Assembly (NCBI GenBank): GCA_029961075.1 | Contig: JASBVL010000012.1 | Location: 1-64,000, forward strand | Direction of reading: 5' to 3' | From: Sphaerobacter sp. | GTDB lineage: Bacteria; Chloroflexota; Chloroflexia; Thermomicrobiales; Thermomicrobiaceae | DNA length: 64,000 bases | Shown: positions 1 to 64,000 of the stretch, piece after piece | Position numbering within the stretch: the stretch's first letter is position 1 | How the letters are laid out: every line of letters starts with the position of its first letter | The notes under the pieces: generated by a model | The model's database searches: none | What the model saw: only the letters and a program-made list of their open reading frames with translations | What the model was told of the DNA's origin: nothing | Program-made: the position numbers and the translations under genes

Positions 1-1267
1 CCAGGTTGATCAGGAAGCAGCCCAGCCCCGCGGCGAGCGCCGCTCCGGCGATGCGACCCAGCGGCGCGCAGCCGAGCGGAGCGACCATGAGGGACAACGC
101 CATCCCGGCGGTCCAGAGCATCCACCCAGCGACCGCCAACCGCCGCCGGTAGAGGTCTTCCAGGCGCGGCACTCGCTGCCGCCCGGCGACCGGCGCATAG
201 CGGTGGAGCCAGACGAGGAAGGTGGTGATCTTGTAGCTGAAACCCTGGATCGCTGTCTCGGCCAGCCCGCCCAGGCCCAACCACACCACGACCACCCAGA
301 GCGGCGAGCTTACCCCCACGCCCAGGGCCAGCCCCCCGGTCAAGAGCGCGGCCGCCCCGACGCCGCCCGCGGCCGCGGTGAGTGCGAAGGGGATATGCAC
401 GTCGAAGCCTCGCCGTCGCCGCACCCGGTACAGGTGGAGGAGCTGCGCCAGGAAAAGGGCCTGACCAGCGACGATCGCGAGCGCGCCCGCCGGGCCGGCC
501 GTGCGCCCAGCCCGCAGCACGAACGACGCGGCCAGCACCCAGGCACCCCCGGCCGTCAGCGCCAGCTCAGCCCACGCCGCCGGCCGCCACAGCGCATCCT
601 CCGACAGCGTGAACATCCCGACCAGGCGGTAGGCGACGCCGGCCAGCAGCACCGCCACCCAGCCCGCGAGCAGCAGCGTCACGTGGGCGGCCAGGAGCGG
701 GTACGTCATCCCCCCGAGGAAGCCGTGCCCCTTGTTGCCCGCGAGCAGCAGCCCGACCACGACCCCGCCGGCCAGGCTGAGCAGCGCCGCCGCCAGGTGC
801 ATCGACACGACGTCCCACCGCCCGGCCCGGCGCAGGGTGCTCCCCACCACCCCGATGTAGAGGGCGAACGCGACCACCAGCAGCGTCGCGCCGGTCCCAA
901 GCGCCCAGTGTCGGAGGGTGAGCAGCCCCGGCAGCATGAAGACCAGCCCGCCGACGAACGCCCAGAAGGACCACCGGACCGCGCGGGCGGAGGCCAGCGG
1001 CGTCTGCAGCACGACCGGCACCAGTTGGTAGCTCGCCCCGAGGATCATCGCGGCGACGACTCCCAACGTGTTGAGGTGGACGAAGACCAGTACGCGCGAG
1101 TCGCTGAAGCCCCCGGCGAACAGCGGCACGGCGAACGGCGCCAGCGCGGCGACCCCGAGGAAGCCGAACATGCCGAGCGCCATAAAGCGCGCCGGGAGGT
1201 TCAGGTCCGGCGCGTGCGCGCTGCTGATTCCGCCCGGCGCGACGGGCCCGGCCGGTGGCGCGCTCAT
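1..1267 (-). CDS. Multi-pass membrane protein, heme-copper oxidase subunit I-like (CcoN/NnrS-like), C-terminus cut by window edge
   Basis: The reading frame is open from the ATG at 1267 to the window edge, about 422 codons, with no stop. The translation is almost entirely hydrophobic helices, roughly eleven membrane segments, with few charged loops. Histidines sit within or next to helices (FVHLNTLG near residue 63; AAHVTLLLAGW in the middle), as in distant relatives of cbb3-oxidase subunit I and NnrS. The start overlaps the stop of the upstream DUF2249 gene as ATGA, so the two are probably translationally coupled. Family assignment is by overall pattern and neighbours; heme or copper binding is not demonstrated. 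It could equally be a redox-linked membrane protein without catalytic activity. Confidence 0.6.
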   Translation of the reverse strand, partial: MSAPPAGPVAPGGISSAHAPDLNLPARFMALGMFGFLGVAALAPFAVPLFAGGFSDSRVLVFVHLNTLGVVAAMILGASYQLVPVVLQTPLASARAVRWSFWAFVGGLVFMLPGLLTLRHWALGTGATLLVVAFALYIGVVGSTLRRAGRWDVVSMHLAAALLSLAGGVVVGLLLAGNKGHGFLGGMTYPLLAAHVTLLLAGWVAVLLAGVAYRLVGMFTLSEDALWRPAAWAELALTAGGAWVLAASFVLRAGRTAGPAGALAIVAGQALFLAQLLHLYRVRRRRGFDVHIPFALTAAAGGVGAAALLTGGLALGVGVSSPLWVVVVWLGLGGLAETAIQGFSYKITTFLVWLHRYAPVAGRQRVPRLEDLYRRRLAVAGWMLWTAGMALSLMVAPLGCAPLGRIAGAALAAGLGCFLINL

Positions 1268-2109
1268 GACCGATCCTCTCCGCCGGCCGTCTTCTCGATG
1301 AGCAGCTCGACCCGCCCCGGGCCGAGCTCGCGCGTCTCGTGCCGGTAGCCCAGCGCGTCGAGCCGCGGGTAGAGGTGCATCGGCCGCCGGACGTGGTGCA
1401 CCAGCAGGGTGCCGCCGGGTGGCAGCGCCTCCAGCGCCTCCAGGATCCGGATCATGGGCTCGGGCGGCACCAGCCCGCTCACGTCGATGGTCACCGTGGC
1501 GCTCGGCGACGACCAGTCCAGCGGCGCGGCCGCGGTGGCGGCCGGCGACGGCGTGGCGGCGCGACCATTCCCGATGCGGAAGAACAGGATCTCCCAGTCG
1601 TCCGGGCCGTGCTGGCGCGCGTGGTGGACGAACCCCCGCTGCCCCAGCACGTCGTAGAGTGGCACCGGCTCGAACGTGTTCCACAGCCGGAACCCCTCAC
1701 CCGGCGCGACCTGCCGCGCGGCTGCCATGATCGCGCTGAACGGCTCGCGACCCTCCCGCTGCAGCGGCCGGGCGTCGACTTCGGCCACGATCGGCGCCCC
1801 CGCCACCCAGGCCGGCACACCCTCCGGCGCGGGTACGGCGCGCCCCTCGTCCGCGGCCGGCTCCCCCGGCGCCTCGATCCCGATCGCGCGATTCAGCGCC
1901 TGGACCAGCGCCACCGGCTCCATTCCGGCGATCATCGCCGCTTGCGCGACCGTCACTAGGCGGCTCTGCACCCGCCGCATCACCGGATTCCGCAGCAGGC
2001 GGAAGGTGGGATTCAGCGCCACCAGCTCGTCCAGGAGCTGCGGGTAGCGGCTGATGACCTCGCTCACCTTCCAAGAGGCCTGAATCGGCGCTCGCGCCGT
2101 CTCGCCCAT
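1264..2109 (-). CDS. DUF1858 plus double DUF2249 domain protein
   Basis: A 281-residue soluble protein. Residues about 10-75 (VSEVISRYPQLLDELVALNP) match the DUF1858 helical domain. Two DUF2249 (SirA/TusA-like fold) modules follow: EVDARPLQREGREPF, with a LYDVLGQRGF core, and a C-terminal one starting TVTIDVSGLVPPEPMIRIL. DUF2249 proteins are often found beside nitric-oxide, cbb3-oxidase or hemerythrin genes and are thought to handle sulfur or metal cofactors, but no activity is established. The ATG at 2109 was chosen because it begins at the DUF1858 domain and lies 11 bases after the DUF59 gene; a longer upstream reading would overlap that gene. Its stop overlaps the membrane protein start (ATGA). 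Confidence 0.75.
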   Translation of the reverse strand: MGETARAPIQASWKVSEVISRYPQLLDELVALNPTFRLLRNPVMRRVQSRLVTVAQAAMIAGMEPVALVQALNRAIGIEAPGEPAADEGRAVPAPEGVPAWVAGAPIVAEVDARPLQREGREPFSAIMAAARQVAPGEGFRLWNTFEPVPLYDVLGQRGFVHHARQHGPDDWEILFFRIGNGRAATPSPAATAAAPLDWSSPSATVTIDVSGLVPPEPMIRILEALEALPPGGTLLVHHVRRPMHLYPRLDALGYRHETRELGPGRVELLIEKTAGGEDRS

Positions 2110-2120
2110 CGCCCGCCCCT

Positions 2121-2450
2121 CTACTCCCAGCCCAACGCGCGCAGCCCCGCCGGGGTGATCATCTCCGGCCGCCACGGCGGGTCCCACACCAGCTCGACGA
2201 CGAGGTCGGCGACCCCGGGCGCGAAGGCCCGCACTGCCTCCTCGACCGCCTCGGCGATGCTCGCGTGCAGCGGGCAGCCGGGCGTGGTCAGCGTCATCGT
2301 GACCCGCACCCGGCGGCCCGCGACCTCGACCCCGTAAACGAGGCCAAGGTCGACCACGTTGACCCCCAGCTCCGGGTCGTAGACCTCATGGAGCGCGGCC
2401 CAAACCGTCTCCTCATTGAGCAGAAAGGATGTCGCTGCCGATTCGCCCAC
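2121..2450 (-). CDS. DUF59/MIP18-family metal-sulfur cluster assembly factor (PaaD/SufT-like)
   Basis: A 109-residue protein with the DUF59 signature: ALHEVYDPELGVNVVDLGLV near residue 19, followed by VRVTMTLTTPGCPLHASI containing the conserved TPGCP cysteine. The family helps maturation of Fe-S or other metal-sulfur proteins (SufT, PaaD, MIP18). The start is GTG at 2450 with a purine-rich stretch (GAGGGGGCG) about eight bases upstream. It is first in a three-gene set with the DUF2249 and oxidase-like membrane genes, which suggests it delivers or repairs a cofactor for that module; this is inference from position. The length is normal for a single-domain member. Confidence 0.85.
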   Translation of the reverse strand: MGESAATSFLLNEETVWAALHEVYDPELGVNVVDLGLVYGVEVAGRRVRVTMTLTTPGCPLHASIAEAVEEAVRAFAPGVADLVVELVWDPPWRPEMITPAGLRALGWE

Positions 2451-2613
2451 GGAATCACGCCCCCTCGTGTACCTCGCGGCCGGGCGGTCCCGCCGCGTGG
2501 CCGCCGGGCACGACTATGCCCCACGGCGCGCGGTGCGTCTTTGCGCCGGCGCAAACGGCGGAGCGCGTTCCCGCGGGGAGCGAGGGTCGGCTCCAGCCCG
2601 AGCGGCCGGCGCG

Positions 2614-3174
2614 TCATTCCCCCTCGCGCGGCGCGTCCGTCGCGGGGTAGGTGATGGCGGTGCCGTGGACCACGGCGAAGGGGGTCAGGTGATGGGGCCG
2701 GGGCGGCTCCGCCCCGATGAGGTGCGCGACCGGCACGCCGCGCACCGTCAGCGCGTCGGCGATCATCGAGCGGTGGCAGCGCCACGGCACCGCCTCGGCG
2801 CACATCAGCGCGACCCGGTCCAGCCGCGCCACCGCGATCAGCGCATCGAGCGCCGCGGTGAACTCCGGCGTCTGCATGTAGTCGGCGAAGCCGCGGAAGG
2901 AGGCGTTGCGCCAGCCGGTGTTGGGTGAGTCGGCGCGCGCCTTGCGCAGGCCGCCCAGCCCCGGCGCGTGGGTGTACGCAATTCCGGCCGCGGCCAGGGC
3001 CGCCGGCAGCGTCTCCCGGTTGAACTGCGGATTGGTGCGCGAGCGCGGCACCGTGCGCACGTCGACCAGGCGGGTCACCCCGTTCGCCCGCAGCAGGTCG
3101 ATGAGCTCCTCCAGCGGCCGGGTCGAGTGGCCGATGGTGAGCACGCGGTTCACCGCGCCGCCCGGCTCGCTCAC
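2614..3174 (-). CDS. DUF488 family protein
   Basis: The protein contains the DUF488 hallmarks: VLTIGHSTRPLEELIDLL at the N-terminus, RLVDVRTVPRSR, and a C-terminal ALMCAEAVPWRCHRSMIAD block holding the conserved Cys, Trp and His. The family is widespread and of unknown biochemical function. Start choice is uncertain: GTG at 3174 has GAGG ten bases upstream; GTG at 3153 would begin exactly at the family consensus; an ATG at 3219 would add a basic, low-complexity leader. I use 3174. The 163 bases between its stop and the DUF59 gene hold no supported feature, and the 270 bases upstream to 3444 show no gene. Confidence 0.75.
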   Translation of the reverse strand: MSEPGGAVNRVLTIGHSTRPLEELIDLLRANGVTRLVDVRTVPRSRTNPQFNRETLPAALAAAGIAYTHAPGLGGLRKARADSPNTGWRNASFRGFADYMQTPEFTAALDALIAVARLDRVALMCAEAVPWRCHRSMIADALTVRGVPVAHLIGAEPPRPHHLTPFAVVHGTAITYPATDAPREGE

Positions 3175-3444
3175 CTCACGCCGTCCTCGCTGGGTCGCGC
3201 CTTGCCGCCGCTCGGCCACCCCGCTTGCAGTGCGGTCGCCACCAGCAGCGCTTTCACGAGCAGCGCGACGATCGCGGTGTTGCGCACGTTGATGGGCAAG
3301 TGCTGATCCCGACGTACGGCGCGACCCGGTAGCGCAGACTCCATGCCCAACCCCTCACCGATGAGCGAAACCGCACGATGGTTCCTACGCCGACCGGATA
3401 GCCAGCCGCTGTCAAGTCTGCGCAGGGCGGAGGCGGCCGGCCCG

Positions 3445-4401
3445 TCACCCCCCGCCGGGGTCGTCGACCGCGACGTACCCCGACTCCGCCAGACCCAGGA
3501 GGAGCAGGTAGAAGTAGAGGAGACCGCCGTAGTCGCGCCAGGCGGCGAGCACCCGCTGCACGCCGTCGTAGTCGAGCGCCTCGTCGATCCCGAGCCAGCG
3601 GCGCAGGTTGTTCCGCCCGCCCACGTCGTCCCCGGGGAAGACGTGCAGGCGCCCGAGCCCGCGCAAAAGGACGTACTCCGCCGTCCAGCGCCCGACCCCG
3701 CGCAAGGCGCGCAGCCGCGCCAGCGCCGCGTCGTCCGGCAGGGTCTCCAGGTCGTCCAGGTCCAGGGTTCCATCCACCAGACGCTCGGACAACTCCAGCA
3801 CGGCCCGCGCCTTCTGCCGGCTGAAGCCGAGCGCCACGAGGCGCTCCGGGGAGAGGGTGAGCACGTCAGCCGGTCGGGGGAAGGCGAAGAGGGCTTCCCC
3901 GTCCCGCTCGACCGTGAGGCCGCACTCCTGGGCCAGGCGCGACACGATGCGGAGCCCGAAGGTCAGCGTGATCTGCTGGCAGGCGATGGCGTTGACGAGC
4001 GCCTCATACACCGTGGGGTAGCGGGTCGGCTTGGCGCCGCGCAGCCGCCGGGCCAGCGACGCGAGCGCCGGGTCACCCGCGGCCAGGCGCGCAAAGCCGC
4101 CCAAGTCCACCCCCGTGCCGAGCATCCGCTCCAGGGTGCGGCGCAGGTCCGGCACCACGTGCGCATCGAGCGCCGGGCCGCGCGCCACCACCCGCAGGCA
4201 GGGGGCGTCGGTCGTGCCGATCTGGGTCACGGCCACCGCGACCGCGCGCCCGTCCACCGGGAGCAGACGCCGGTAGACGCGGCCGTCCCAGCGGTCCACC
4301 ACGTAGTCCGGCCGCCGCCGGAGCACCCACACGGTCAGATCGAGCCGGTAGGGTGGCTCCGGCTCGATGGTGAACTCGATCTGCTGCGCCCCAGCGCTCA
4401 T
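3445..4401 (-). CDS. DNA-3-methyladenine glycosylase II (AlkA-type, HhH-GPD)
   Basis: A 318-residue base-excision repair glycosylase. The C-terminal half has the HhH-GPD fold: YPTVYEALVNAIACQQI, then LRALRGVGRWTAEYVLLRG as the helix-hairpin-helix, and HVFPGDDVG carrying the catalytic aspartate region. The N-terminal half (TIEPEPPYRLDLTVWVLRRR) matches the AlkA N-domain. The enzyme removes alkylated purines such as 3-methyladenine and leaves an abasic site. ATG at 4401 is preceded by GGGAGGGG at good spacing; a longer ORF to 4491 only adds a non-homologous Arg-rich leader. It lies 128 bases after ctaD on the same strand and may share its transcript, though nothing links the functions. Confidence 0.88.
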   Translation of the reverse strand: MSAGAQQIEFTIEPEPPYRLDLTVWVLRRRPDYVVDRWDGRVYRRLLPVDGRAVAVAVTQIGTTDAPCLRVVARGPALDAHVVPDLRRTLERMLGTGVDLGGFARLAAGDPALASLARRLRGAKPTRYPTVYEALVNAIACQQITLTFGLRIVSRLAQECGLTVERDGEALFAFPRPADVLTLSPERLVALGFSRQKARAVLELSERLVDGTLDLDDLETLPDDAALARLRALRGVGRWTAEYVLLRGLGRLHVFPGDDVGGRNNLRRWLGIDEALDYDGVQRVLAAWRDYGGLLYFYLLLLGLAESGYVAVDDPGGG

Positions 4402-4529
4402 GCCGCCCCTCCCCCGGCTCTGCCAGGCGCGACTGCCGACGCGTCGGGCCGCGCGGGCCCGGCTCCCGATTGTCGCACAGCCGCGGCACACGGACGACGA
4501 GCGGCGAGGGCGCGGGGGGCGGACGCCGG

Positions 4530-6428
4530 TCAGTCGCTGGCCGGGTGCTGGACGCGAAACTCACCCGGCGTCGGCTGGGCCGGGTGCGGCGCCTCCGGGT
4601 GGTTCGGTTCGATGGCCCAGCCGACGACGCCGATCAGCGTGACGGCGAGACCGACGCCGACCACGGGCCAGATCAGCCACACCATCCCGGCGGCCGCGAT
4701 CGTCAACCCCAGCGCCACCATCACCGGGAAGTAGGACGGCAGCGGCAACTCGATCGGCTCGGCCGGCTGCCGCACCGGCGTCGGTGCCGGGCGCCCGGCC
4801 TCGCGGTCCCGCTTCATCTGCCACCAGGGGTCGCGCGCCCGGATCTCGGGGATCTCCGCGAAGTTGTAGACGGGCGGCGGCGAGGGGATGGCCCACTCCA
4901 GCGTGCGCCCGTCCCACGGGTCCGCCGGGGCGCGCTCGCCCGCACGGAGCGTGTGGACGATGTTGTAGGCCAGCAGCAGCATCGAGAGGCCAAGCCCGAA
5001 CGCGCCGACCGTCTCGACCGTGTTCCAGAAGCCCCAGCCCATCTCCTCGGAGTAGGTGTAGATGCGGCGCGGCATCCCGTCGACACCCAGCAGGTGCATC
5101 GGGAAGAAGGTCAGGTTGAAGAACAGCAGCGTCAGCCAGAAGTGCACCTTCCCCAGCCGGTCATCCAGCATCCGCCCGAAGATCTTGGGGAACCAGTAGT
5201 AGATGCCGCCCATAATGGCCATGATGGTGCCGCCGAACAGCACGTAGTGGAAGTGTGCCACCACGAAGTAGCTGTCGGTCTGCCAGTAGTCGATCGGCAC
5301 CGAGGCGTGCATCACGCCCGAGATGCCGCCGATGGTGAACATCCCGAGGAAGCCGACCGCGAACAGCAGCGGGGTCTTGATGTCGATCGAGCCGCCCCAG
5401 AGCGTCCCGAGCCAGTTGAAGATCTTCACCCCGGTCGGGATGGCGATCAGCATGGTCGTGGTGCCGAAGACCGAGTTCGCTACCGGGCCGAGCCCGACCG
5501 CGAACATGTGGTGCGCCCAGACGCCGAAGCCCAGGATCGCGATCGCGAAGCCTGAGTAGACCATGAAGGGGTAGCCGAAGAGCGGCTTGCGGGTGAAGGT
5601 CGGCAGGATCTCCGAGATAATCCCGAAGGCCGGCAGGATCAGGATGTAGACCTCGGGGTGGCCGAAGATCCAGAACAGGTGCTGCCAGAGCACCGGGTCA
5701 CCGCCGGCGGCCGGCTCGAAGAACACCGTCCCGAAGTAGCGATCGAACATCAGCTCGATCAGGCCGACGGTGAAGGACGGGAAGGCCAGCAGCAGGAGCG
5801 CCGAGGTGATCAGCGTCATCCAGACGAAGAGCGGCATGCGCATCATCGTCATGCCCGGCGCGCGCATATTGAGGATGGTCACGACGAAGTTGAGCGCCGA
5901 GGCGATCGACGAGACGCCGAGCACCTGGAGCCCCATGGTGTAGAAGTCCATGTTGCGGCCGGGGGAGTAGATCTCGTTCGTCAGGTTGGCGTAGGCGAAC
6001 CACCCGGCGTTGGGCGCCTCCCCCACGACGAAGCTGGTCAGCAGGAGCAGCGAGCCGAGCAGGAACACCCAGTAGCTGAAGGCGTTCAGCCGCGGGAAGG
6101 CCACGTCGCGCGCGCCGATCATGAGCGGCACGAAGTAGTTGAAGAAGGCGGCGTTGAGCGGCATGACCACGAGGAAGACCATGATGGCCCCGTGCGTGGT
6201 GAACGCCTGGTTGTAGGTGTCCGGCGACAGGAACGTGTTGTTCGGCACGGCGAGCTGGGTGCGGACCAGCAGCGCCAGCAGGCCACCGACCAGGAAAAAG
6301 AACAGCGACGTGAAGAAGTAGAGCTTGCCGATCCGCTTGTGATCGACGGTGGTAAGCCAGCTCCACAGCGTCGAGAGCGCCGATTGCTCTCGTTGCGTGC
6401 GTTCAAGCCTTATCGCTGACTGCGCCAT
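4530..6428 (-). CDS. ctaD: Cytochrome c oxidase subunit I (aa3/caa3 type) with extra C-terminal membrane segments
   Basis: A 632-residue heme-copper oxidase subunit I. Visible motifs are TTVDHKRIGKLYF at the N-terminus, the type-A1 GHPEVYILILPAFG motif (proton-channel Glu and the CuB His-Tyr pair) and HFHYVLFGG for heme ligation. It transfers electrons from subunit II to heme a/a3-CuB, reduces O2 and pumps protons in the cytoplasmic membrane. The usual core ends near residue 555. About 75 more residues follow, including SYFPVMVALGLTIAAAGMVW and a second helix, so two extra membrane segments appear fused on. ATG at 6428 follows a G-rich ribosome site. It lies 79 bases downstream of ctaC. No subunit III gene is nearby. 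Confidence 0.95.
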   Translation of the reverse strand: MAQSAIRLERTQREQSALSTLWSWLTTVDHKRIGKLYFFTSLFFFLVGGLLALLVRTQLAVPNNTFLSPDTYNQAFTTHGAIMVFLVVMPLNAAFFNYFVPLMIGARDVAFPRLNAFSYWVFLLGSLLLLTSFVVGEAPNAGWFAYANLTNEIYSPGRNMDFYTMGLQVLGVSSIASALNFVVTILNMRAPGMTMMRMPLFVWMTLITSALLLLAFPSFTVGLIELMFDRYFGTVFFEPAAGGDPVLWQHLFWIFGHPEVYILILPAFGIISEILPTFTRKPLFGYPFMVYSGFAIAILGFGVWAHHMFAVGLGPVANSVFGTTTMLIAIPTGVKIFNWLGTLWGGSIDIKTPLLFAVGFLGMFTIGGISGVMHASVPIDYWQTDSYFVVAHFHYVLFGGTIMAIMGGIYYWFPKIFGRMLDDRLGKVHFWLTLLFFNLTFFPMHLLGVDGMPRRIYTYSEEMGWGFWNTVETVGAFGLGLSMLLLAYNIVHTLRAGERAPADPWDGRTLEWAIPSPPPVYNFAEIPEIRARDPWWQMKRDREAGRPAPTPVRQPAEPIELPLPSYFPVMVALGLTIAAAGMVWLIWPVVGVGLAVTLIGVVGWAIEPNHPEAPHPAQPTPGEFRVQHPASD

Positions 6429-6507
6429 TACACTCCCCCCGCGCGTGTCGCAGCGTGGTGCTCCCGGGGAACCCGGGCCCGCTTCTCCATTCCCTCCACA
6501 ATCCGCG

Positions 6508-7548
6508 TCACTTCAAGCTCTCCAGGTAGGCAACCAAAGCGTTGACCTGCTCGTCGGTCAGGCCAGTGAAGGCCGGCATGCCGAGCGGGCGACCGGGCTG
6601 CCCGGGCTTGATGGACGGCGCGTCGTGCACCCACGCCTTGAGGTTCTCCGGGGTATTGGTCAGGACCCCGCCTGCGATCAGGCCCCGGCTGCCGAAGTGC
6701 GTCAGGTCCGGCCCGAGCTGTCCCTTGGCGTCGGTGCCCTTGATGGTGTGGCAGCCCACGCAGCCGCTGGACATGAAGACCTCCTTGCCCTGGGCCTCGA
6801 TGCTGCCGGGCTCAGGCTCGACCGCTGCCTGCTGCTGCTGGGCGAGCCAGGCCTCGAATTCCTCCGGGGTCTGGACGATGACGCGGAACTTCATGTTGGC
6901 GTGCTTGGCACCGCAGAACTCGGCGCACTGCCCGGAGTACTCGCCGGGCGTGTCCGCGGTGAAGGTGATCCGGTTGGTCCGGCCAGGTACGACATCCTGC
7001 TTGCCGGCCAGCTTCGGCACCCAGAAGCTGTGGATGATGTCCTTGCTCTTCAGTTCGAGATGGACGGGCCGGCCGACCGGGACATGCAGTTCGTCAGCGG
7101 TCACGACCCCGCTGTCGGGATACTCAAAGGCCCACCACCACTGCTGGCCGACGACCCGCACGGTGAGCGCCTCCGGACCCGGCTCTCGCGCCAGGTCCGC
7201 GATCGTCGAGATGGTCGGGACGGCGATGGCGGCCAGGATGAGCGCCGGCGCCAGGGTCCACGCGATCTCCAGCTTGGTGTTGCCATGGATTGCGCGGGGC
7301 ACCGGCGAGTCGGGCCGGCGGCGGAACCGGATCAGCGCGACGATAACGATGCCCTGTACGATGACGAAGACACCGACGGACAGCCAGAAGATCGGCATGA
7401 ACAGGTCCCAGATCTTCTGCGCGTTGTCCGCGCGTGGGTCGTTCACTGACTGCGGCGTGTCCCCAACACAGCCGCTGACCAGAAGGACGAGCGCCACCGC
7501 GAGCGCCGTGACGAGCGCCCCCCGGGCGATTGTCTTGACCCCCCTCAT
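6508..7548 (-). CDS. ctaC: Cytochrome c oxidase subunit II fused to cytochrome c (caa3 type), lipoprotein
   Basis: A 346-residue subunit II. The N-terminus is a lipoprotein signal with lipobox LLVSGC (Cys27). A membrane helix pair follows (IFWLSVGVFVIVQGIVIVAL and a second near residue 100). The cupredoxin domain carries the CuA ligands HSFWVP and CAEFCGAKHANM, and an aromatic QQWWWAFEYP patch. Residues about 260-346 are a class I cytochrome c with CVGCH heme attachment and a distal Met in GMPAF. The electron path is therefore cytochrome c, CuA, then subunit I. It is first in the operon, preceded by a plausible promoter at 7627-7655. The cytochrome fusion is typical of caa3 oxidases. Confidence 0.95.
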   Translation of the reverse strand: MRGVKTIARGALVTALAVALVLLVSGCVGDTPQSVNDPRADNAQKIWDLFMPIFWLSVGVFVIVQGIVIVALIRFRRRPDSPVPRAIHGNTKLEIAWTLAPALILAAIAVPTISTIADLAREPGPEALTVRVVGQQWWWAFEYPDSGVVTADELHVPVGRPVHLELKSKDIIHSFWVPKLAGKQDVVPGRTNRITFTADTPGEYSGQCAEFCGAKHANMKFRVIVQTPEEFEAWLAQQQQAAVEPEPGSIEAQGKEVFMSSGCVGCHTIKGTDAKGQLGPDLTHFGSRGLIAGGVLTNTPENLKAWVHDAPSIKPGQPGRPLGMPAFTGLTDEQVNALVAYLESLK

Positions 7549-7626
7549 GGTCCTCCCTGCTCCAACTCACGGCACACGGAGCGCCCACGCGGGCGCGCGG
7601 GCCGCCGATCCGACCAACCGCCCCCT

Positions 7627-7655
7627 ATGCTACCAGGGACCTGCGTACCTGTCAC
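7627..7655 (-). promoter_or_regulatory. Candidate sigma-70 promoter for ctaC-ctaD
   Basis: Read on the minus strand: GTGACA at 7655-7650, a 17-base spacer, then TAGCAT at 7632-7627, about 80 bases upstream of the ctaC start. Both boxes are imperfect. The region 7549-7941 between the divergent ctaC and hydrolase genes holds only this and the plus-strand promoter at 7859-7887; I see no gene in it. Confidence 0.4.
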
Positions 7656-7858
7656 TATTTTGTTAGGTCGTTCACGATCCCTGCCACGCCGTTGTCACGC
7701 GCCCCAAGCGCTGGCACCCCCGACGGCTGCCAGATGGGGAAGCGCAGGGGGGGCGGCGCCCCATTTCCCGGGCCGGCGCCGCCCGCTCGGGGCGACGGCG
7801 TCCCCGGCCCGGCCGCGCGGCCGTCCCGGGCGGCGAAGCGGCCAACGCTTGCGCATAC

Positions 7859-7887
7859 TTGACAGCGAGCGCCGATGGCGCTATAGG
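7859..7887 (+). promoter_or_regulatory. Strong sigma-70 promoter upstream of the hydrolase pseudogene
   Basis: A perfect -35 TTGACA (7859-7864), a 17-base spacer and a -10 TATAGG (7882-7887) lie 55 bases before the hydrolase start. This is among the best promoter matches in the window and suggests the hydrolase-monooxygenase pair is still transcribed. Confidence 0.7.
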
Positions 7888-7941
7888 AAGAGCATCGGTG
7901 CTCTACAAGTCACACGTCTTGCGTAGAGAGGAGGCCGCGCG

Positions 7942-8880
7942 ATGCCGCTCGACAGCCAGGCCGAAGCGTTCCTGAAGCAGCTCGAAGCCCTGGGCGGCCC
8001 GGCGCTGAACGAGATGGAGCCGGCCGCGGCGCGGGAGGCGGCCGCGGCGTTGGGCGAGCTCGGCGGCCCGCCGGAGCCGGTCGCCCGCGTCGAGGATCGC
8101 ACGATCCCCGGTCCGGCTGGCGAGATCCCGGTGCGCATCTACACCCCAGAGGGGGGCGGACCCTTCCCCGCCGTCGTCTACTTCCATGGGGGCGGTTGGG
8201 TCATCGGCAGCCCCGACACCGTCGACGCCACCTGCGCCCTCCTGACCAACCGCGCCGGGGCCGTGGTGGTGTCGGTCGACTACCGGCTGGCGCCGGAGCA
8301 CAAGTTCCCGGCTGCGGTGGATGACTGCTACGCGGCGACGCAGTGGGTGGCGGCCAACGCGGCCGCCCTCAATGTCGACGCCGCTCGCCTCGCGGTCACC
8401 TGAGACAGCGCGGGCGGCAACCTGGCGGCGGTCGTGGCCGCCCTGGCGCGAGACGCCGGGACGCCGAAGCTGGCCTTCCAGGTCCTCTTCTATCCCGTGA
8501 CCAACTACGACTTCACCACGGCGTCCTACCAGGCCAACGGCACGGACTACTTCCTCACCACCGACATGATGCGGTGGTTCTGGGGGCACTACCTGCGCTC
8601 CGAGGAGGACGGGCGCGACTGGCGGGCCTCCCCCCTGCGGCTGGGGAACGCGGCCGGGCTGCCGCCCGCCTTCGTGGTGACGGCCGAGTTCGATCCACTC
8701 CGCGACGAGGGGGAGGCGTACGGCGAGTTGCTGCGCCAGGCCGGGAATCGCGTCATGATCAAGCGCTACGAGGGGCAGATCCACGGGTTCGTCACCCTGC
8801 TCGGGGCGATGGAGGCCGGCAAGCAGGCTATTGAATACGCGGCCGCGGAGCTGCGCCGGGCGTTCGATAGCGCCGCGTAG
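7942..8880 (+). pseudogene. Alpha/beta hydrolase (hormone-sensitive lipase family) interrupted by in-frame TGA at the nucleophile motif
   Basis: The start ATG has GGAGG upstream. The protein reads as an HSL-family esterase: oxyanion-hole YFHGGGW, then DYRLAPEHKFPAA. At 8401-8403 a TGA stands where the family has Gly of the GDSAGGN nucleophile elbow: the frame reads RLAVT, stop, DSAGGNLA. After the stop the same frame continues without error for 158 codons, including the acid motif FDPLRDEG and the catalytic His in IHGF. One G-to-T change (GGA to TGA) explains it. Without readthrough the product is 153 residues and lacks all three catalytic residues. Either a recent nonsense mutation, a sequencing error or recoding is possible; the first two are far likelier. 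The monooxygenase follows after 59 bases. Confidence 0.85.
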
Positions 8881-8939
8881 CGCGCGGTCCACAGCCACAC
8901 TGCGATTCCCGCTGATCTGACCGGACGGAGGGTACATCG

Positions 8940-10604
8940 ATGCAGACCGCCCATGCACACCGTCCTTCGGCGAACCGGAACCAGCCGGAATTCGATGCCG
9001 TCGTGGTTGGCGCCGGGTTCTCCGGGCTGTACATGCTCCACCGCCTGCGCCAGCTTGGCGTGACCACCCGCGTCTACGAGGCGGGCGGCGGGGTCGGCGG
9101 CACCTGGTACTGGAATCGCTATCCGGGGGCGCGCTGCGACTCCGAGAGCTGGGTCTACTGCTACTCCTTCTCGGACGAGATCCTGCAGGAGTGGACCTGG
9201 ACCGAGCGCTACCCATCCCAGCCGGAGATCGAGCGCTACCTGAACTACGTCGCGGATCGGCTCGACCTGCGCCGCGACATCCAGTTCAACACCCGGGTGA
9301 CCGCCGCCGCGTTCGACGAGGCGACGGGGCGGTGGCTGATCACCACCGACGCGGGGGAGCAGGTGTGGGCGACCTACTTCATCACGGCGGTGGGTTGCCT
9401 GTCGGCCGATAACCTGCCGGCGTTCAAAGGCCTCGAGACGTTCCAGGGCGAGTGGTACCACACCGGGCGCTGGCCGCAGGAGGGAATCGACTTCACCGGG
9501 AAGCGGGTCGGCCTCATCGGCACCGGAGCGACCGGGATCCAGGTCGCGCCGGTGGTCGCCGAGCAGGCCGAGCACCTGTGGGTCTTCCAGCGCACCCCGA
9601 ACTATGCCATCCCCGCCCACAACCGACCGTTGGATCCCGAGTTCATCCGGCAGCTCAAGGCCAGCTACGGCGAGGTCTGGGAGATCGTTCGGCGGTCCGC
9701 TGCGGGGCTTCCCATCGAGCCCGTCGAGCGGTCGGCGCTCGCGGTGAGCCCGGAAGAGCAGCGGCAGATCTACGAGGCTGCCTGGCAGAAAGGGGGCTTC
9801 TACTTCCTGTTCGAGACCTTCAACGACATCCTGGTCAACCCCGAGGCTAACGAGACCGCGGCTGCGTTCATCCGCTCCAAGATCCGCGAGACCGTCCGCG
9901 ATCCCGAGGTGGCCGAGCTGCTGTGCCCCTCGGACCATCCGTACGGGACGAAGCGGCCGCCGCTCGAGCACGGCTACTACGAGGCGTTCAACCGGGACAA
10001 TGTGACCCTGGTTGACGTCCGGAAGTCGCCAATCGAGGAGATCACCCCGACGGGGATCCGCACCACCGACGGCGAGTACCCGCTGGACATCATCATCTTC
10101 GCCACGGGGTTCGACGCCCTCACCGGCCCGCTGACGCGCATCGACATCCGCGGCCGTGGCGGGGTGGCACTGGCGGAGAAGTGGGTGTCGGGGCCGCGCA
10201 ACTACCTGGGCGTCGCCGTCCACGGCTTCCCGAACATGTTCACCATCACCGGGCCGCTCAGCCCCTCGGTGCTCACCAACATGCCGGCGGCCATCAGCCA
10301 GCACGTGGAGTGGATCGCGGACTGCATCGGGTACCTGCGGCAGCATGGCTACCGCGGGATCGAGGCGACGGCGGACGCCGAAGATCGGTGGGTGGCGCAC
10401 GCGAACGAGGCGGCCGAGCAGACGCTCTACCCGCGGGCGAAGTCCTGGTACATCGGGGCGAACGTCCCCGGGAAGCCCCGGGTGTTCATGGTCTACGTCG
10501 GCGGGCTCCAGAACTACCGTGCGCGCTGCCAGGAGATCGCCAGCAAGGGCTACGAGGGGTTCAGCCTGACGCCCGAGGCGGCACTGGCGGTTGGGGCTGG
10601 GTAG
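8940..10604 (+). CDS. Flavin-containing Baeyer-Villiger monooxygenase (cyclohexanone monooxygenase-like)
   Basis: A 554-residue FAD/NADPH enzyme. The FAD Rossmann motif GAGFSG is at residues 24-29, GGTWYWNRYPGARCD follows, the BVMO fingerprint FQGEWYHTGRWP is at 168-179, and the NADPH Rossmann motif GTGATG is at 194-199. These enzymes insert one oxygen beside a ketone to form an ester or lactone. The upstream gene encodes an esterase (now broken), so the pair would naturally oxidise a ketone and then hydrolyse the ester. Acetyl-CoA synthetase lies further downstream on the same strand, fitting use of released acetate; this is inference. Substrate cannot be told from sequence. The ATG follows GGACGGAGGGTAC, which contains a ribosome site. 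Confidence 0.9.
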   Translation: MQTAHAHRPSANRNQPEFDAVVVGAGFSGLYMLHRLRQLGVTTRVYEAGGGVGGTWYWNRYPGARCDSESWVYCYSFSDEILQEWTWTERYPSQPEIERYLNYVADRLDLRRDIQFNTRVTAAAFDEATGRWLITTDAGEQVWATYFITAVGCLSADNLPAFKGLETFQGEWYHTGRWPQEGIDFTGKRVGLIGTGATGIQVAPVVAEQAEHLWVFQRTPNYAIPAHNRPLDPEFIRQLKASYGEVWEIVRRSAAGLPIEPVERSALAVSPEEQRQIYEAAWQKGGFYFLFETFNDILVNPEANETAAAFIRSKIRETVRDPEVAELLCPSDHPYGTKRPPLEHGYYEAFNRDNVTLVDVRKSPIEEITPTGIRTTDGEYPLDIIIFATGFDALTGPLTRIDIRGRGGVALAEKWVSGPRNYLGVAVHGFPNMFTITGPLSPSVLTNMPAAISQHVEWIADCIGYLRQHGYRGIEATADAEDRWVAHANEAAEQTLYPRAKSWYIGANVPGKPRVFMVYVGGLQNYRARCQEIASKGYEGFSLTPEAALAVGAG

Positions 10605-11006
10605 GGCAGCGCGCGCCCCCTCCACGGGTGAGTAGGCACCAGCGGCGGCCGGCCGGGGGGCACGCCCGGTGCTCCCCCCCGGCCGGCGGGTCGTTGTGCT
10701 GCCCCGCCGCCTGTGGACGCCGCCAGCACGACGCGCCACGCAGAGATCCGCCCGCGATGTGCTGATCTCGCCGCGCCCCTCCGTCGCCCGGGCTGCGGCG
10801 ACGGCGCGGGGTCCTCCGCCGCCACGCACCCCATCCCGTCCGCCCGGGCGGGGTGCCTTTCCCCGTCACCGGCCATGGGCTAAGATACGGGGTGACGAGG
10901 TACCAGGCATTCTGCGCAGATGAGCTCGCCGCGAGCGGCGTGGGGGTGTGTTTCGGCCGAGGGCGCTGAGACGCCCCGCGGACCAGCCACACGGAAGGAG
11001 CGTGGC
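10605..11006 (+). other. Intergenic region with GC-rich hairpin and possible acs promoter
   Basis: Just after the monooxygenase, about 10647-10687 can form a long hairpin (GCCGGCCGGGGGG pairing with CCCCCCCGGCCGGC) that could end its transcript, although no clear T-run follows. Near the acs end, TAAGAT at 10881-10886 is a possible -10 box without a convincing -35. No gene is supported here. Confidence 0.35.
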
Positions 11007-12986
11007 ATGTCGAATGACCCGACAGGAACGATCACCGGTCTGCTGAAGGAGACGCGCAGATACGCGCCGCCAGCGGCGTTTGCCGCGCAGGCCAACATCA
11101 ATGACCCGGCGGTGTACGAGCGCGCCAAGCAGGACCCGGATGCGTTCTGGGCGTCTGCCGCGGAGCTCCTCGACTGGGATCGGCGCTGGGATAAGGTGCT
11201 GGAGTGGAACCCGCCCTGGGTCAAGTGGTTCGTCGGCGGCAAGCTCAACGCGTCCTACAACTGCGTCGATCGCCACACCAAGACCTGGCGCCGCACGAAG
11301 GCCGCGCTGATCTGGGAGGGCGAGCCCGGGGACGAGCGTGTGCTCACCTACCAGGACCTCTACCGCGAGGTGAATCGCGCCGCGCTCATGCTCAAGCAGT
11401 TGGGGGTGCAGAAGGGCGATCGGGTCTCGATCTACCTGCCGATGATCCCCGAGTTGCCGATCATCATGCTGGCCTGCGCCCGAATCGGCGCGCCCCACTC
11501 GGTGGTCTTCGGTGGCTTCAGCCCGTCGGCGCTCGCGGACCGCATCAACGACTGCGAGGCCAAGGTGCTCGTCACCGCCGACGGCGGCTATCGCCGCGGC
11601 AGCATCGTGCCGCTCAAGGACAACGCCGACAAGGCGCTGGAGATGGCGCCTTCGGTCGAGCGGGTCGTGGTGGTCGAGCGCGTCGGGCGCAGCGTCCACC
11701 CGGTCCGCATGCAGCCCGGCCGTGACATCTGGTGGCACGAGGCCCTGGACCAGGTCACCGGGTCCTACTGCCCGCCGGAGCCCCTCGACGCGGAGCATCC
11801 GCTATACATCCTCTACACCTCCGGGACGACCGGCAAGCCCAAGGGCGTGCTCCACACCACCGGGGGCTACCTGGTCGGCACGGCCCTCACCAGCAAGTGG
11901 GTTTTCGACCTCAAGGATGAAGACGTCTACTTCTGCACCGCCGACATCGGCTGGGTGACCGGGCACAGCTACATCGTCTATGGCCCGCTCGCCAACGGCG
12001 CCACCTCGGTGATGTACGAGGGCGCGCCCGACTGGCCGGACAAGGACCGCTTCTGGGACATCGTCGAGCGCCGCGCCGTGAACGTCTTCTACACCGCGCC
12101 CACCGCCATCCGCAGCTTCATGCGCTGGGGCCCGGAGTACCCGGCCAAGCACGATCTCTCCTCGCTGCGGCTGCTCGGCACGGTCGGCGAGCCGATCAAC
12201 CCGGAGGCGTGGATCTGGTACCAGCAGCACATCGGCGGCGGGCGCTGCCCGGTGGTCGACACCTGGTGGCAGACCGAGACGGGGATGATCCTGATCACCC
12301 CGCTGCCCGGCCTCACCACCATGACGCCGGGGTCGGCCACCCGCCCCTTCCCCGGCGTCGAGCCCGATATCCTCGACGAGCAGGGCAACTCGGTGCCGCC
12401 GGGGCAGGGCGGCTACCTGGTGATCAAGCGGCCGTGGCCGGCGATGTTCCGCACCCTCTGGGGCGATCCGGACCGCTACGTCCAGTCCTACTTCTCCAAG
12501 TACGGCCCGTCCGTCTACGTCACCGGCGATGGCGCCAAGCGCGATGAGAACGGCGACTTCTGGATCATGGGCCGCCTCGACGACGTCCTCAACGTCGCGG
12601 GCCACCGGCTCGGCACGATGGAGCTGGAGAGCGCCCTGGTCAGCCACCCCGCCGTGGCCGAAGCCGCGGTCATCGGCGTGAGCCACGAGGTGAAGGGGCA
12701 GGCCATCGCTGCCTTCGTCACGCCGCGCGCCGGGGTGGAGCCGACCCAGGAGCTGGCGGAGGAGCTGCGCCAGCACGTCGCGGAGACCATCGGCCCCATC
12801 GCGCGCCCCGACCGGATCTACTTCACCGCCGAGCTGCCCAAGACGCGGAGCGCGAAGATCATGCGCCGGCTGCTGCGCGACATCGCCGAGGGGCGGGTGA
12901 TCGGCGACACGACCACCTTGACCGACCCGTCGGTGCTGGAGGAGATCAAGCAGCGCTACAGCAGCCACGAGGCCGGGGGCGAATAG
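11007..12986 (+). CDS. acsA: Acetyl-CoA synthetase (AMP-forming)
   Basis: A 659-residue ANL-superfamily enzyme that activates acetate to acetyl-AMP and then acetyl-CoA. Visible motifs are [19 protein letters not shown] (ATP/AMP P-loop), [24 protein letters not shown], and the C-terminal lysine region [14 protein letters not shown], whose Lys is the usual acetylation-controlled catalytic residue. Length is normal for Acs. ATG at 11007 was chosen because GGAAGGAG lies just upstream; a longer ORF from 10920 adds a non-homologous leader. A strong intrinsic terminator follows at 13008. Acetate from ester cleavage upstream could feed it, which is a contextual inference. Confidence 0.95.
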
Positions 12987-13007
12987 CCCACCGATCGTCG
13001 AGCAGCG

Positions 13008-13046
13008 CCGGGGCGCCGCCATCCTGCGGCGCCCCGGTTTGCTTCT
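13008..13046 (+). terminator. Rho-independent terminator of acsA
   Basis: A 12-bp perfect stem (CCGGGGCGCCGC at 13008-13019 with its complement at 13026-13037), a six-base loop, then TTTGCTTCT. It also separates acsA from the convergent defence-like operon. Confidence 0.85.
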
Positions 13047-13089
13047 CCCGCGCGCGGATTGCCGGTGGGGGCACCCTCCCGGCCGCCGC

Positions 13090-16000
13090 TCAGACACCCG
13101 ACGCGCGGGCCGCGGCCTGGCTCGGAACCGAGCTCGCTTCGGTGTTGGGCGGCGCGAGCAGCTCGGCCGCTCGCGATGAACCGGGCTGGGCCTCGACGTT
13201 CGCCGGGGTGGTGTGCTGCGTGAGGGCGTGCAACGGCCTGACGATCTGCTTGGCCTCCTCCTCGAGCTGTTTGAGGCGCCGCGTGAGCGACTCAGGCGAG
13301 GCCCCCTCGATCTCCCGGTAGTACGGGTCCGTTGGCGAGAGCGACAGTCCCGCGACGCTCACCAGCCTCAGCAGCGGCGCAAAGGGGAACCCGCAATGGC
13401 GCAGGTTGCGGATCGTCTCCTCGGACAACGCCCATGGCGCGTTGTCTCCGACCGGGTCGGACGCGCGCTGGCGCACGATCTCGACGAGCGCTGCCCGCAG
13501 CAGGACCTGCCGCGCCCGCTCCTCGAGCGATAGGCGCTCGGCTTCCCGCCGCTGCCGGGCGATCGCGCTGTCGCGCTCCTGGAGCGCGTCGAGGTGCTGG
13601 CGGAAGTCCGCCTCGGCCGCCGCCCGCGCAGCAGTCGACCAGCTCAGATCGCCGCCGTCGAGTGCCCGCTCGAGATCGACGATCCGGTCAATGCGCCGTG
13701 CCTGGTTCCCCACGGGCTGGTAATACGCCCGCAGGGGCACGGGGTCATCTTCGGCGCAGCGGAGCAGACCTGCCGCGCTGTCCGACCGTGCCGGCGGCTC
13801 GATCTGGGCGAGGAGCTCGTTCAGCAGCCGGTCGCCGTAGCTCACCAGGCGCACCGTATCCGGGTGGGCGTCGAACACCGCGCGGTCGAAGGTCACGGCC
13901 ACCTGCCCGTCGCCATGGGCGAGCAGCAAGGCGTGAGGGATGGTCGGGTGCGGCCTGAAGCGCTCGCGGAGGCTCGGCGAGTGGGTCAGCACGCGCTCCA
14001 GGTCGGCCAGCTCCACCGGTGTCCCCTGGGCGGTCGTTCCCTGCTCGTCCGCGGGGTGCGTGTCGAGACTCACCAGCTCCACCTGCTGCTGATCGATCGC
14101 GGCCCTGAGCCTGGCCATCTCCTCCTCAAGCCGGCGCTCTCGCTCGGCGCGCGGCAGCATCGCCAGCGTCTCGATCGACCGTGCCACCCCCGTCAGGATC
14201 GGCTGCAGCTCGCCGACGACGTCGGTAAACCACGCGATCCGGTCGCTCAGGCGCTCGTAGACCCGCGCCTCGATCGTGTCCTCGTAGAAGAAGTTGCGCA
14301 CCCATACGTCCGGATACCGCTGGCCGATGCGGTCGACGCGCCCGATGCGCTGCTCGACTCGCATCGGGTTCCAGGGCATGTCGTAGTTGATCAGCACGCC
14401 GCAGGTCTGGAGGTTGAGGCCCTCGCTGGCTGCCTCGGTGCAGAGGAGAATCTTGATCCGCTCGCCCTGGCGGAAGGCGTTCTTGATCTCCTCCTTGGTC
14501 GTCGGCGTCCATGCGCCGTCGCGCCACTCTTCGCCGCCACGGCCGGAGTAGCAGGCGATCTGGTGGCCGTAGACCTCGCGCAGCCGCTCGCGCAGGTAGT
14601 CCATCGTGTCGGTGTATTGGGTGAAGATGACGACCGTCTCCCGCCTGCGGAAGATCTCGCCGAGCATCGCCATCAGGCGCTCGAGCTTGGAGTCGCCGCT
14701 GAGGCGCCGGATGTCATGCAGGAAGTCCTCGACGTAGCGGATCTCCTCCCGGTAACCCCGGGCCAGCGCCTGCGCCAGCTCCTCGGAGATGTCCTGCTCA
14801 AGCTCGTCCACTTCCAGGTCATCGTCCGTCAGGCCGGGGTCGGGCGCCTGCCCCCGCAGGAACTCCAGGCGTCGCTGCAGGCTGCGCTCGATGGCGGCGA
14901 AGCTGGAGGTGAGGCGGCGGCGGTAGACCGTCATGATGAAGCCGAGGCCGCGCCGCTCCTGCTCGTAGCGGGCGTAGAATTCCGCGATGTACTCCTCGAT
15001 CCGGTCGTAGAGGTCGCGCTCCGCCGGCGTCATCTCGATCCAGACCGGCTGCGGATCGCGCTTGGGGATGGTGGCCCGAATAAGCCCGCGGCGGGCGTAC
15101 TCGCGCAGCAGCTCTCGGGTGTTGCGGAACATCAGCCGCCGGAGCGGCGTGTGCCGCCGGGCATACTCCTGCGCGACCGCCTGGGCTTCGACCGGGAGTC
15201 GCGCGATAGCCGCTCGGCGGCCGGCTGACCGGACCAGCGCGCGAACCCGATCCCAGTTCACCGGGCCGACCCGCGACATGGCCATCTCGGCCAGCCCCGG
15301 ATCCTCGGTGCCGCCGCTCTCCAGCTCGTCCCGCACCATGTCGAAGACGAAGTCCCAGTCGACCTCCTCGACGGGCTTGCGCAGCTCGCGGAAGAAGCGC
15401 AGGAAGTGCTGCTCATCCACGCCCCAGCGCCCGCCGAGTCCCAGGAGCATCAGAAGATCCCAGACCTCGACCGGGTGCACCTGCATCGGCGTGGCCGTCA
15501 GGAGCAGCATCCCCTGCGTTCGCTTGCGCAACTCGCGCAGCAGCTCCAGGAGGCGGTTCGGCCGGTCGCGCTGGGCGAGGAAGTCCCGCCGGCGAGCATG
15601 GTGCGCCTCGTCCACCACGACCAGGTCCCAGGGGAGGGCAGCGAGGACCTCCCGCTGGCGCTCACGCCGCTTGACGAGCTGGCTCGAGGCGAGCAGGACC
15701 GGCTCGCTGTCGAACGGGTTCGGCGTGGACGGCTCGCGCTCGTCGCCAAAGACGGTGATAAAGCGGCCCCCGTCGTAGCGCGGGATGTCGAGGAGGAACT
15801 TCTCATACAGCTCCTCCTGCCATTGGCGTATGACGCTGCGCGGCGTAAGGATCAGGCAGCGGCGCACGCGGCCGGAGAGGAGGAGTTGCCGGATTGCCAA
15901 CCCCGCCTCGATCGTCTTGCCCAACCCGACCTCGTCGGCGAGCAGGAACCGCTCTGGAAAGCGGGCGACGATGGCGTCGCTCACGCGCAACTGGTGCGGC

Positions 16001-16884
16001 CACGGCTCGATGGCTGCGGTGGCGGCGCCGAGGCGTCCGGCACCCGGCAGGTGGGGGGCGTCGCGGAGGAACTGGGCGAGGATCCGCGCCCGCTGGTCGT
16101 CATCCCTCGGCTGCTCGACGACGTAGATCGCCCGCTCGTCCGCGACCCCCGCGGGCACGGCCGTCTCCAGCGGGTCACGCGTCGGCGGGTACTCCGGTCG
16201 AAAGGCGATGAGGCGTTCGCGGACGGCCTCGGGGATCGGCAGCGCGATCCAGTCCCGCTCCGTGCCTTCCCAGAGTCGCTCGAAGCGCCGGACCACGCCG
16301 GCGAGGTATCGCTGGGAGTCGTCCCAGGACGTGAAGACCAACAACTGCTCGTAGTTGTGCTGCCAGCCGGTCGCCGACTCGTTGACGCTGCCGCTGAAGG
16401 CGACCTGGTTCCCGGCCGCGTCGGTGAAGACCCCCTCTTTGGTGTGGAAGTAGGGGGCGGCCCGGTCACCGGGCACAGGCAGCCCGTCCGGCCCGACCGG
16501 GAGAACGACCCGGATCTCCAGCGTTCCCTCGGCTACCATCCAGGCGAGCGCCTCAAGGCGACTGCGCAAGAGGAGGTCCTCCGGGTCCGCGAGCAGCGTG
16601 AGGAACTTCTCGCGGATTCGCTCCGCGAGGTGGTACCCCCGCTCGATCGCCGCGACATCCTCGTCGTCGAGCGAGGCGCCGACGAGGAGCCGCATCCGGC
16701 CGCCGTTCTGGATCAGGTGGGCGATGCCGGCTGCCGCGACCGCCAGCGCCGAGCTGGAGAAGAACCCCGTGGCCCGGTCGTAGCGCACGCTCCGCGCGAG
16801 CGCCGGGATGTAGAAGTCGTGGAGCCGGTCGTCGGCCGGGCCGTAGAAGAACTGGAACGCGTAGTCGCGGAGCAGGCTCGGCAC
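13090..16884 (-). CDS. PLD-family nuclease fused to SNF2/DEAH helicase; last gene of the defence-like operon
   Basis: A 1264-residue fusion. Residues about 1-210 are a phospholipase D-like nuclease module of the helicase-associated kind, with HTKEGVFTD (HxK at 147-149) and FSGSVNESATGW (164-174). A SNF2-type motor follows: ADEVGLGKT (316-324), VVVDEAHHARR (DEAH at 425-428), LLTATP (461-466), and in the second lobe EAASEGLNLQTCGVLINYD and EQRIGRVDRIGQ near 845. The C-terminal 400 residues are Arg/Glu-rich and resemble the tail of SNF2 helicases of phage-defence loci. It starts only three bases after the DUF1156 methylase stop, so they are one transcript. Expected role: translocation on DNA and cleavage of non-self DNA. 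In DISARM the PLD and SNF2 proteins are separate; here they are one chain. Confidence 0.88.
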   Translation of the reverse strand: MPSLLRDYAFQFFYGPADDRLHDFYIPALARSVRYDRATGFFSSSALAVAAAGIAHLIQNGGRMRLLVGASLDDEDVAAIERGYHLAERIREKFLTLLADPEDLLLRSRLEALAWMVAEGTLEIRVVLPVGPDGLPVPGDRAAPYFHTKEGVFTDAAGNQVAFSGSVNESATGWQHNYEQLLVFTSWDDSQRYLAGVVRRFERLWEGTERDWIALPIPEAVRERLIAFRPEYPPTRDPLETAVPAGVADERAIYVVEQPRDDDQRARILAQFLRDAPHLPGAGRLGAATAAIEPWPHQLRVSDAIVARFPERFLLADEVGLGKTIEAGLAIRQLLLSGRVRRCLILTPRSVIRQWQEELYEKFLLDIPRYDGGRFITVFGDEREPSTPNPFDSEPVLLASSQLVKRRERQREVLAALPWDLVVVDEAHHARRRDFLAQRDRPNRLLELLRELRKRTQGMLLLTATPMQVHPVEVWDLLMLLGLGGRWGVDEQHFLRFFRELRKPVEEVDWDFVFDMVRDELESGGTEDPGLAEMAMSRVGPVNWDRVRALVRSAGRRAAIARLPVEAQAVAQEYARRHTPLRRLMFRNTRELLREYARRGLIRATIPKRDPQPVWIEMTPAERDLYDRIEEYIAEFYARYEQERRGLGFIMTVYRRRLTSSFAAIERSLQRRLEFLRGQAPDPGLTDDDLEVDELEQDISEELAQALARGYREEIRYVEDFLHDIRRLSGDSKLERLMAMLGEIFRRRETVVIFTQYTDTMDYLRERLREVYGHQIACYSGRGGEEWRDGAWTPTTKEEIKNAFRQGERIKILLCTEAASEGLNLQTCGVLINYDMPWNPMRVEQRIGRVDRIGQRYPDVWVRNFFYEDTIEARVYERLSDRIAWFTDVVGELQPILTGVARSIETLAMLPRAERERRLEEEMARLRAAIDQQQVELVSLDTHPADEQGTTAQGTPVELADLERVLTHSPSLRERFRPHPTIPHALLLAHGDGQVAVTFDRAVFDAHPDTVRLVSYGDRLLNELLAQIEPPARSDSAAGLLRCAEDDPVPLRAYYQPVGNQARRIDRIVDLERALDGGDLSWSTAARAAAEADFRQHLDALQERDSAIARQRREAERLSLEERARQVLLRAALVEIVRQRASDPVGDNAPWALSEETIRNLRHCGFPFAPLLRLVSVAGLSLSPTDPYYREIEGASPESLTRRLKQLEEEAKQIVRPLHALTQHTTPANVEAQPGSSRAAELLAPPNTEASSVPSQAAARASGV

Positions 16885-16887
16885 AGA

Positions 16888-19830
16888 CTACTCCTCGTCC
16901 TCCTCGGCCTCGTCGAGGAAGCCCATCTGCCGCGCCACCTCGGGCGGAACCTCCTCGGCCGGAACCTCCAGGTCGTCGAAGAAAGCAAGTCGCAGCCGCT
17001 CCAGCGTCTCTGCCTCCGGCCGGGCGAAGGCTCCCTTGACCTTCGTCCGGGGGATGGCGTTGATGAGCGCCTGGAGGCAGGCCCGGAAGCGGCCGTCGCG
17101 GAGCAGGGTGGCGTCCTTCAGGAACTGCTGGCAGGCGCGCGGGCCGTCCTCCTCGTAGACGAGCATAGCCGTGTGCGCGGCGTCGATCAGGCTGGGGAAG
17201 TCCGTCGCCTCCGGGTCGACCACGCCGGTGCGCCGCCGCTCGCTCGGTGTCAGCAGCACCACCGAGCTCGCTGTCTTGGCGACGAGCCGCTCGCGGCGCA
17301 CGATGTCCTGCTCCAGGTCGAGCCCCAGCGCCAGCGCCAGCTTGCGGGCCTCGTCGGCCGCGAACTCGGCGGCCTTGAACGCGTCCCAGGCCATCAGATA
17401 CCAGTCGGTGGCCGGGTCGAACTGCACCGGGCGGCCGAGGAGCAGCCCCTCCTTGCGCAGGTTGATGACCTCCTCGCGGGCGAGGTCGAGCGCGACCTCC
17501 GGCCGCAGCGGCTTGGGCTGGCCGGTCTTCGGATCGACCTCGCTGGTCAGCACCGGCCAGCGCTCGGAGATGACGGAGAGGGCAGGGCCGAAGGCGCTGA
17601 TGTAGAGATCTACGCCGCTGATGCCCATCCTGGCGAACTCGGCCGCCCGCTCGCGCGCCACCCGGCGCACCCGGCCTTTGATGTCCTCCCACCAGACCGG
17701 CTCACTCGACGCCTCCTGCTTGCGACAGACGAGGAGGATCGTGCTCGCTGCTGCATTCTTCTTCGCCTGGTGCAGGCTATGCTCGCTCTCAGTGTGTACC
17801 GGCCAGGACGCCTCGATGCGGAACCCGGCAGTGATGAGAGCCGTGGCGAGGGTGTCCCAGGCTTCGACCTGCTTGTGGGTGAACATCACCGTCAGGACGC
17901 CGTCGGGGCGCAGGACGCGGTGGCACTCCCGGAAGATGGCAGCGATCTTCCGCTCGTAGTCCTGGCGCGCGAGGTCGCGGCGCCGGGAGCCGAAGTCGGC
18001 GAAGCGGGCCGGGTTGGCGACCGCCTCGTTGTCCTTGTCGGTCAGCTCGGCGCGGAACCAGTCCGGGTGGAGATCGCCGACGGTGCGCTTGAGCCAGACG
18101 TAGAAGAAGTCAGACAGCTCGCTGTACTGGACGTTGTCGTAGTACGGCGGGTCGATGCAGACAAGATGGACGGAGCCGGTGGCGACGGTGCTCAGGTCGG
18201 AAGCATCACCATGCGTGATGTGCAGCCGCTCGACTGGGGACTCGCCGTCCTGGCCCCAGAGCGGCAGGCGGGCAGGCTGGGCGAGCTTCGCGATCCCCTT
18301 GTAGGCATCCACAACTTGCTCAACGGCCCAGTCGAGGCCCTTGCCGGCCGCTACGACCGCCATCTCCCCGTGGCTCCACTTGAAGCTGAAGCCGTGCCGG
18401 TCGAAGGTGTTCTTGATGGCACCGCGAGTTACGTCTAGGCGGCTCATTCGGGAGTTGTAGTCGACCAGCTTGTCGACCACGATAGCCAGGTAGGTCCGGA
18501 CCGCCCGAGCCTGGTCTGCCGGCAGCTCGCGTTCGATCTCGGACGCCAGCTCGCGGAGCGTCTCGACGACGGTGCCGAGCGCCAGGAGCTGGCGCGGCGA
18601 GAAGAGATCCCGCCAGCGGGTCATGCCGTACTGCCGTGGCCGCTGATCGTTGCTGACAGGTGGCACCTCCTCATCCGGGACGATCCCATCGGCGAGCCAA
18701 CCGGGCAGCTTTCGGGCCAGCTCCTCTTCCGCTGCCGCTATCGCCGCGCGGTCCGCCGCACTCGGCGAGCGGAACTCCGTGCCGCGCTCGGTCTTGACCC
18801 CGACGACGTAGAGCTGCTGGCCCATCCGCCCGGCCTGCGCCTCGCGCTTGATGTAGTCGCCGTCGATGACGTCGCCGGTCCAGGGCGAGACGGCGACGCC
18901 GCGGCGGATGGTGCCCTGGTCAGGCTTGGCGCGCTCGACTTCCTTCCCTCGCACGACCTCGAAGCGGCACTCCGGCCAGTCCGGCTGGCAGACAAGCTTG
19001 ACTGCAACCGGATCGGACCCCTTCTGGAGCCACCAGTTGGGCGAGAGCGGCACCGGCTTGCCGGTCACCGGGCAGGCGACCGTCCGCGCCCAGAGGTAAA
19101 AGAGCGGGGGATGCGATCCATTTTCCCCAGCAAAGTACCGCCCGAGACGGTCACGCACACGACGGCTGAGTTCCGTGCCCCACCGCTGAATCGTCGCGGC
19201 GAATTCAGGGCCGAACCGTGCGGGGTAGTCCAGCGTCGCTGCGAGGATTACTGACGCGACTGGATTGAGTTCGTTGGCGTACGTCGTGAGCCCGAAACGC
19301 AGCGACTCCAGGGGGATCGATCCGCCGCCCGCGGTCGGGTCGACGACTGAAGGACCACCGGCTCCCCAGCAGTAGTGCATGAAGGCCTGGAGTATGGAGA
19401 GGTCTTCCTCAGAAGGGTTGACGGTGAACGCGCGAGGATAGGAGTACGCGTTGGGCACGAACGTGCCGGCCTGCCTTGCCCAGGTCAACAGCTTCCGGGC
19501 AGCGACCGGGTCGCCCTTGATGCCAAGGAGGCGTGTGAACCAGGCGTGGTAACGCTCCTCGGTCGGGAAGCGCTCCAGCAGCTCGGCTGGCCACTCCGCG
19601 CTCCAGGCCGGGAGGAGGCTCGCGAGGATCGCAGCCCGGCTGACGGTCAGCGGGCGGCGCGCCCACCAGATGTGGAGAAGAAACGGGGCTGGAAAGGGAG
19701 TACCGTATCCGCGCTCGCGCTGGCTTTCGATCCCGATCTCCGCGATCGGCAGCCAGCGCTCAATCAGCAGCTCCCCGGTCGTCGCCCTATGGGCCGGCTC
19801 GGTTGTCCCGGCCTCGGTGACCCCGTCCAC
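16888..19830 (-). CDS. DUF1156 DNA methylase (N6-adenine/N4-cytosine type) of the defence-like operon
   Basis: A 980-residue protein. The N-terminal DUF1156 domain (LIERWLPIAEIGIESQRER, HIWWARRPLTVSRAAILASL) is followed by the SAM-binding motif DPTAGGGSIPLESLRFG at 164-180. A mid-region has WARTVACPVTG and CQPDWPEC, a degenerate zinc-ribbon-like area. The catalytic motif IV DPPYYDN is at 560-566, the D-P-P-Y form used by exocyclic-amine DNA methyltransferases. Motif order (I before IV, widely separated) fits COG1743, annotated as adenine-specific methylase. It sits between the zinc-ribbon gene (96-base gap) and the PLD-SNF2 gene (3-base gap). Likely role: marking host DNA as self. Target sequence cannot be read from the protein. 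Confidence 0.88.
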   Translation of the reverse strand: MDGVTEAGTTEPAHRATTGELLIERWLPIAEIGIESQRERGYGTPFPAPFLLHIWWARRPLTVSRAAILASLLPAWSAEWPAELLERFPTEERYHAWFTRLLGIKGDPVAARKLLTWARQAGTFVPNAYSYPRAFTVNPSEEDLSILQAFMHYCWGAGGPSVVDPTAGGGSIPLESLRFGLTTYANELNPVASVILAATLDYPARFGPEFAATIQRWGTELSRRVRDRLGRYFAGENGSHPPLFYLWARTVACPVTGKPVPLSPNWWLQKGSDPVAVKLVCQPDWPECRFEVVRGKEVERAKPDQGTIRRGVAVSPWTGDVIDGDYIKREAQAGRMGQQLYVVGVKTERGTEFRSPSAADRAAIAAAEEELARKLPGWLADGIVPDEEVPPVSNDQRPRQYGMTRWRDLFSPRQLLALGTVVETLRELASEIERELPADQARAVRTYLAIVVDKLVDYNSRMSRLDVTRGAIKNTFDRHGFSFKWSHGEMAVVAAGKGLDWAVEQVVDAYKGIAKLAQPARLPLWGQDGESPVERLHITHGDASDLSTVATGSVHLVCIDPPYYDNVQYSELSDFFYVWLKRTVGDLHPDWFRAELTDKDNEAVANPARFADFGSRRRDLARQDYERKIAAIFRECHRVLRPDGVLTVMFTHKQVEAWDTLATALITAGFRIEASWPVHTESEHSLHQAKKNAAASTILLVCRKQEASSEPVWWEDIKGRVRRVARERAAEFARMGISGVDLYISAFGPALSVISERWPVLTSEVDPKTGQPKPLRPEVALDLAREEVINLRKEGLLLGRPVQFDPATDWYLMAWDAFKAAEFAADEARKLALALGLDLEQDIVRRERLVAKTASSVVLLTPSERRRTGVVDPEATDFPSLIDAAHTAMLVYEEDGPRACQQFLKDATLLRDGRFRACLQALINAIPRTKVKGAFARPEAETLERLRLAFFDDLEVPAEEVPPEVARQMGFLDEAEEDEE

Positions 19831-19926
19831 GATTACTCCTCCCCCATCGTCGTCGGCTGCTCAACGCCCTGAGCATCCGACAGGTGCCTGGGACGGCATT
19901 CCAGTGCCGGGACCTCGGCGTGAGAC

Positions 19927-20382
19927 TCAGTGGCTCCCGGTGCCCTCCGGTCCCTCAGTGCCAGGTCTGGAATCCCGCTTCCGCTTTGCGCTGCCATGGC
20001 CCCGATGCTGGCTGAGCGGTTCGTCACAGAGTCGGATTACGTTGCCGCTCTGGTCTTCTATCCGCTCGTAGTACCGATCGTTCTTCCGATCGATGATGCG
20101 GTGAATGCGGTTCCAGACCCCAGTCTTTCGGAAGAGCGAATCACCTGACCGGATCTCACGGAACGGCTTCCCCCGGCCTCCCTCTTTCGCCTTCATACGA
20201 ATAAACTCTCGCGTTTCGAGGGCCGCCTTCAGTGTGGCTTTTATGCGGCGGTTTCTTGACCCGCACTCGGGACAAGCGTCATCCTCCGCTTTCAGCGTAG
20301 CACCACAGTCTGCACAACGTATGACGGGCGAAACATTATGGTGGCGATCGGCTGCGTCCCCCTGCCCACCGTTCACAGTCAC
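19927..20382 (-). CDS. Small zinc-ribbon protein inserted in the defence-like operon
   Basis: A 151-residue basic protein. The N-terminus has a treble-cysteine ribbon, CADCGATLKAEDDACPECG, followed by a conserved body (WNRIHRIIDRKNDRYYERI, then VIRLCDEPLSQHRGHGSAK). I recognise that last block as recurring in small uncharacterised bacterial proteins but know no function. It starts with GTG at 20382 after GAGGTG. Base composition is distinct: hand counts give 55-62% G+C in four 60-base lines against 70% in a neighbouring gene line, so it may be a separate acquisition. It lies 66 bases after the small helical gene and 96 bases before the methylase. It may be a system component or a passenger. 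Confidence 0.7.
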   Translation of the reverse strand: MTVNGGQGDAADRHHNVSPVIRCADCGATLKAEDDACPECGSRNRRIKATLKAALETREFIRMKAKEGGRGKPFREIRSGDSLFRKTGVWNRIHRIIDRKNDRYYERIEDQSGNVIRLCDEPLSQHRGHGSAKRKRDSRPGTEGPEGTGSH

Positions 20383-20448
20383 ACCCTCACACCTCAGCCA
20401 CTGCGAAACAGGAAGCCCAGTGTCATCGCACCGTGCTCGACGAGATCC

Positions 20449-20895
20449 TCAGTCGCGCGCCAGCAGCACCCGTAGGGCGCGCTGGGCCTGGCGCCCGTTA
20501 CCGCTCGCGACACACTTGCTGAACCAGTAGTAGGCCTCCTCCGCCGGCATGTCACGGATCCCCGCGGCGATCGCCTCCATGCGCACCACTTTCGTCAGCG
20601 GCCGCAGGGCGAGGAACAGGAGACCGAGGCGGACGCCGGTCTCCTCGCTTACCGGCAGCGCTTCTGCCTGGCCTGGACGGAGTGCGGTTGGCCGGTGCCC
20701 CTCACGCCGGAGCGCGTCGAGGATCTGGTCGAACGCGACCTGGAGCGGCGTACCGCGCAGCGTGGCGAGGTGGCGCATCTCCGCGCGGCTGCTGCCGTTG
20801 CTCGTGAGTCGCTGCTGGCAGAGCGCAAGTCGGTAGCGGTCGCCTTGCTCGGGCAGCACACGGAGCTCGAAGGCGAGCGGCTGCCGGTTGCTCAC
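20449..20895 (-). CDS. Small helical protein of unknown function coupled to the DUF499 ATPase
   Basis: A 148-residue protein, FELRVLPEQGDRYRLALCQQ at the start and mostly helical later (ALPVSEETGVRLGLLFLALR; ADMP-like turn; YYWFSKCVASG near the end). I do not recognise catalytic residues. Its ATG overlaps the stop of the DUF499 gene by four bases (ATGA), so stoichiometric co-translation with the ATPase is likely. It therefore looks like an ATPase partner or adaptor rather than a stand-alone enzyme. Similar small genes accompany DUF499 genes in comparable loci, from memory. Confidence 0.7.
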   Translation of the reverse strand: MSNRQPLAFELRVLPEQGDRYRLALCQQRLTSNGSSRAEMRHLATLRGTPLQVAFDQILDALRREGHRPTALRPGQAEALPVSEETGVRLGLLFLALRPLTKVVRMEAIAAGIRDMPAEEAYYWFSKCVASGNGRQAQRALRVLLARD

Positions 20896-23800
20896 GGGAG
20901 CACCTCCGTGTCTTCCGTCACCGGCTCCGCCTTAACGGTGAGCCGGCCGAAGCCGAGTTGGTCGAAGATGTCGCGCATCTGGCCGAACTGGTCACTATCG
21001 ACCGCCAGCCCGTCGGGGAAGGTCGCCTGGAGGGTCGTCCTGATGGTGAGCTTGGCGGCTTCCTTACCGAACTCGTCGGTGACGGTTCGTAGGCGCTTGT
21101 AGCGATCCCAACTACCGTTGAAGGTCAGGTGGAAGTACTCGCCCTGGCCGAACTCAATCGTCAGTACCTGCTCCACGCGGAACTGTCCCTTGCCGAGCTG
21201 TGGGACGGCCAGACCAAGCGCGCGTACCTCGGCGGCGCCCACCGGCCCGTCTCCTTCGAGGTGTATGGTCAGGCTACGGATCGCGTCGATCTTCTTATCG
21301 AGGCACGTGTCCGAGATCGCCTGGAAGACCTGAGCCGGCGCGCCCTCGGCCTTGAGCGGTAGCGTCACCACTGGCGGTGGCGGTGGCGGTGGCCAGTTCG
21401 CCGGGCTGATCACGTCTCCGCAGATGCACTGGTCGGTCGGCTGGCCGCAGACGGGGCATCGCTCAACGACTGGCTCGACCTCCTCACCCCGGATCGCGAT
21501 GTGCCGCCGTCGCGCCTCTTCTGGCGTGAAGAGGGCCACGTCGTCACTGAGCTGGACGGATGGTGGCGGTGACACCTGGCCGTAGCCCCGGTTCTCGTGC
21601 GGATCGAAGTAGACCCAGAGGCCCTGCTGGATGCCGTCCCTGATGGCTCGCTTGAGCTGGTTGACGTCGAGCAGCATGGGCAGGCTGAGCCGCTTCGCGA
21701 ACGCCCGTCGCAGATCCTCGGTGGTCATCTGGTCCTGGCCGACATCCCACGCCTTGGCCTTGACGTACTGGGCCGCCATCGGGGGATCGTCTGCGGTCCG
21801 CACCTTGTCGATCTGCTTGAGAACCCGCAGCACGACGGTGGATTGGTCCGACCGCACCTCGCCCTGATCCTGGGCGGGCAGGACCTCACGCGCGAGGTTT
21901 GCGGCGTCGCGTGGTGCATCGCCGCTCGGATAGTAGAGGTAGCGGTAGGCCCGGGTGATCGCGACCCGGAGCTCCAGCTCGGCGCTGTCCCGCAGTTGGC
22001 GCAGCTTCCGGCGCTGCTCCTCGGTGAAAGCCTGGAGGCGATCGGTGTCTTCGATGATCCGGCCGATCGCGAGGTAGCGACGCGCCTGCTCGACGAGGTC
22101 GCTGACCTGGTCCCGGTCGGCGACGAGGAAGATGAGGTTGTTCTTGTAGACGCGATAGCCCTCGCGGGAGCCGGCGTACTCGAAGATCCGGCGGACGAAG
22201 TCCGGCGGGGCGGGGTCGCTCGCGGTGGCCGCCGCCGCGTCGTAGTGGATCACGACGAGCTTCGGCTCCCGTGCGTCGTCGTCGACCTCGCTCGCCTCGC
22301 TGGGGAAGTAGACCGGCTGGAACACGCCTCTCCGCCAGACCTGTCGGATGCGCTCGTCGAGGAGCGCCTTGGCCCGGGTTGTCCCGACGACGGACATTTC
22401 GTCGGCCACGACCTTGTTGATCGACGGCTCGGTCTTGAACTGGTAGCGGTGGCCGTTGTAGTCGAGGAACCAGCAGGCATCGACCAGGCGCTCGGTGGCC
22501 CGATCGATCAGCGTGGGGTCGTCACCCGGCTGGACGACGGCGAGGCGAAGGTCGGCCGGATCCACGCCGGAGGCGATGCCTTGGGTCAGGCTGTGGAGGA
22601 AGATCGTCGTCGCGACGCGCTGGGCGTACGGCGGCTTCCCGGCCGCGACCCAGGCGGTGTCGATCGTCTGGGCGTGCGAGCGGGTGCCAGGAAGCGAGCT
22701 GGCGATGTCGGCCTCGATGACCTGCTTGAAGGCCGGGCGGTCGAGCCGGCTGGTGAGGTCGTCGGCGATCTGCGGCACGGCGAGATCGAGATGGTGGGGG
22801 TGGATCAGGTAGGTGTCGGCCGGTCGGGTCTCCCAGAGCCGTCGGATGGTCATGGCGAGGAGCCGAAGAGCGCCGCGCGTCTTCTGGAAGTTGGGGATGG
22901 TCGACGTCTTCCGGTTCAGCGTATTCAGCAGCTCCGGGTGGAAGGGGTAGGCGGCTCGCATCTCCCCCGCGTAGTCCGCCCGGCCGGCGCGCTGGGGGAG
23001 ATCGGCCTGCTGCTCGAGCAGTTGCGCGTAGTACTGGTGGTAGGCGACGGTCACCGCCTCCGCAGCGTCGCCCCGAATGCTGCGGAAGAGGCGGTGGGTG
23101 ACGATCTTCGCGATCTCGGTCTCGCCGGTCGGAGTGATGACTCGCTCCTGGCGCGCGCTGACGCGGCGGGCCTCGGCCAGCTCCTCGCGCAGCGCCTCTC
23201 GCAGCTCGTCGGTCTCGGCCCCGAAGGCGTCGCTCGAGTCGGCCAGGGTGAGCACGACGACCACCCGCTCCCGGCTGGCGGCGAACTCGAGGAGCGACAT
23301 AAGGAAGGCGACGGTCTGCTCGGCCAGGTCGCTCCTGCCGGTGCCGGTCGGGACCGCCTTGGCGGAGCGGAGATGGCGAGCGACCTCGTCGAGCATGATC
23401 AGCGCAGGCTGGTCTCCGACGATCTGCTGCCAGACCCCGGTGCCGGGCGCGGCCTTCGTGTTCCGGTCACTCTCGGCGACGAGCTGGTACGCGGCCAGAC
23501 CGCCGAGCTGGTAGGCCAGCTCGCCCCAGAGGGTGTAGGTGGTCACGTCTCGGTGCAGGAGGCCGCTCGACGGGTCAAGGTCCGAGCCGACGACGCCAGC
23601 GATGCGGATCTCCCCCGGGGCCGGAATAAGGCTGCGGTCGACGCTCGTCCGGGCGGCGTCGCTGCCGCGGGCCGCATGGTAGAGCGCGATCAGGTTGTGC
23701 GTCTTCCCGCCACCGAAGGAGGTCTCGAGCCGGATGATCGGATTGCTGCTCGAGCGTTGGCCGGTCAGCCGCCCGAGCGCCTCTTCGAGGAGCGCCTTCA

Positions 23801-23966
23801 AGCCGTCGGTGGGGTACGTGTTCTCGAAGAACGTTTGCGGGTCCTGATAGACGGCCTCCGCGCTCCCATCGATGACGTCCTTGAGGCGCGCGGCGAAGAC
23901 CTCCTCTTTCAGCTCGCCGTGCAGCACCTCGGAGCGTGGCTCACACGCATCGAAGATCGTTTGCAT
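20892..23966 (-). CDS. DUF499-family large P-loop ATPase, first gene of the defence-like operon
   Basis: A 1024-residue AAA+-like ATPase of COG1483 type. The DUF499 Walker A form ETSFGGGKTHNLIALYH lies at about 81-97; Walker B is in PALIMLDEVARHLR. A central region has REGYRVYKNNLIFLVAD. The C-terminal part has a zinc-binding CPVCGQPTDQCICG followed by a Pro-rich linker, then a domain with SIRSLTIHLEGDGPVG-like strands. DUF499 proteins are uncharacterised but cluster with DNA methylases and helicases in predicted defence loci. ATG at 23966 was chosen because the family begins MxTxxDACxPR; ATG at 23996 would add ten residues. No convincing promoter was found upstream. It probably acts as the energy-dependent sensor or organiser. 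Confidence 0.85.
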   Translation of the reverse strand: MQTIFDACEPRSEVLHGELKEEVFAARLKDVIDGSAEAVYQDPQTFFENTYPTDGLKALLEEALGRLTGQRSSSNPIIRLETSFGGGKTHNLIALYHAARGSDAARTSVDRSLIPAPGEIRIAGVVGSDLDPSSGLLHRDVTTYTLWGELAYQLGGLAAYQLVAESDRNTKAAPGTGVWQQIVGDQPALIMLDEVARHLRSAKAVPTGTGRSDLAEQTVAFLMSLLEFAASRERVVVVLTLADSSDAFGAETDELREALREELAEARRVSARQERVITPTGETEIAKIVTHRLFRSIRGDAAEAVTVAYHQYYAQLLEQQADLPQRAGRADYAGEMRAAYPFHPELLNTLNRKTSTIPNFQKTRGALRLLAMTIRRLWETRPADTYLIHPHHLDLAVPQIADDLTSRLDRPAFKQVIEADIASSLPGTRSHAQTIDTAWVAAGKPPYAQRVATTIFLHSLTQGIASGVDPADLRLAVVQPGDDPTLIDRATERLVDACWFLDYNGHRYQFKTEPSINKVVADEMSVVGTTRAKALLDERIRQVWRRGVFQPVYFPSEASEVDDDAREPKLVVIHYDAAAATASDPAPPDFVRRIFEYAGSREGYRVYKNNLIFLVADRDQVSDLVEQARRYLAIGRIIEDTDRLQAFTEEQRRKLRQLRDSAELELRVAITRAYRYLYYPSGDAPRDAANLAREVLPAQDQGEVRSDQSTVVLRVLKQIDKVRTADDPPMAAQYVKAKAWDVGQDQMTTEDLRRAFAKRLSLPMLLDVNQLKRAIRDGIQQGLWVYFDPHENRGYGQVSPPPSVQLSDDVALFTPEEARRRHIAIRGEEVEPVVERCPVCGQPTDQCICGDVISPANWPPPPPPPVVTLPLKAEGAPAQVFQAISDTCLDKKIDAIRSLTIHLEGDGPVGAAEVRALGLAVPQLGKGQFRVEQVLTIEFGQGEYFHLTFNGSWDRYKRLRTVTDEFGKEAAKLTIRTTLQATFPDGLAVDSDQFGQMRDIFDQLGFGRLTVKAEPVTEDTEVLP

Positions 23967-24491
23967 CGGTCCGATTCCATGTCCTGCCCGCGCCATACGC
24001 GCCCGATAGCTCGTCGGGTCTCAATCAGGTCAAACGGGCGACGCGGGCTCTCGGTCGCAACTCGGGCGACCGCCCGTTGCCGCTCCCATCCCTGGCCGAG
24101 TGCGCGTCGTCACCCGTGAGCCACCGGCGGCGTGGGAGAGGGGCTTGCTCGTCAATGTCCATCAACCTTGTGCCTTGACCCGATGATGGTACCGCAGCGG
24201 TGCTTCTCGCGTACAGAGCCCGATCGTCCCAGGTTGCGACGCTGGCCAGGACGGGCGCACGCGGACATGGCGACGAGCACGCTCGTGCCGATCTGCCTAT
24301 CCGGCATTACACACGAAATAGGAGAGTGGATTCAAGTCCCCGGCGCGGATCCATGACGCGGTTGCGAGCGGCTGGGGTGCGTGGAGGTCAGCCACGCTTG
24401 GCGCCCGGATGGAGCGCTGGGGCGTGGGACGACGTCGCCCCGGCGGGTATTCGCCGGGGCGACTTTGCCCGCGCTGTTGCGGGCCATGGGG
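23967..24491. other. Leader and spacer between the defence-like operon and the tRNA cluster
   Basis: No gene is supported in these 525 bases. A 12-bp perfect hairpin (GTCGCCCCGGCG at 24434-24445 with its complement at 24452-24463) is followed on the plus strand by TTTGCC; on the minus strand it lies 30-60 bases beyond tRNA-Phe and could act as a transcript end for the tRNA trio, though without a T-run in that direction. No tRNA 3'-end duplication was seen at the far end of the operon. Confidence 0.4.
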
Positions 24492-24564
24492 TGCCGAGGG
24501 CCGGGATCGAACCGGCGACACCGGCATTTTCAGTGCCGTGCTCTACCGACTGAGCTACCTCGGC
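24492..24564 (-). tRNA. tRNA-Phe (GAA)
   Basis: Cloverleaf of 73 bases: acceptor GCCGAGG pairs with CCTCGGC, D-arm GCTC/GAGC, anticodon stem CGGCA/TGCCG around loop CTGAAAA (anticodon GAA), T-arm GCCGG-TTCGATC-CCGGC, discriminator A. The CCA end is not encoded. Last of three tRNAs on one transcript. Confidence 0.97.
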
Positions 24565-24597
24565 GTCTCGTTGTCGCCGGGTCATCCCGCGCAGTAG

Positions 24598-24670
24598 TGG
24601 GCGATAGAGGGCTCGAACCTCTGACATCCACGGTGTAAACGTGGCGCTCTACCAACTGAGCTAATCGCCC
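24598..24670 (-). tRNA. tRNA-Val (TAC)
   Basis: 73 bases: acceptor GGGCGAT/ATCGCCC, D-arm GCTC/GAGC, anticodon stem CCACG/CGTGG with loop TTTACAC (anticodon TAC), T-arm AGAGG-TTCGAGC-CCTCT, discriminator A. No encoded CCA. Confidence 0.97.
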
Positions 24671-24687
24671 CCACGTCGCGGTGTTGG

Positions 24688-24772
24688 TGCCGAGGAAGGG
24701 ATTTGAACCCCCACGCCCTTAACGGGCACTAGCCCCTCAAGCTAGCGCGTCTGCCTATTCCGCCACCTCGGC
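24688..24772 (-). tRNA. tRNA-Leu (GAG)
   Basis: 85 bases with a long variable arm typical of leucine tRNA: acceptor GCCGAGG/CCTCGGC, anticodon stem CTAGC/GCTAG with loop TTGAGGG (anticodon GAG), variable arm TGCCCGTTAAGGGCGT, T-arm GGGGG-TTCAAAT-CCCTT (one mismatch pair). First tRNA after the promoter at 24800-24829. Confidence 0.97.
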
Positions 24773-24799
24773 ACGAGTGCCTCGCGGCAAGCGCACGGA

Positions 24800-24829
24800 A
24801 TTATACGGGCTGCGCGGCCGGGCTGTCAA
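24800..24829 (-). promoter_or_regulatory. Consensus sigma-70 promoter of the Leu-Val-Phe tRNA operon
   Basis: On the minus strand, perfect TTGACA (24829-24824), 18-base spacer, perfect TATAAT (24805-24800), ending 27 bases before tRNA-Leu. This strongly supports one transcript for all three tRNAs. Confidence 0.9.
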
Positions 24830-24927
24830 GGAAAAGGGACGCCGCTCGGCGCCCGCGTCCCTGCGCTGGGTGGGCCGAGTGGCGGGCGGCGGGACCTCGC
24901 CCGGCCGCCCGCGCCCGGCCCGGATCG

Positions 24928-25311
24928 TTACGCGCACTCGGCGATGCATTCGACCTCGACCAGCGCCCCCGCTGGGAGCTTGGCCACCTGGATCGTGCTG
25001 CGTGCCGGCGGGTTCTCGGCGAAGTAGGTGGCGTAGACGCTGTTGAAGGCGGCGAAGTCGTCCAGGTTGGCCAGGAAGCAGGTGGTCTTCACCACCCGGT
25101 CGAGGGACGAGCCGGCCGCCTCCAGCACCGCCTTGAGGTTCTCCATGACGCGCCGCGTCTGCTCCTCGATCCCCCCTTCCACCAGCTTGCCGGTCGCGGG
25201 GTCGAGCGGGATCTGGCCGGCGGTGAACACCAGATTGCCGAGCCGGACCGCCTGGGAGTACGGCCCGATGGCTGCCGGCGCGCGGTCGGTCGCGATGATC
25301 TGCTTGCTCAT
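24928..25311 (-). CDS. ridA: RidA family enamine/imine deaminase
   Basis: A 127-residue RidA/YjgF/UK114 protein. Family blocks are visible: APAAIGPYSQAVRLGNLVF, TAGQIPLDPATGKLVEGGI, and the C-terminal substrate-binding Arg in PPARSTIQVAKLPAGALVEV. RidA hydrolyses reactive enamines such as 2-aminoacrylate formed by PLP enzymes. ATG at 25311 follows GGGGAGGGGAGG, an excellent ribosome site; a longer ORF to 25422 adds a non-homologous leader. It diverges from the glycosyltransferase gene. Its 155-base downstream region runs to the tRNA promoter. Confidence 0.93.
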   Translation of the reverse strand: MSKQIIATDRAPAAIGPYSQAVRLGNLVFTAGQIPLDPATGKLVEGGIEEQTRRVMENLKAVLEAAGSSLDRVVKTTCFLANLDDFAAFNSVYATYFAENPPARSTIQVAKLPAGALVEVECIAECA

Positions 25312-25509
25312 GTTCCTCCCCTCCCCGCTCGGGTGAGCGGGCGTCCGCCCGTTGGCTCGGGCTCCGGTCGTCCGTGCCGGCGAGCGAGGCGAGCGCCCGG
25401 TCGCCGGCTGAGCCGTGCCCATCCTAGCATGCGCCCGCGGGCCGGACGCCGGGTGACGGCGTTCGCTATACTGGCGGGGCGCGTGCGGGCCGCGTGTGGG
25501 GAGCGAGCC

Positions 25510-26517
25510 ATGTCGTCAGTGACCTCCGTCGTGATCGTTACCTACAACGGGTGGCCGCTCTTGCGCGCCTGCCTCGCCTCGCTGCGCGAGCAGGAGCGCC
25601 AACCCGACGAGATCATCGTGGTCGACAACGGCTCGCGCGACGAGACCCGCGCGAGGCTCCCCGTCGAGTTTCCGGAGGTGAGGCTCGTCGCGAGCCAGCG
25701 GAACCTGGGGTTTGCCGCCGGGAATAACCTCGGGATCGCGTGGGCGCGCGGGGACGTGATCGTCCTGCTGAACAACGACACCGTCGCCGAGCCTGGCTGC
25801 ATTGCCGGGCTGGTCGCACCGTTGGAGCGGGACCCTGCCATCGGCGCGGTCGCGGCCACGATGGTCTTCGCGGGCGCGCGCGACGTCGTCGCCTCGGCAG
25901 GGATCGAGGTGTTCGAGGACGGCCTCGCGCTCGACCGCGGTCTCGGACGGCCGCTGGCGTCGCTGGGCGGGCCGCGGCCCGTGTTCGGGGCGTCGGCCGG
26001 CGCGGCGGCGTACCGCCGGGCGGCGCTGCACGACGTGGGGCTCTTCCCGGAGTCCTTCTTCATGTATCTCGAAGACGTCGACCTGGCCTGGCGTCTCCGC
26101 CTGCGGGGGTGGGAAGCGGTGCACGCGCCGGACGCGATCGTGCGCCATCGGTACTCGGCGTCGTCGGTCGAGGGATCGGCCTGGAAGCGGCGCCTCCTGG
26201 CGCGCAATCGGATGTGGGTCATCGTGCGCTGCGTACCCACGCCGCTGCTGCGGCGCGGCGCCTGGCGCGTGCTGCAGTACGAGTTGCTGGCGAGTGGGTA
26301 CGCGCTGGCGCACCGGGACTGGCCGGCGCTGCACGGTCGCTGGAGCGGGCTGGTGGGGCTGCGCGAGCGGCTGCGCGAGCGCCAGGCGATCCAGTCGGCC
26401 GCCGTGGTGCCGCCCGAGCGGCTGGCGGCCTGGCTGCGGCCGCCGCTGCCGCCGCGGGAGCTGGTGCACCTGCGACGCGTGACGGCCGAGCTGGCGGCCT
26501 TGGGCACGTGTGGGTGA
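25510..26517 (+). CDS. Family 2 glycosyltransferase
   Basis: A 335-residue GT-A fold transferase. The N-terminus SVVIVTYNGWPLL, the nucleotide-binding VVDNGSRDET, and the DXD region VLLNNDTVAEPGC are visible, followed by GASAGAAAYRRAALHDVG and FFMYLEDVDLAWRLRLRG, typical of rhamnosyltransferase-like GT2 proteins that build cell-surface glycans. No membrane helix is obvious. ATG at 25510 follows GGGGAGCGAG. A TATACT -10-like box lies at 25467-25472 without a clear -35. Donor and acceptor are unknown. It is isolated from other surface-polysaccharide genes in this part of the window. Confidence 0.88.
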   Translation: MSSVTSVVIVTYNGWPLLRACLASLREQERQPDEIIVVDNGSRDETRARLPVEFPEVRLVASQRNLGFAAGNNLGIAWARGDVIVLLNNDTVAEPGCIAGLVAPLERDPAIGAVAATMVFAGARDVVASAGIEVFEDGLALDRGLGRPLASLGGPRPVFGASAGAAAYRRAALHDVGLFPESFFMYLEDVDLAWRLRLRGWEAVHAPDAIVRHRYSASSVEGSAWKRRLLARNRMWVIVRCVPTPLLRRGAWRVLQYELLASGYALAHRDWPALHGRWSGLVGLRERLRERQAIQSAAVVPPERLAAWLRPPLPPRELVHLRRVTAELAALGTCG

Positions 26518-26667
26518 GCCGCGGCGTCTGGAACGCTTCGGCCCGCCGCGCGTTTCAGTGATAGGGGCGGGCGACGCCGCGCTCGATGCCGGGTCGTGCC
26601 GCCGCCCTTGGGCGGAGATCATGGGGGATGAGGCGACGCCGACCGTAGGGGAAGGGTCATCCAGCGA

Positions 26668-28193
26668 GTGTTGACCAAGCTCACGAGCAAACCGGCCGCG
26701 CTGGCACAGCGGAGCGGACCGACCGCGCAATGGGCCGCGCCCCTGCTGATCGGGGTGACGGTGCTGGCCGCGGTCGTGGCGCTGGCCGGGGTCGCCGGCC
26801 TGGTTTACGGCTGGACGCACGGTCCCACGATCTACCGGGGCGTGAGCGTTGCCGGCGTGCCACTCGGCGGCCTCTCGCTGCCGGAGGCCCACCGGCGCAT
26901 TGACGAGGTGGTGCTTGCCGAGGCTCCGCGCGAGATCGAGCTGATCGCGGGCGACGTGCGGCGGACGGTGTCCCTGGCCGACCTCGGCGCGCGGGTGGAC
27001 ACGGCCGCGACCGCCGCGGCCGCCTATCGCTGGGGCCGGAGCGGCGACCTGTGGGCCGACAGCCGCGCCTGGCTATCGGGGCTGCTGGGCGGCCACGAGG
27101 TGCCGCTGGTGGTGACGCTGGACGGGGCCGCGGTCCAGCGCACACTCGAGGAGCTGGCGCCCGCGGTGGCGCGTCCGCCGCGCGACGCGACCTATGCGGA
27201 CGATGGCACGGGCAGGTTGACGGTCGTGCCGGGCGACGACGGCGTCGGGGTGGATGTCGCCGCGACCGCGCGGCAGATCCGGCAGCGGCTTCAGGATCTC
27301 TCCGGCCAGCCGGTGACGCTGGTCACGGTGCCGGTGCCGCAGCGGGTGGACGCGCGCGCGCTCGAGCGCGGTCTGCCAGCGGCCGAGGCGCTGGCCAGCG
27401 AGCCGGTGCTGTTGACCCACGGCGAGCAGCGCTGGTTGCTGGAGCCGGCGACGCTGCGCGGCATGCTGACCCTGGCCGAGGGCGGCTCCGAGGAGCGGCC
27501 GGAGGTGACGCTCGACCGCGATCGGCTGCGCGCGAGCATTGCCAGCCTGGACGACCAGGTGACCCGGCTGGGCGAGACCCCGGCGCCCGTGTGGGATGGG
27601 GCGCGCTTCGTCGCTCAGCCGGCGGCGGACGGGGAGGCGCTCGACGTCGAGGCAACCGTGGACGCGATCATCCGCGGGCTGGCGGACGGCCGGCGCGAGA
27701 TCGCGATCGTGACGCGCTCGACTCCCGCGCCGGTCAACCCGGAGGCCGCGCAAGACGCGGCCGAGCGCGCGACGGTACTGGTCGCGGGGGGACTGACCGT
27801 GACCTGGCCGGACGGGAGCCGCCAGTTGAGCGCGGGCGAGCTGGCCGAGGCGATCCGGTTCGCGGTGCGGCCAGGCGCACCCGGGGTGCTGGAGCCGGAG
27901 GTGGACCGCGCGGCGCTCGCGCAGGTGCTGCAGCGGCACGCGGGCGAGATCGAGATCCCGGCGCGCGACGCCGATCTCCGCTACATCGGCGGGCAGGTGA
28001 CGGTCCGCTCGCCGGAGCAGGTCGGGCGCACACTGGATCTCGAGCGGTCGGCGGCGGCGGTCGCCGAGGCACTGGAGGCGGGCCGGCGGCAGGCCGCGCT
28101 GGTGACCCGGCAGGTCCAGCCGGTCGTCACCGCGGCCATGGCCGGCACGGTCCAGATCCGGGAGCGGTTGGCCGTCGCCGAGACCTCCCCAGG
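26668..28193 (+). pseudogene. VanW-like protein with peptidoglycan-binding repeats, C-terminal part lost
   Basis: Starts at GTG 26668. About 508 residues are authentic: a membrane anchor (APLLIGVTVLAAVVALAGVA), then YRGVSVAGVPLGGLSLPEA and further YkuD/VanW-associated peptidoglycan-binding modules (GVGVDVAATARQIRQRL, DGEALDVEATVDAIIRGL, EQVGRTLDLERSAAAVAEAL). Proteins of this build end with a VanW domain beginning in a T-S-F/Y-x-G-S-S block. Here the frame reads RERLAVAETS and homology stops at about 28193. The ORF runs on in frame to 29088, but that tail overlaps an antisense DUF445 remnant and an out-of-frame NrtR-like remnant, so an automatic call of one 806-residue protein would be chimeric. 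Confidence 0.75.
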
Positions 28194-28370
28194 GCACGGC
28201 CGAGCTCTCCGCGGTGACGGGGCAAAACCCCGGGGAGTGAGCGGAACGCACGCGTCCGACGCACACAGGCTCGTGGGGACGAAAGATGAGCCATACGGCG
28301 ACGGCGCCGTCGCCCAACCGATGAACGCCCCGACGGCGGTGAGGAGGATGGCGTTCCAGAGGAGAGACAC
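28194..28370 (-). pseudogene. N-terminal remnant of a DUF445 membrane protein, frameshifted
   Basis: On the minus strand a GTG at 28370, preceded by AAGGAAGG and an extended -10 (TGG TACGAT, 28410-28402), opens VSLLWNAILLTAVGAFIGWA, the first helix of DUF445 proteins. The next DUF445 blocks are present but in other frames: AVAVWLIFRPHEPV one frame away, then LPGVLPRHRGELGRALG in the third frame. Homology ends at about 28194, exactly where the VanW-like gene on the other strand breaks. About 60 of the usual 400 residues remain. The intact promoter and ribosome site with a shattered coding part indicate decay after a rearrangement. Confidence 0.7.
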
Positions 28371-28457
28371 AGGCGCACCTTCCTTTCCGCTTATATTGCA
28401 TATCGTACCACGGACATTCGGGCGTAGAACGGTCTCGCCCAGCTTCGTCCGGGGGAA

Positions 28458-29072
28458 CCCCATGCCCGCAGGAGCTTTCCCCGTCTCGACGAGCCGCTGG
28501 ACGAGGCGGCGCAGCGCATCCTGGTGGAGACGACCGGGCTGTGGGGGGTGTACCTGGAGCAGCTCTACACCTTCGGCGATCCCGGACGGGATCCGCGCGG
28601 GCGGGCCATCTCCGTGGCGTACTACGCCCTCCTGCGCCCCGGCGCCGCCGGGCATCCGCCGCGCCGCATGGCGCGCCCGGGGAGCGGGGTCGCCGAGGCG
28701 GCCTGGTATCCGGCCGATGCGCTGCCCGGTGCCCTGGCGTTCGACCACGGGCGGATCGCGGCCTACGCCCGCTGGCGCCTGGCCCAGAAGATCAGCTACA
28801 CGCCCCTTGCCTTCTACCTGTTGCCCGAGCGCTTCACCATGGCGGACCTGCGCGCGGTTCACGAGGCGGTGGCCGGTGAGCGCTACGACCCGAGCAACTT
28901 CGCGCGCCAGATGCTGGCGCGCTGGGATCTGGCGCCGGTGCCGGGCGAGCGCGACCGCCGGTCGCGCCGGCCGGCGCGGCTGTTCCAGTACATCGGCCCG
29001 CGGGAGATCCCGGGGCCGCCGGAGCCGCTCGCGCCGCCGCGGCGCGAGCGGCTGCGGGACGACCTCGCCTGA
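28458..29072 (+). pseudogene. NrtR-like Nudix-HTH regulator lacking its N-terminal half
   Basis: The frame from about 28482 reads RLDEPLDEAAQRILVETTGL, then VYLEQLYTFGDPGRDPRG, the second half of the Nudix fold of NrtR-type NAD regulators. The C-terminal winged-helix domain is complete (LAQKISYTPLAFYLLPERFT, DLRAVHEAVAGERYDPSNFA, and RRPARLFQYI). The roughly 50 N-terminal residues with the core Nudix sheet and the GG of the Nudix box are missing; upstream is the DUF445 remnant. The only in-frame start (GTG 28524) has no ribosome site. nadA begins 66 bases downstream, the pathway NrtR usually controls, so the regulator of NAD synthesis seems to have been lost. Confidence 0.75.
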
Positions 29073-29138
29073 CTTCGACAACGGCTGAGTTGCGCGGCGG
29101 AGCCGTGCCGTGCCCCGCCGGCGCCGGAGGGACTGACC

Positions 29139-30134
29139 ATGAGCGCCCTGAGTACCGTCCCCATGGTGGACGCCAGTGAGCCGGCCGACGCCGCCGCCTT
29201 GATCGCGGAGATCAACCGGCTGCGCCGCGAGCGCAATGCCGTCATCCTGGCCCACAGCTACCAGATCCCGGTCATCCAGGACCTCGCGGACTTCGTGGGC
29301 GACTCGCTCGGGCTGTCGCGCCAGGCGGCCACCACTGACGCCGACGTCATCGTCTTCTGCGGGGTCCACTTCATGGCGGAGACGGCGGCCATCCTCAGCC
29401 CGGACAAGACCGTGCTGCTGCCCGACCTGGACGCCGGCTGCTCGCTGGCGGCCAGCATCACGGCCGAGCAACTGCGCGCCTGGAAGGCGGAGCACCCGGG
29501 CGCCGTCGTCGTCTCCTACGTCAACACGACGGCCGAGGTGAAGGCGGAGAGCGATTACTGCTGCACCTCCGCCAACGCCGTCGAGATCGTGGAAAGCATC
29601 CCCCCCGACCGGGAGATCCTGTTCCTGCCCGACCTCTTCCTGGGCGAGTGGGTCCGCCGCGCCACCGGCCGCGACAACATCCACGTCTGGCTCGGCGAGT
29701 GCCACGTGCACGCCGGGATTGTGGCGGAGGATGTGGAGCGGGCGCGCGCGGCGCACCCCGACGCCGAGTTGCTGGTGCATCCGGAGTGCGCCTGCGGCTC
29801 GCGCTGCCTCCTCGACCTCCAGGCGGGCCGCCTGGACGCGCGGCGAACCCACGTGCTCTCGACCGAGGGCATGGTGCGCCACGCCGCGGCGTCGGACGCG
29901 GAGGCGTTCCTGGTGGCGACCGAGACCGGCGTGCTCCACCGCCTGCGCCTCCAGGCGCCGGGCAAGCGCTTCTACCCGGTCCGGGAAGCCGCCGTGTGCA
30001 ACTACATGAAGATGATCACCCTGGAGAAGGTGTACCGCTCGCTGCGGGACATGGTCTACCCGGTCATCGTCGCGCCCGAGATCGCCGAGCGTGCGCGGGT
30101 GGCGATCGACCGCATGATCGCGGTCGGCCGCTAG
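29139..30134 (+). CDS. nadA: Quinolinate synthase A
   Basis: A 331-residue NadA that condenses iminoaspartate with dihydroxyacetone phosphate to quinolinate, using a 4Fe-4S cluster. Family blocks: [70 protein letters not shown]. By spacing and context the likely cluster ligands are Cys101 (LDAGCSLA), Cys188 (GECHVH) and Cys287 (AAVCNYMK). The ATG at 29139 follows CGGAGGGAC. nadB and nadC are not in the window. It follows an NrtR-like remnant, fitting an old NAD regulon. No NrtR operator was recognised upstream. Confidence 0.95.
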
Positions 30135-30268
30135 CGGCTGGGTCGCCCGGATCACGCGCTTGCCCGTGGCGTTGGGGGCATGGGTCCGCTGGGCTGACCG
30201 TCACGTGCCTGGGCGAGGGCGCGGGGTCGTCCTGGGTAGGCGGCTCCGCACGCACCGTGGGCAGCCGA

Positions 30269-31110
30269 TCATGGGCGAGCGCCTGACGGCGCCTCCCTCG
30301 ATGAGCATCGGCGTGGAAAGGAGCCAGTGACCGTCCAGGGGGCGCAGGGTCGATCGCGGGCGCCAGGCGAGTAGGGCGCCGTGGTTAGCTGCTGGTCCTT
30401 CAGATGCCAGTACAGCGACTCCAAGCGCACGTCTTGGACACGGACGCGCTCCCTGGCGTCGTCCGGCAGAGGGTCGTGTGCGATCGCCCGCATCACGTCC
30501 ACGAGGAAGACGTCGTCCGCCCGGCTCGAGCTTCGCTCGTACGCGGCGCGATCGACGATCACTTCGGCGTCGATGACGCCCAGCACCTCAGCCGACCCGC
30601 CAGCGGGGTGCCTCTTGTTCCCGGTGAAGGCTGCAACGCGCTCGAGGTCGATCGTTCCATCAGGTTCCGGGACCCCACCGATCGTCCCCGCTGTCCGTCC
30701 GGCCCGATCGTGCGAATCCGCACGCTGACGACACGGACATCGGCGTCAGCCATGAGCCGGGGAAACGCCGCGAGCGGTACGGGGTGGCGGAACGTGACCA
30801 GGGCCGGGATGCGGTCGTACCGGGCAAAGATGTCCGGCGCCATCGACTGTACCGCCGGGGCGTAGTCGAGCACCGTGGTCCGATCGTAGGTCGTGAAGAT
30901 CCCGCCCACCGCCATCTGGCCTTCGATTGCCGCGGCCTGTACCACCCAGCCCTGGCCCTGAAGCAGGGTGCTCCCCGGGGAGAGCGGGGCGCTGAGGGCG
31001 GTCGCGGTCGGCTGGCGGGCTACGACGCCAGCGCCGATCAGCATCAGGCTCGCCAGCGCGAGCAGGACTCCCGCTTGCCCGCGTTGGCCGACGCCTCGGA
31101 GCGACCACAT
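30269..31110 (-). pseudogene. Membrane-anchored protein of unknown function, single frameshift
   Basis: ATG at 31110 opens a protein with one N-terminal membrane helix (AGVLLALASLMLIGAGVVA) and an extracytoplasmic domain (MAVGGIFTTYDRTTVLDYAP, then DIFARYDRIPALVTFRHP). The frame stays good to VRIRTIGPDGQRG near 30690. There a GGGG run (30686-30689, minus strand) lacks one base: reading resumes one frame over as TIGGVPEPDGTIDLERVAAF, then AEVLGVIDAEVIVDRAAYE, and continues to a stop at 30269. Restoring one G gives about 280 residues. I recognise no family. Because the change is one base in a homopolymer, a sequencing error is a real alternative to true inactivation. Confidence 0.6.
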
Positions 31111-31652
31111 GCGCCGCCATCCTTTCTCCCCGGCACCGTGCCGACCGACCCGACAACGGTGCTCAGTGCCAGGACGATCAGCGGTCGCGTTGGCCTTCGC
31201 CTGGCTACGCCCATGATAGCCGACCCGCTCGGCATAGCAAGAGTCTCATCCATCGTTAGTTCTCTTACCAGGGAGCTGTGCAGATGGCGGCGAATTGCCG
31301 AAGTGACGCTGACCGGAACCCGTCACCCGGTCGAGAGCGTCAGCGCCGCGTCAGCCGTGCGGTGCGCCGCCCCCCCAACGCGCTGCGGCCCCGGCTCGGC
31401 GGCGGGCGTGACCCGGCGCCCCTGGCCCGCTGGCCGGCTCCCGCATCGAGGACCCGTGGCTCGCCGACGCGGGGCATGCCGCCACATCGCGCCTCGTGAT
31501 CGCGTCCAGTTCTTTAACGCTACTGTTGCGGAATATCGGTGGATGCCACCCGTCTGACATTGTCCTGGTACTAATCTCGCGTTGAGAGGAGCGCGAGAGA
31601 TCGCGCCACCTCGCGAATGACGTACTAATGACATCCAGGAGAAGGGGCATCG
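31111..31652. other. Intergenic region upstream of the LuxR-type regulator
   Basis: I see no supported gene in these 542 bases. The last part holds a 7-bp inverted repeat with a ten-base loop (TCTCGCG 31575-31581 and CGCGAGA 31592-31598) about 55 bases before the regulator start, which might be an operator or a small leader hairpin. No strong promoter was identified. Confidence 0.3.
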
Positions 31653-32390
31653 ATGCAACGTCACAGCCGAGCGACCGGCCTAGCCGGTGTGCTCGTTGTT
31701 GACGGTCATCCGCTCTTCCGGCAGGGGCTCCGGCGCGCCCTCGAGCAGGAGACGGGGATGTCCGTCGTGGCGGAGGCCGCGAGCGGGTATCAGGCCATCC
31801 AGCTCGCGACCATTCACCGCCCGGCGCTGGCGCTCGTGGACGTGCAATTGCCCGGGATCACGGGATTGAACGTCGTGCGCGCGCTCAAGGGAGAGCACCC
31901 CCGGATAAGAGCCATCGTGCTCTCTGCCGATACCGCCGACGAGTTGCTCCTGGCTGCCGCGCTGGCCGGGGCCGCCGCCTTCGTCGGGAAGGACGCCACC
32001 CTGGAGGCGCTGGTCGACACCGTCCAGCGGGTCATGCGAGGCGAGCGCCCCATCGATCTGGACATCCTGCGCCGGCCCGCGCTCGCCCAGCGCTTGCTGT
32101 CGGAGCTACGCCACGAGGCGAGCGCCGATGCTGCGCCGAACGCGACACCCGTGCCGAACCTGCTGCCGCTCTCCCCGCGGGAGGCCGTCGTGCTCGACTG
32201 CATGGTGCTCGGCCTCTCCAACAAGGAGATCGCGGCTGCGCTCTACATCACCGAACAGACGGTCAAGAATCACATGACCGCGGTGTACAAGAAGCTCGGG
32301 GTGCGGGGTCGTCTCGAGGCGCTGCGGTGCGCCATTCGCCATGGCTGGGTCCAGATCGGTGGATCGCGGCCCAAGCCCGCTCGCGCCTAG
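31653..32390 (+). CDS. NarL/LuxR-family response regulator with altered acidic pair
   Basis: A 245-residue regulator. The receiver domain has LVVDGHPLFRQGLRRALEQ, phospho-acceptor Asp in ALVDVQLPG, the Ser/Thr switch in IVLSAD and Lys in FVGKDA. The LuxR-type HTH is at the C-terminus: LPLSPREAVVLDCMVLGLSN, KEIAAALYITEQTVKNHMTA. The usual Asp-Asp pair that binds magnesium is Asp-Gly here (VDG), so phosphorylation may be weak or absent, or metal binding changed. No histidine kinase is adjacent, making it an orphan regulator. ATG at 31653 follows GGAGAAGGGG. A long palindrome at 32419-32460 closes the gene. Confidence 0.9.
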   Translation: MQRHSRATGLAGVLVVDGHPLFRQGLRRALEQETGMSVVAEAASGYQAIQLATIHRPALALVDVQLPGITGLNVVRALKGEHPRIRAIVLSADTADELLLAAALAGAAAFVGKDATLEALVDTVQRVMRGERPIDLDILRRPALAQRLLSELRHEASADAAPNATPVPNLLPLSPREAVVLDCMVLGLSNKEIAAALYITEQTVKNHMTAVYKKLGVRGRLEALRCAIRHGWVQIGGSRPKPARA

Positions 32391-32418
32391 GCGGGCCACG
32401 GCGCACCCCCCACGTGCG

Positions 32419-32460
32419 CACAGCAGGCTCCCGGAGGTCGACCTCCGGGAGCCTGCTGTG
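32419..32460. terminator. Perfect 42-base palindrome between convergent genes, likely bidirectional terminator
   Basis: Two 21-base arms (32419-32439 and 32440-32460) are perfectly complementary with no spacer, centred on GTCGAC. It lies 29 bases after the LuxR-type regulator stop and 58 bases beyond the stop of the minus-strand small gene. There is no T-run on either side, so a hairpin-only or protein-binding role is also possible. Confidence 0.6.
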
Positions 32461-32517
32461 GTGGTGCGGATCGGGTACGGGGAAGGGAAGGGGGGTGTCG
32501 TGGGCTGCGCTCGGGGG

Positions 32518-32706
32518 TCAGCGCCGCCGGCTGAGCAGCTTGCGCAGTCGCCCGCTCCAGACGACCTCCGTCACTGGGCGCTGTTCGGGCAGCACGAGGA
32601 TCGCCACGGCCAGCCAACCGATCGCGGCGACCGGGTTGAACGGGAAGGTACCGGTGGCAAACGCAGCTGCCGTCAGCGCCAGGATACGTCGTGCGCGCGT
32701 GGTCAT
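32518..32706 (-). CDS. 62-residue membrane protein of unknown function
   Basis: A short ORF with an excellent ribosome site (GAGGAGG seven bases before the ATG at 32706). The product is basic at both ends (MTTRARRIL; LRKLLSRRR) with two hydrophobic stretches (ALTAAAFATG and AAIGWLAVAILVLP) separated by a FPFNP turn, so a two-helix membrane protein is likely. Function unknown. It converges on the LuxR-type regulator across the 42-base palindrome. The strong ribosome site is the main reason to believe it is real. Confidence 0.6.
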   Translation of the reverse strand: MTTRARRILALTAAAFATGTFPFNPVAAIGWLAVAILVLPEQRPVTEVVWSGRLRKLLSRRR

Positions 32707-32724
32707 GCTCGTGCCTCCTCAGCC

Positions 32725-32790
32725 GTCACGGAGGTGCGGCGGCGCGGACGCGCCTCACTGCTCGTACCCTGAGGAAAGCACCTCCGGCGT
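32725..32790 (-). promoter_or_regulatory. Interrupted inverted repeat upstream of the small membrane gene
   Basis: GTCACGGAGGTGC near 32725-32737 can pair with GCACCTCCGGCGTGAC near 32775-32790, apart from a three-base bulge. It lies just upstream of the 62-residue gene and could be an operator pair or a leader hairpin. No sigma-70 boxes were clear. Confidence 0.3.
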
Positions 32791-32971
32791 GACGCGCGCG
32801 CCGGGGCGGCGGCACCGAGCGTTACAGGCCCGTATCAACCGCGGCGCGGGTACCTGGCGGGTGCGAGGCGCCCCTGGGTCGCTGCCGGCGTCGCGGTGAG
32901 CGCAGGCCGCGACCCTGCCGCCGGGCGGGGGATCGGGAGGGTATCCTCGTCGCGATGCGATACGCAGCGGG

Positions 32972-33054
32972 TGCGGAAAGCGGGATTCGAACCCGCACGG
33001 GGTGACCCCCAGCGGTTTTTAAGACCGCAGCGTCTACCGTTCCGCCATTTCCGC
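32972..33054 (-). tRNA. tRNA-Leu (TAA)
   Basis: 83 bases with a long variable arm: acceptor GCGGAAA/TTTCCGC, anticodon stem about GCGGT/ACCGC with loop CTTAAAA (anticodon TAA), variable arm TGGGGGTCACCCCGT, T-arm GCGGG-TTCGAAT-CCCGC, discriminator A. It lies downstream of tRNA-Gly on the same strand with a hairpin between them. Confidence 0.96.
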
Positions 33055-33061
33055 CAATGAA

Positions 33062-33095
33062 TGAAAAGAAACCGGACCTCGCTGAGGAGGCCCGG
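33062..33095 (-). terminator. Hairpin with T-rich tail between tRNA-Gly and tRNA-Leu
   Basis: Minus-strand stem CCGGGCCTC (33095-33087) pairs with GAGGTCCGG (33080-33072; one G-T pair), six-base loop, then TTTCTTTTC. It looks like an intrinsic terminator for tRNA-Gly, yet no separate promoter is visible for tRNA-Leu just downstream, so it may be leaky or act in processing. Confidence 0.6.
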
Positions 33096-33107
33096 CTCTG
33101 TGCTCGG

Positions 33108-33180
33108 AGCGGAAGACGGGACTCGAACCCGCGACCTTCTCCTTGGCAAGGAGATGCTCTACCAACTGAGCCACTTCCGC
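33108..33180 (-). tRNA. tRNA-Gly (GCC)
   Basis: 73 bases: acceptor GCGGAAG/CTTCCGC, D-arm GCTC/GAGC, anticodon stem TCTCC/GGAGA with loop TTGCCAA (anticodon GCC), T-arm GCGGG-TTCGAGT-CCCGT, discriminator T. No encoded CCA. Confidence 0.97.
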
Positions 33181-33215
33181 GTGCCAGGCGACCCTGCCGT
33201 CACCTGACAGTGCAT

Positions 33216-33244
33216 AGTGTACTGGAGACGGGCGGCGGCGTCAA
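33216..33244 (-). promoter_or_regulatory. Sigma-70 promoter of tRNA-Gly
   Basis: Minus strand: TTGACG (33244-33239), 17-base spacer, TACACT (33221-33216), 36 bases before tRNA-Gly. A good match in the expected place. Confidence 0.75.
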
Positions 33245-33333
33245 GATCGCGGCGGGGCCACTAGGGCATCCGCCTGACGGGCGGCGCGGCCGAGCGCGCG
33301 GCGGAGGGGGCGTTCGGACGTGACTGACCCGCG

Positions 33334-33363
33334 TTGACGTGCCGGAACCGACTCGACTATAAT
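33334..33363 (+). promoter_or_regulatory. Sigma-70 promoter upstream of the GatB/YqeY gene
   Basis: TTGACG (33334-33339), 18-base spacer, perfect TATAAT (33358-33363). It leaves a 130-base leader with a possible hairpin (GCAGCCGGC with GTCGGCTGGC, about 33440-33465). No other gene lies between it and YqeY. Confidence 0.75.
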
Positions 33364-33494
33364 GCGCTGAACTGGGACCGGCCAAGCCAGTGTCGCGTCG
33401 TCGTTCGGGCGGTCTCGGTGTATCTTGGCGTTCCGCGCACGGCAGCCGGCGCGCATGTCGGCTGGCGCGGAGTCAGCACTGGTGTCGCTGAGTG

Positions 33495-33968
33495 ATGAGT
33501 GAGCTTGCTGCCCGGCTCCTGGAAGATCTGCAGGCGGCCACCCGCGCGTCGGACACGACGCGGCGGGATGTCTTGCGCTATCTCCGAGCGGAGATCCGCA
33601 ACCTGGAGATCGAACGCGGTCGCCCGCTGAGCGACGAGGAGATCATCGGCGTTATTCAGCGGCAGATCAAGCAGCGGCGCGACGCGATCGAGCAGTTTGC
33701 CCGGGGTAACCGGCAGGATCTCGTGGAGGCCGAGACACGCCAGATCGAGGTCTTGCAGGAGTATCTCCCACCTGCGCTCTCCCGTGAGGAGTTGGTGGCG
33801 ATGGCGCGGGAACTGGCGCAGGAACAGGGTGCCTCTGGCCCGAAGGACATGGGCCGTCTCATGCCGATCCTCCGCGAGCGCGTGGGCGCGCGCGCCGAGG
33901 GCCGGGATGTCGCCGCCGCACTGAGGGAGGTGCTGGAGGCGAAGGGCGGGTCAGCCGCCGCGCCGTAG
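33495..33968 (+). CDS. GatB/YqeY domain protein
   Basis: A 157-residue stand-alone GatB/YqeY-domain protein. The helical N-terminal part reads RLLEDLQAATRASDTTRRDV, followed by EIRNLEIERGRPLSDEEIIG and RQIKQRRDAIEQF; the C-terminal part LPPALSREELVAMARELAQE, GPKDMGRLMPILRERVGARA matches the tRNA-binding tail of GatB. Stand-alone YqeY is thought to bind tRNA-like substrates, but its role is unsettled. ATG at 33495 is preferred over the GTG at 33492. The ribosome site is weak. It is followed after 84 bases by the PgpH-like gene. Confidence 0.9.
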   Translation: MSELAARLLEDLQAATRASDTTRRDVLRYLRAEIRNLEIERGRPLSDEEIIGVIQRQIKQRRDAIEQFARGNRQDLVEAETRQIEVLQEYLPPALSREELVAMARELAQEQGASGPKDMGRLMPILRERVGARAEGRDVAAALREVLEAKGGSAAAP

Positions 33969-34052
33969 GCACGCATCGGGGGACCCAGGCCGCCATCTCC
34001 CGCGGCACGCTGCCGTCCGGTGGGAGCACCCCACGATGTTCCAGGCGGAGCT

Positions 34053-36248
34053 ATGAGCCTGTCACCCTCCCGGCCCGATTCACAGATCGAACGCGCAGGC
34101 TGGCCGGTCCGGCGCCGTAGTGGCGGCCCCGCGCTCCAGCAGGTGGTGCGCCTGCTGCTGTTCGGTCTCTGCCTCCTCGCCGTCCTGGTGCTGGTCTTGT
34201 ATGCGACCTGGGAGTCCGACGCCCTCACGCTGAAGGTCGGACAGATCGCCGACCGCACCGTCAAGGCACCGCGAACGGCGACCTTCATCAGCCAGACCAA
34301 GACCGAGGCCAAGCGACAGGAAGCGTACGACGACGCGCGCAACGTCGTGCTGCGCCCTGATCCGGCGGTCGCGCCCAACCAGACGGCGGCCCTCCGGCAG
34401 GGATTGACGGTGATCGACACGGTGCGCGCCGACCGGTCGCAGGATCGCGCGCGCGCCGAGGAGCGGATCCGCGGCGCGGTCGAGGGGTTGACGGCCGAGG
34501 AGGCCAGCGCCATCTACGCGCTCACCGACGACAGTTGGACCCGCGTCCGACAAGAGGCCGAGCGGCTGCTGCGCAGCGCCCTGATGAACCAGATCCGGGC
34601 CGAGGACGTGGCCGAGGTCAAGGAGCGCATGCTCGACAACGCCAGCCTCCTGCTGACGAACTCGGAGCGCCAACTGGCCGCGGCCCTGGCCCGGCCGTTC
34701 GTGCAGGCGAACGTCGTGGTCGATGAGGAGCGGACACGGGCGGCGCGAGAGGCGGCGGCGCAGTCGGTTGAGCCGGTCTATGTGACCGTCCAGCAGGGCG
34801 AGGTGATCGTCCGCGACGGCGATCCGGTGACGCGAGAGGGTATGGAGAAGCTGGAGTACTTCCAGCTCCTCTCCCCGCAGGAGACGTGGCAGCAGTTCTT
34901 CGGGGTCCTGGGGCTGTTGACGCTGCTGACCGGCGGCCTGCTGCTCTACCTGTACCGTGCGCCGCACGGCCCCTGGCAGACGCGGCAGTTGGTCCTGCTC
35001 GGGATGGTCGTACTGGTGCCGGTGGTGGTGGGCCGGTTTGTGCTCAGCCACCCCGACCTGCGGTACATGTTCCCGGTAGCCGCCTCGGCGATGCTGCTGG
35101 CGATCCTGCTCGACGTCCAGGTCGCGGTCGTGGTCGGCGGCGCCATTGGTCTGTACCTGGGCATCATCTCGGGCACGTCCTATGAGATCGCCTTCATCAC
35201 CTTCCTGGCCAGCGTCGCCGGCGCCGTGGTGATCTGGCGGGCGGACCGGACGACGACGTTCGTCTGGGCGGGCGGGGCCGTGGCGCTGGCGACCTCGGCC
35301 AGCGCAATGCTCTTCACGCTGGTGTCCGGCGAACTGGATACCATGCGCATCGCCAGCCTCCTGGTCGACGGGGCGGTCAACGGCGCGCTGGCGGCCAGCC
35401 TGACCTTCCTCTCCTTCAGCCTGTTCGGGCGGGTGTTCGGGATCACCACCCACCTGCAGTTGCTCGAGCTGGCGCACCCCAACCAGCCTCTGCTCTACCG
35501 GCTGGCGCGGGAGGCCCCGGGTACCTACCACCACAGCATCGTGGTGAGCAACCTGGCCGAGAGCGCGGTGGAGGTGGTCGGGGGCGACCCGCTCTTCGCG
35601 CGCGTCGCAGTGCTCTACCACGATATCGGGAAGGTCCTGCGCCCGAGCTTCTTCGTCGAGAACCAGGCGAACCGCGCCAACGTGCATGAGGCGCTGGATC
35701 CGCACACCAGCGCCCGGATCATCCAGGAGCACGTCTCCGACGGGGTGCGCCTGGCGCGCAAGGCCCGGCTGCCTCAGCCGATCATCGACGTCATCCAGCA
35801 GCACCACGGCACGACGCTGATCAAGTACTTCTACAACCGCGCGCTCACCTCCGGCGAGGAGGTGGACGAGGCGGCCTTCCGCTACCCCGGGCCGCGCCCG
35901 CAGACCAAAGAGGCGGGCGTGATCATGCTGGCCGACAGCGTGGAGGCCGCGGTCCGGGCGGCGGCACAGGCGGGCCGGCTGTTCGACGAGAGCGCGGACG
36001 GCCAGAGCGGCGGGGAGCGGCACTCGACGCGGCTCGCCGAGATCGTCGACCGCGTCATCCGCGAGCGGCTGGACGACGGGCAGCTCGACGAGTGCGACCT
36101 GACGTTGAAGCAGATCGAGCAGGTCCGGCAGACCTTCATCTCGATCCTGGAGGGGATCTACCACCCGCGGATCGAGTATCCGGAGTTGCGGCGCGTGGCC
36201 GAGCCGTCGCCGCGGCCGGAAGCGGCAGCGACCGAGGTGGCGTCGTAG
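34053..36248 (+). CDS. 7TM-HD phosphodiesterase (PgpH/YqfF type), likely c-di-AMP hydrolase
   Basis: A 731-residue membrane protein. Order: N-terminal helix (LLFGLCLLAVLVLVLYATW), extracytoplasmic 7TMR-HDED domain (about residues 45-270), seven helices (about 280-470), then a cytosolic HD domain beginning TYHHSIVVSNLAESAVEVVG with the metal motif YHDIGK, HTSARIIQEHVSDG and QQHHGTTLIKYFY. PgpH proteins hydrolyse c-di-AMP; the HD metal ligands are present. The gene order with ybeY three bases downstream matches the widespread pgpH-ybeY arrangement. ATG at 34053 is preceded by AGGCGGAG; a longer ORF adds only 11 residues. Confidence 0.92.
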   Translation: MSLSPSRPDSQIERAGWPVRRRSGGPALQQVVRLLLFGLCLLAVLVLVLYATWESDALTLKVGQIADRTVKAPRTATFISQTKTEAKRQEAYDDARNVVLRPDPAVAPNQTAALRQGLTVIDTVRADRSQDRARAEERIRGAVEGLTAEEASAIYALTDDSWTRVRQEAERLLRSALMNQIRAEDVAEVKERMLDNASLLLTNSERQLAAALARPFVQANVVVDEERTRAAREAAAQSVEPVYVTVQQGEVIVRDGDPVTREGMEKLEYFQLLSPQETWQQFFGVLGLLTLLTGGLLLYLYRAPHGPWQTRQLVLLGMVVLVPVVVGRFVLSHPDLRYMFPVAASAMLLAILLDVQVAVVVGGAIGLYLGIISGTSYEIAFITFLASVAGAVVIWRADRTTTFVWAGGAVALATSASAMLFTLVSGELDTMRIASLLVDGAVNGALAASLTFLSFSLFGRVFGITTHLQLLELAHPNQPLLYRLAREAPGTYHHSIVVSNLAESAVEVVGGDPLFARVAVLYHDIGKVLRPSFFVENQANRANVHEALDPHTSARIIQEHVSDGVRLARKARLPQPIIDVIQQHHGTTLIKYFYNRALTSGEEVDEAAFRYPGPRPQTKEAGVIMLADSVEAAVRAAAQAGRLFDESADGQSGGERHSTRLAEIVDRVIRERLDDGQLDECDLTLKQIEQVRQTFISILEGIYHPRIEYPELRRVAEPSPRPEAAATEVAS

Positions 36249-36251
36249 CCC

Positions 36252-36713
36252 ATGCCCGAGCAGCATGCCCTGAGGGTCGAGGTGATGGTGAGCCCGGGCG
36301 CGCCGCCGCTGCCTCTGGAGCGGCTGCGGGCGCTGCTGGCCTTCGCCGCCGAGGTGGAGGGGCTGAGCGGGCAGTTGGGGCTGTGGATCTGCAGTGACCC
36401 GGAGATCGCCGACCTGCACCGCCGCTTCATGGGGCTCCCCGACCCAACGGACGTGCTGACCTTCCCCGCGGATATCGATGAGCCCGAGGGGCGATACCTG
36501 GGCGATGTCGCGGTCTCCTACGACACCGCGGCGGAGCAGGGGGCCGATGCGGGCCACTCGGTGCAGCGTGAGATCGCCTACCTCGCGCTGCATGGCCTGC
36601 TGCACCTCGCTGGCTACGACGATCGCGGGCCGGGCGAGCGGGAGGCGATGCTGCGTCGCCAGGACGAGCTGCTCGCCGCGTTCGAACGGGAGCATCCCGA
36701 TGGGTGGATCTAG
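36252..36713 (+). CDS. ybeY: Endoribonuclease YbeY, third zinc ligand His replaced by Asp
   Basis: A 153-residue YbeY. The family core is clear: LHRRFMGLPDPTDVLTFPAD, YLGDVAVSYDTA, and the zinc motif HGLLHLAGYDD. In the usual motif HGxLHLxGYDH the third ligand is His; here it is Asp, a residue that can still bind zinc. YbeY acts in 16S rRNA maturation and ribosome quality control. It begins three bases after the PgpH-like stop and its end overlaps the next glycosyltransferase start by 14 bases, so the three are likely one transcript. Confidence 0.93.
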   Translation: MPEQHALRVEVMVSPGAPPLPLERLRALLAFAAEVEGLSGQLGLWICSDPEIADLHRRFMGLPDPTDVLTFPADIDEPEGRYLGDVAVSYDTAAEQGADAGHSVQREIAYLALHGLLHLAGYDDRGPGEREAMLRRQDELLAAFEREHPDGWI

Positions 36714-37728
36714 CCGGCCGTCCGTCAGCCTGGTGCTGACGGTCAAGGATGAGGCGGCCACGATCGACGAGGTGCTGGCCTCGATCGCCGAGCAGACGCA
36801 ACCGCCGGACGAGGTCATCGTCGTCGACGGCGGCTCCCGCGACGGGACCGTGGCGCGCCTGCGCGCATGGGAGGCGCGGCTGCCGCTGCGGACCCTGGAG
36901 GCGCCCGGCGCGACGATCTCCCAGGGGCGCAACCACGCGCTGGCGCGGGCGACCGGCGATCTGGTGGCGGTCACGGACGCCGGGGTCCGGCTGGACCCCG
37001 CCTGGCTGGAGCGGCTGACTGAGCCGTTCACGCGCGCGGGCTGGCAGCCCGACGTGGTGAGCGGCTTCTTCCGGGCCGACCCCCGCAGCCGCTTCGAGCT
37101 CGCCCTGGCGGCGACGACGCTGCCCGACGAGGGGGAGATCGATGGGCGCCGGTTCCTGCCGTCGAGCCGGTCGGTGGCCTTCCGGCGCTCCTGGTACCTG
37201 GCCGGCATCCAGTACCCGGAGTGGCTGGACTACTGCGAGGACCTGATCTTCGACCTGCGCCTGCGCCGCGCGGGGGCGCGCTTCATGTTCCAGCCGTCGG
37301 CCTTCGTCTGGTTCCGGCCGCGGACCTCGCTACGGGCCTACTGGCATCAGTACTTCCGCTATGCCCGCGGCGACGGGAAGGCCGGGCTGTTCGCCCGGCG
37401 CCACGCGGCGCGCTACCTGACGTACGGGCTCCTCGTGCCGCTGGCGCTGTCCGGCCGGTACCCGCGGGTCACGCGGGCCGCGGCGCTGGGGGCCGTGCTG
37501 TACATGCGACGGCCCTGGCTGCGGCTCTGGCGGCGGCGCGCCGAGCTGCCGGCCCGGGATCTGCTGCTGGCCGCGGCGCTGGCGCCGTTGCTCCGGCTCG
37601 TCGGGGATGTGGCCAAGATGTGCGGGTACCCGGTGGGCGTGGCCTGGCGGGCGCGACGCTTCGGCCTGCGCGTGAGCTGGCAGCGCATCCCGGAGACGCG
37701 GGAGTCAGCCCCGGCCGCCAAGCTCTGA
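36700..37728 (+). CDS. Family 2 glycosyltransferase with membrane-associated C-terminus
   Basis: A 342-residue GT2 protein: VSLVLTVKDEAATIDEVLAS, VIVVDGGSRDGTVARLRAWE, VAVTDAGVRLDPAW (DXD-like region), then WLDYCEDLIFDLRLRRAG. The last hundred residues are rich in Arg and hydrophobic helices (YLTYGLLVPLALSG, DLLLAAALAPLLRLVGDVAK), so membrane association is likely. ATG at 36700 overlaps ybeY by 14 bases and follows GGGAG; this start gives the usual GT2 N-terminus. Its 3' end overlaps the convergent cinA by 24 bases. Substrate unknown. Confidence 0.88.
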   Translation: MGGSSRPSVSLVLTVKDEAATIDEVLASIAEQTQPPDEVIVVDGGSRDGTVARLRAWEARLPLRTLEAPGATISQGRNHALARATGDLVAVTDAGVRLDPAWLERLTEPFTRAGWQPDVVSGFFRADPRSRFELALAATTLPDEGEIDGRRFLPSSRSVAFRRSWYLAGIQYPEWLDYCEDLIFDLRLRRAGARFMFQPSAFVWFRPRTSLRAYWHQYFRYARGDGKAGLFARRHAARYLTYGLLVPLALSGRYPRVTRAAALGAVLYMRRPWLRLWRRRAELPARDLLLAAALAPLLRLVGDVAKMCGYPVGVAWRARRFGLRVSWQRIPETRESAPAAKL

Positions 37729-38937
37729 GCGGAAGGTCATCCAGAGGAACTCGGCGGTCCAGAGCCCCGCGCGTCGGCGGATCTCGCGCGGGATTCCCTT
37801 GACCTCGTGCTGCCGCCGGTGGGTCCTCTCCGGGCCCACGAGCGTGAGGGCGACCTCGCCGCGGGTGTCGTCCAGCGTCGCGCCGGCGGTCAGGCGAACG
37901 GCGATGGCGAGGCCGTAGTCGGCGCGGAAGGAGTCGCGAATCGCGACCGCCTCGCGCTCGGCCAGGGCCACCGGGCCGTCGGGCGCGTGGGGGTCGATGC
38001 CCGCCTGGGCCGCGGCATGCTCGAAGGCGCGCACGACCCCGCCGTCGTAGGCGACGATGGCCGCGGGCTCCTCCGCCAGCAGGGCCGCCGTGCGGCCGCC
38101 GCTCCCGTCCTCCACCACCGCCAGGGTGTGGCCGCTCGCGACCAGGGGCGCCAGGATCGCGGCGCCGAGGCTGGTGTCATCCTCCCCGTAGATGTACTCG
38201 CCGAGCAGCTCACGGATCTCCCGCTCGGTCGCCTCCACGGCCGCCTCGGCCGCGGCGCGCTCGCGCGCGCTGGCGGTGATGCGGATATGTACGCCGTCGT
38301 CCTTGGCGTAGGTCCCGATGATCGGGTAGCCGCGCTGGATGATGTCCACGATCAGGCGCTCGGCGGCCGACTCGCCGATCCCGATCGTCTTGAGCGTGCG
38401 GGCGACGACGACGCGATCCCCGAGGTAGGGGGCGAGACGGGGTACGACTTGCTCGCGCCACATGCGCATCATCTCGCGGGGGACGCCGGGCATGCTGACC
38501 ACCACGTGGCCGTCGCGCCGCACGAACCACCCCGGGGCGGTGCCCATCGGGTTCGCCAGCGGCTCAGCCGACGGGATCAGCCATGCCTGCTTGGCGTTGC
38601 GCTCGGGCATGGTCAGGCCGCGGGAGGCGAAGTAGTTGGCGATGGTCTGCAGCAGGTCCGGATCGGCGCGCACCTCCTCGCCGAGGAGGGCGGCGATGCT
38701 CTCGCGGGTCAGGTCATCCTCGGTAGGGCCGATGCCGCCGGTGGTGACGATCAGCTCGGCGTCTTCCCAGGCACGGCGCAGCTCCGTGACGATGCGGGGC
38801 ATCGAGTCGCCCACCTGTCTGACGCCGACGAGCTCGATGCCGAGCGCGGCCATCTCCTGCGCGAGGTAGGTCGCGTTCGTGTCGGTGAGAAACCCGTCGA
38901 TCAACTCGGAGCCGACGGAGATGACCACCGCGCGCAT
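37705..38937 (-). CDS. cinA: CinA family protein with degenerate deamidase motif
   Basis: A 410-residue CinA. The N-terminal molybdopterin-binding-like (COG1058) domain is well conserved: VVISVGSELIDGFLTDTNAT, LIVTTGGIGPTEDDLTRES, VVVSMPGVPREMMRMW. The C-terminal domain corresponds to the NMN deamidase (PncC), but its active-site block, normally A-E-S-C-T-G-G, reads VVEDGSGGRTAALLAEEP, so the catalytic Ser-Cys-Thr are not in place. The protein may keep only ADP-ribose pyrophosphatase-type activity. ATG at 38937 begins exactly at the family consensus. It is convergent and overlapping with the upstream glycosyltransferase. Confidence 0.88.
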   Translation of the reverse strand: MRAVVISVGSELIDGFLTDTNATYLAQEMAALGIELVGVRQVGDSMPRIVTELRRAWEDAELIVTTGGIGPTEDDLTRESIAALLGEEVRADPDLLQTIANYFASRGLTMPERNAKQAWLIPSAEPLANPMGTAPGWFVRRDGHVVVSMPGVPREMMRMWREQVVPRLAPYLGDRVVVARTLKTIGIGESAAERLIVDIIQRGYPIIGTYAKDDGVHIRITASARERAAAEAAVEATEREIRELLGEYIYGEDDTSLGAAILAPLVASGHTLAVVEDGSGGRTAALLAEEPAAIVAYDGGVVRAFEHAAAQAGIDPHAPDGPVALAEREAVAIRDSFRADYGLAIAVRLTAGATLDDTRGEVALTLVGPERTHRRQHEVKGIPREIRRRAGLWTAEFLWMTFRSELGGRG

Positions 38938-39011
38938 GCACGCCTCCGCTTCTGCCTGCCTCGATCAGTCGCCCGGCATGATAGCACGGCGCGGGCAGCC
39001 GGGAGCCGGGG

Positions 39012-39047
39012 GGAAAAGCAAGAGTGGAGGGGCGAGCCCCTCCACTC
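39012..39047 (-). terminator. Intrinsic terminator of tRNA-Arg
   Basis: Minus strand: 11-bp stem GAGTGGAGGGG (39047-39037) with complement (39032-39022), loop of four, followed by TTGCTTTTCC. It starts five bases beyond the tRNA 3' end. Confidence 0.88.
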
Positions 39048-39051
39048 GTCG

Positions 39052-39124
39052 TACCCTCGGAGGGATTCGAACCCCCAACCCCTTGGTCCGAAGCCAAGTG
39101 CTCTGTCCGTTGAGCTACGAGGGC
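39052..39124 (-). tRNA. tRNA-Arg (TCG)
   Basis: 73 bases: acceptor GCCCTCG/CGAGGGT (first pair G-T), D-arm GCTC/GAGC, anticodon stem CTTGG/CCAAG with loop CTTCGGA (anticodon TCG), T-arm GGGGG-TTCGAAT-CCCTC, discriminator A. Own terminator follows. Confidence 0.95.
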
Positions 39125-39214
39125 GTGAGTCCGCGTACGTATGCAGGATTCCCGTCAGTCGCTCCCGACGATCCCACGCAAACCAAAGGATCGCCCCGCG
39201 TCGGGATCGGTCAC

Positions 39215-39223
39215 ATTGTAGCA
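39215..39223 (-). promoter_or_regulatory. Extended -10 promoter of tRNA-Arg flanked by inverted repeats
   Basis: Minus strand TGC-TACAAT (39223-39215), an extended -10, about 90 bases before tRNA-Arg. A perfect 12-bp inverted repeat (CCCGACGATCCC at 39164-39175 and GGGATCGTCGGG at 39231-39242) encloses the promoter and could be an operator or a leader structure. Confidence 0.55.
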
Positions 39224-39418
39224 CAACAACGGGATCGTCGGGGAACGGCGCGCGCCGCTGCCGGGTGCGCACCGACTGGAGAACGTAGCGGAGTGCGGCA
39301 TCAGGCATTAGCATTCGGCATCAGCGGCACCGATCCCGCGGAGTGCCGCGCCGACGATGTTGGGCACGCCGGGCCGGCCGCGGAGAGCGCCCGTCCCGGG
39401 GGAGCGCGGAGGTGTTCC

Positions 39419-39739
39419 ATGGATCGACGCGTGGTGCCGGCGCTGGCGACGATCGCGCTGGTCGTCCTAGGCTGGGTCCTGGTGCGCGGCGGACGACGGG
39501 TCAATGGTGCGGCCGAGGCGGCGGAGCCGCCCCAGGGCGCGCAGGAGACAGCGCACCCGGTAGAGGATCTCTTCGACGACTTCCCGGAGACGGACAACCC
39601 GGACGTGGTGCGCATGGTCATCGCCTGGCGCCTCGCCGAGCGCCTGGGCGGGAGTACGGTGCGGTCGGCGAAGGACGTCGAGCGCCAGCTCGCGCGCTTT
39701 GGGCACCTCTACCGGCGCATCGCGCGGCTGACGCGGTGA
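39419..39739 (+). CDS. Small membrane-anchored protein upstream of translin
   Basis: A 106-residue protein. ATG at 39419 has GGAGGTG upstream. The N-terminus is a single membrane anchor (VVPALATIALVVLGWVLVRG), then an acidic linker (DLFDDFPETDNPDVV) and a short helical domain (MVIAWRLAERLGGSTVRSAK, DVERQLARFGHLYRRIARL). No known family. The translin-like gene starts 53 bases downstream on the same strand, suggesting cotranscription. Confidence 0.65.
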   Translation: MDRRVVPALATIALVVLGWVLVRGGRRVNGAAEAAEPPQGAQETAHPVEDLFDDFPETDNPDVVRMVIAWRLAERLGGSTVRSAKDVERQLARFGHLYRRIARLTR

Positions 39740-39792
39740 GGGGGCGGGCGCGGTGCGGGTGGCCGGCGGGCGCAGGGGAAGGTGAGCGACTC

Positions 39793-40461
39793 GTGGAGAC
39801 AGCCGGGAACCGAATCGCGGCCATCGGTGAGGCGGTGCTCGAGCGACTGGAGGGGGTCAACGCGGCGCGCGAGCGCGCGCTGGCCGAGACACGGCAGATC
39901 ATTCGCCTCAGCGCGAACGCGGTGCGCGCGGTGCACCGCAACGAGTTCGATCTGGCCGAGGAGTTGCTGGCGGAGGCGGCGAGCCTGAAAGACGCGCTGG
40001 TGAACCATCTGGCCGGGTACCCCAGCATCTACTGGTCCGGCTACGTCCAGGACGCCCAGAAGGAGTATGCCGAGGCGCGCATCACGCTGGGCGTCCTCAG
40101 CGGGCGCGGCGTCCCGGACCCGGAGGCACTGGGCGTGGAGGACGCGGTCTACCTGAATGGGCTGGGGGAGGCCGCCGGGGAGTTCCGGCGCCACTGCCTC
40201 GATGCCATGCGGCGGGGCGATCTGGCGCGGGCCGAGGAGATCCTGGGCGTGATGGACGAGATCTACGGGGTGCTCGTGTCGGTCGACTACCCCGATGCGG
40301 TGACCGGCGGGCTGCGGCGGACCACCGACATGGTACGCGGTGTGCTGGAGCGAACCCGCGGCGACCTGACCCTGGCCCTCCAGCAGCAGACGCTCACCCA
40401 CGCGCTCAAGCGGGCGGAGACGTTCATCCGGGAGCAAGCGGGGCGCGGCGGCGTGGCCTGA
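39793..40461 (+). CDS. Bacterial translin-family protein
   Basis: A 222-residue, all-helical protein of the translin family (COG2178). Family blocks visible: ALAETRQIIRLSANAVRAVH, LAGYPSIYWSGYVQDAQKEY, GVEDAVYLNGLGEAAGEFRR, and EEILGVMDEIYGVLVSVDYP followed by TTDMVRGVLERTRGDLTLAL. Translins form octameric barrels that bind and, with TRAX, cut RNA; acidic residues suited to TRAX-like catalysis lie in EILGVMDEIY, but activity is unproven. The start is GTG at 39793, with GGGGAAGG upstream; no ATG in frame is close. Translin is mainly eukaryotic and archaeal and is uncommon in bacteria. Confidence 0.82.
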   Translation: METAGNRIAAIGEAVLERLEGVNAARERALAETRQIIRLSANAVRAVHRNEFDLAEELLAEAASLKDALVNHLAGYPSIYWSGYVQDAQKEYAEARITLGVLSGRGVPDPEALGVEDAVYLNGLGEAAGEFRRHCLDAMRRGDLARAEEILGVMDEIYGVLVSVDYPDAVTGGLRRTTDMVRGVLERTRGDLTLALQQQTLTHALKRAETFIREQAGRGGVA

Positions 40462-40493
40462 CGGGGTGCTGGGCCGGGGCGGTCGCGCTCGGC

Positions 40494-40522
40494 TTGTCGC
40501 GGTCGTGGCGATTGGTTAGTCT
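40494..40522 (+). promoter_or_regulatory. Candidate promoter of the lytic transglycosylase gene
   Basis: TTGTCG (40494-40499), 17-base spacer, TAGTCT (40517-40522), 38 bases before the gene start. Moderate match. Confidence 0.4.
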
Positions 40523-40560
40523 AATGGTACTGACTCGCCTCGTCCGAGCACGGAGCGTCG

Positions 40561-42762
40561 ATGGCGCGGACCCCGCTGTACCTCGTATCACTGTTCGTCC
40601 TTGTCGTTGCAGTTATCGTGTCGATGAACACGCCGGCCCGCGGGCCGGCGGTGTCGCCCGGCGGCGCCGGCTGGGCCGATGAGCCGGAAGCCACTGTGCT
40701 GGCGGCCGCCCGGCAGCGGCTGGCCGAGGGGGATGCCGTGGGAGCAGCCGACGTGGCGGGGGCCATCGCGGCGCAGGGCGACGCCGCGGCACTCCTGCGG
40801 GGCCGCGCCTTGCTGGCTAGCGGGCAGCCCCAGGCAGCGCTCGACACGCTGTCCGGCGTGCTCCGGAACGATCCCCCGCCCGAGAGCGCCGCTGCCGCCT
40901 GTCTCGCGGCTGGTGCCGCGCTGGAGGCGCTGGGCCAGCCTGAGCCCGCGCTGGCCATGTACCGCCAGGCCGCGGCGCACAAGCCCGATATCGCACCCTA
41001 TGCCGGTCTCCATATCGTCCCGCTGCTTCGTCAGACCGGGCGCACGGAGGAGGCGCTGCAGCAGGCGCTGGAGATCGCGCAGCAGCCGACGGCCCGGCGC
41101 ACGCAGGTGGCCGCGCTCGAGCTGGCGCGGGAGATCCAGGCGGAAGCGGGGGACGGTGACGGGTACCTGGCGACGACTCGGCGCCTGCTGGACCTCGCGA
41201 CCATCCCCACCTACCGGGCGGAGCTGCTGTACCAGGCGGGCCAGATCGCGCAGCAGCAGGGCCGACGCGACGAGGCCGTCCGCGACCTGCGAGCTGCGGC
41301 GGCGGCCGCGCCTGACAGCCCCTACGCCGCGCAGGCGGTCGACGCCCTGGCCGCGATGAGCGCGGCCGACGCCGTGCCAGCCGAGGAGCGCGGGCTGGCG
41401 CTCTACCACGCTGGCCGGTACCCGGAGGCGATCGCCGCGCTGACCGCGGCCCTGGACGGGAGCGGGGCCAGCGAGCGCGCGCGGTACTACCGGGGTCTGA
41501 GTCGCGCCCGTGCTGGAGACGTCGCGGGCGGTGTCGAGGATCTGCGCGAGGTGGCGCGACGGCAGCCGGATGGTCCGCTGGCCGCCGAAGCCCTGCTCCA
41601 GGCGGCGCGGCTCATGGAAGAGGCGGGCGACGCCGCGGGCGCCCGCGCCGCCTATGAGGCCCTCCGGGTGCGCTACCCGGAGTCGGAGGCCGCGGCCGAG
41701 GCGCGCTTCCGGCTCGGGCTGATCGCCTACGTGGCGGGCGACGTTGGCGCGGCCCTGCGCGCCTGGTCGGCCGGTGGCGACGCACGCGTCCTCTTCTGGC
41801 TGGGCAAGGCCCGAGCGGCGGCCGGTGACGACGCGGGCGCCCAGGCGGTCTGGGAGGCGGCGGCGCGGGCAGACCCGAACGACTACTACGGGCTGCGGGC
41901 GCGCGAACGCCGGCGCGGCGAGCCGGATCTGGCCGCCCTGACGACACCCCGGGCGGCGCCGGATGCTGGCTCCGCCGGGCCCGAGCTGTGGGCGGCGGTG
42001 GCGCCGTGGTTCCAGGCACAGGGGGTCGATGTCACGATGGAGCGCGCCGCGGTGGAGAGCGACCCCGGCTTCCTGCGGGCCGTGACGCTGCTCGACGCCG
42101 GCATGGTGCAGGAGGCCGGCTGGGAGATTCAGGCGCTGGCGGAGGCGTACGCGGCCGATGCGCCGCGGCTGGTGGCGCTGGCGGCGACGCTGGCGGCGCG
42201 GGGCGAGACGGCGGCAGCGGCCCGGGTGGTGGCGCGCGTGGTCGACGCGGCGGGGGCGAGTGACCCGCCGGTGCCTGCCGTCCTGGAGCGGCTTCGCTAT
42301 CCGATTCCGTATCGCGAGATCGTGTGGGAGGCGGCGCGGCGTCAGGCGGTCGATCCACTGCTGCTGGTCGCGCTGGTGATGCAGGAGAGCGATTTCAACC
42401 CCAACGCCCGCTCCCCGGCCGGGGCGGTGGGCCTGGCGCAGATCGTGCCGGCGACGGGCCAGGAGATCGCCCGCCGCCTGGGACGGACGAACTTCGAGCC
42501 GCATGACCTCCTCCGGCCGGAGGTGAGCCTGGAGTTCGGGGCGTACTACCTGGCCGAGCGGCTCCGGCGATTCGGTGGGAATCTGCCGGCGGCGCTCGCC
42601 GCCTACAACGCGGGAGACGCGCCGGTGACGGAGTGGCTGGCTGCGCCGGGGGGCGAGGACCCCGACGTCTTCACCGAGATGATCCCCTATCCCGAGACGT
42701 ACACCTACGTCCGGCGGGTGTACGTCAACTACCAGCACTACCGGCGGCTGTACGGCGAGTGA
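40561..42762 (+). CDS. Lytic transglycosylase, Slt70-like with TPR-type superhelix
   Basis: A 733-residue exported enzyme. N-terminal anchor LYLVSLFVLVVAVIVSMN, then about 500 residues of helical TPR-like repeats (for example EALQQALEIAQQP, ERGLALYHAGRYPEAIAALT, RARYYRGLSRARAGDV). The SLT catalytic domain is C-terminal: VDPLLLVALVMQESDFNPNA, with the catalytic Glu in MQESDFNP, then SPAGAVGLAQIVPATGQEIA, FGAYYLAERLRRFGG and ALAAYNAGDAPV. It cleaves peptidoglycan glycan strands to anhydro-muropeptides. Length and domain order match Slt70. It ends 10 bases before a strong hairpin. It shares no obvious operon with translin because a promoter lies between. Confidence 0.93.
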   Translation: MARTPLYLVSLFVLVVAVIVSMNTPARGPAVSPGGAGWADEPEATVLAAARQRLAEGDAVGAADVAGAIAAQGDAAALLRGRALLASGQPQAALDTLSGVLRNDPPPESAAAACLAAGAALEALGQPEPALAMYRQAAAHKPDIAPYAGLHIVPLLRQTGRTEEALQQALEIAQQPTARRTQVAALELAREIQAEAGDGDGYLATTRRLLDLATIPTYRAELLYQAGQIAQQQGRRDEAVRDLRAAAAAAPDSPYAAQAVDALAAMSAADAVPAEERGLALYHAGRYPEAIAALTAALDGSGASERARYYRGLSRARAGDVAGGVEDLREVARRQPDGPLAAEALLQAARLMEEAGDAAGARAAYEALRVRYPESEAAAEARFRLGLIAYVAGDVGAALRAWSAGGDARVLFWLGKARAAAGDDAGAQAVWEAAARADPNDYYGLRARERRRGEPDLAALTTPRAAPDAGSAGPELWAAVAPWFQAQGVDVTMERAAVESDPGFLRAVTLLDAGMVQEAGWEIQALAEAYAADAPRLVALAATLAARGETAAAARVVARVVDAAGASDPPVPAVLERLRYPIPYREIVWEAARRQAVDPLLLVALVMQESDFNPNARSPAGAVGLAQIVPATGQEIARRLGRTNFEPHDLLRPEVSLEFGAYYLAERLRRFGGNLPAALAAYNAGDAPVTEWLAAPGGEDPDVFTEMIPYPETYTYVRRVYVNYQHYRRLYGE

Positions 42763-42772
42763 GCCCGGCCCC

Positions 42773-42816
42773 ACCACATGGCGCGGCGGGCCGCCCGGCC
42801 CGCCGCGCCATGTGGT
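42773..42816. terminator. Long hairpin between convergent slt-like and ferritin-like genes
   Basis: A perfect 20-bp stem (42773-42792 and 42797-42816) with a four-base loop GCCC, located between two convergent stop codons. No T-run on either side; probably works as a bidirectional terminator. Confidence 0.7.
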
Positions 42817-42832
42817 CCCTGTCGTTCTGGGG

Positions 42833-43264
42833 CTAGACGGCCGCCGGCTGCTTGGCCAGGAGCTTCTCGAGCTCTTCCTTGTGCTGGGTCTCGTCGAGGA
42901 TCTGGTTCTCGAGCTGCACCTTCAAGCCGATGTCGCCGAACTCTTCCGCCTGCCTGGCCCGCTCGGTGTAGTCGCGAATGGCCTGCTTTTCGGCCTCGAG
43001 CGCCAGCTCGAGCATCTGCCGGGCGTCGGTCGCGGTCTTGACCGGGCGCGGCTCGACGGTCGGCTTGCCGCCCAGCGCGGCGATCTTGTTGGCCAGGAAC
43101 GTCGCATGGCCGAGCTCGTCCGGGATCTCCCCCGCGAAGAACCCCTGGAGCTGCAAGCGGTCGGGACCCGTGACGGTGGCGCTGAAGTGCAGGTACTGGA
43201 TGATCGCCGCCAGCTCAGCGGCCAGGTCCTGGTTCAGCCCGTCGATGAGTCGCTGCTTGTCCAT
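42833..43264 (-). CDS. Ferritin-like (bacterioferritin-type) four-helix protein
   Basis: A 143-residue four-helix protein. Metal-ligand pattern of the ferritin-like superfamily: LNQDLAAELAAIIQYLHFSA (first Glu), EIPDELGHATFLANKI (E-x-x-H), LEAEKQAIRDYTERARQAEE, and LDETQHKEELEKLL (second E-x-x-H). It likely binds a di-iron centre for iron storage or oxidative-stress protection. ATG at 43264 follows GAGAGGAG; the longer ORF to 43423 adds a non-homologous leader. It converges on the lytic transglycosylase. Confidence 0.85.
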   Translation of the reverse strand: MDKQRLIDGLNQDLAAELAAIIQYLHFSATVTGPDRLQLQGFFAGEIPDELGHATFLANKIAALGGKPTVEPRPVKTATDARQMLELALEAEKQAIRDYTERARQAEEFGDIGLKVQLENQILDETQHKEELEKLLAKQPAAV

Positions 43265-43400
43265 CGCGAACTCCTCTCTACATCCCATCATGACCGCATC
43301 CGCCGCGTGCCTGGCGTCGCGCCAGTAGACCCCAGGGGGCGCGGCTCGCCGTTGACCGTTGCAGGATTCGGACCACCTGAGGACGGCGGGCGGGGCGATG

Positions 43401-43409
43401 TGCCATACT
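43401..43409 (+). promoter_or_regulatory. Extended -10 upstream of the MFS gene
   Basis: TGC-CATACT at 43401-43409, 33 bases before the TTG start. No good -35, as expected for extended -10 promoters. Confidence 0.4.
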
Positions 43410-43441
43410 GTGCCGGGCGACACGGGGGGCGAGGTGCCGGG

Positions 43442-44644
43442 TTGACGCGTGGGGTGAGTCAGCGAGGGGTGAGCGGTCGCGTCGCGAGCGAATGGGGGAT
43501 CCTGCGGGCGCTGATCGTCACCATGATCGTCAACCAGACCGGGGTCGTGATCATCAGCCCCCTGGTGGTCGACATTGCGGCCACCTTCGGCGTGTCGGTG
43601 TCGACCGCGGCGCAGCTTCGCACGGCGTCGGCGCTGGTGTCGGCGATCGTGGCGCCGTTCGTCGGCGTCGTCTCGGAGCGCCTGGGACGGCAGCCCCTTC
43701 TGGTAGTTGGGCTGGTGGGCGTCGGGTTGGCGGCGCTGGCGAGCGCGCTGGCCCCCACGTTTCCGCTCCTGCTGCTTGCCCAGGCGGTGGGCGGGCTGGG
43801 CGTGGCGGCCCTCCTCTCGATGGGCTATGCCGCGGTGGGCGACTACTTCGCCCCGGAGCGCCGCGCGTGGGCCATCGGCATGGTGACGATCGGGCAGCCG
43901 CTGGCGTGGGTTGTCGGCCTGCCCCTCATCGGTCTCCTGGCCGATGTCTTTTCGTGGCGCGCCAGCTTCCTCGGCGTGCCCCTGGCCTTCAGCCTCGTCG
44001 GGCTCGGCTTTGCGCTGCGCCTGCCGCGGCCCCAGTGGGCCCTCGCCCGGACGCAGGGGGCGCAGGGCGGGTCACTCCGTGGCCTGCTGCGCGATCGCTC
44101 GGCGGTGTCGTGGGTCATCGGGGAGCTGACGGCCTACACGGGCTGGGCCGGTACGTTGACCTTCCTCGGCGCGTTCTACATCTCCCACTACGGGCTGAGC
44201 GCCGGCCTGGCCAGCCCGCTGCTGGCGTTGACCGCGCTGGGGTTCGTGGCCGGGAGCCTGCTGGCGCACCGGCTGGGGCGCGGGCGGCGCCTGCCGACCG
44301 TGGTGCTGAGCGCGGCGGCCGTGTCCGCGGCGTTGCTCCTGGTCGCCCTCGGCCGGCCGACGGCGCTGCCCGTGACCGTGACGCTGCTCACCGGCTTCGG
44401 CCTCAGCCAGGGCGTGCGCGGCGCGACGTCGAGTGCGCTCGGCCTCCAGCAGTCGCCCACGCACCGCGGGACGCTCATGGCCCTGCGCGCTGCGGTGGTG
44501 CAGCTCGGCTACGTGCTCGGCGCGCTCGCGGGCGGCCTGCTCCTGCCGCGGGGAGGGTTTGCGCTGGTGGGTGCGGGCGGTGCCGGGCTCATCCTGGCCG
44601 GCGGGATCCTGACCTCCCTCTGGGTCGAGGAGCGATCCGCCTAG
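43442..44644 (+). CDS. MFS transporter
   Basis: A 400-residue major facilitator with about twelve helices. The motif-A-like loop between helices 2 and 3 reads GVVSERLGRQPLLVVGLVGV; a second GSLLAHRLGRGRRLPTVVLS marks the symmetric half. Helices such as PLLLLAQAVGGLGVAALLSM are characteristic of drug-efflux or sugar-efflux MFS proteins. The start is uncertain: TTG at 43442 has GAGGTG five bases upstream, while GTG at 43454 or 43469 are in frame; I use TTG. Substrate unknown. It converges on gcvPB across a 10-bp hairpin. Confidence 0.85.
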   Translation: MTRGVSQRGVSGRVASEWGILRALIVTMIVNQTGVVIISPLVVDIAATFGVSVSTAAQLRTASALVSAIVAPFVGVVSERLGRQPLLVVGLVGVGLAALASALAPTFPLLLLAQAVGGLGVAALLSMGYAAVGDYFAPERRAWAIGMVTIGQPLAWVVGLPLIGLLADVFSWRASFLGVPLAFSLVGLGFALRLPRPQWALARTQGAQGGSLRGLLRDRSAVSWVIGELTAYTGWAGTLTFLGAFYISHYGLSAGLASPLLALTALGFVAGSLLAHRLGRGRRLPTVVLSAAAVSAALLLVALGRPTALPVTVTLLTGFGLSQGVRGATSSALGLQQSPTHRGTLMALRAAVVQLGYVLGALAGGLLLPRGGFALVGAGGAGLILAGGILTSLWVEERSA

Positions 44645-44680
44645 CGCGGCACGCCGACCGGTCCCGGCGCGGACACGACG

Positions 44681-44705
44681 CGGGGCGCGCAGAGCGCGCG
44701 CCCCG
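44681..44705. terminator. GC-rich hairpin between MFS gene and gcvPB
   Basis: A 10-bp stem (CGGGGCGCGC at 44681-44690 with complement at 44696-44705) and five-base loop, between convergent genes. No T-run. Confidence 0.5.
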
Positions 44706-44750
44706 GCGGGGTTCCAAACGCGTTGGCGATGCGTCTCGTGGCAGCCTGGC

Positions 44751-46223
44751 TCAGTCGGCCGCAGCCTCCTGCGCGTCCGTGGGCGGGACCCAGCGCAGGT
44801 TGAGCTGGCGGTTGGCGCGCACCTCGTCCAGCCGCTTGAAGAAGGTCTCGTGCGGCGCGCTGTGGACGTACTCCGGGTTCCGCTCGGCCTCGTCCGCGAT
44901 CTGGCGCATCGCGTCGATGAAGTAGTCGAGCGTCTCGATGCTCTCCGTCTCGGTCGGCTCGATCATGAGCGCCTCGTCGACGATCAACGGGAAGTAGATC
45001 GTCGGCGGGTGGACGCCGAAGTCGAGCAGCCGCTTCGCGATGTCGAGCGCACGCACGCCGTGCTGCTTCTGGCGCACGGCCGACGCGACGAACTCGTGCA
45101 TGCACGGCCGGTCGTAGGGGATGTGGTAGCGATCCCGAAGCCGTGCCTGGAGGTAGTTGGCCGCCAGGACCGCATCCTCGCTGATTTGTCGCAGCCCCTC
45201 AGCGCCATGCATGCGGATATAGGTGTAGGCCCGGACGTGCATGCCGAAGTTGCCGTGGAACGAGTGGATCTTGCCGATCGAGCGCTCCGGCCAGGACCAG
45301 CGGTACTCCGGCGTCTCACCCTCATGCCGGGTGACGACCGGGCCGGGGAGGAACGGCGCCAGGTGCTGCTTGACGCCCACCGGGCCGGCGCCGGGGCCGC
45401 CGCCGCCGTGGGGGGTCGAGAAGGTCTTGTGGAGGTTGAAGTGCATGATGTCGAACCCGAGGTCGCCCGGCCGGGCGATCCCGAGGATGGCGTTGAAGTT
45501 GGCGCCGTCGTTGTAGACCAGGCCGCCGGCCTCATGCACGATCCGGATGGCCTCGTCGATGTTCTCGTCCCACAGGCCGAGCGTATTGGGGTTCGTGATC
45601 ATGAGGGCGGCGGTGTCGGGGCCGACCGCGGCCCGCAGCCGCTCGATGTCGACGTTGCCGCGTGCGTCGGACGGGATGGTGACCACCTTGTAGCCCGCCA
45701 TCGCCGCGGTCGCCGGGTTGGTGCCGTGCGCCGAGTCGGGGACGAGGACGGTGGTGCGGCCGGTGTCGCCGATGCTCGCGAAGTAGGCGCGCGCGATGAG
45801 GATACCGGTCAGCTCGCCGTGCGCACCGGCGGCCGGCTGCAGGGTCACCGTGTCGAACCCGCTGATCTCGGCCAGGTAGTGCTGAAGCTCGTACATCAGC
45901 TCCAGCGCACCCTGGACGGTCGCCTCGTCCTGGAGGGGATGGATCTGGGCGAACCCAGGCAGCCGCGCGGCCAGCTCGTTGATCTTCGGGTTGTACTTCA
46001 TGGTGCACGAGCCGAGCGGGTAGAACCCGATGTCGACGGCGTGGTTGAGCTGGGACAACCGCGTGTAGTGCCGGATCACGTCGATCTCGCTGACCTCTGG
46101 CAGGGGGAGGCTGTCCCGGCACAGCTCGGCCGGCAGCTCGGCCTCGGGCACGTCCAGGGGCGGCATGGATACGCCCTGCCGACCCGGCTTGCTCAGCTCG
46201 AAGATCAGTGGCTCCGCTCGCAT
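44751..46223 (-). CDS. gcvPB: Glycine dehydrogenase (decarboxylating) subunit 2
   Basis: A 490-residue P-protein beta subunit of the glycine cleavage system: [54 protein letters not shown], and the PLP-lysine site [19 protein letters not shown]. With GcvPA it decarboxylates glycine and transfers aminomethyl to lipoyl-GcvH. ATG at 46223 has GGAGG upstream; an upstream TTG is less likely. gcvPA, gcvT and gcvH are not adjacent, so the partner must be elsewhere. Some C-terminal residues ([20 protein letters not shown]) match the family end, so the gene is complete. Confidence 0.95.
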
Positions 46224-46279
46224 CCCATCCTCCAAGTCACCCCGCGCCGGCCCTGATGCTCGTGTGGCGACGCGGGGTC

Positions 46280-46288
46280 AGCATAGCA
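46280..46288 (-). promoter_or_regulatory. Extended -10 promoter of gcvPB
   Basis: Minus strand TGC-TATGCT (46288-46280), about 57 bases upstream of the gcvPB start. No glycine riboswitch-like fold was recognised in the short leader. Confidence 0.45.
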
Positions 46289-46368
46289 CCGCGCCGCGGG
46301 GTGGGCAAGCGCGGCCGCGGGCGGCAGCAGGTGCGTCGGTGCCCGGCGCCGTGCCGCGAACCCCTCGG

Positions 46369-46374
46369 TATAAT
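46369..46374 (+). promoter_or_regulatory. TATAAT box upstream of the DUF1707 gene
   Basis: Perfect TATAAT at 46369-46374, 70 bases before the start codon; no clear -35 at 16-18 bases. Confidence 0.4.
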
Positions 46375-46444
46375 CCATCCGCGCGGACAGCGGAGACTCC
46401 CTCCGGCGGCGCTCCGTCTCGGCGTGAGTGACAGGAGTGACCCG

Positions 46445-47050
46445 ATGCAAGATGACGTCCTCGCCAGTGATGCCGACCGTGAGCGAGCGATCGCGACCCT
46501 TCGCAGGGCGACCGTCGAGGGCCGGTTGACGACCGATGAGCTGCTGAACCGGACCGAGGCCGCCCTGACCGCTCGGACCCGGCAGGAGCTGGCCGCGCTC
46601 ACGCGGGATGTCGCCGGCACCTCGGCGGTTGCGGCCCCGGGACCGGCCGTTACCCGGGTGCAGGCCGTGCTCGGCGAGGCCAAGCGGCTCGGGCCGTGGC
46701 GCGCCGAGGGGCGGCTCGACGTCGTCGCGGTCATGGGGGACTGCACGGTCGACCTGCGTGAGGCGGAGATCGTTGGGGACGAGCTGCTGGTGCACGTCAC
46801 CGCGATCATGGCCAGCGTGAAGATCTACGTGCCTGAGGGCGCGACGGTGGTCGTGGACGCCCAGATGTTCCTCAGCAGCCAGAAGGACGAGCGGATCGGC
46901 GGGGATCGGCACGCGCTCGGCGGCCCGACCATCCGGATCCAGGGGATGGGGCTCATGAGCGACCTGCAGGTGCGCGACCGGGACCGGCCACTGCTCGAGC
47001 GGCTGAGCGAGACGCTCTCCGGCCGGCGCGAGCGCGAGACACGGCGGTAG
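46445..47050 (+). CDS. DUF1707 domain protein with LiaF-like C-terminal domain
   Basis: A 201-residue protein. Residues about 6-60 match DUF1707 (LASDADRERAIATLRRATVE, GRLTTDELLNRTEAALTART). The C-terminal half (VVAVMGDCTVDLREAEIVGD, ITAIMASVKIYVPEGATVVV) resembles the cell-wall-active-antibiotic response (LiaF/DUF2154) beta-domain. Such proteins are linked to envelope-stress sensing in Actinobacteria and Firmicutes, but this one has no membrane helix, so it is probably peripheral. ATG at 46445 has AGGAG eight bases upstream. It is divergent from gcvPB. Confidence 0.8.
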   Translation: MQDDVLASDADRERAIATLRRATVEGRLTTDELLNRTEAALTARTRQELAALTRDVAGTSAVAAPGPAVTRVQAVLGEAKRLGPWRAEGRLDVVAVMGDCTVDLREAEIVGDELLVHVTAIMASVKIYVPEGATVVVDAQMFLSSQKDERIGGDRHALGGPTIRIQGMGLMSDLQVRDRDRPLLERLSETLSGRRERETRR

Positions 47051-47094
47051 CGCACCCGGCGTCCGCCGGCCCAGCCGGGCCGCGGCCGTGCCTC

Positions 47095-47103
47095 TGATAC
47101 AAT
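47095..47103 (+). promoter_or_regulatory. Extended -10 promoter of the DUF1385 gene
   Basis: TGA-TACAAT at 47095-47103, 48 bases before the ATG at 47151 and after the DUF1707 stop. Confidence 0.5.
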
Positions 47104-47150
47104 CACCGGGCATATCGATCGGGCGGCAGGCGGAACTGGTAGGAACGGCC

Positions 47151-48158
47151 ATGTCGGATCGAACTTCCTACGGCGGGCAAGCGGTCCTGGAGGGCGTCAT
47201 GATGCGCGGTCGCCACGACATGGCCGTCGCCGTGTGCGCGCCGAGCGGTGAGGTCGCCGTCTACTACGAGCCGCTCGACGCGGGGAGCTGGGCGAACCGA
47301 GCGCGGCCGCTGCCGTTGGTGCGCGGTGTCTTCATGCTCTGGGACACGATGGTGCTGGGCATCCGCGCCCTGGTCTTCTCCGCCAACGTCGGCTTGACCG
47401 AGGGGAAGCTGGCGGACCAGCAACAGGAGGGGGCCGACACGCTCACCGGGGCGGCGCTCTGGGGCACCGTCGCAGTCTCAATCCTCTTCTCGATCGCCCT
47501 CTTCTTCGTGGCGCCGCTGGCGGTCGTCGGCTTCATCGACCGGTACATTGCCAGCTCGGTCGTGAGCAACCTGGTAGAAGGGGCGCTCCGGCTGTCGCTG
47601 TTGATCGGCTACATGCTGTTCCTGGGGCGGCTCAAGGACGTTCGCCGCGTCTTCGGCTACCACGGCGCCGAGCACAAGGTGATCAACGCCTATGAGGCCG
47701 GCGACCCGCTGGACGTCGAGCACGTGCGCCGCCACAGCATCAGCCATCCGCGCTGCGGCACGGGCTTCCTCCTGATCGTCGTGCTCTTGTCGATCCTGAT
47801 CTTCACGCTGCTCGGGCGGCCGCCGTTCATCTGGCGGGTGGTGTCGCGCATCGCGCTGGTGCCGCTCATCGCGGCGGTGGCCTACGAGTTCATCAAGTGG
47901 TCCGCCGGTCACATGGATAACCCGGTCGTGCGCGCGCTGGTCCGCCCGAGTCTGGCGCTCCAGCGCCTCACGACGCGCGAGCCGGATGACGGCATGCTGG
48001 TCGCGGCCATCGTCGCGCTCCAGCGCGTGCTGCTGGCCGAGGGGCGCCTGGCGGTGGACGAGGTGTTCCGCCCGGGTGTGGTGGCGGTGGACGAGGCGGG
48101 GCGGGTGCTGGCGCCGGCGCCAGCACCCGCCGAGCCGGTGGTCGAGACGGTTTCCTAA
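47151..48158 (+). CDS. DUF1385 membrane protein (YqhQ-like)
   Basis: A 335-residue membrane protein. Family blocks: [20 protein letters not shown] at the N-terminus, [20 protein letters not shown] with conserved His-Glu-His residues that may bind metal, and [20 protein letters not shown]. About four membrane helices. DUF1385 is annotated as a predicted metal-dependent enzyme without a known reaction. The C-terminal 50 residues (after [10 protein letters not shown]) extend past the usual end and finish in an Ala-Pro repeat (APAPAPAEP). ATG at 47151 follows AGGAA. argH starts 49 bases downstream. Confidence 0.88.
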
Positions 48159-48207
48159 GGGGATACGACGGCCGCGGGGCGGCCGCTGGGACGTGGGGAG
48201 GGACCGC

Positions 48208-49719
48208 GTGACTGAGTCGCAGCCTGGGGCCGCGGCGCGCAAGCTCTGGGGCGGGCGCTTCAGCCGCCCGACCGATGCGCTGGTCGACGAGCTCAACGCC
48301 TCGATCACGTTCGACCGGCGATTGGCACGACACGACATCATGGGCTCCATCGCCCACGTCCGGATGCTGGCGCGGCAGGCGATCATCCCGGCCGCCGATG
48401 CCGAGCGGATCGAGCAGGGGCTGCGCCAGATTTTGGGGGAGATCCTGCGGGGCGAGCACGAGTTCCGGCCGGCGGATGAGGACATCCACCTCAGCGTGGA
48501 GCGCCGCCTGCACGAGATCATCGGCCCGGCGGCCGGGCGCCTGCATACCGCGCGCAGCCGCAACGACCAGGTCGCGCTCGACTTCCGGCTCTGGACCCGC
48601 GAGGCGCTGCTGCAGATCGCTGCGGGCCTGAACGACACCATCGCCGCCCTGCTGGAGATTGCCGCGCGTCACCCCGACGCGATCATGCCGGGCTACACCC
48701 ACGTGCAGCGGGCGCAGCCGGTGCTGCTGGCGCATCACATGCTCGCCTACGTCGAAATGCTCTTCCGCGACCTGGACCGCCTGCGCGACGCCTACCGCCG
48801 GGTCAACCTCTCGCCGCTCGGCGCCGGGGCGCTGGCCGGGGTCACCTACCCGATCGACCGGGCGTACGTGGCCGAGGTGCTCGGCTTCGACGGCGTGTGC
48901 ACCAACAGCCTCGATGCCGTCTCCGACCGCGACTTCGTGGTCGATCTGCTCAGCGCCTGCGCGCTGATCATGCTTCACCTGTCGCGCCTGGCCGAGGAGA
49001 TCGTGCTCTGGTCGAGCAGCGAGTTCGGCTTCATCGAGCTGGATGACGCCTTCGCGACCGGCAGCAGCATCATGCCCCAGAAGAAGAACCCGGACGTGGC
49101 GGAGCTGATCCGGGGCAAGACGGGGCGGGTGTACGGCCACCTGCTGGGCATGCTCACGGTCGGGAAAGGGCTGCCGCTCGCGTACAACAAGGACCTGCAG
49201 GAGGACAAGGAAGGTGCCTTCGACACGGTCGACACCGTCGTGCTCATCCTGCGTGTGCTGCCGCCGATGCTGCGCACGACGCGGTTCCGCACCGAGCGGA
49301 TGCTGACCGCGGCGGGCGAGGGCTTCACGCTCGCCACCGACGTGGCCGACCACCTGGTGCGGCAGGGCCTGCCGTTCCGTGAGGCGCACGAGATCGTCGG
49401 CCGGGTGGTGGCGTACTGCGTCGCTGAGGGCAAGGACCTCCCGGACCTGACGCCCGAGGAGTGGGGACGCTTCTCCCCGATCCTCGTGGCGACACCGCCG
49501 CCGCTGACACCGGCCGACGCCATCGCGGCACGTGAGATGCTCGGTGGGACCGGGGCGCGGGAGGTCGCCAAGGCCCGCACCCGCGCGGCGGCCGCGCACG
49601 ATGAGTGGGTCCGCTGGGTGAACGAGCGGGCAGCAGCGCTGGCAGCCGTCTCCCGGCGTCTCGGTTTGGAGGACACCGATGACGGTGTTGCAGGGGGAGG
49701 CGGAGACCGAGTCCGGTAG
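48208..49719 (+). CDS. argH: Argininosuccinate lyase
   Basis: A 503-residue fumarase/aspartase-superfamily enzyme splitting argininosuccinate into arginine and fumarate. Signatures: [59 protein letters not shown], and the superfamily loop [12 protein letters not shown] with the catalytic Ser. The start is GTG at 48208 with GGGGAGGGA upstream. The last 41 bases overlap the GNAT gene in another frame. The length is slightly above the usual 460, from an extended C-terminus. No other arg gene is in the window. Confidence 0.95.
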
Positions 49720-50155
49720 GGAAGGGATCCGCACCTGGGTCGTGACGTCCCTGGCCGAGATGGCCGAGGTCTACGCGATCCGGCATGAGGTCTTCGTCGT
49801 GGAGCAGCATCTGACCCGCAATGTCCGCGACGACCCCGACGACCGCTACAGCTTCCACGTCCTGGCGGCGCTGGATGGCGAGACGGTCGGCACCGGCCGG
49901 ATCACCTTCTACGGTGACGAGGGGCAGATCGTCTGGGTGGCGGTGCGCAAGTCCTACCGGGGCCGAGGGGTCGGCCGCGCGGTGATGGAGCACCTGCTGC
50001 GCCTCGCCCGTGAGCAGGGGAGCCGGCTGGTCACCCTGAATGCCCAGACCCACGCGCTCAGCTTCTATGAGTCCCTCGGGTTCCGCCCCATCGGGTCCCG
50101 CTTCATGATGGGGAACATTGAGCACCAGTACATGGCGCGGGAGATGGAGGGGTAG
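49679..50155 (+). CDS. GNAT N-acetyltransferase overlapping argH
   Basis: A 158-residue acetyltransferase: [20 protein letters not shown], then the acetyl-CoA loop [20 protein letters not shown] (R-G-x-G-V-G), and [20 protein letters not shown]. The N-terminal block resembles ElaA-like GNATs. ATG at 49679 lies 41 bases inside argH and has GGAGG seven bases upstream, so coupling to argH is strong. Some organisms fuse argH to an N-acetylglutamate synthase of GNAT type; that precedent suggests, but does not prove, the same reaction here. General acetyltransferase activity on another amine is the alternative. Confidence 0.85.
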
Positions 50156-50229
50156 CCTTCCGCCCCTGCGCCAGCAGGGGCGAAGGCTGACCGCCGGTGG
50201 CGGGGAGCGTCCCTCCCGCCAGGGTATGC

Positions 50230-52146
50230 CGGGGCGGGGGAGGGTGACGTCCTCGCAGAAGACGTACTCCCCTCCCGCCTCGTTGACCCCATCAGCGCCG
50301 TTGGGATCACCTGGTACGTCGCTGAGGAGCGGTGCCAGCGCGGTCCCATCGCGGCTAATCAGAATGCCCGCGACGTCGCCGGGGTGGCCGTGCGCCTGGT
50401 CGAAGGCGAGCGCGACGTCGTGAGGGCCAGCGCCGGACAGCGCCGCAGCTCCGTCAACTGTGATCCCAGGGGTGTTCCCGCGCCAGTCGAGCCGCATCGA
50501 ACTCGCCGTGCAGGACGACCAGATACATCGGCCGCCAGCAGATAGGTGAGTAGTTGCCGATCCCGATCAGGCGAGAGATGTCCCCGGCCGCCATCGGCTG
50601 CGCGAAGACAACCTCGGGGTCGCCCCCGGCGATGGCGTCGGCCCCGCGCAGGTGCTCGAGCGCGGCGGCAACCATCGCGTCCTCGCTGGGTCGCTCGCGG
50701 GCGCGGTCCGGGTCCTCTCCGCGCGGGCCGGTCGGGAAGATCTGCTCCCCACGCTCGGCGGTGCCGACGGCGGACCACAGGATTCCGCCGCTCCGGGCAT
50801 CGACCGTCAGGAGGGCGGTGGTGGTACTCGCACAGCTCTGGCACAGGGGCGCCCCGTCCGGTCCGACGAATCGGTCGGCCTCTATGCGCACCAGCCAGAC
50901 CATCCGCCCGCGGTCACTCTGGTCCCACTCCGGCATGCGGTTGCCCGCGTACCGCACCTGCTCGCCGAGCGCGTCCTCGAGGGTCATGGACTCGGTGGCC
51001 GTGACGCGCGCTGCGACCGCGCCGAGCGAGGTGCGCGCATAGTCGAGCGCGGCCTTCATCGCGCCGACGACCTCGTTGGGGAGCGGGGTACCTGGCTCGA
51101 TGGTCGGCAACGCCGTGGGGGCGGGGGAGTCGCCGGGCCGGGCCGCGTCGGCGCGTCGATCGGGACGGTGAACTCGAAGTCGATCGCGCCGGGGACGACG
51201 ACGAACTGCATGGGGTCGCCGGGGCCGTAGTAGACGGCGATCTGGGTATCCGATTCGTCCGGGACCGGAATTCCCCGCCACCCGGGATCTCCCCCAATCT
51301 CGGGCGTGCCGACGACGGCGCCAGGGTACGGCGGCGGGGTGCCGTCGATGGCGTCGACGTCCTCGTACGCGGTCAGGCCGGGGGCGTGGAACCGGAGGGT
51401 GATCTTCGGGACCGAGATCGCGCCTGGGGGCGGGCCGTACTGGGCCAGGTAGTGGGCCACGCCGTCGCGCAAGTCGAGCGGGAGGGCGCCGCGCGCGCGG
51501 AGTGGCACGCCTTCCAACGTGGTGACGGTATCCTTCATGACGAAGCTGCTGAAGGAGTGGTCGGGCGGCCCCTCGACGGTGTAGTAGACGAAGACCCGCT
51601 CCAGGTCGGCGTAGGCCCAGCGCAGCGTCACCGCGAAGCCGTGGATCTCCTTGGTCAAGTTCACGGGGACACCGCGCCCCGCCTCATACGCTCGGCGCGC
51701 CGCGGGCGCGAGGGCCCACCCCACCCAGGGCTGCGGCGTGGCTGCGGCCGTGTCGGCGACCGTCCCGGGCACCGGCGTCCCGTCGCCGCCACGCTGGCCA
51801 GACAGGAGCGCCGAGACGAACAGGCCGACGAGCGCCACCACGAGCGCGGCGGCTGCGAGCCCGCTGAGTTGGCGCGGCCACGCGCGCCGCGGCGGCAGGT
51901 ATGGGGCGCTCGCCTGGTCCGCGAGGGTAGGGTGAGCCCAGGACTCTCACAGCCGTCGCGCGTGGTGGCTCCCGGCAGTCCGGCGTCCACCGCAGCGCGG
52001 GCGGCCACCCGGGTGATGCGCTCAGCGAGCCACGCGGGCGGTGCCGGTGCTCGCAGCAGCGCGTCGAGGTCGGCCAGCAGGCGCGCCACGGTCGGGTGGG
52101 GGTCGTCGCCCCAGGAGGTCGTGGTACCGGTCGCGGATGGTGTCAT
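50230..52146 (-). pseudogene. Putative anti-sigma/membrane protein partner of the ECF sigma factor, at least three frame breaks
   Basis: ATG at 52146 overlaps the sigma-factor stop (ATGA). The first part reads HPTVARLLADLDALLRAPAP, then AERITRVAARAAVDAGLPGA. Near 51945 the frame breaks (one base missing) and continues with SWAHPTLADQASAPYLPPRR and a membrane helix ALVVALVGLFVSALLSG, then an extracytoplasmic domain (EIHGFAVTLRWAYADLERVF, SVPKITLRFHAPGLTAYEDV). A second break in a G-run at 51117-51121 leads to PTIEPGTPLPNEVVGAMKAA and GRMVWLVRIEADRFVGPDG. A third near 50497 leads to RLDWRGNTPGITVDGAAALS. The end is unclear. Topology (cytosolic N-part, one helix, outside domain) fits an anti-sigma factor, but no zinc-finger motif was seen. 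Confidence 0.6.
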
Positions 52147-52715
52147 GCATCGTGCTGGTCCTTCAAGGTCGCGAGCGTGCGGGCGAGTTGCTTGCGCACG
52201 GCCGCCTCGCTTTTCCCCACGGTGGCGCTGATCTCACGGATGCTCAGTCCGGCGCCGATGCGCAGGGCCAGCAGGTCGCGTTTCTCCTCGTCCAGCGCGG
52301 CGATGAGCGCCCGCAGCCGCTCCATCGCCTCCCGGTCGAGCGCGGCACGGGCAGGGTCCGCGGGGTGGGCGGGGTGCTCCGGCTCCGGGACGTGCTCCCA
52401 GGAGACGGTCGGGCGGCGGCGCCGGGCGGCGTCGGTGGCGACGTTGCGGGCGATGCGGAAGAGCCAGGCGGCGAAGGGGAGGCCACGCTCACGGTAGCGG
52501 AGGATGGCGGCCAGCGCCCTGACGAAGACCTCTTGGGTCAGGTCGGCGGCCTCCGCGTCGGTCGTCGCACGGGCTCGGGGGAAGCGGTAGACGCGGGGCA
52601 GGTACGCCTGGTACAGCACGCCGAACGCCGCTGGATCCTCGCGCGCGGCGGCTACGAGCGCGGCCTCGTGTTCGGCCGCCTGGCGCTCATCCGTGATCTC
52701 CCCCACCGACCCCAT
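52143..52715 (-). CDS. ECF-type RNA polymerase sigma factor
   Basis: A 190-residue sigma-70-family extracytoplasmic-function factor. Region 2: AFGVLYQAYLPRVYRFPRAR, DAEAADLTQEVFVRALAAIL, PFAAWLFRIARNVATDAARR. Region 4: IAALDEEKRDLLALRIGAGL, SIREISATVGKSEAAVRKQL. It directs transcription of a small stress regulon. The ATG at 52715 follows GGAG. Its stop overlaps the start of the downstream membrane gene, the usual layout for a co-encoded regulator, but that gene appears broken. A TTGACA on the minus strand lies upstream, without a good -10. Confidence 0.93.
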   Translation of the reverse strand: MGSVGEITDERQAAEHEAALVAAAREDPAAFGVLYQAYLPRVYRFPRARATTDAEAADLTQEVFVRALAAILRYRERGLPFAAWLFRIARNVATDAARRRRPTVSWEHVPEPEHPAHPADPARAALDREAMERLRALIAALDEEKRDLLALRIGAGLSIREISATVGKSEAAVRKQLARTLATLKDQHDA

Positions 52716-52874
52716 TCCGCTGCTCCTTCGCTTGGCCCCTCATCCGTTACAACGAGGCGTCGACGAGAATTGGACATCAGCGTGTCAACGCGCCACTCGG
52801 CGCCGCTTGCGGGTAGAGTAACGGTCGACGTTCGGGCGGCCACGCGAGGTGACAGAAAGAGGAAAGTGGGGGCG

Positions 52875-53285
52875 ATGGCGACGCTGAAGCTGGTGCCGGA
52901 GGATGACGCGCCGGAGGCGGTGCGGGAGGCGTACGCGCGGATCAAGGCCAGCTTTGGGGCCGGGCGGGTGCCCGCGATCTACCGGGTGCTGGCGAACAAT
53001 CCGCGGCTGCTGGCCGCAGCGGTCGAGAACCGTGCCCGGATCATGGATGAGGGGGAGCTGGACCCGGTGCTGAAGGAGTGGCTGGCCCGGGCGACGGTGA
53101 CGCTGGCCAACAACGCCTTCGGGGTGAAGGTGCACACCGCCCGGCTGAAGAAGCTGGGGGTCAGCGACGCGCAGATCATCGAGGGACTGGCGGTGCTCCA
53201 GTACTTCACCGGCATCAGCGCGGTGATCAACGGCCTGGCGATGGACGATGACGTGGACCCGGAGGTGCTGGCGACGTTGGGGTAG
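52875..53285 (+). CDS. AhpD-like/carboxymuconolactone-decarboxylase-fold protein
   Basis: A 136-residue helical protein. The pattern EDDAPEAVREAYARIKASFG, VPAIYRVLANNPRLLAAAVE, LKEWLARATVTLANNAFGVK and LGVSDAQIIEGLAVLQYFTG follows the AhpD/CMD fold. The usual redox motif C-x-x-C is absent: the corresponding place reads ANNAFGVKVH with no cysteine, so peroxiredoxin-type chemistry is unlikely. Function unknown. It is divergent from the sigma-factor gene, 159 bases away, and could be one of its targets. Confidence 0.7.
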   Translation: MATLKLVPEDDAPEAVREAYARIKASFGAGRVPAIYRVLANNPRLLAAAVENRARIMDEGELDPVLKEWLARATVTLANNAFGVKVHTARLKKLGVSDAQIIEGLAVLQYFTGISAVINGLAMDDDVDPEVLATLG

Positions 53286-53363
53286 CGGCGGGGCACGACC
53301 CGCCCTGACCGGGTGCGCGCGGAGCCGACCGACAGTGCTACCGAGCACGCGCGACTTGGTCCT

Positions 53364-53489
53364 TCGGTAGGGGCTTGTCGCACGGCGCCCTGCCCGCTGC
53401 ACAGTGCCCGGGTAGGGGCAGGGCTTGTCCCCGCCCGCCGCCTCGGAGATCGCGGGAGGGCACAAGGCCCTCCCCTACCACACCGAGGC
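53364..53489. repeat. REP-like inverted repeat cluster
   Basis: GGTAGGGGCAGGGCTTGTC (53411-53429) and its near complement GACAAG-like arm AGGGCACAAGGCCCTCCCCT (53457-53476) form an imperfect long inverted repeat. A further half copy, GGTAGGGGCTTGTC, lies at 53367-53380, and GCCTCGG/CCGAGGC (53439-53445, 53483-53489) adds a nested pair. Such GGTAGGGG-type palindromes are typical intergenic REP/MITE-like elements. The 328 bases between the AhpD-like and helicase genes consist mainly of this and the 25-base repeat at 53514. Confidence 0.6.
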
Positions 53490-53513
53490 CGCGCCAAAGC
53501 TGGGGCCGGCGAT

Positions 53514-53538
53514 GCTCCGTGCGACGCCGGCGCTCCAC
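53514..53538 (+). repeat. 25-base dispersed repeat, copy 1
   Basis: Begins GCTCCGTGCGACGCCGG and ends GCGCTCCAC; identical to 59004-59028. It is intergenic, 76 bases downstream of the helicase stop. Confidence 0.7.
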
Positions 53539-53613
53539 GCGGCGGCTACAAGGCCCGCCCGAACCGAGGACGCTGCGTTGGCGTCGGAATGGCGCCGGTC
53601 CGGGGTCCGGCTG

Positions 53614-56496
53614 CTAGCCGACCGGGTCGATGATCTGCTCGTCGACCGCCACGTCATCGTCGACGGAGGCGGCGACCGACGTCGCCAGCGGCAGGAAGCC
53701 GAGGGCGAGCGACTGGGCGACGATGTCCCGCTTGACCAAGACCTCGGCCTGCGTCAGGGTCTCGCGGAGCGGGTGCTCGGGCATGGCGTGGGCCAGCATC
53801 TCCCGCACCTGGCGCATCAGGTCGAGCGTCTTGTTGAAGGTGAGGACGAGGTCGCCCTCGCTCAACTCGATCTGCTCGAGGATGCGCGACACGCTCGCGC
53901 CGTGACACCAGGCACGCACGGCCCCGTAGAAGCCCTCGTTGTGCCCGGTGGTGATGAAGAGGTGGTTGGCGCGCTCGGCCGCGAGGATCTCGCGCTCCAG
54001 GTCGTCCAGCCGGCGGCGCAGCAGGACCAGTCGGTTCGGCAGCGTGTAGGTGTTGCCGAAGCGGAAGTCGCGGTCGTAGGCGAACCAGGAAAAGACCTCG
54101 GCGGCGTCGGCGGGACTGAGTTTGTCGAAGAAGCCGCGGTCGATCATCTCGCAGATGACCAGGCCGTTGGTGTCGAAGACGTTGGCGAGGGTGTCGGCCT
54201 TGGCCGTCGGGTAGCCGCGGTGGAGGTAGCCGAAGCGGTGGAGGACATCGCGGATGCCGCGGATGATGCGGTGGATCCGCTCCTCCTCGCTGGCCGTCTC
54301 CTGCTCCAGATCGGCCTGGAGGGCGGCGCGCTCGCGCTCGAGCTGGGCCACGCGCTTGAGGTTGTTCTGGTGCTCCTTGCGCCGCTGGCAGGTATGGCAC
54401 GGGTGGTTGATGCGCGTCGTTCGCAGCGTCTGCAACTGCTCCCGGCAGTCGGCCAGCTCCCGCTCGAGGCGGCTGCGCTCGCCGCCCAGGCGCTCCTCGA
54501 GCTGCCGGCGGTGCTCGGCGATCTGCGCCTCGAGGTCGGGCAGGTCGAGCTCCGCGACCTGCGCCCAGATCCGGTCGAGCGCTTCCTGGCCGATGAGCGG
54601 TCGGACGTCTCTGACCGGTTCCTGGAGCTGGACCAGCTCGTCCGGCACGGTCACCGCCTGCACGCCGGGGAGGTAGTCGATCTGGCGGTACTCGGGGATG
54701 AGGGTCACCGCGTGGCCGGTCAGAAAGAGGCCGACCCCGCCGCCGGTGCCGCGGTTGAGGAACACGGCCCAGCCGTGGCGGCGGGTATGGACCACCGTGC
54801 CGGCCGGGAGTTCCCGGAAGGCGCGGCGGAGCGCCTGGCGGCTTGGCTCCGGCCAGGGGCGCTCCTCCAGGTTGAGGCGGAGGGTGGCGAGGTCCCGCAG
54901 CACCCGCCGCTCGCGGCCGCGCAGCGCGTTGATCGTTGCGTTGAGGCCGCGGTAGTCGTCGAGTAGCTCATCGCCGTCGAGGCCGATGAGGCAGCCCTGG
55001 GGGACGGCGTCGATCTCCTTGCCGACCTCGATGATGGCGTCCTCGATCTCGCGGATGCGGCGGGCCGTCTGGAACTGGGCCAGGCTCTGCTGGAGCATGT
55101 GGCGCACGCGCGTGCCGTGCGGCGGGTCCCACAGGTTGAGCACCGTGTTGTAGCGGATCGCGAAGGAGCTGCGCACCGGCTCCAGCTCGCCGGTGGCGAT
55201 CTCCAGCATCTCGCGGAAGCTCATCCAGGGGCTGTAGGGGACGACGACCGAGCCGTGGGCGTCCATGCCGCGGCGGCCGGCGCGGCCCGCCATCTGCTGG
55301 AACTCGTTCGGGGTCAGCGGCCGGCGACGGCGGCCGTCCCACTTGGTCATGCGGCCGATGACGACGGTGCGCGCCGGCATGTTGACGCCGAGGGCCAGCG
55401 TGTCGGTGGCGAAGACGACCTGCATCAGGCCCTGGCTGAACAGCACCTCGACGAGCTGCTTGAGGATCGGCAACAGCCCGGCGTGGTGGAAGCCGATGCC
55501 GCGCCGCGCCAGCGAGGCGATCTGCTGCACCTGGTCCAGTTCGCGGTCCTCCAGGCGCATCTGGCTGAGGTAGTTCTCCACCACCGTGTCGATGTGCTGT
55601 AGGACCGCCTTGTCCTTGATGAGCTTCGGTCGCATCAAGGCAAAGCGCTGGGCGTAGTCCTCGCAGTCGCGGCGACTGAAGAGGAAGTAGATCGCCGGCA
55701 GCATGTCCTCGGCCTGCAGCGCGCCGATGATCTCCCAGGGCTGGGGCTCGGCCTGCTCGGCCTGGCGGCGCTGCTCGGCCGTCAAGCCGCTCCGCATCAG
55801 CTGGCGTCGAATCTCGCCGCCGATGTTCGGGAAGTCGGCCACCTGCTTGCCGTGCTCGTCGATGACGAGGTGCAGCTTCTGGTCGAGGAAGTAGTAGAGC
55901 GACAGCGGCACGGCGCGCTCGGTGTGAGTCACCAGCCGGATCGGTCGGTGCGTGCGACTGATCCACTGGGCGATCTCCTCGGCGTTGGAGACGGTGGCGG
56001 ACAGACAGATGAGCTGGATGTGCTCCGGGCAGAGGATGATCGCCTCTTCCCACGTCGTTCCCCGCTCCGGATCGGCGATGTAGTGGACCTCGTCGAAGAT
56101 GATGCAATCGACCGCGTCGAGCTCCCACGGGGTCTGCAGCAGCATGTTGCGCAGCACCTCGGTGGTCATGACGACGATCGGGGCGTCGCCATTCTCGGTG
56201 ATGTCGCCCGTGAGCAGCCCGACGTTGTCGCCGTAGATCGCGCGGAGATCGCGGAATTTCTGATTGCTCAGGGCCTTGATCGGCGTGGTGTACATGACGC
56301 GACCGCCGCGGCGGAACGACTCGTAGACGCCGAACTCCGCCACGACCGTCTTGCCGGTCCCCGTGGGCGCGGCCACCATCACCGAGTCGCCCTCGAGGAA
56401 GATCTCGATTGCGGTCCTCTGGAAGGGGTCGAGGGGGAACGGGTAGAAGACGGAAAACTGCTCGATGATGGCCTCTGCGTCGCCGACCTCGTGCAT
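53614..56496 (-). CDS. Ski2/HelY-type DExH RNA helicase with DSHCT domain
   Basis: A 960-residue superfamily 2 helicase. Motor motifs: PFQRTAIEIFLEGDSVMVAA, APTGTGKT (motif I), TTPIKALSNQKFRDL, FDEVHYIADPERG (motif II DEVH), LSATVSNAEEIA, then QMAGRAGRRGMDAHGS (motif VI). A central arch-like part includes CHTCQRRKEHQNNLKRV. The C-terminal DSHCT region reads VICEMIDRGFFDKLSPADAA, LSEGDLVLTFNKTLDLMRQV. Relatives such as Ski2, Mtr4 and actinobacterial HelY work in RNA turnover. ATG at 56496 follows GAGG at loose spacing; ATG at 56538 is an alternative. It is divergent from the GT4 gene. Confidence 0.9.
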   Translation of the reverse strand: MHEVGDAEAIIEQFSVFYPFPLDPFQRTAIEIFLEGDSVMVAAPTGTGKTVVAEFGVYESFRRGGRVMYTTPIKALSNQKFRDLRAIYGDNVGLLTGDITENGDAPIVVMTTEVLRNMLLQTPWELDAVDCIIFDEVHYIADPERGTTWEEAIILCPEHIQLICLSATVSNAEEIAQWISRTHRPIRLVTHTERAVPLSLYYFLDQKLHLVIDEHGKQVADFPNIGGEIRRQLMRSGLTAEQRRQAEQAEPQPWEIIGALQAEDMLPAIYFLFSRRDCEDYAQRFALMRPKLIKDKAVLQHIDTVVENYLSQMRLEDRELDQVQQIASLARRGIGFHHAGLLPILKQLVEVLFSQGLMQVVFATDTLALGVNMPARTVVIGRMTKWDGRRRRPLTPNEFQQMAGRAGRRGMDAHGSVVVPYSPWMSFREMLEIATGELEPVRSSFAIRYNTVLNLWDPPHGTRVRHMLQQSLAQFQTARRIREIEDAIIEVGKEIDAVPQGCLIGLDGDELLDDYRGLNATINALRGRERRVLRDLATLRLNLEERPWPEPSRQALRRAFRELPAGTVVHTRRHGWAVFLNRGTGGGVGLFLTGHAVTLIPEYRQIDYLPGVQAVTVPDELVQLQEPVRDVRPLIGQEALDRIWAQVAELDLPDLEAQIAEHRRQLEERLGGERSRLERELADCREQLQTLRTTRINHPCHTCQRRKEHQNNLKRVAQLERERAALQADLEQETASEEERIHRIIRGIRDVLHRFGYLHRGYPTAKADTLANVFDTNGLVICEMIDRGFFDKLSPADAAEVFSWFAYDRDFRFGNTYTLPNRLVLLRRRLDDLEREILAAERANHLFITTGHNEGFYGAVRAWCHGASVSRILEQIELSEGDLVLTFNKTLDLMRQVREMLAHAMPEHPLRETLTQAEVLVKRDIVAQSLALGFLPLATSVAASVDDDVAVDEQIIDPVG

Positions 56497-56567
56497 ACGA
56501 CTATTATCCTCAATTGCTGCCAGGTGTGCCACCGTCATGCGCCCGAGCCGCGACCGCCAGATTCCTC

Positions 56568-56573
56568 ATTATA
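56568..56573 (-). promoter_or_regulatory. TATAAT box upstream of the Ski2-like helicase gene
   Basis: Minus strand TATAAT at 56573-56568, 72 bases before the chosen start. No clear -35. If it is the true -10, transcription begins near 56561, compatible with either start codon. Confidence 0.45.
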
Positions 56574-56723
56574 CACCTGGCTCGCGACCCACTGGCTCGC
56601 CGCCCCGCGGCGGCCGCGCCCTGCAAGCCCTGTGCTACGATTGGCCGGCGCCGGTCGGCCGGCGCCCCCAAGGCGTGCCGATGCGTCGGCCGGTTGCAGG
56701 ACGCGCCGGGATGGAGGCGGGGA

Positions 56724-57887
56724 GTGCGGGTCGGAATCCTTGGGCACCTGCTCACGTTCGCCCCGGGGTACCGGCAGGCGGGCGTCAGCCGCTACATCGA
56801 GTTCCTGCTGCGGGCACTGCCGTCGGCCGCGCCGGACATCCAGCCGGTGGTCTTCAGCGGTCCCCAGGCGGACGGCGGCGTGGCGGAGCTCCCCAGGAAC
56901 GTGCAATGGCGGCGCAGCCGGCTCCCGACCGGGCGGCCCGAGGTGCGGATTCTCTGGGAGCAACTGGCCGGCCCCGTCGCGCTGCGGCGGGCTGGGGTCG
57001 ATCTGGTCCACGGGCCGGTCAACGTCCTGCCGCTGGCGGACGGCCTGCCCGGGGTGGTGACGGTGCACGACCTGGCCTTTCGCGTCTACCCCGAGCAATA
57101 CCCCCGCGCCAAGCAGCGCTACCTGGACCTCCTGACCGGCGCGTCGATCCGCCGCGCGGCGCGGGTCATCACCGTGTCGGAGAGCACGCGCCGGGACGTC
57201 TTGCGCCTCTACCCGGTGGACCCGAGCCGGGTCGTGACGGTGCCCAACGGGGTGGACCCGAGCATGGCCCCGGTGACGGACCCCGCCCGGCTGCGCGCGT
57301 TCCGCGAGGCCAGAGGGCTGCCCGACGAGTTCCTCCTCTTCGTCGGGACGCTCCAGCCCCGGAAGAACCTCACCGGCCTGCTCCGCGCCTACGCCGCCGT
57401 GCGGGACCGCGTGGCCGCCCCGCTGGTGGTGGCGGGGGGCAAGGGCTGGATGTACGAGCCGATCTTCGCCGAGGTGCGCGCGCTCGGGATCGAGGGGCGG
57501 GTGATCTTCGCCGGCTACGCCGACGCGGCGGAGTTGCCGCTCTGGTACAGTGCCGCCACCGCCTTCGTCTATCCCTCCCTGTACGAGGGCTTCGGCCTGC
57601 CGGTGCTGGAGGCGATGGCGTGCGGCACGCCCGTGATCACGTCCGACACCTCGTCGCTCCCCGAGGTCGCGGGCGATGCCGCCCTGCTGGTGGACCCCCG
57701 CGACGTCGACGCGCTCGCGGCGGGGATCGAGCGGATCATGGGCGATGCGCCGCTGCGAGCCACGCTGCGCGCGCGGGGGCTGGCGCGGGCGCGCGCGTTC
57801 TCCTGGGAGCGGACGGCGCGCGAGACGGCCGCGGTGTACCGCGCGGCGCTCGGGGCGGATGTGGTGGAGGAGAGGAGCGAGGCATAG
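56724..57887 (+). CDS. Family 4 glycosyltransferase
   Basis: A 387-residue GT-B-fold retaining glycosyltransferase of mannosyltransferase type. Visible: [74 protein letters not shown], and the nucleotide-sugar site [20 protein letters not shown] (E-x7-E). The start is GTG at 56724, GGAGG six bases upstream. thiL begins two bases after its stop, so they are probably cotranscribed despite unrelated roles. Likely part of surface-glycan assembly; donor sugar unknown. Confidence 0.9.
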
Positions 57888-57889
57888 CC

Positions 57890-58915
57890 ATGCGCGTGCC
57901 GTCGGGCGGCCGGCTGGTCAAGGAGGTCGGTGAGTTCCCCCTGATCGACATGATCGATGCGGTCGTGGGCGCCCCGCCCTCCGCGCGGCTGCGAGTGGGG
58001 ATCGGCGACGACGCGGCCGTCTGGCGGCCGCGACCTGGCCGGGACCTGGTCCTCAGCACCGACATGCTGGTGCAGGACGTCCACTTCCGGCTCGACTGGA
58101 TGGACTGGCAGGCGATCGGGCACAAGGCGTTGGCGGCCAACCTGAGCGACCTCGCGGCGATGGGCGCGACCCCGCGCCTGGCGTTCGTCTCGCTGGGCCT
58201 GGTCGGCTCGGAGCGCGACCGTCAGGTGACGGACCTGTACCGCGGCATGACGGCGCTCGGCCGGCGCTTCGGCGTCATCGTCGCGGGTGGCGACCTCAGC
58301 TCCTCCCCCGGTGGGGTGGTGGTGTCGGTCACGGTCGTCGGCGAGACGCCCGCGCGCCGCACGGTCATGACCCGAGCGGCGGCGCGGCCTGGTGACATCA
58401 TCGGCGTGACCGGCCCGCTCGGGATGGCCGCGGCGGGGCTGCGCGTCTTCCAGCAGCAACTCCTCACCATCGACGGCAGCCCGGCAATGCGCGAGGCGTA
58501 CAGCCGGCCGATGCCGCGGGTGCGGGAGGGGCGCCTGCTGGTCCGGTCGGGCGTGCGCGCCGCGATGGACCTCAGCGACGGGCTGCTCGGCGACCTGCCG
58601 AAGCTGTGCCAGGCGAGCGGTGTCTCGGCCGTGATCGATGTCGCGCGCGTGCCGATCGCCAACGCCATCAAGTGGAACTTCAGCGACTGGTTCGACCTCG
58701 GTCTCCGGGGCGGGGAGGACTACGAGCTCCTCTTCACCGCGCCTCCGGCCGTGTTCGCGCGCGTGTGTCGCGCGTTCCGCCGGGCGGGGCTGCGCGGGCC
58801 GTGGCGGATCGGCGAGATCGTGGAGGCCGGGAAGAGCGGCCCCGAGGTGAAGATCCGAGAGGCCACGGGGAAAGTGAAACCGGTCGAGGCGGGCGCCTAC
58901 ACCCACTGGGGGTAG
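57890..58915 (+). CDS. thiL: Thiamine-monophosphate kinase
   Basis: A 341-residue PurM/ThiL-fold kinase that phosphorylates thiamine monophosphate to thiamine diphosphate. Motifs: [97 protein letters not shown] and [13 protein letters not shown]. All nucleotide- and metal-binding acids are in place. ATG at 57890 is two bases after the GT4 stop. No other thiamine gene is in the window. Confidence 0.94.
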
Positions 58916-59003
58916 GGCCCTGGCGCCGGGGGGCAGCTCCGTGCCGCGGCGGGGCCGTCAGTCGCCGCGGGTCCCGGGGTGTGCGCGTCCGTGAGCCGGC
59001 GAG

Positions 59004-59028
59004 GCTCCGTGCGACGCCGGCGCTCCAC
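59004..59028 (+). repeat. 25-base dispersed repeat, copy 2
   Basis: Identical in all 25 bases and in orientation to 53514-53538, again intergenic (between thiL and the amidase gene). Sequence outside the repeat differs, so it is not part of a larger duplication. Confidence 0.7.
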
Positions 59029-59041
59029 CGTTGCGGCGTTG

Positions 59042-59050
59042 TGCTACCAT
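59042..59050 (+). promoter_or_regulatory. Extended -10 promoter of the amidase gene
   Basis: TGC-TACCAT at 59042-59050, 66 bases before the GTG start at 59117 and just after the 25-base repeat. Confidence 0.45.
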
Positions 59051-59116
59051 GCGGCCGAAACCGATCCACACACGGTCACGGCTGTGCGCGGGCACGCGGG
59101 GAAGGAACGGCGAACG

Positions 59117-60526
59117 GTGGACGCCATCGAACTGTGCTACCTGCCGGCGACGGAGCTGCGGCGCCTGTACATCGAGCGGGCGCTCTCCCCGGTGGAGGTG
59201 ACGCGGGCGGTGCTCGAGCGCATCGAGCGGCTCAATCCCTCGCTCAACGCCTACGTCACGGTGACCGCCGATCTGGCGCTGGACCAGGCGCTGACTGCCG
59301 AGCGGGACTACGCTGCGGGGCGCACGGACCGGCCGCTCCTCGGCGTGCCGGTGTCGATCAAGGACCTCTCGGCCACGCGAGGCATCCGCACGACGCGCGG
59401 CTCGCTCCTCTGGAAGGATTGGGTGCCGGATTTCGACGCGCCGTTCGTCGAGCGGCTCTCCGCGGCGGGCGCGGTGATGCTCGGCAAGACCAACACGCCG
59501 GAGCTGGGGTGGAAGGGCGACTCGGGGAACCGCGTGGTCGGCCCGACGCACAACCCGTGGCAGCACGGCCGCACGGCGGGCGGGTCGAGCGGCGGAGCCG
59601 GTGCCGCGGTGGCGGCGGGGCTTGGTCCCCTGGCACAGGGGAGCGACGGGGCGGGGTCGATCCGCATCCCCTCGGCGTTCTGCGGCATCTTCGGTTTGAA
59701 GCCGTCGTTCGGGCTGGTGCCGTCCTATCCCCCGAGCGCGGTCGAGTCGCTGTCGCACATCGGGCCGATGACGCGCACGGTGCGGGATGCCGCGCTCTTC
59801 CTCCAGGTGACGGCCGGCTTCGACGCGCGCGACCGCCTGTCGCTGGACCCGCGCGTGCCCGACTTCGTGGCCGCGTGCGATGGTGGGGTGGCCGGGCTGC
59901 GGGTGGCCTGGAGCCGGGATCTCGGCTACGCGGCGGTGGAGCCGGAGGTCGCCGAGATCGCGGCCCGCGCCGCGGCGACGTTCGCTGATCTGGGCTGCGC
60001 GGTTGAGGAGATCAACCCGGGCTGGGAGGACCCGTTCCCGATCATCGACCTGATCTGGACGACGGCGATGGCGGGCGTCTTCCGCGACAACTTCGACCAG
60101 GTTCGCGAGCAGCTCGATCCGGGGCTGGTGCGGGTCATCGAGGCCGGGCAGCAGGTCCGCGGGGTGGACTTGGCCGCGGCGATGCAGCGCCGCGCGCAGT
60201 TCGCGGACCAGGTGCGCCAGCTCATGGAGCGCTACGACCTGCTGCTGACCCCGACGCTGCCGACGACGGCCTTCGCGGCGGGGGATGACCACCCCGGCGA
60301 GATCGCCGGTCGGCCGGTGGCCTACCTGGGCTGGACGGCCTTTACCTACCCGTTCAACCTGACCGGGCAGCCGGCGGCCACGGTGCCGTGCGGCTTCACC
60401 GCGGCGGGGCTGCCGGTCGGCTTGCAGATCGTGGGGCGGCTGCGCGACGATGCCACCGTCCTGCGCGCGGCGGCGGCCTTCGAGGAGGCGCGGCCCTGGG
60501 CCGAGCGGCGGCCGCCGCTCGACTGA
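59117..60526 (+). CDS. Amidase (amidase-signature family)
   Basis: A 469-residue amidase-signature hydrolase. The Ser-cisSer-Lys triad is visible: Lys in GVPVSIKDLSATRG, cis-Ser in GGSSGGAGAAVA, and nucleophile Ser in GAGSIRIPSAFCGIFGLKP. The C-terminal part (LLLTPTLPTTAFAAGDDHPG, TYPFNLTGQPAATVPCGF) matches aryl-acylamidase and GatA-like enzymes. GatB/GatC are absent nearby, and the pocket region lacks obvious GatA features, so a stand-alone amide hydrolase is more likely. The start is GTG at 59117, where homology begins; a GAAGGAA site lies upstream. Confidence 0.9.
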   Translation: MDAIELCYLPATELRRLYIERALSPVEVTRAVLERIERLNPSLNAYVTVTADLALDQALTAERDYAAGRTDRPLLGVPVSIKDLSATRGIRTTRGSLLWKDWVPDFDAPFVERLSAAGAVMLGKTNTPELGWKGDSGNRVVGPTHNPWQHGRTAGGSSGGAGAAVAAGLGPLAQGSDGAGSIRIPSAFCGIFGLKPSFGLVPSYPPSAVESLSHIGPMTRTVRDAALFLQVTAGFDARDRLSLDPRVPDFVAACDGGVAGLRVAWSRDLGYAAVEPEVAEIAARAAATFADLGCAVEEINPGWEDPFPIIDLIWTTAMAGVFRDNFDQVREQLDPGLVRVIEAGQQVRGVDLAAAMQRRAQFADQVRQLMERYDLLLTPTLPTTAFAAGDDHPGEIAGRPVAYLGWTAFTYPFNLTGQPAATVPCGFTAAGLPVGLQIVGRLRDDATVLRAAAAFEEARPWAERRPPLD

Positions 60527-60557
60527 GCCCCGGCCCGCGGCGCGAGTTCACAATTCG

Positions 60558-60586
60558 GTGACATCTGCGTGAAATCTTCGTGGTGA
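60558..60586 (+). promoter_or_regulatory. Candidate OmpR-type operator: three GTGA/GTGG repeats at 11-base spacing
   Basis: GTGACAT at 60558, GTGAAAT at 60569 and GTGGTGA at 60580 recur every 11 bases, about 85-110 bases upstream of the ABC-transporter start. Direct repeats with this spacing are typical of OmpR/PhoB-family operators. A weak -10 (TACGCT, about 60595-60600) follows. The matching regulator may be the OmpR-type gene at 62728. Confidence 0.5.
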
Positions 60587-60669
60587 CCGCGCCCTACGCT
60601 GTCGTTGGTGGCTGGAGCGACGGATGCTCCAGCTGACGCACCACGACACGCGAGTGGGGAGGTCAGTCT

Positions 60670-61644
60670 ATGAGCCAGACAGCGGTGCGGGAGCGCGGCC
60701 CCGCGGCGGCGCACGCCGCTGAGCCGGCGCCGGTGCTGCGCGCGACCGGACTGCGCAAGCGGTACGGCAACCACGAGGCGGTGCGCGGGGTCAGCTTCAG
60801 CGTGCGGCCGGGGGAGGTGTACGGCTTCCTCGGCCCGAACGGCTCGGGCAAGTCGACCACGATCGCCATGATCCTGGGGCTGGTCGAGCCGACCGAGGGG
60901 AGGGTCGAGCTCTTCGGCCTGGGGCCGGAGCGCCGGCAGGAGGCGCTGGCGCGGGTCGGGGCGATCATCGAGCGGCCGACCTTCTATCCCTACCTCTCGG
61001 GCTTTGACAATCTGTCGGTCCTGGCCGCGCTGCGCGGCGGGATCCCGACCCGCCGGCTGCACGAGGTGCTGGAGCTGGTCGGGCTGGCCGACGCCGGCAA
61101 GAAGCCGTTCGGGAAGTACTCCCTCGGGATGAAGCAGCGCCTGGGGATCGCCTGGACGCTGGTGCATGACCCCGAGCTCATCATCCTCGACGAGCCGACG
61201 AACGGGCTCGACCCGGCCGGGATGATGGAGGTCCGCCACCTGATCCTCCAGCTCTCGGACGCGGGGAAGACCGTATTCCTGTCCAGCCACCTGCTGAACG
61301 AGGTGGAGCAGGTGTGCGACCGGGTGGCGATCCTGCGCCGCGGTGAGGTGGTGGTCGAGGGCTCGGTCGCCGAGTTGACCGCGCGCGGGCACCAGACGCT
61401 CGTCCGCGTCGACGAACCAGCGCGCGCCGAGGCAGTGCTCCGCGCGATCCCGGGCGTCGAGCAGGTCGAGCAGCGCGACGGCGCGCTCGTGGTGCGGGCG
61501 ACGGAGGTCCCCGCCCGCGAGCTGACCGCGGCGCTGGTTCACGCCGGGGTCGGGGTCGACGAGATCCGCCCGATCGGCAACTCGCTCGAGTCCACGTTCC
61601 TGGAGATCACCGGGGAGCAGGGGGGTGAGGTGCGGCATGGCTAG
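60670..61644 (+). CDS. ABC transporter ATP-binding protein
   Basis: A 324-residue ABC ATPase with an N-terminal nucleotide-binding domain: Walker A GPNGSGKST, signature YSLGMKQRLGIA, Walker B LIILDEPTNGLDP, switch His in LSSHLLNEVEQV. The C-terminal 80 residues (VRVDEPARAEAVLRAIPGVE, RELTAALVHAGVGVDEIRPI) match the DUF4162-type tail of drug or lantibiotic exporters. It overlaps the permease gene by eight bases. With the adjacent two-component genes it resembles antibiotic-peptide detoxification modules. Confidence 0.93.
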   Translation: MSQTAVRERGPAAAHAAEPAPVLRATGLRKRYGNHEAVRGVSFSVRPGEVYGFLGPNGSGKSTTIAMILGLVEPTEGRVELFGLGPERRQEALARVGAIIERPTFYPYLSGFDNLSVLAALRGGIPTRRLHEVLELVGLADAGKKPFGKYSLGMKQRLGIAWTLVHDPELIILDEPTNGLDPAGMMEVRHLILQLSDAGKTVFLSSHLLNEVEQVCDRVAILRRGEVVVEGSVAELTARGHQTLVRVDEPARAEAVLRAIPGVEQVEQRDGALVVRATEVPARELTAALVHAGVGVDEIRPIGNSLESTFLEITGEQGGEVRHG

Positions 61645-62521
61645 CCGGAGCAGCGCGCTGGCATCGGCGACGGCGCGAGAGCGAGGCTTCGCGGGGCGGG
61701 GCCCCGGCATGGGGACGCTGATCGGCATGGAGCTGGCCAAGCTGCGGAAGCGCCCCATGACGCGGGTCGTCTTCGGCCTGCTGGTGCTGGCGGCGGCGGG
61801 CCTTCCGGTGCTCATCTACGCAGCCGGGACGCCCGAGGCGCGTGATTCCTTCGTCTTCCCTGGGGCGATCGAGGACGGCGTGCGCGTGGCGGAGCTCCTC
61901 GGCATGGTCAGCCTGCCGGTGCTGGGCGCGGCGATCGCCGGGTCGGAGTATGCCTGGGGCACGATGCGGCTCCTGATCGCGACCGGGGTTGGACGGGGCC
62001 GGCTGTTCACGGCGAAGCTCGTGGCCCTCCTGCTGGCGACGCTGGCCCATGTGGTGCTGGCGGTCGGGCTCGTGTCGCTGGAGGCGGCCGTCGCCGGTGC
62101 GCTCACGGGGCGCGGCCATGAGTTGCCGACCATTGACGCCGCGTGGGTCGGCGACCTGGTCCAGATGCTCGGGACGACCTGGTTTCTTCTGTCCTTCCTG
62201 GTGCTCGTGGGGTTCGGCGTCGCCATGCTCGGGCGCTCGATGGCGGCCGGGATCGCGGTCGCGATCGGGCTGCCAATCGCGCAGCAGATCGGCAGCGTGC
62301 TGGCGCCCGCGATCCTGGGGCGCTTCGGCGAGGTGCTGGTCGACTTCTTCCCCAACACCAGCTTCGAGGCCTTGGCCCAGCGGGCAGGGTTCGATGCGGC
62401 CCCGCCGGACGGCCTGCTGAGCCCCGAGCGAGCGGTCGCGACGCTGCTCGCCTACACCGTCATCCTGCTCGGTGCCGCGCTGCTCGTGTTCCAGCGACGC
62501 GACGTGCCATCAGGTGACTAG
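61637..62521 (+). CDS. ABC transporter permease (ABC-2 type)
   Basis: A 294-residue permease with about six helices: VVFGLLVLAAAGLPVLIYA, LGMVSLPVLGAAIAGSEYAW, LVALLLATLAHVVLAVGLVS, WFLLSFLVLVGFGVAMLGRS, and LAYTVILLGAALLVFQ at the end. The motif EYAWGTMRLLIATGVGRGRL is the usual ABC-2 coupling region (E-x-x-W/Y-G-T-x-R). ATG at 61637 has GAGGTG upstream and overlaps the ATPase stop; 61625 would be an alternative with four more residues. It forms the export channel for the preceding ATPase. Confidence 0.9.
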   Translation: MASRSSALASATARERGFAGRGPGMGTLIGMELAKLRKRPMTRVVFGLLVLAAAGLPVLIYAAGTPEARDSFVFPGAIEDGVRVAELLGMVSLPVLGAAIAGSEYAWGTMRLLIATGVGRGRLFTAKLVALLLATLAHVVLAVGLVSLEAAVAGALTGRGHELPTIDAAWVGDLVQMLGTTWFLLSFLVLVGFGVAMLGRSMAAGIAVAIGLPIAQQIGSVLAPAILGRFGEVLVDFFPNTSFEALAQRAGFDAAPPDGLLSPERAVATLLAYTVILLGAALLVFQRRDVPSGD

Positions 62522-62669
62522 GGCGGGCGCGCCCTGGTCGGGGTGTCATGTCGGCAGCGGGCGAGCGGGTGGGGCGGTGCTCTCGTCGCCGGGAGCACCG
62601 CTCGCCCCGTGTCCCAGCCGACGGCGCGCCCGGGCGGCATCCCTGGGGGTGGGCTTTTGGGTAGGATAT

Positions 62670-62698
62670 TTGACGGAATGTGCCGCTCGCCGGGGATA
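62670..62698 (+). promoter_or_regulatory. Weak promoter candidate upstream of the response-regulator gene
   Basis: TTGACG (62670-62675), 17-base spacer, GGGATA (62693-62698), 30 bases before the start codon. The -10 is poor. The 206-base gap from the permease otherwise shows no gene. Confidence 0.3.
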
Positions 62699-62727
62699 GG
62701 GAGGGCCCGGCGCGAGGTGGGGGAGCG

Positions 62728-63450
62728 ATGGCGGACATCGTGGTCGTCGAGGATGAGCGGGAGCTCGCCGCGTTGGTCGAGCGCGCCTTGCGGGACGAGG
62801 GGCACCGGGTGGAGGTCTACCGCGACGGTGCGGCGGCCCTCGATCGGCTGGTCGGACCCGGCCGGGCGGAGCCGGATCTCATCGTCCTCGACCTGATGCT
62901 CCCCAACGTGGATGGGCTGGAGATCTGCCGGCGCGTCCGGCAGAGCCGCATCACCCCGATCCTCATGCTCACCGCCAAGTCGACGGAGCTGGATCGCGTG
63001 CTCGGCCTGGAGCTGGGCGCGGACGACTATCTGACGAAGCCGTTCTCGCTGCGGGAGCTGCAGGCGCGCGTCTCGGCCATCTTGCGGCGGGTCGAGATGA
63101 TGCGGGCGCGGTCGCGCACCGAGGATGAGCTGACGCCGATCGACCACGGGGACCTGACGGTCGATCCGGCATCGCGCGAGGTCACCGTGCGGGGACAGCC
63201 GGTCTACCTGACCGCCAAGGAGTTCGCCCTGCTCCACTTGCTGGCGGCCAATCCGGGGCGCGTCTTCAGCCGGGACTACCTGCTCCACCGGGTCTGGGGC
63301 GAGGACTACGTCGGCGGCGATCGCACCGTCGACACGCACATCCTTCGCCTGCGCAAGAAGCTGGGCGGGCCGGGCGCGCCGGCCGAGCGCATCGTGACCC
63401 TGTGGGGCGTGGGCTACAAGTACGACCGGCCGCGCGCCGGAGGGCGCTGA
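62728..63450 (+). CDS. OmpR/PhoB-family response regulator
   Basis: A 240-residue two-component regulator. The receiver domain: IVVVEDERELAALVERALRD (acidic pair Glu-Asp), phospho-acceptor Asp55 in LIVLDLMLPNVDGLEICRRV, LMLTAKSTELDRVLGLELGA, Lys in DDYLTKPFSL. The winged-helix output domain: LTAKEFALLHLLAANPGRVF, SRDYLLHRVWGEDYVGGDRT, VDTHILRLRKKLGG. ATG at 62728 follows GGTGGGGGAG. Its stop overlaps the histidine-kinase start (TGATG). The ABC exporter upstream is a likely target. Confidence 0.94.
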   Translation: MADIVVVEDERELAALVERALRDEGHRVEVYRDGAAALDRLVGPGRAEPDLIVLDLMLPNVDGLEICRRVRQSRITPILMLTAKSTELDRVLGLELGADDYLTKPFSLRELQARVSAILRRVEMMRARSRTEDELTPIDHGDLTVDPASREVTVRGQPVYLTAKEFALLHLLAANPGRVFSRDYLLHRVWGEDYVGGDRTVDTHILRLRKKLGGPGAPAERIVTLWGVGYKYDRPRAGGR

Positions 63451-64000
63451 TGCGCGCGGTGGTCCGGGCGCTCCGGCGCGCGGTGGGCTTCGCGTTCCGG
63501 CTGTACCGCCGCCGGCTGAGCGTCCAGCTCATCTTCTCGCATCTGCTCGTGGTGCTGCTCACGGCTGTGCTGATCGAGCTGGTCGTGGCCGGCGGCTTCA
63601 TCTTCGCGTATGTCCGCGGGGCGATCCCGGTCACGATCGGCCCGGACTGGTCCACCGTCGACGCGGCCGCCACCATGACCTGGGTAGTGGGCGCGGACGC
63701 GCTGCGTGCGGCGGCGGCCGGCGACGCCGCGCGGCTGGCGGACGTCCAGGAGCGGCTGCGTGCGCATCCGTGGGAGCGCGCCCGCCAGCTCGCCGAGGGG
63801 ATCCCATCTGTTCGCGACACCACCGAGGCGGATCTGGTGGCGGTCGTCGCCCCCGACGGCCGCGTCGTGGCCACGTCGGACCCGACGTGGGCGCCGCTCG
63901 GCCAACCGGTGGAGGCCATGCAGAGTGCGCTGGCCTCCCGGCTCGCGCGCCGAGGGCTGGAGCTCGCCGGGGCGCCCTCAGGGCACGGCAACCGCTGGCT
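63450..64000 (+). CDS. Sensor histidine kinase, N-terminal part only
   Basis: 183 codons before the window ends. Basic N-terminus, first membrane helix (LLVVLLTAVLIELVVAGGFI), then an extracytoplasmic sensor region with VVGADALRAAAAGDAARLAD and a PAS/Cache-like DLVAVVAPDGRVVATSDPTW. No HAMP, dimerisation or ATPase domain is reached. The start overlaps the response-regulator stop (TGATG), so it is the cognate kinase. The signal is unknown; pairing with an ABC exporter suggests an envelope or antimicrobial stress. Confidence 0.88.
   Translation, partial: MRAVVRALRRAVGFAFRLYRRRLSVQLIFSHLLVVLLTAVLIELVVAGGFIFAYVRGAIPVTIGPDWSTVDAAATMTWVVGADALRAAAAGDAARLADVQERLRAHPWERARQLAEGIPSVRDTTEADLVAVVAPDGRVVATSDPTWAPLGQPVEAMQSALASRLARRGLELAGAPSGHGNRW

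Follow-up and report, generated by a model that had tools for sequence, protein, structure and literature searches.

A mobile DUF499–DUF7680 cassette in Sphaerobacter sp., probably a sister lineage of type-2 BREX-Related systems

The cassette and its insertion site

The window analyzed here is a stretch of 64,000 nucleotides from Sphaerobacter sp. (contig JASBVL010000012.1). The first-pass annotation had described a five-gene minus-strand operon, and its five ORFs are all present in the ORF list (20892–23996, 20449–20895, 19927–20382, 16888–19830 and 13090–16884). The tight junctions were likewise recovered: the 4-base overlap at 20892–20895 is read directly in the sequence as GTGA, and the 3-base gap at 16885–16887 follows from the ORF ends. 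The DUF499 ORF encodes 1034 aa if read from its first ATG and 1024 aa if read from the one at 23966. The latter start, chosen in the annotation, is backed by tblastn alignments, which begin at residue 1 of this shorter form in most relatives with a complete DUF499 gene. The features are:

12987–24489, no strand: inserted segment (empty site in two sister genomes)
13090–16884, minus strand: PLD(HKD) nuclease–SNF2 helicase fusion, 1264 aa (Pfam SNF2, Helicase_C and sub-threshold PLDc_2; PLD_Helicase 270 bits)
about 14215–16032, minus strand: SNF2 core of the fusion (profile match)
about 16195–16884, minus strand: N-terminal PLD part of the fusion (profile match)
16888–19830, minus strand: DUF1156 amino-methylase, 980 aa (DUF1156 62.1 bits; HmaB 280.6 bits; motifs conserved)
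18142–18153, minus strand: methylase DPPY motif
19318–19341, minus strand: methylase motif I, DPTAGGGS
19831–20448, no strand: variable slot 1, DUF7680 to methylase (slot lengths across 48 sequences)
19927–20382, minus strand: zinc-ribbon cargo gene (CxxC...CxxC), 151 aa (sub-threshold zinc-ribbon matches)
20449–20895, minus strand: DUF7680 protein, 148 aa, its start overlapping the DUF499 stop (GTGA) (PF24728 139 bits)
20892–23966, minus strand: DUF499 AAA+ ATPase, 1024 aa (PF04465 150.6 bits; PADLOC HmaC 384.5 bits; Walker A and DE conserved)
23700–23714, minus strand: Walker A motif GGGKT of the DUF499 ATPase
24490–24772, minus strand: tRNA-Phe, tRNA-Val and tRNA-Leu, the right-hand insertion border (sister-genome similarity resumes)

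The DUF499 ATPase is BrxC/ORC-Cdc6-like according to the literature. By Pfam, the methylase also has a sub-threshold N6_N4_Mtase match, and no C-terminal REase was found in the helicase. Sequence searches of the PDB gave no match at E 0.01 for DUF499 or the methylase, and for the helicase they returned RapA and other SNF2 proteins only. The tight packing of a methylase, an ATPase and a helicase–nuclease agrees with the restriction-like set suggested earlier. Relatives largely retain Walker A (GGGKT), DE, DPPY, DEAH and the HxK/GSxN pair, as judged from a motif table compiled without L108, L076, L067, L072 and ORFs of <600 aa; HxK and GSxN are kept in DUF7680 and DUF3780 loci and were not found in other DUF499 loci. 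Four more minus-strand ORFs (11802–13097, 10866–11798, 8766–10829 and 7903–9216) were rejected as further operon genes, because neither Pfam nor PADLOC matches any of them and an acetyl-CoA synthetase is encoded on the plus strand at 10920–12986.

The site is empty in two sister genomes, in which the gene for acetyl-CoA synthetase lies about 0.6 kb from the tRNA-Phe cluster, and one of these genomes has its cassette copy on another contig; the cassette therefore moves. Insertion is deduced from these empty sites and not from an att repeat: no att pair could be read at the borders among the direct repeats found in the window. Integration at the 3' end of tRNA-Phe was rejected, since a search of the window that allowed up to 3 mismatches found the 24-base tRNA end only once.

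Conserved core and variable slots

The operon is real, and its conserved core consists of four genes: the DUF499 ATPase, DUF7680, the DUF1156 DNA methylase and the PLD(HKD)–SNF2 helicase. DUF499 lies directly upstream and on the same strand in 50/56 DUF7680 loci (48/51 where the contig is long enough), an arrangement that is beyond chance. The methylase follows DUF7680 in 42 of the 56 loci (26/29 with sufficient contig), and the helicase follows the methylase in 29 (23/26). Across 301 Chloroflexota genomes, DUF7680 is present in 12, each time near a DUF499. In 35/37 DUF7680 sequences with a helicase match, the alignment starts within the N-terminal PLD portion of the profile; of the two misses, L067 is probably a match to another gene and L072 is fragmentary. 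The same start is seen in 4/4 DUF3780 loci but in 0/27 other DUF499 loci, of which five are cut by the stretch end. Exceptions to the core arrangement are the Asgard loci L078–L080, where the order is broken, L073, which has no upstream DUF499, and L041, with a DUF499 fragment only and no methylase. Plasmid records carrying DUF7680 number 24; there are cassette copies on pAQ6 of Picosynechococcus sp. PCC 7002 and, in compact form, on Rhodococcus pNSL1.

The annotation had counted five genes; four of them co-occur repeatedly across genomes, and the fifth, the zinc-ribbon gene, does not. Its presence in only 4/56 DUF7680 loci (tblastn; one match spans only 25 residues) rules it out as a fifth core subunit. 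Relatives occupy the same slot in L034 and L081, L018, L029 and L044 have weaker or incomplete ones, and none of its Pfam matches reaches the cut-off. When a rough gene caller based on codon usage was trained on the core, it did not predict the gene, which may therefore be foreign. We class the zinc-ribbon gene as cargo of a variable slot.

Slot 1 is at most 350 bp long in 20 of the 48 sequences (window included), 351–999 bp in 5 and at least 1000 bp in 23, with a maximum of 6898 bp; the count for slot 2, between methylase and helicase, leaves out L072. Slot ORFs were chosen by length, 78 being searched against Pfam (first 25 of 64 families) and about 20 against PADLOC. Among the matches listed are GmrSD, OLD/GajA-like, BrxD with BrxHI (Shango-like), UvrD/GajB-like, SIR2-like, Schlafen and toxin–antitoxin genes, the last of which sit in slots of the pAQ6 cassette. 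Accessory genes, many of defence type, are thus taken up in the DUF7680–methylase and methylase–helicase slots, and the zinc ribbon is a local case.

DUF7680 and the relation to type-2 BR systems

Hma (helicase–methylase–ATPase) systems were predicted in PADLOC in 2021 (PMC8565338), and DUF499-centred "BREX-Related" (BR) systems with an HKD–SNF2 fusion are described in PMC12839542 (NAR 2026). PADLOC-DB has models for HmaC/DUF499, HmaB/DUF1156_MTase and PLD_Helicase, and NCBIfam has anti-phage DUF499, DUF1156, PLD and DUF3780 equivalogs (NF042961–NF042964). Together with PMC12839542, these already cover the core kind, and the earlier designation of the operon as an unstudied type was too strong. 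What holds of it is a difference from characterized systems in some part. Three proteins of the window stay far below the respective NCBIfam cut-offs (290 bits against 1200, 223 against 1000 and 414 against 1100), and no model of that collection matches DUF7680, so the locus is a distinct, deep-branching lineage within a kind already known.

According to PMC12839542, type-2 BR systems are marked by a stand-alone DUF3780 gene, present at the core locus in 98% of 1120 taxa, and their helicase carries HKD at the N-terminus in place of TUDOR. Shared with the window are: (i) DUF499, a DUF1156 methylase and an SNF2 helicase in one locus and in the same gene order; (ii) an N-terminal HKD (PLD) domain fused to SNF2; (iii) a small alpha+beta partner encoded between the ATPase and methylase genes; and (iv) accessory effectors in the locus. 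The window differs in its partner, which is DUF7680 and not DUF3780, in the separate branches of three core proteins and in its scores below the cut-offs. DUF3780 has no match in the window's genome, where DUF7680 takes that position. Type 2 of the survey may silently include DUF7680 loci.

The partner had been taken for a small helical protein; it is instead DUF7680, predicted to be alpha+beta with four strands and five helices (model pLDDT 93). Its strands and helices agree in number and order with the DUF3780 fold, a four-stranded antiparallel sheet with five flanking helices, and both models have the nine-element order E-E-E-H-E-H-H-H-H. A sequence-only profile alignment of the two families gives 86% secondary-structure agreement, compared with a mean of 37% and a largest value of 49% for shifted controls. 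By sequence the profile match is weak (P 0.03; 6/100 column-permuted controls equal or better; score 18.8 versus 16.3 for the reversed control). From the predicted models and the register of this alignment, we propose that DUF7680 is a diverged DUF3780-fold partner. Foldseek against PDB and BFVD gave no match for DUF7680 at E 0.001 or better, and VIA-align 2 reached at best Z 6.0 (8eov, C-terminal helices), too weak to assign a known fold; 8eov is also top for DUF3780 (Z 4.5), again too weak to use. A sequence search of the PDB at an E limit of 1 yielded a single match, to a ribosomal protein (E 0.05), which was taken as chance. No open-licence paper naming DUF7680 was found.

In 17/56 loci DUF7680 carries a fused ASCH-like extension (ASCH by Pfam in 5/5 scanned), a possible modified-base reader. 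No such extension occurs among the 8 DUF3780 ORFs of this set; ASCH fusions of DUF3780 are stated in PMC12839542.

DUF7680, DUF3780 and other groups are separate in the DUF499, methylase and SNF2-core trees, except that the first and the last of these each leave a single DUF7680 row unplaced, and the core genes are co-inherited as one lineage. The core proteins of the window do not group with the DUF3780 clade. The "other" group pools type 1 and type 3, comprising all DUF499 loci with neither DUF7680 nor DUF3780. All trees were built without L108 and L076 (L108 repeats L027), and sequences of <650 aa (DUF499), <600 residues (methylase) or <500 residues (helicase) were dropped. Both the DUF499 and the helicase tree, which were built by a quick method, carry a warning that long branches meet. 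The DUF499 of L114 is placed with confidence in neither clade, and with it the DUF7680 group needs two changes, not one, in the DUF499 tree. We think that the helicase tree also takes two changes because of L067, whose best helicase match lies ahead of the operon, in a gene on the minus strand.

These data bear on the strongest alternative, a plain type-2 BR (or Hma) system in which DUF7680 is a fast-evolving DUF3780 beyond the reach of family models. Gene order, the HKD–SNF2 helicase, the order and register of the predicted folds and the ASCH fusions in both families (for DUF3780, as stated in PMC12839542) all fit it, but the loci fall on separate branches in three core trees, and window DUF499 is 24–29% identical to DUF3780-type and 29–82% to DUF7680-type proteins (best segments). 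The two partners occur together at one locus in 0/112 annotated sequences, and genome G010 has one of each, at separate places. We regard this alternative as rather unlikely. A point against a sister relation to type 2 is that window DUF499 is closer to its own genome's type-1-like DUF499 (L017, 32%) than to the DUF3780 type.

Other DUF499 systems and the proposed role

Hma and type-1 BR systems also combine DUF499, a DUF1156-type methylase and an SNF2 helicase. All three PADLOC Hma models match the window, at 239 (HmaA), 281 (HmaB) and 385 (HmaC) bits, but PLD_Helicase (270) exceeds HmaA and the core here comprises four genes. Type-1 BR differs in gene order, which is helicase–methylase–DUF499 in 27/27 loci with all three genes and neither DUF7680 nor DUF3780 (DUF499 precedes the methylase in L147 and L155, which have no helicase match), and the helicase there is without the HKD part that the window helicase has. 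The window's genome has a type-1-like system (L017) on contig 88, with HEPN_Swt1 on DUF499 and NOV_C on the helicase. Type-3 BR and type-3 BREX share DUF499/BrxC, a methylase and an SNF2 helicase; both use PglZ according to PMC12839542, whereas the window's genome (91% complete) has no PglZ match, as the annotation had claimed for the locus. COG1743–DUF499–SWI2/SNF2 nuclease operons beside EVE proteins, with a PLDc variant in archaea, are described in passages of PMC7641849. They share the three core families and a PUA-like reader nearby, but the reader is a separate EVE protein, not an ASCH fusion, and DUF7680 is not mentioned in those passages.

Based on these observations, we consider the locus to be probably an anti-phage cassette that is mobile, resembles restriction-modification and forms a lineage sister to type-2 BR, with DUF7680 in place of DUF3780. 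The mechanism we infer is as follows. The DUF1156 methylase would mark a motif in host DNA as self, and the DUF499 ATPase, as an ORC/Cdc6-like loader, would sit on DNA with DUF7680, which may help to read the mark or couple the ATPase to the methylase. Unmarked DNA would lead to recruitment of the SNF2 motor of the helicase and be cut by the single-HKD PLD domain, presumably dimeric. For the DUF7680 branch defence is likewise inferred; no phage test of a DUF7680 system was found in the literature.

Restriction-modification cassettes are able to behave as addiction modules, and the locus might serve to stabilize a plasmid or island instead of defending against phage. PMC7641849 also says so of restriction-modification. 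The 24 plasmid records, the toxin–antitoxin genes in the pAQ6 slots and the insertion of the window copy between housekeeping genes are in keeping with such a role, but slot cargo is rich in defence-type genes, and a related type-1 helicase is reported to be anti-phage, as stated in PMC12839542. We judge maintenance in place of defence to be improbable; the two roles can coexist.

The helicase scores against both DrmD and BrxH models and also cross-matches the DrmA model (158 bits, versus 270 for PLD_Helicase), with no DrmA match in any other of the 10 ORFs scanned. As the annotation had noted, BrxL and DrmB are absent from the locus: BrxL_ATPase matches only on contig 88, and MZB/DUF1998, which we take to mark DrmB, only on contig 50. 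A DISARM- or BREX-type system after loss of parts, which the DrmD and BrxH scores and the BREX kinship argued for BR in PMC12839542 would favour, is highly improbable given the lack of a PglZ match in the genome, the confinement of BrxL_ATPase and MZB to other contigs and a helicase score of 279 bits against a DrmD cut-off of 610.

On a wider reading our judgement is evenly balanced: DUF7680 systems may be a fourth, so far unnamed DUF499-centred defence lineage in bacteria, archaea and plasmids, with a partner that is a long-diverged relative of DUF3780. The DUF3780/DUF7680 family, at times fused to possible modified-base readers, would then be the sensing or licensing subunit that sets HKD-type systems apart, and the cassette a docking platform with defence modules exchanged at fixed slots. 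Apart from this wider reading, the analysis gives the unassigned Pfam family DUF7680 a place, a testable role and a link to DUF3780, and divides HKD-type BR systems into two comparable lineages. The slots are promising ground for finding more defence genes, and the plasmid copies in laboratory organisms, on pAQ6 and pNSL1, make the methylation target and cutting trigger of the family directly testable.

The operon among DUF499-centred systems

The five open reading frames, the gene order and the two tight junctions described in the first-pass annotation are all borne out in the sequence. By Pfam, the ATPase is a DUF499 protein (150.6 bits) and the small protein, described earlier as helical, belongs to DUF7680 (139 bits), a family of unknown function. 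The methylase reaches 62.1 bits for DUF1156 and has an N6_N4_Mtase match below threshold, the helicase matches SNF2 and Helicase_C with a sub-threshold PLD match, and the zinc-ribbon protein, with a sub-threshold match, is encoded in slot 1, between DUF7680 and the methylase. Motifs of the ATPase, methylase and helicase are conserved across most relatives, as is a single HKD pair (H147, K149; G165, S166, N168); as judged from its sequence, the DPPY motif of the window methylase fits an amino-methylase.

Against PADLOC-DB, the window ATPase scores 384.5 bits with HmaC and 212.3 bits with DUF499, the methylase 280.6 bits with HmaB and 157.4 bits with DUF1156_MTase, and the helicase 270.3 bits with PLD_Helicase and 239.4 bits with HmaA. 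The Hma name originates in PMC8565338, where the methylase is labelled m5C, but PMC12839542 labels it N6-adenine. The latter defines three DUF499-centred "BREX-Related" (BR) types, of which type 2 has an HKD-SNF2 helicase, accompanied by DUF3780 in 98% of 1120 taxa; COG1743-DUF499-SWI2/SNF2 nuclease operons, one form with PLDc, are described beside EVE proteins in PMC7641849. DUF7680 is absent from the main text of PMC12839542. Among the open-licence PubMed Central papers searched, none names DUF7680, one names DUF3780 and one names DUF499 together with DUF1156. NCBIfam holds four "anti-phage" equivalogs (DUF3780, DUF499, DUF1156 and PLD) and no model matching DUF7680; the window proteins score 290, 223 and 414 with the DUF499, DUF1156 and PLD models (cut-offs 1200, 1000 and 1100). 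Two proteins scanned from one DUF3780-type Chloroflexota locus, L100, pass their cut-offs (DUF499, 1511 over 1200; DUF3780, 244 over 200). We conclude that the window operon is almost certainly a member of the DUF499-centred kind.

The same genome (G000) carries a second, type-1-like DUF499 system on contig 88 (L017, 36000-49501), comprising a helicase with NOV_C, a methylase and HEPN_Swt1-DUF499; a BrxL_ATPase gene lies at 31971-32906, about 5 kb ahead of that helicase.

A four-gene core with variable slots

DUF7680 occurs in 10 of 101 close-kin genomes, the window's own counted. Of 301 Chloroflexota genomes, 12 have it, in every case near a DUF499; DUF499 itself is present in 65 of the 301 and DUF3780 in nine (seven above cut-off). 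A search with a DUF7680 alignment, covering a single genome from each species, found 56 loci, most of them from Chloroflexota and others, by record title, from Gemmatimonadetes, Planctomycetota, Deltaproteobacteria, Firmicutes/Bacillota, Acidimicrobiales, Coriobacteriia, Bryobacterales, Leptothoe, Halovenus and other archaea. DUF499 is directly upstream of DUF7680 in 50 loci (48 of the 51 where the contig is long enough; exceptions L073, L078 and L080), the methylase is downstream in 42 (26 of 29; exceptions L041, L078 and L079), and a helicase follows the methylase in 29 (23 of 26; exceptions L055, L067 and L073). Locus L041, a short DUF499 stretch plus DUF7680 on a 19-kb stretch with neither methylase nor helicase, is perhaps a cassette remnant. 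The archaeal records L078-L080, from two organisms by title, have two DUF7680 copies on opposite strands, with a DUF499 gene adjoining DUF7680 in L078 and some kilobases away in L079, an order unlike that of bacterial loci.

Slot 1 reaches 6.9 kb: among 48 sequences it measures ≤350 bp in 20, 351-999 bp in five and ≥1 kb in 23, and slot 2, between methylase and helicase, falls into these classes in 23, four and seven of 34 sequences. Slot-1 G+C is below that of the DUF499 gene in 18 of the 21 slots of ≥1 kb having DUF499 for comparison, perhaps partly owing to non-coding DNA. The cargo includes GmrSD, OLD/TOPRIM, BrxD with BrxHI (SngB/SngC-like), AAA_21, UvrD/GajB-like, SIR2-like, Schlafen-AlbA_2, HipA_C, CHAT, Mrr_N, Uma2 and antitoxins, and toxin-antitoxin genes occur in the slots of plasmid pAQ6; the gene calls are rough, since numerous ORFs in the slots lack any match and others are clearly unrelated (e.g. 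a ribosomal S17 match). Accessory effectors have already been described for BREX and BR loci generally (PMC12839542). Slot 1 of L020 and L044 encodes a BrxHI/SngC-like helicase, one or two BrxD-like ATPases and a 305-308 aa protein that matches neither Pfam nor PADLOC models. Six related slot-1 ORFs occur in Thermomicrobia records (L034, L081, L029, L031, L044 and L076), two of them at:

L034, 4633-5553, slot-1 ORF
L081, 10750-11634, slot-1 ORF

The one translation read, that of the L034 member, has a very high arginine and proline content, as might result from reading GC-rich DNA in the wrong frame.

Lineage and mobility

DUF7680 and DUF3780 occur together in none of 112 sequences annotated with home-made profiles (L108 repeats L027). 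DUF3780 was found in one of 18 DUF7680 genomes queried, outside the fetched stretch, and genome G010 has one of each at distinct places. DUF7680 loci share with type-2 BR (DUF3780) loci the order ATPase-partner-methylase-helicase, whereas the other DUF499 loci read helicase-methylase-ATPase in 27/27 having all three genes. For 35 of 37 DUF7680 sequences the helicase match begins within the profile's N-terminal PLD portion (positions 1-5 in 34, position 47 in L078); the same holds for 4/4 DUF3780 loci and for 0/27 other loci, five of the latter being cut by the stretch end. Three core trees, which were built quickly and not bootstrapped, include few DUF3780 rows and drew long-branch warnings, gave the following SH-aLRT values: (i) for DUF499 (95 rows), 98 for the 40 others and 100 for five DUF3780 rows, each group making up one side of a branch, and 98 for 49 of 50 DUF7680 rows, L114 being unplaced; (ii) for the methylase, 99 for 41 DUF7680, 100 for four DUF3780 and 77 for 33 other rows; and (iii) for the SNF2 core, 99 for 26 others and 100 for four DUF3780 rows, the 30 DUF7680 rows requiring two changes. 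Based on these observations, the DUF7680 loci very probably form a distinct lineage. Locus L114 (G236 contig 123), whose DUF7680 is weak (74 bits) and whose DUF499 is placed between the two partner-defined clades, those of DUF7680 and DUF3780, is perhaps an intermediate or a representative of a third type of partner.

In two same-genus genomes, the acetyl-CoA synthetase and tRNA-Phe cluster that flank the operon lie 583 and 595 bases apart, with similarity stopping just past the synthetase stop and restarting at the tRNA. On its other contig, one of these genomes (G002) has a DUF499 with 82% identity, together with the remaining genes of the system; the cassette has therefore changed position within the genus. 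The operon borders showed no att repeat. DUF7680 matches 24 of 72,556 plasmid records, among them pAQ6 (Picosynechococcus sp. PCC 7002) and, in a compact layout, pNSL1 (Rhodococcus), both with DUF499, DUF1156 and helicase genes adjoining. DUF7680 is present on two IMG/VR contigs (L190, L191) and DUF3780 on 30; such systems may be carried by viruses, or else by plasmids or host DNA mistaken for viruses.

Probable kinship of the partner proteins and probable function

AlphaFold2 models of DUF7680 (148 aa, pLDDT 93) and DUF3780 (175 aa, pLDDT 88, from a viral-contig locus) both read E-E-E-H-E-H-H-H-H with elements of similar length, and the published DUF3780, four antiparallel strands and five helices (PMC12839542), matches the predicted DUF7680 model in element number and order. 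A sequence-only profile alignment covers 89 columns and is weak (P 0.03), its score being equalled or exceeded by 6 of 100 permuted controls. With match columns fixed by the first sequence, 132 pairs align (P 0.035), over which the predicted secondary structures agree at 86% (shifted versions, mean 37%, maximum 49%); a global variant gives 85%. We consider it likely that DUF7680 and DUF3780 are homologous, sharing common descent.

An N-terminal extension of one family is present in 17 of 56 DUF7680 loci, was ASCH by Pfam in 5/5 scanned, and is absent from 8/8 DUF3780 ORFs in the comparison set; fusions of DUF3780 to ASCH and RAMA are described in PMC12839542. Restriction-like defence is, with good probability, the main function of the window operon, and the detailed order of steps in the proposed mechanism has about an even chance of being right. 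Fusion to reader domains suggests a role for DUF7680 and DUF3780 in reading modified DNA.

Follow-up and report, generated by a model that had tools for sequence, protein, structure and literature searches.

The DNA between positions 26668 and 29072 raises the question of whether the three gene pieces that lie there side by side were joined in the cell or by the assembler. The window, i.e. the whole 64,000-nucleotide stretch analysed, comprises bases 1–64000 of contig C24 (79,642 bp) in the draft genome G000 of Sphaerobacter sp., a 3.57 Mb assembly of 131 contigs with 91.17% completeness. The window is free of Ns. A mechanical ORF list places an 806-residue ORF at 26668–29088 (frame +1), and a first-pass annotation had read the same stretch as VanW-like, DUF445 and NrtR-like fragments covered by one false ORF. 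All of these elements are present in the sequence. The ORF follows VanW coding sequence to about 28186, continues through the antisense of the DUF445 piece, and finishes in NrtR sequence read out of frame. It is spurious whichever origin the joint has, and it is not to be annotated. The nearest relatives used for comparison were the genus mates G001 and G002, the latter assembled in two contigs.

The first piece (26668–28186, plus strand) is the head of a VanW-family gene and encodes the membrane anchor and the PG_binding_4 region. A Pfam search of 26668–28221 returned PG_binding_4 (PF12229, E 2.8e-34), and the translation is 61% identical to the G001 and G002 homologues over about 505 residues. 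Homology to the VanW locus of the genus mates breaks off at 28186, in mid-gene; the first-pass annotation had put the end at about 28193. The fragment up to this point corresponds to the first two thirds of the protein. In G001 the homologue is a 775-codon open frame with its VanW domain starting at residue 550; this domain (PF04294) gave no match in 26668–28221 or anywhere in the G000 assembly. The piece shares the N-terminal anchor and peptidoglycan-binding repeats of VanW-family proteins with PG_binding_4 repeats, but differs from them in the absence of the VanW domain itself.

The third piece (28487–29072, plus strand) is the tail of an NrtR-like regulator. Its true frame is +3, in which 28482–29009 was aligned, and it is 89–90% identical to its counterparts in G001 and G002. 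The homology begins at about 28487, near residue 47 of the intact protein, so that the first 46 or so residues are missing and the last three quarters remain; an NrtR-like half had been noted from after 28458, and its presence holds with a start that lies a little later. The winged-helix domain is retained (NrtR_WHD, PF21906, E 1.1e-13), and the Pfam search found no NUDIX domain in the fragment, a domain matched at E 8.9e-14 in the G001 homologue. Compared to NrtR, the Nudix-related repressor of NAD synthesis genes, the piece has the same winged-helix domain and the same place directly before nadA, but lacks the N-terminal stretch that includes the start of the NUDIX domain. The nadA gene (quinolinate synthase, 29139–30134, plus strand) is intact and, in the genus mates, normally lies next to nrtR. 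In both G001 and G002 the vanW and nrtR homologues are full length and occupy separate loci. Hence each of the two genes in the window is truncated at one end relative to intact homologues, as originally described, and neither genus mate has such a short form.

A separate observation concerns the DNA ahead of nrtR in the genus. A conserved block, TTGACAGTCTTTGGTAC...GACTATTAT, aligns between positions 1–70 of locus L067 (G000 contig C87) and the loci L043 and L047. It has the look of a promoter that overlaps an inverted repeat (AGTC/GACT), and it is a candidate for the NrtR operator of this genus.

Between the two host-like pieces lies an insert of about 300 bp, of which only some 184 bp are DUF445 coding sequence. 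This N-terminal piece of a Bacillota-type gene (28187–28370, minus strand) starts at GTG 28370, preceded by a GGAAGG-like ribosome-binding site, and carries at least two frameshifts. The remainder (28371–28486, minus strand) is the DNA upstream of the piece, with the ribosome-binding site and an AT-richer stretch, and has no match in relatives. When the minus strand was aligned, with frameshifts allowed, to a profile built from 73 DUF445 N-termini, the score was 59.2 bits, compared to 34.0 bits without frameshifts and a maximum of 17.9 bits among 39 random stretches of the window. The path requires two frameshifts, and a third is likely near 28229–28233 by eye. The assignment of an antisense DUF445 N-terminus split over three frames is thereby borne out. 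Solely for searching, the frames were connected across the shifts to give one continuous protein; this joined version gave a 60-bit HMM match, compared to 55–101 bits for intact members, a score that is compatible with decay by substitutions as well as with indels alone. The family signature (GAxIGWxT..A...FRP) and the start-codon position are those of Bacillota-type DUF445 proteins, which differ in being full-length open genes. Pfam matched the insert weakly to PF04286 (E 0.091, profile positions 1–46), and no PF04286 match reached threshold in G000.

The insert looks foreign on compositional and similarity grounds. Third-position GC along the DUF445 path is 0.80, compared to 0.93–0.96 in three host genes. 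A search of 30 near relatives found no DUF445, and 22 of 400 Chloroflexota genomes have a match, almost all of them from one family of another lineage. A tblastn search returned ordinary Bacillota-type DUF445 members, e.g. from Listeria (34% over 62 residues, E 3e-7), and the Listeria protein in question matches PF04286 along its full length. A scan of 85,000 species retrieved 72 DUF445 relatives with identities of up to about 50%, many of them from Bacillota. As the query was a three-row alignment in which two rows had been made up to loosen the patterns, this result indicates family and affinity, not a source. Comparison of the insert translation with plasmid and phage records gave only ordinary DUF445 of Bacillota or Fusobacteria type. 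At the DNA level, 100 relatives yielded no meaningful match, viral contigs shared no exact 24-mer with the insert, and a single-sequence scan of genome contigs returned nothing. A near-identical source was thus not found in these searches, the best amino acid identity being about 50%. The insert length resembles a read length, which is a hint only. At the seam, inspection by eye showed no more than weak chance repeats, such as CGAGAC/GTCTCG, an inverted match of 6 bp.

The position of the flanks in relatives defines the joint. The window from 4602 to 28186 is collinear with about 1.733–1.743 Mb of G002 contig C1 on the minus strand, a defence island excepted, and from 28487 onwards it matches, again collinearly, the plus strand of the same contig starting at 953.7 kb. 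The joint (28186–28487, with no strand of its own) therefore connects the loci at G002 C1:1,733,156 and C1:953,655 across some 300 bp. In G002 these break points are separated by 779,501 bp (about 780 kb) on the 2.74 Mb contig, and in G001 they lie on two different contigs. In G000, contig C87 runs collinear to the nrtR-upstream DNA of G002 and terminates about 30 bp ahead of the nrtR start codon, i.e. some 165 bp from the break; the chance of some contig ending this near is 1–2%. The true neighbour of the NrtR piece is thus present at a loose contig end. For the VanW side of the joint, G000 has no DNA match to the VanW tail or to the roughly 6.7 kb that follow it in G002, purH included, and neither the VanW nor the PurH family has a match in that assembly. 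PurH was matched in 29 of 30 relatives, and in 17 of these it shares a contig with the vanW homologue, at a distance of a few kb. The reciprocal junction, an nrtR head beside the VanW tail, was not found in the G000 assembly; it would fall at the end of C87, and the VanW tail and purH are missing. Frameshifts were found neither in the VanW and NrtR parts nor in the other G000 ORFs compared with relatives, each of whose matches ran in one frame, so that the indels are confined to the foreign insert.

Three origins of the joint can be weighed against these data, and the weights expressed below are a matter of judgement, not of computation. Misassembly, which the first-pass annotation had named as its own alternative, is the best-supported single reading, and we regard a chimeric contig joint in this fragmented draft as the moderately probable origin. 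Contig breaks in this draft also fall in unique sequence, as contig C69 begins mid-way through an ordinary gene. In a mock-community benchmark (PMC11261854), the number of chimeric contigs per genome ranged from 2.6 with SPAdes to 22 with megahit. The window shares with such contigs the mid-gene joining of unrelated pieces, foreign DNA where they meet, a contig that stops at the expected neighbour, and conserved genes missing beside the seam. Two of these features speak for it: the contig end close to the break and the foreign, frameshifted insert. C87 holds the nrtR-upstream DNA, and a misjoin would be expected to leave the true neighbour with such a loose end. The missing VanW tail and purH fit an artefact or a real event alike. 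We infer that the assembler, and not the cell, made the join. The contig with the VanW locus, for which the assembly lacks the genes next downstream (VanW tail to purH), would have been connected to the nrtR–nadA contig via about 300 bp of lower-quality Bacillota-like DNA, and the true upstream neighbour of nrtR would be left over as C87, stopping just before the start of the gene. The living genome would then resemble the genus mates, with whole vanW and nrtR genes at two separate loci. Counting against an artefact are the terminus-centred geometry of the break points, the lack of Ns, and the failure to find a near-identical source of the insert; unlike the published chimeric contigs, this join happens to mimic a symmetric inversion.

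That geometry is the main argument for a real event. The joint could be one end of a large inversion, roughly symmetric about the replication terminus, that broke inside vanW and nrtR and trapped some 300 bp of foreign DNA, an origin that we hold plausible but less probable than not. The break points lie in opposite replichores, their orientation matches an inversion, and they are nearly equidistant from the terminus: their midpoint is at 1.343 Mb of G002 C1, and the GC-skew sign changes near 1.305 Mb. The contig opens with an ORF that we take to be dnaA. For a random misjoin such a position is expected in about 5% of cases, and in half as many when orientation is considered. In addition, at least one other order change separates G000 from G002, on contig C122. 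Many bacterial clades commonly show symmetric inversions (PMC5850607), and the window shares their replichore placement, inverted orientation and terminus distances. It differs from them in that no reciprocal junction was found in the assembly, C87 stopping 165 bp short of the place, in the lack of a recognised repeat at the breaks, and in its filler, which is foreign and frameshifted. Both breaks lie in mid-gene, and the dispersed repeat found near the C122 order change was not found in the window. The part of the earlier proposal that called the stretch a deletion or inversion junction thus stands as to the junction and its inverted orientation, but not as to a deletion from one larger region. 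The latter idea, extended to a decayed scar in which a DUF445-bearing foreign island was inserted and later mostly deleted together with the vanW and nrtR ends, is very improbable. It would account for a frameshifted foreign fragment between two truncated genes and for the missing VanW-tail-to-purH segment. However, the VanW and NrtR flanks are not neighbours in the relatives examined, so that deletion alone is unable to join them; with the three pieces never adjacent there and DUF445 found in none of 30 near relatives, a common region whose middle was removed finds no support. Nor do the flanks show decay, the indels being limited to the foreign piece, and a cell without purH would lack a step in purine synthesis that has been retained by 29 of 30 relatives.

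Under a chimeric joint, as under an inversion, the joint is ordinary, and its main value is as a warning: that this draft seems to have lost the VanW domain, nrtR and purH is not to be taken as biology until the joint has been checked. Were the inversion real, vanW and nrtR would both be lost, although the VanW anchor and peptidoglycan-binding part might still be made, nadA would be left without its repressor and normal promoter, and the reciprocal junction would be located at the end of C87. It would then be a well-placed example of an inversion between replichores that took up foreign DNA, an unusual case but no new kind of event. The full scenario, in which a single inversion broke vanW and nrtR together, captured a fragment of Bacillota DNA and deprived nadA of repressor and promoter, is offered a little more tentatively still than the inversion as such.

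The order change on C122 lies in locus L068 (G000 C122, positions 7720–8651), where DNA from 2.29 Mb of G002 adjoins DNA from 1.726 Mb, between genes. A short palindromic dispersed repeat with the core GCCCGGGGCTCAGGCCCCGGGCT...AGCCCACTGAAGCGGGCT occupies 7790–7945 of the locus; many copies of it occur in G000, G001 and G002, and none was found in the window. This change looks like an ordinary rearrangement, from which the window joint differs in being in mid-gene on both sides, in its foreign filler and in lacking the repeat. As a consequence of the C122 change, the missing 6.7 kb that extend from the VanW tail to purH have an order change on either side.

Two further differences from G002 were noted elsewhere in the window. 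At 32706–32969, G002 carries about 15 kb of extra DNA at the same place (L044, 2311–17353). On the minus strand at 13090–23996, a three-gene anti-phage cluster resembles the Hma system (HmaA-, HmaB- and HmaC-like in PADLOC), and its genes match the NCBIfam PLD-helicase, DUF1156 and DUF499 antiphage models, all under the NCBIfam cut-offs. The cluster lies within a stretch of about 11.5 kb, and the blocks on either side of it adjoin each other in G001 and G002.
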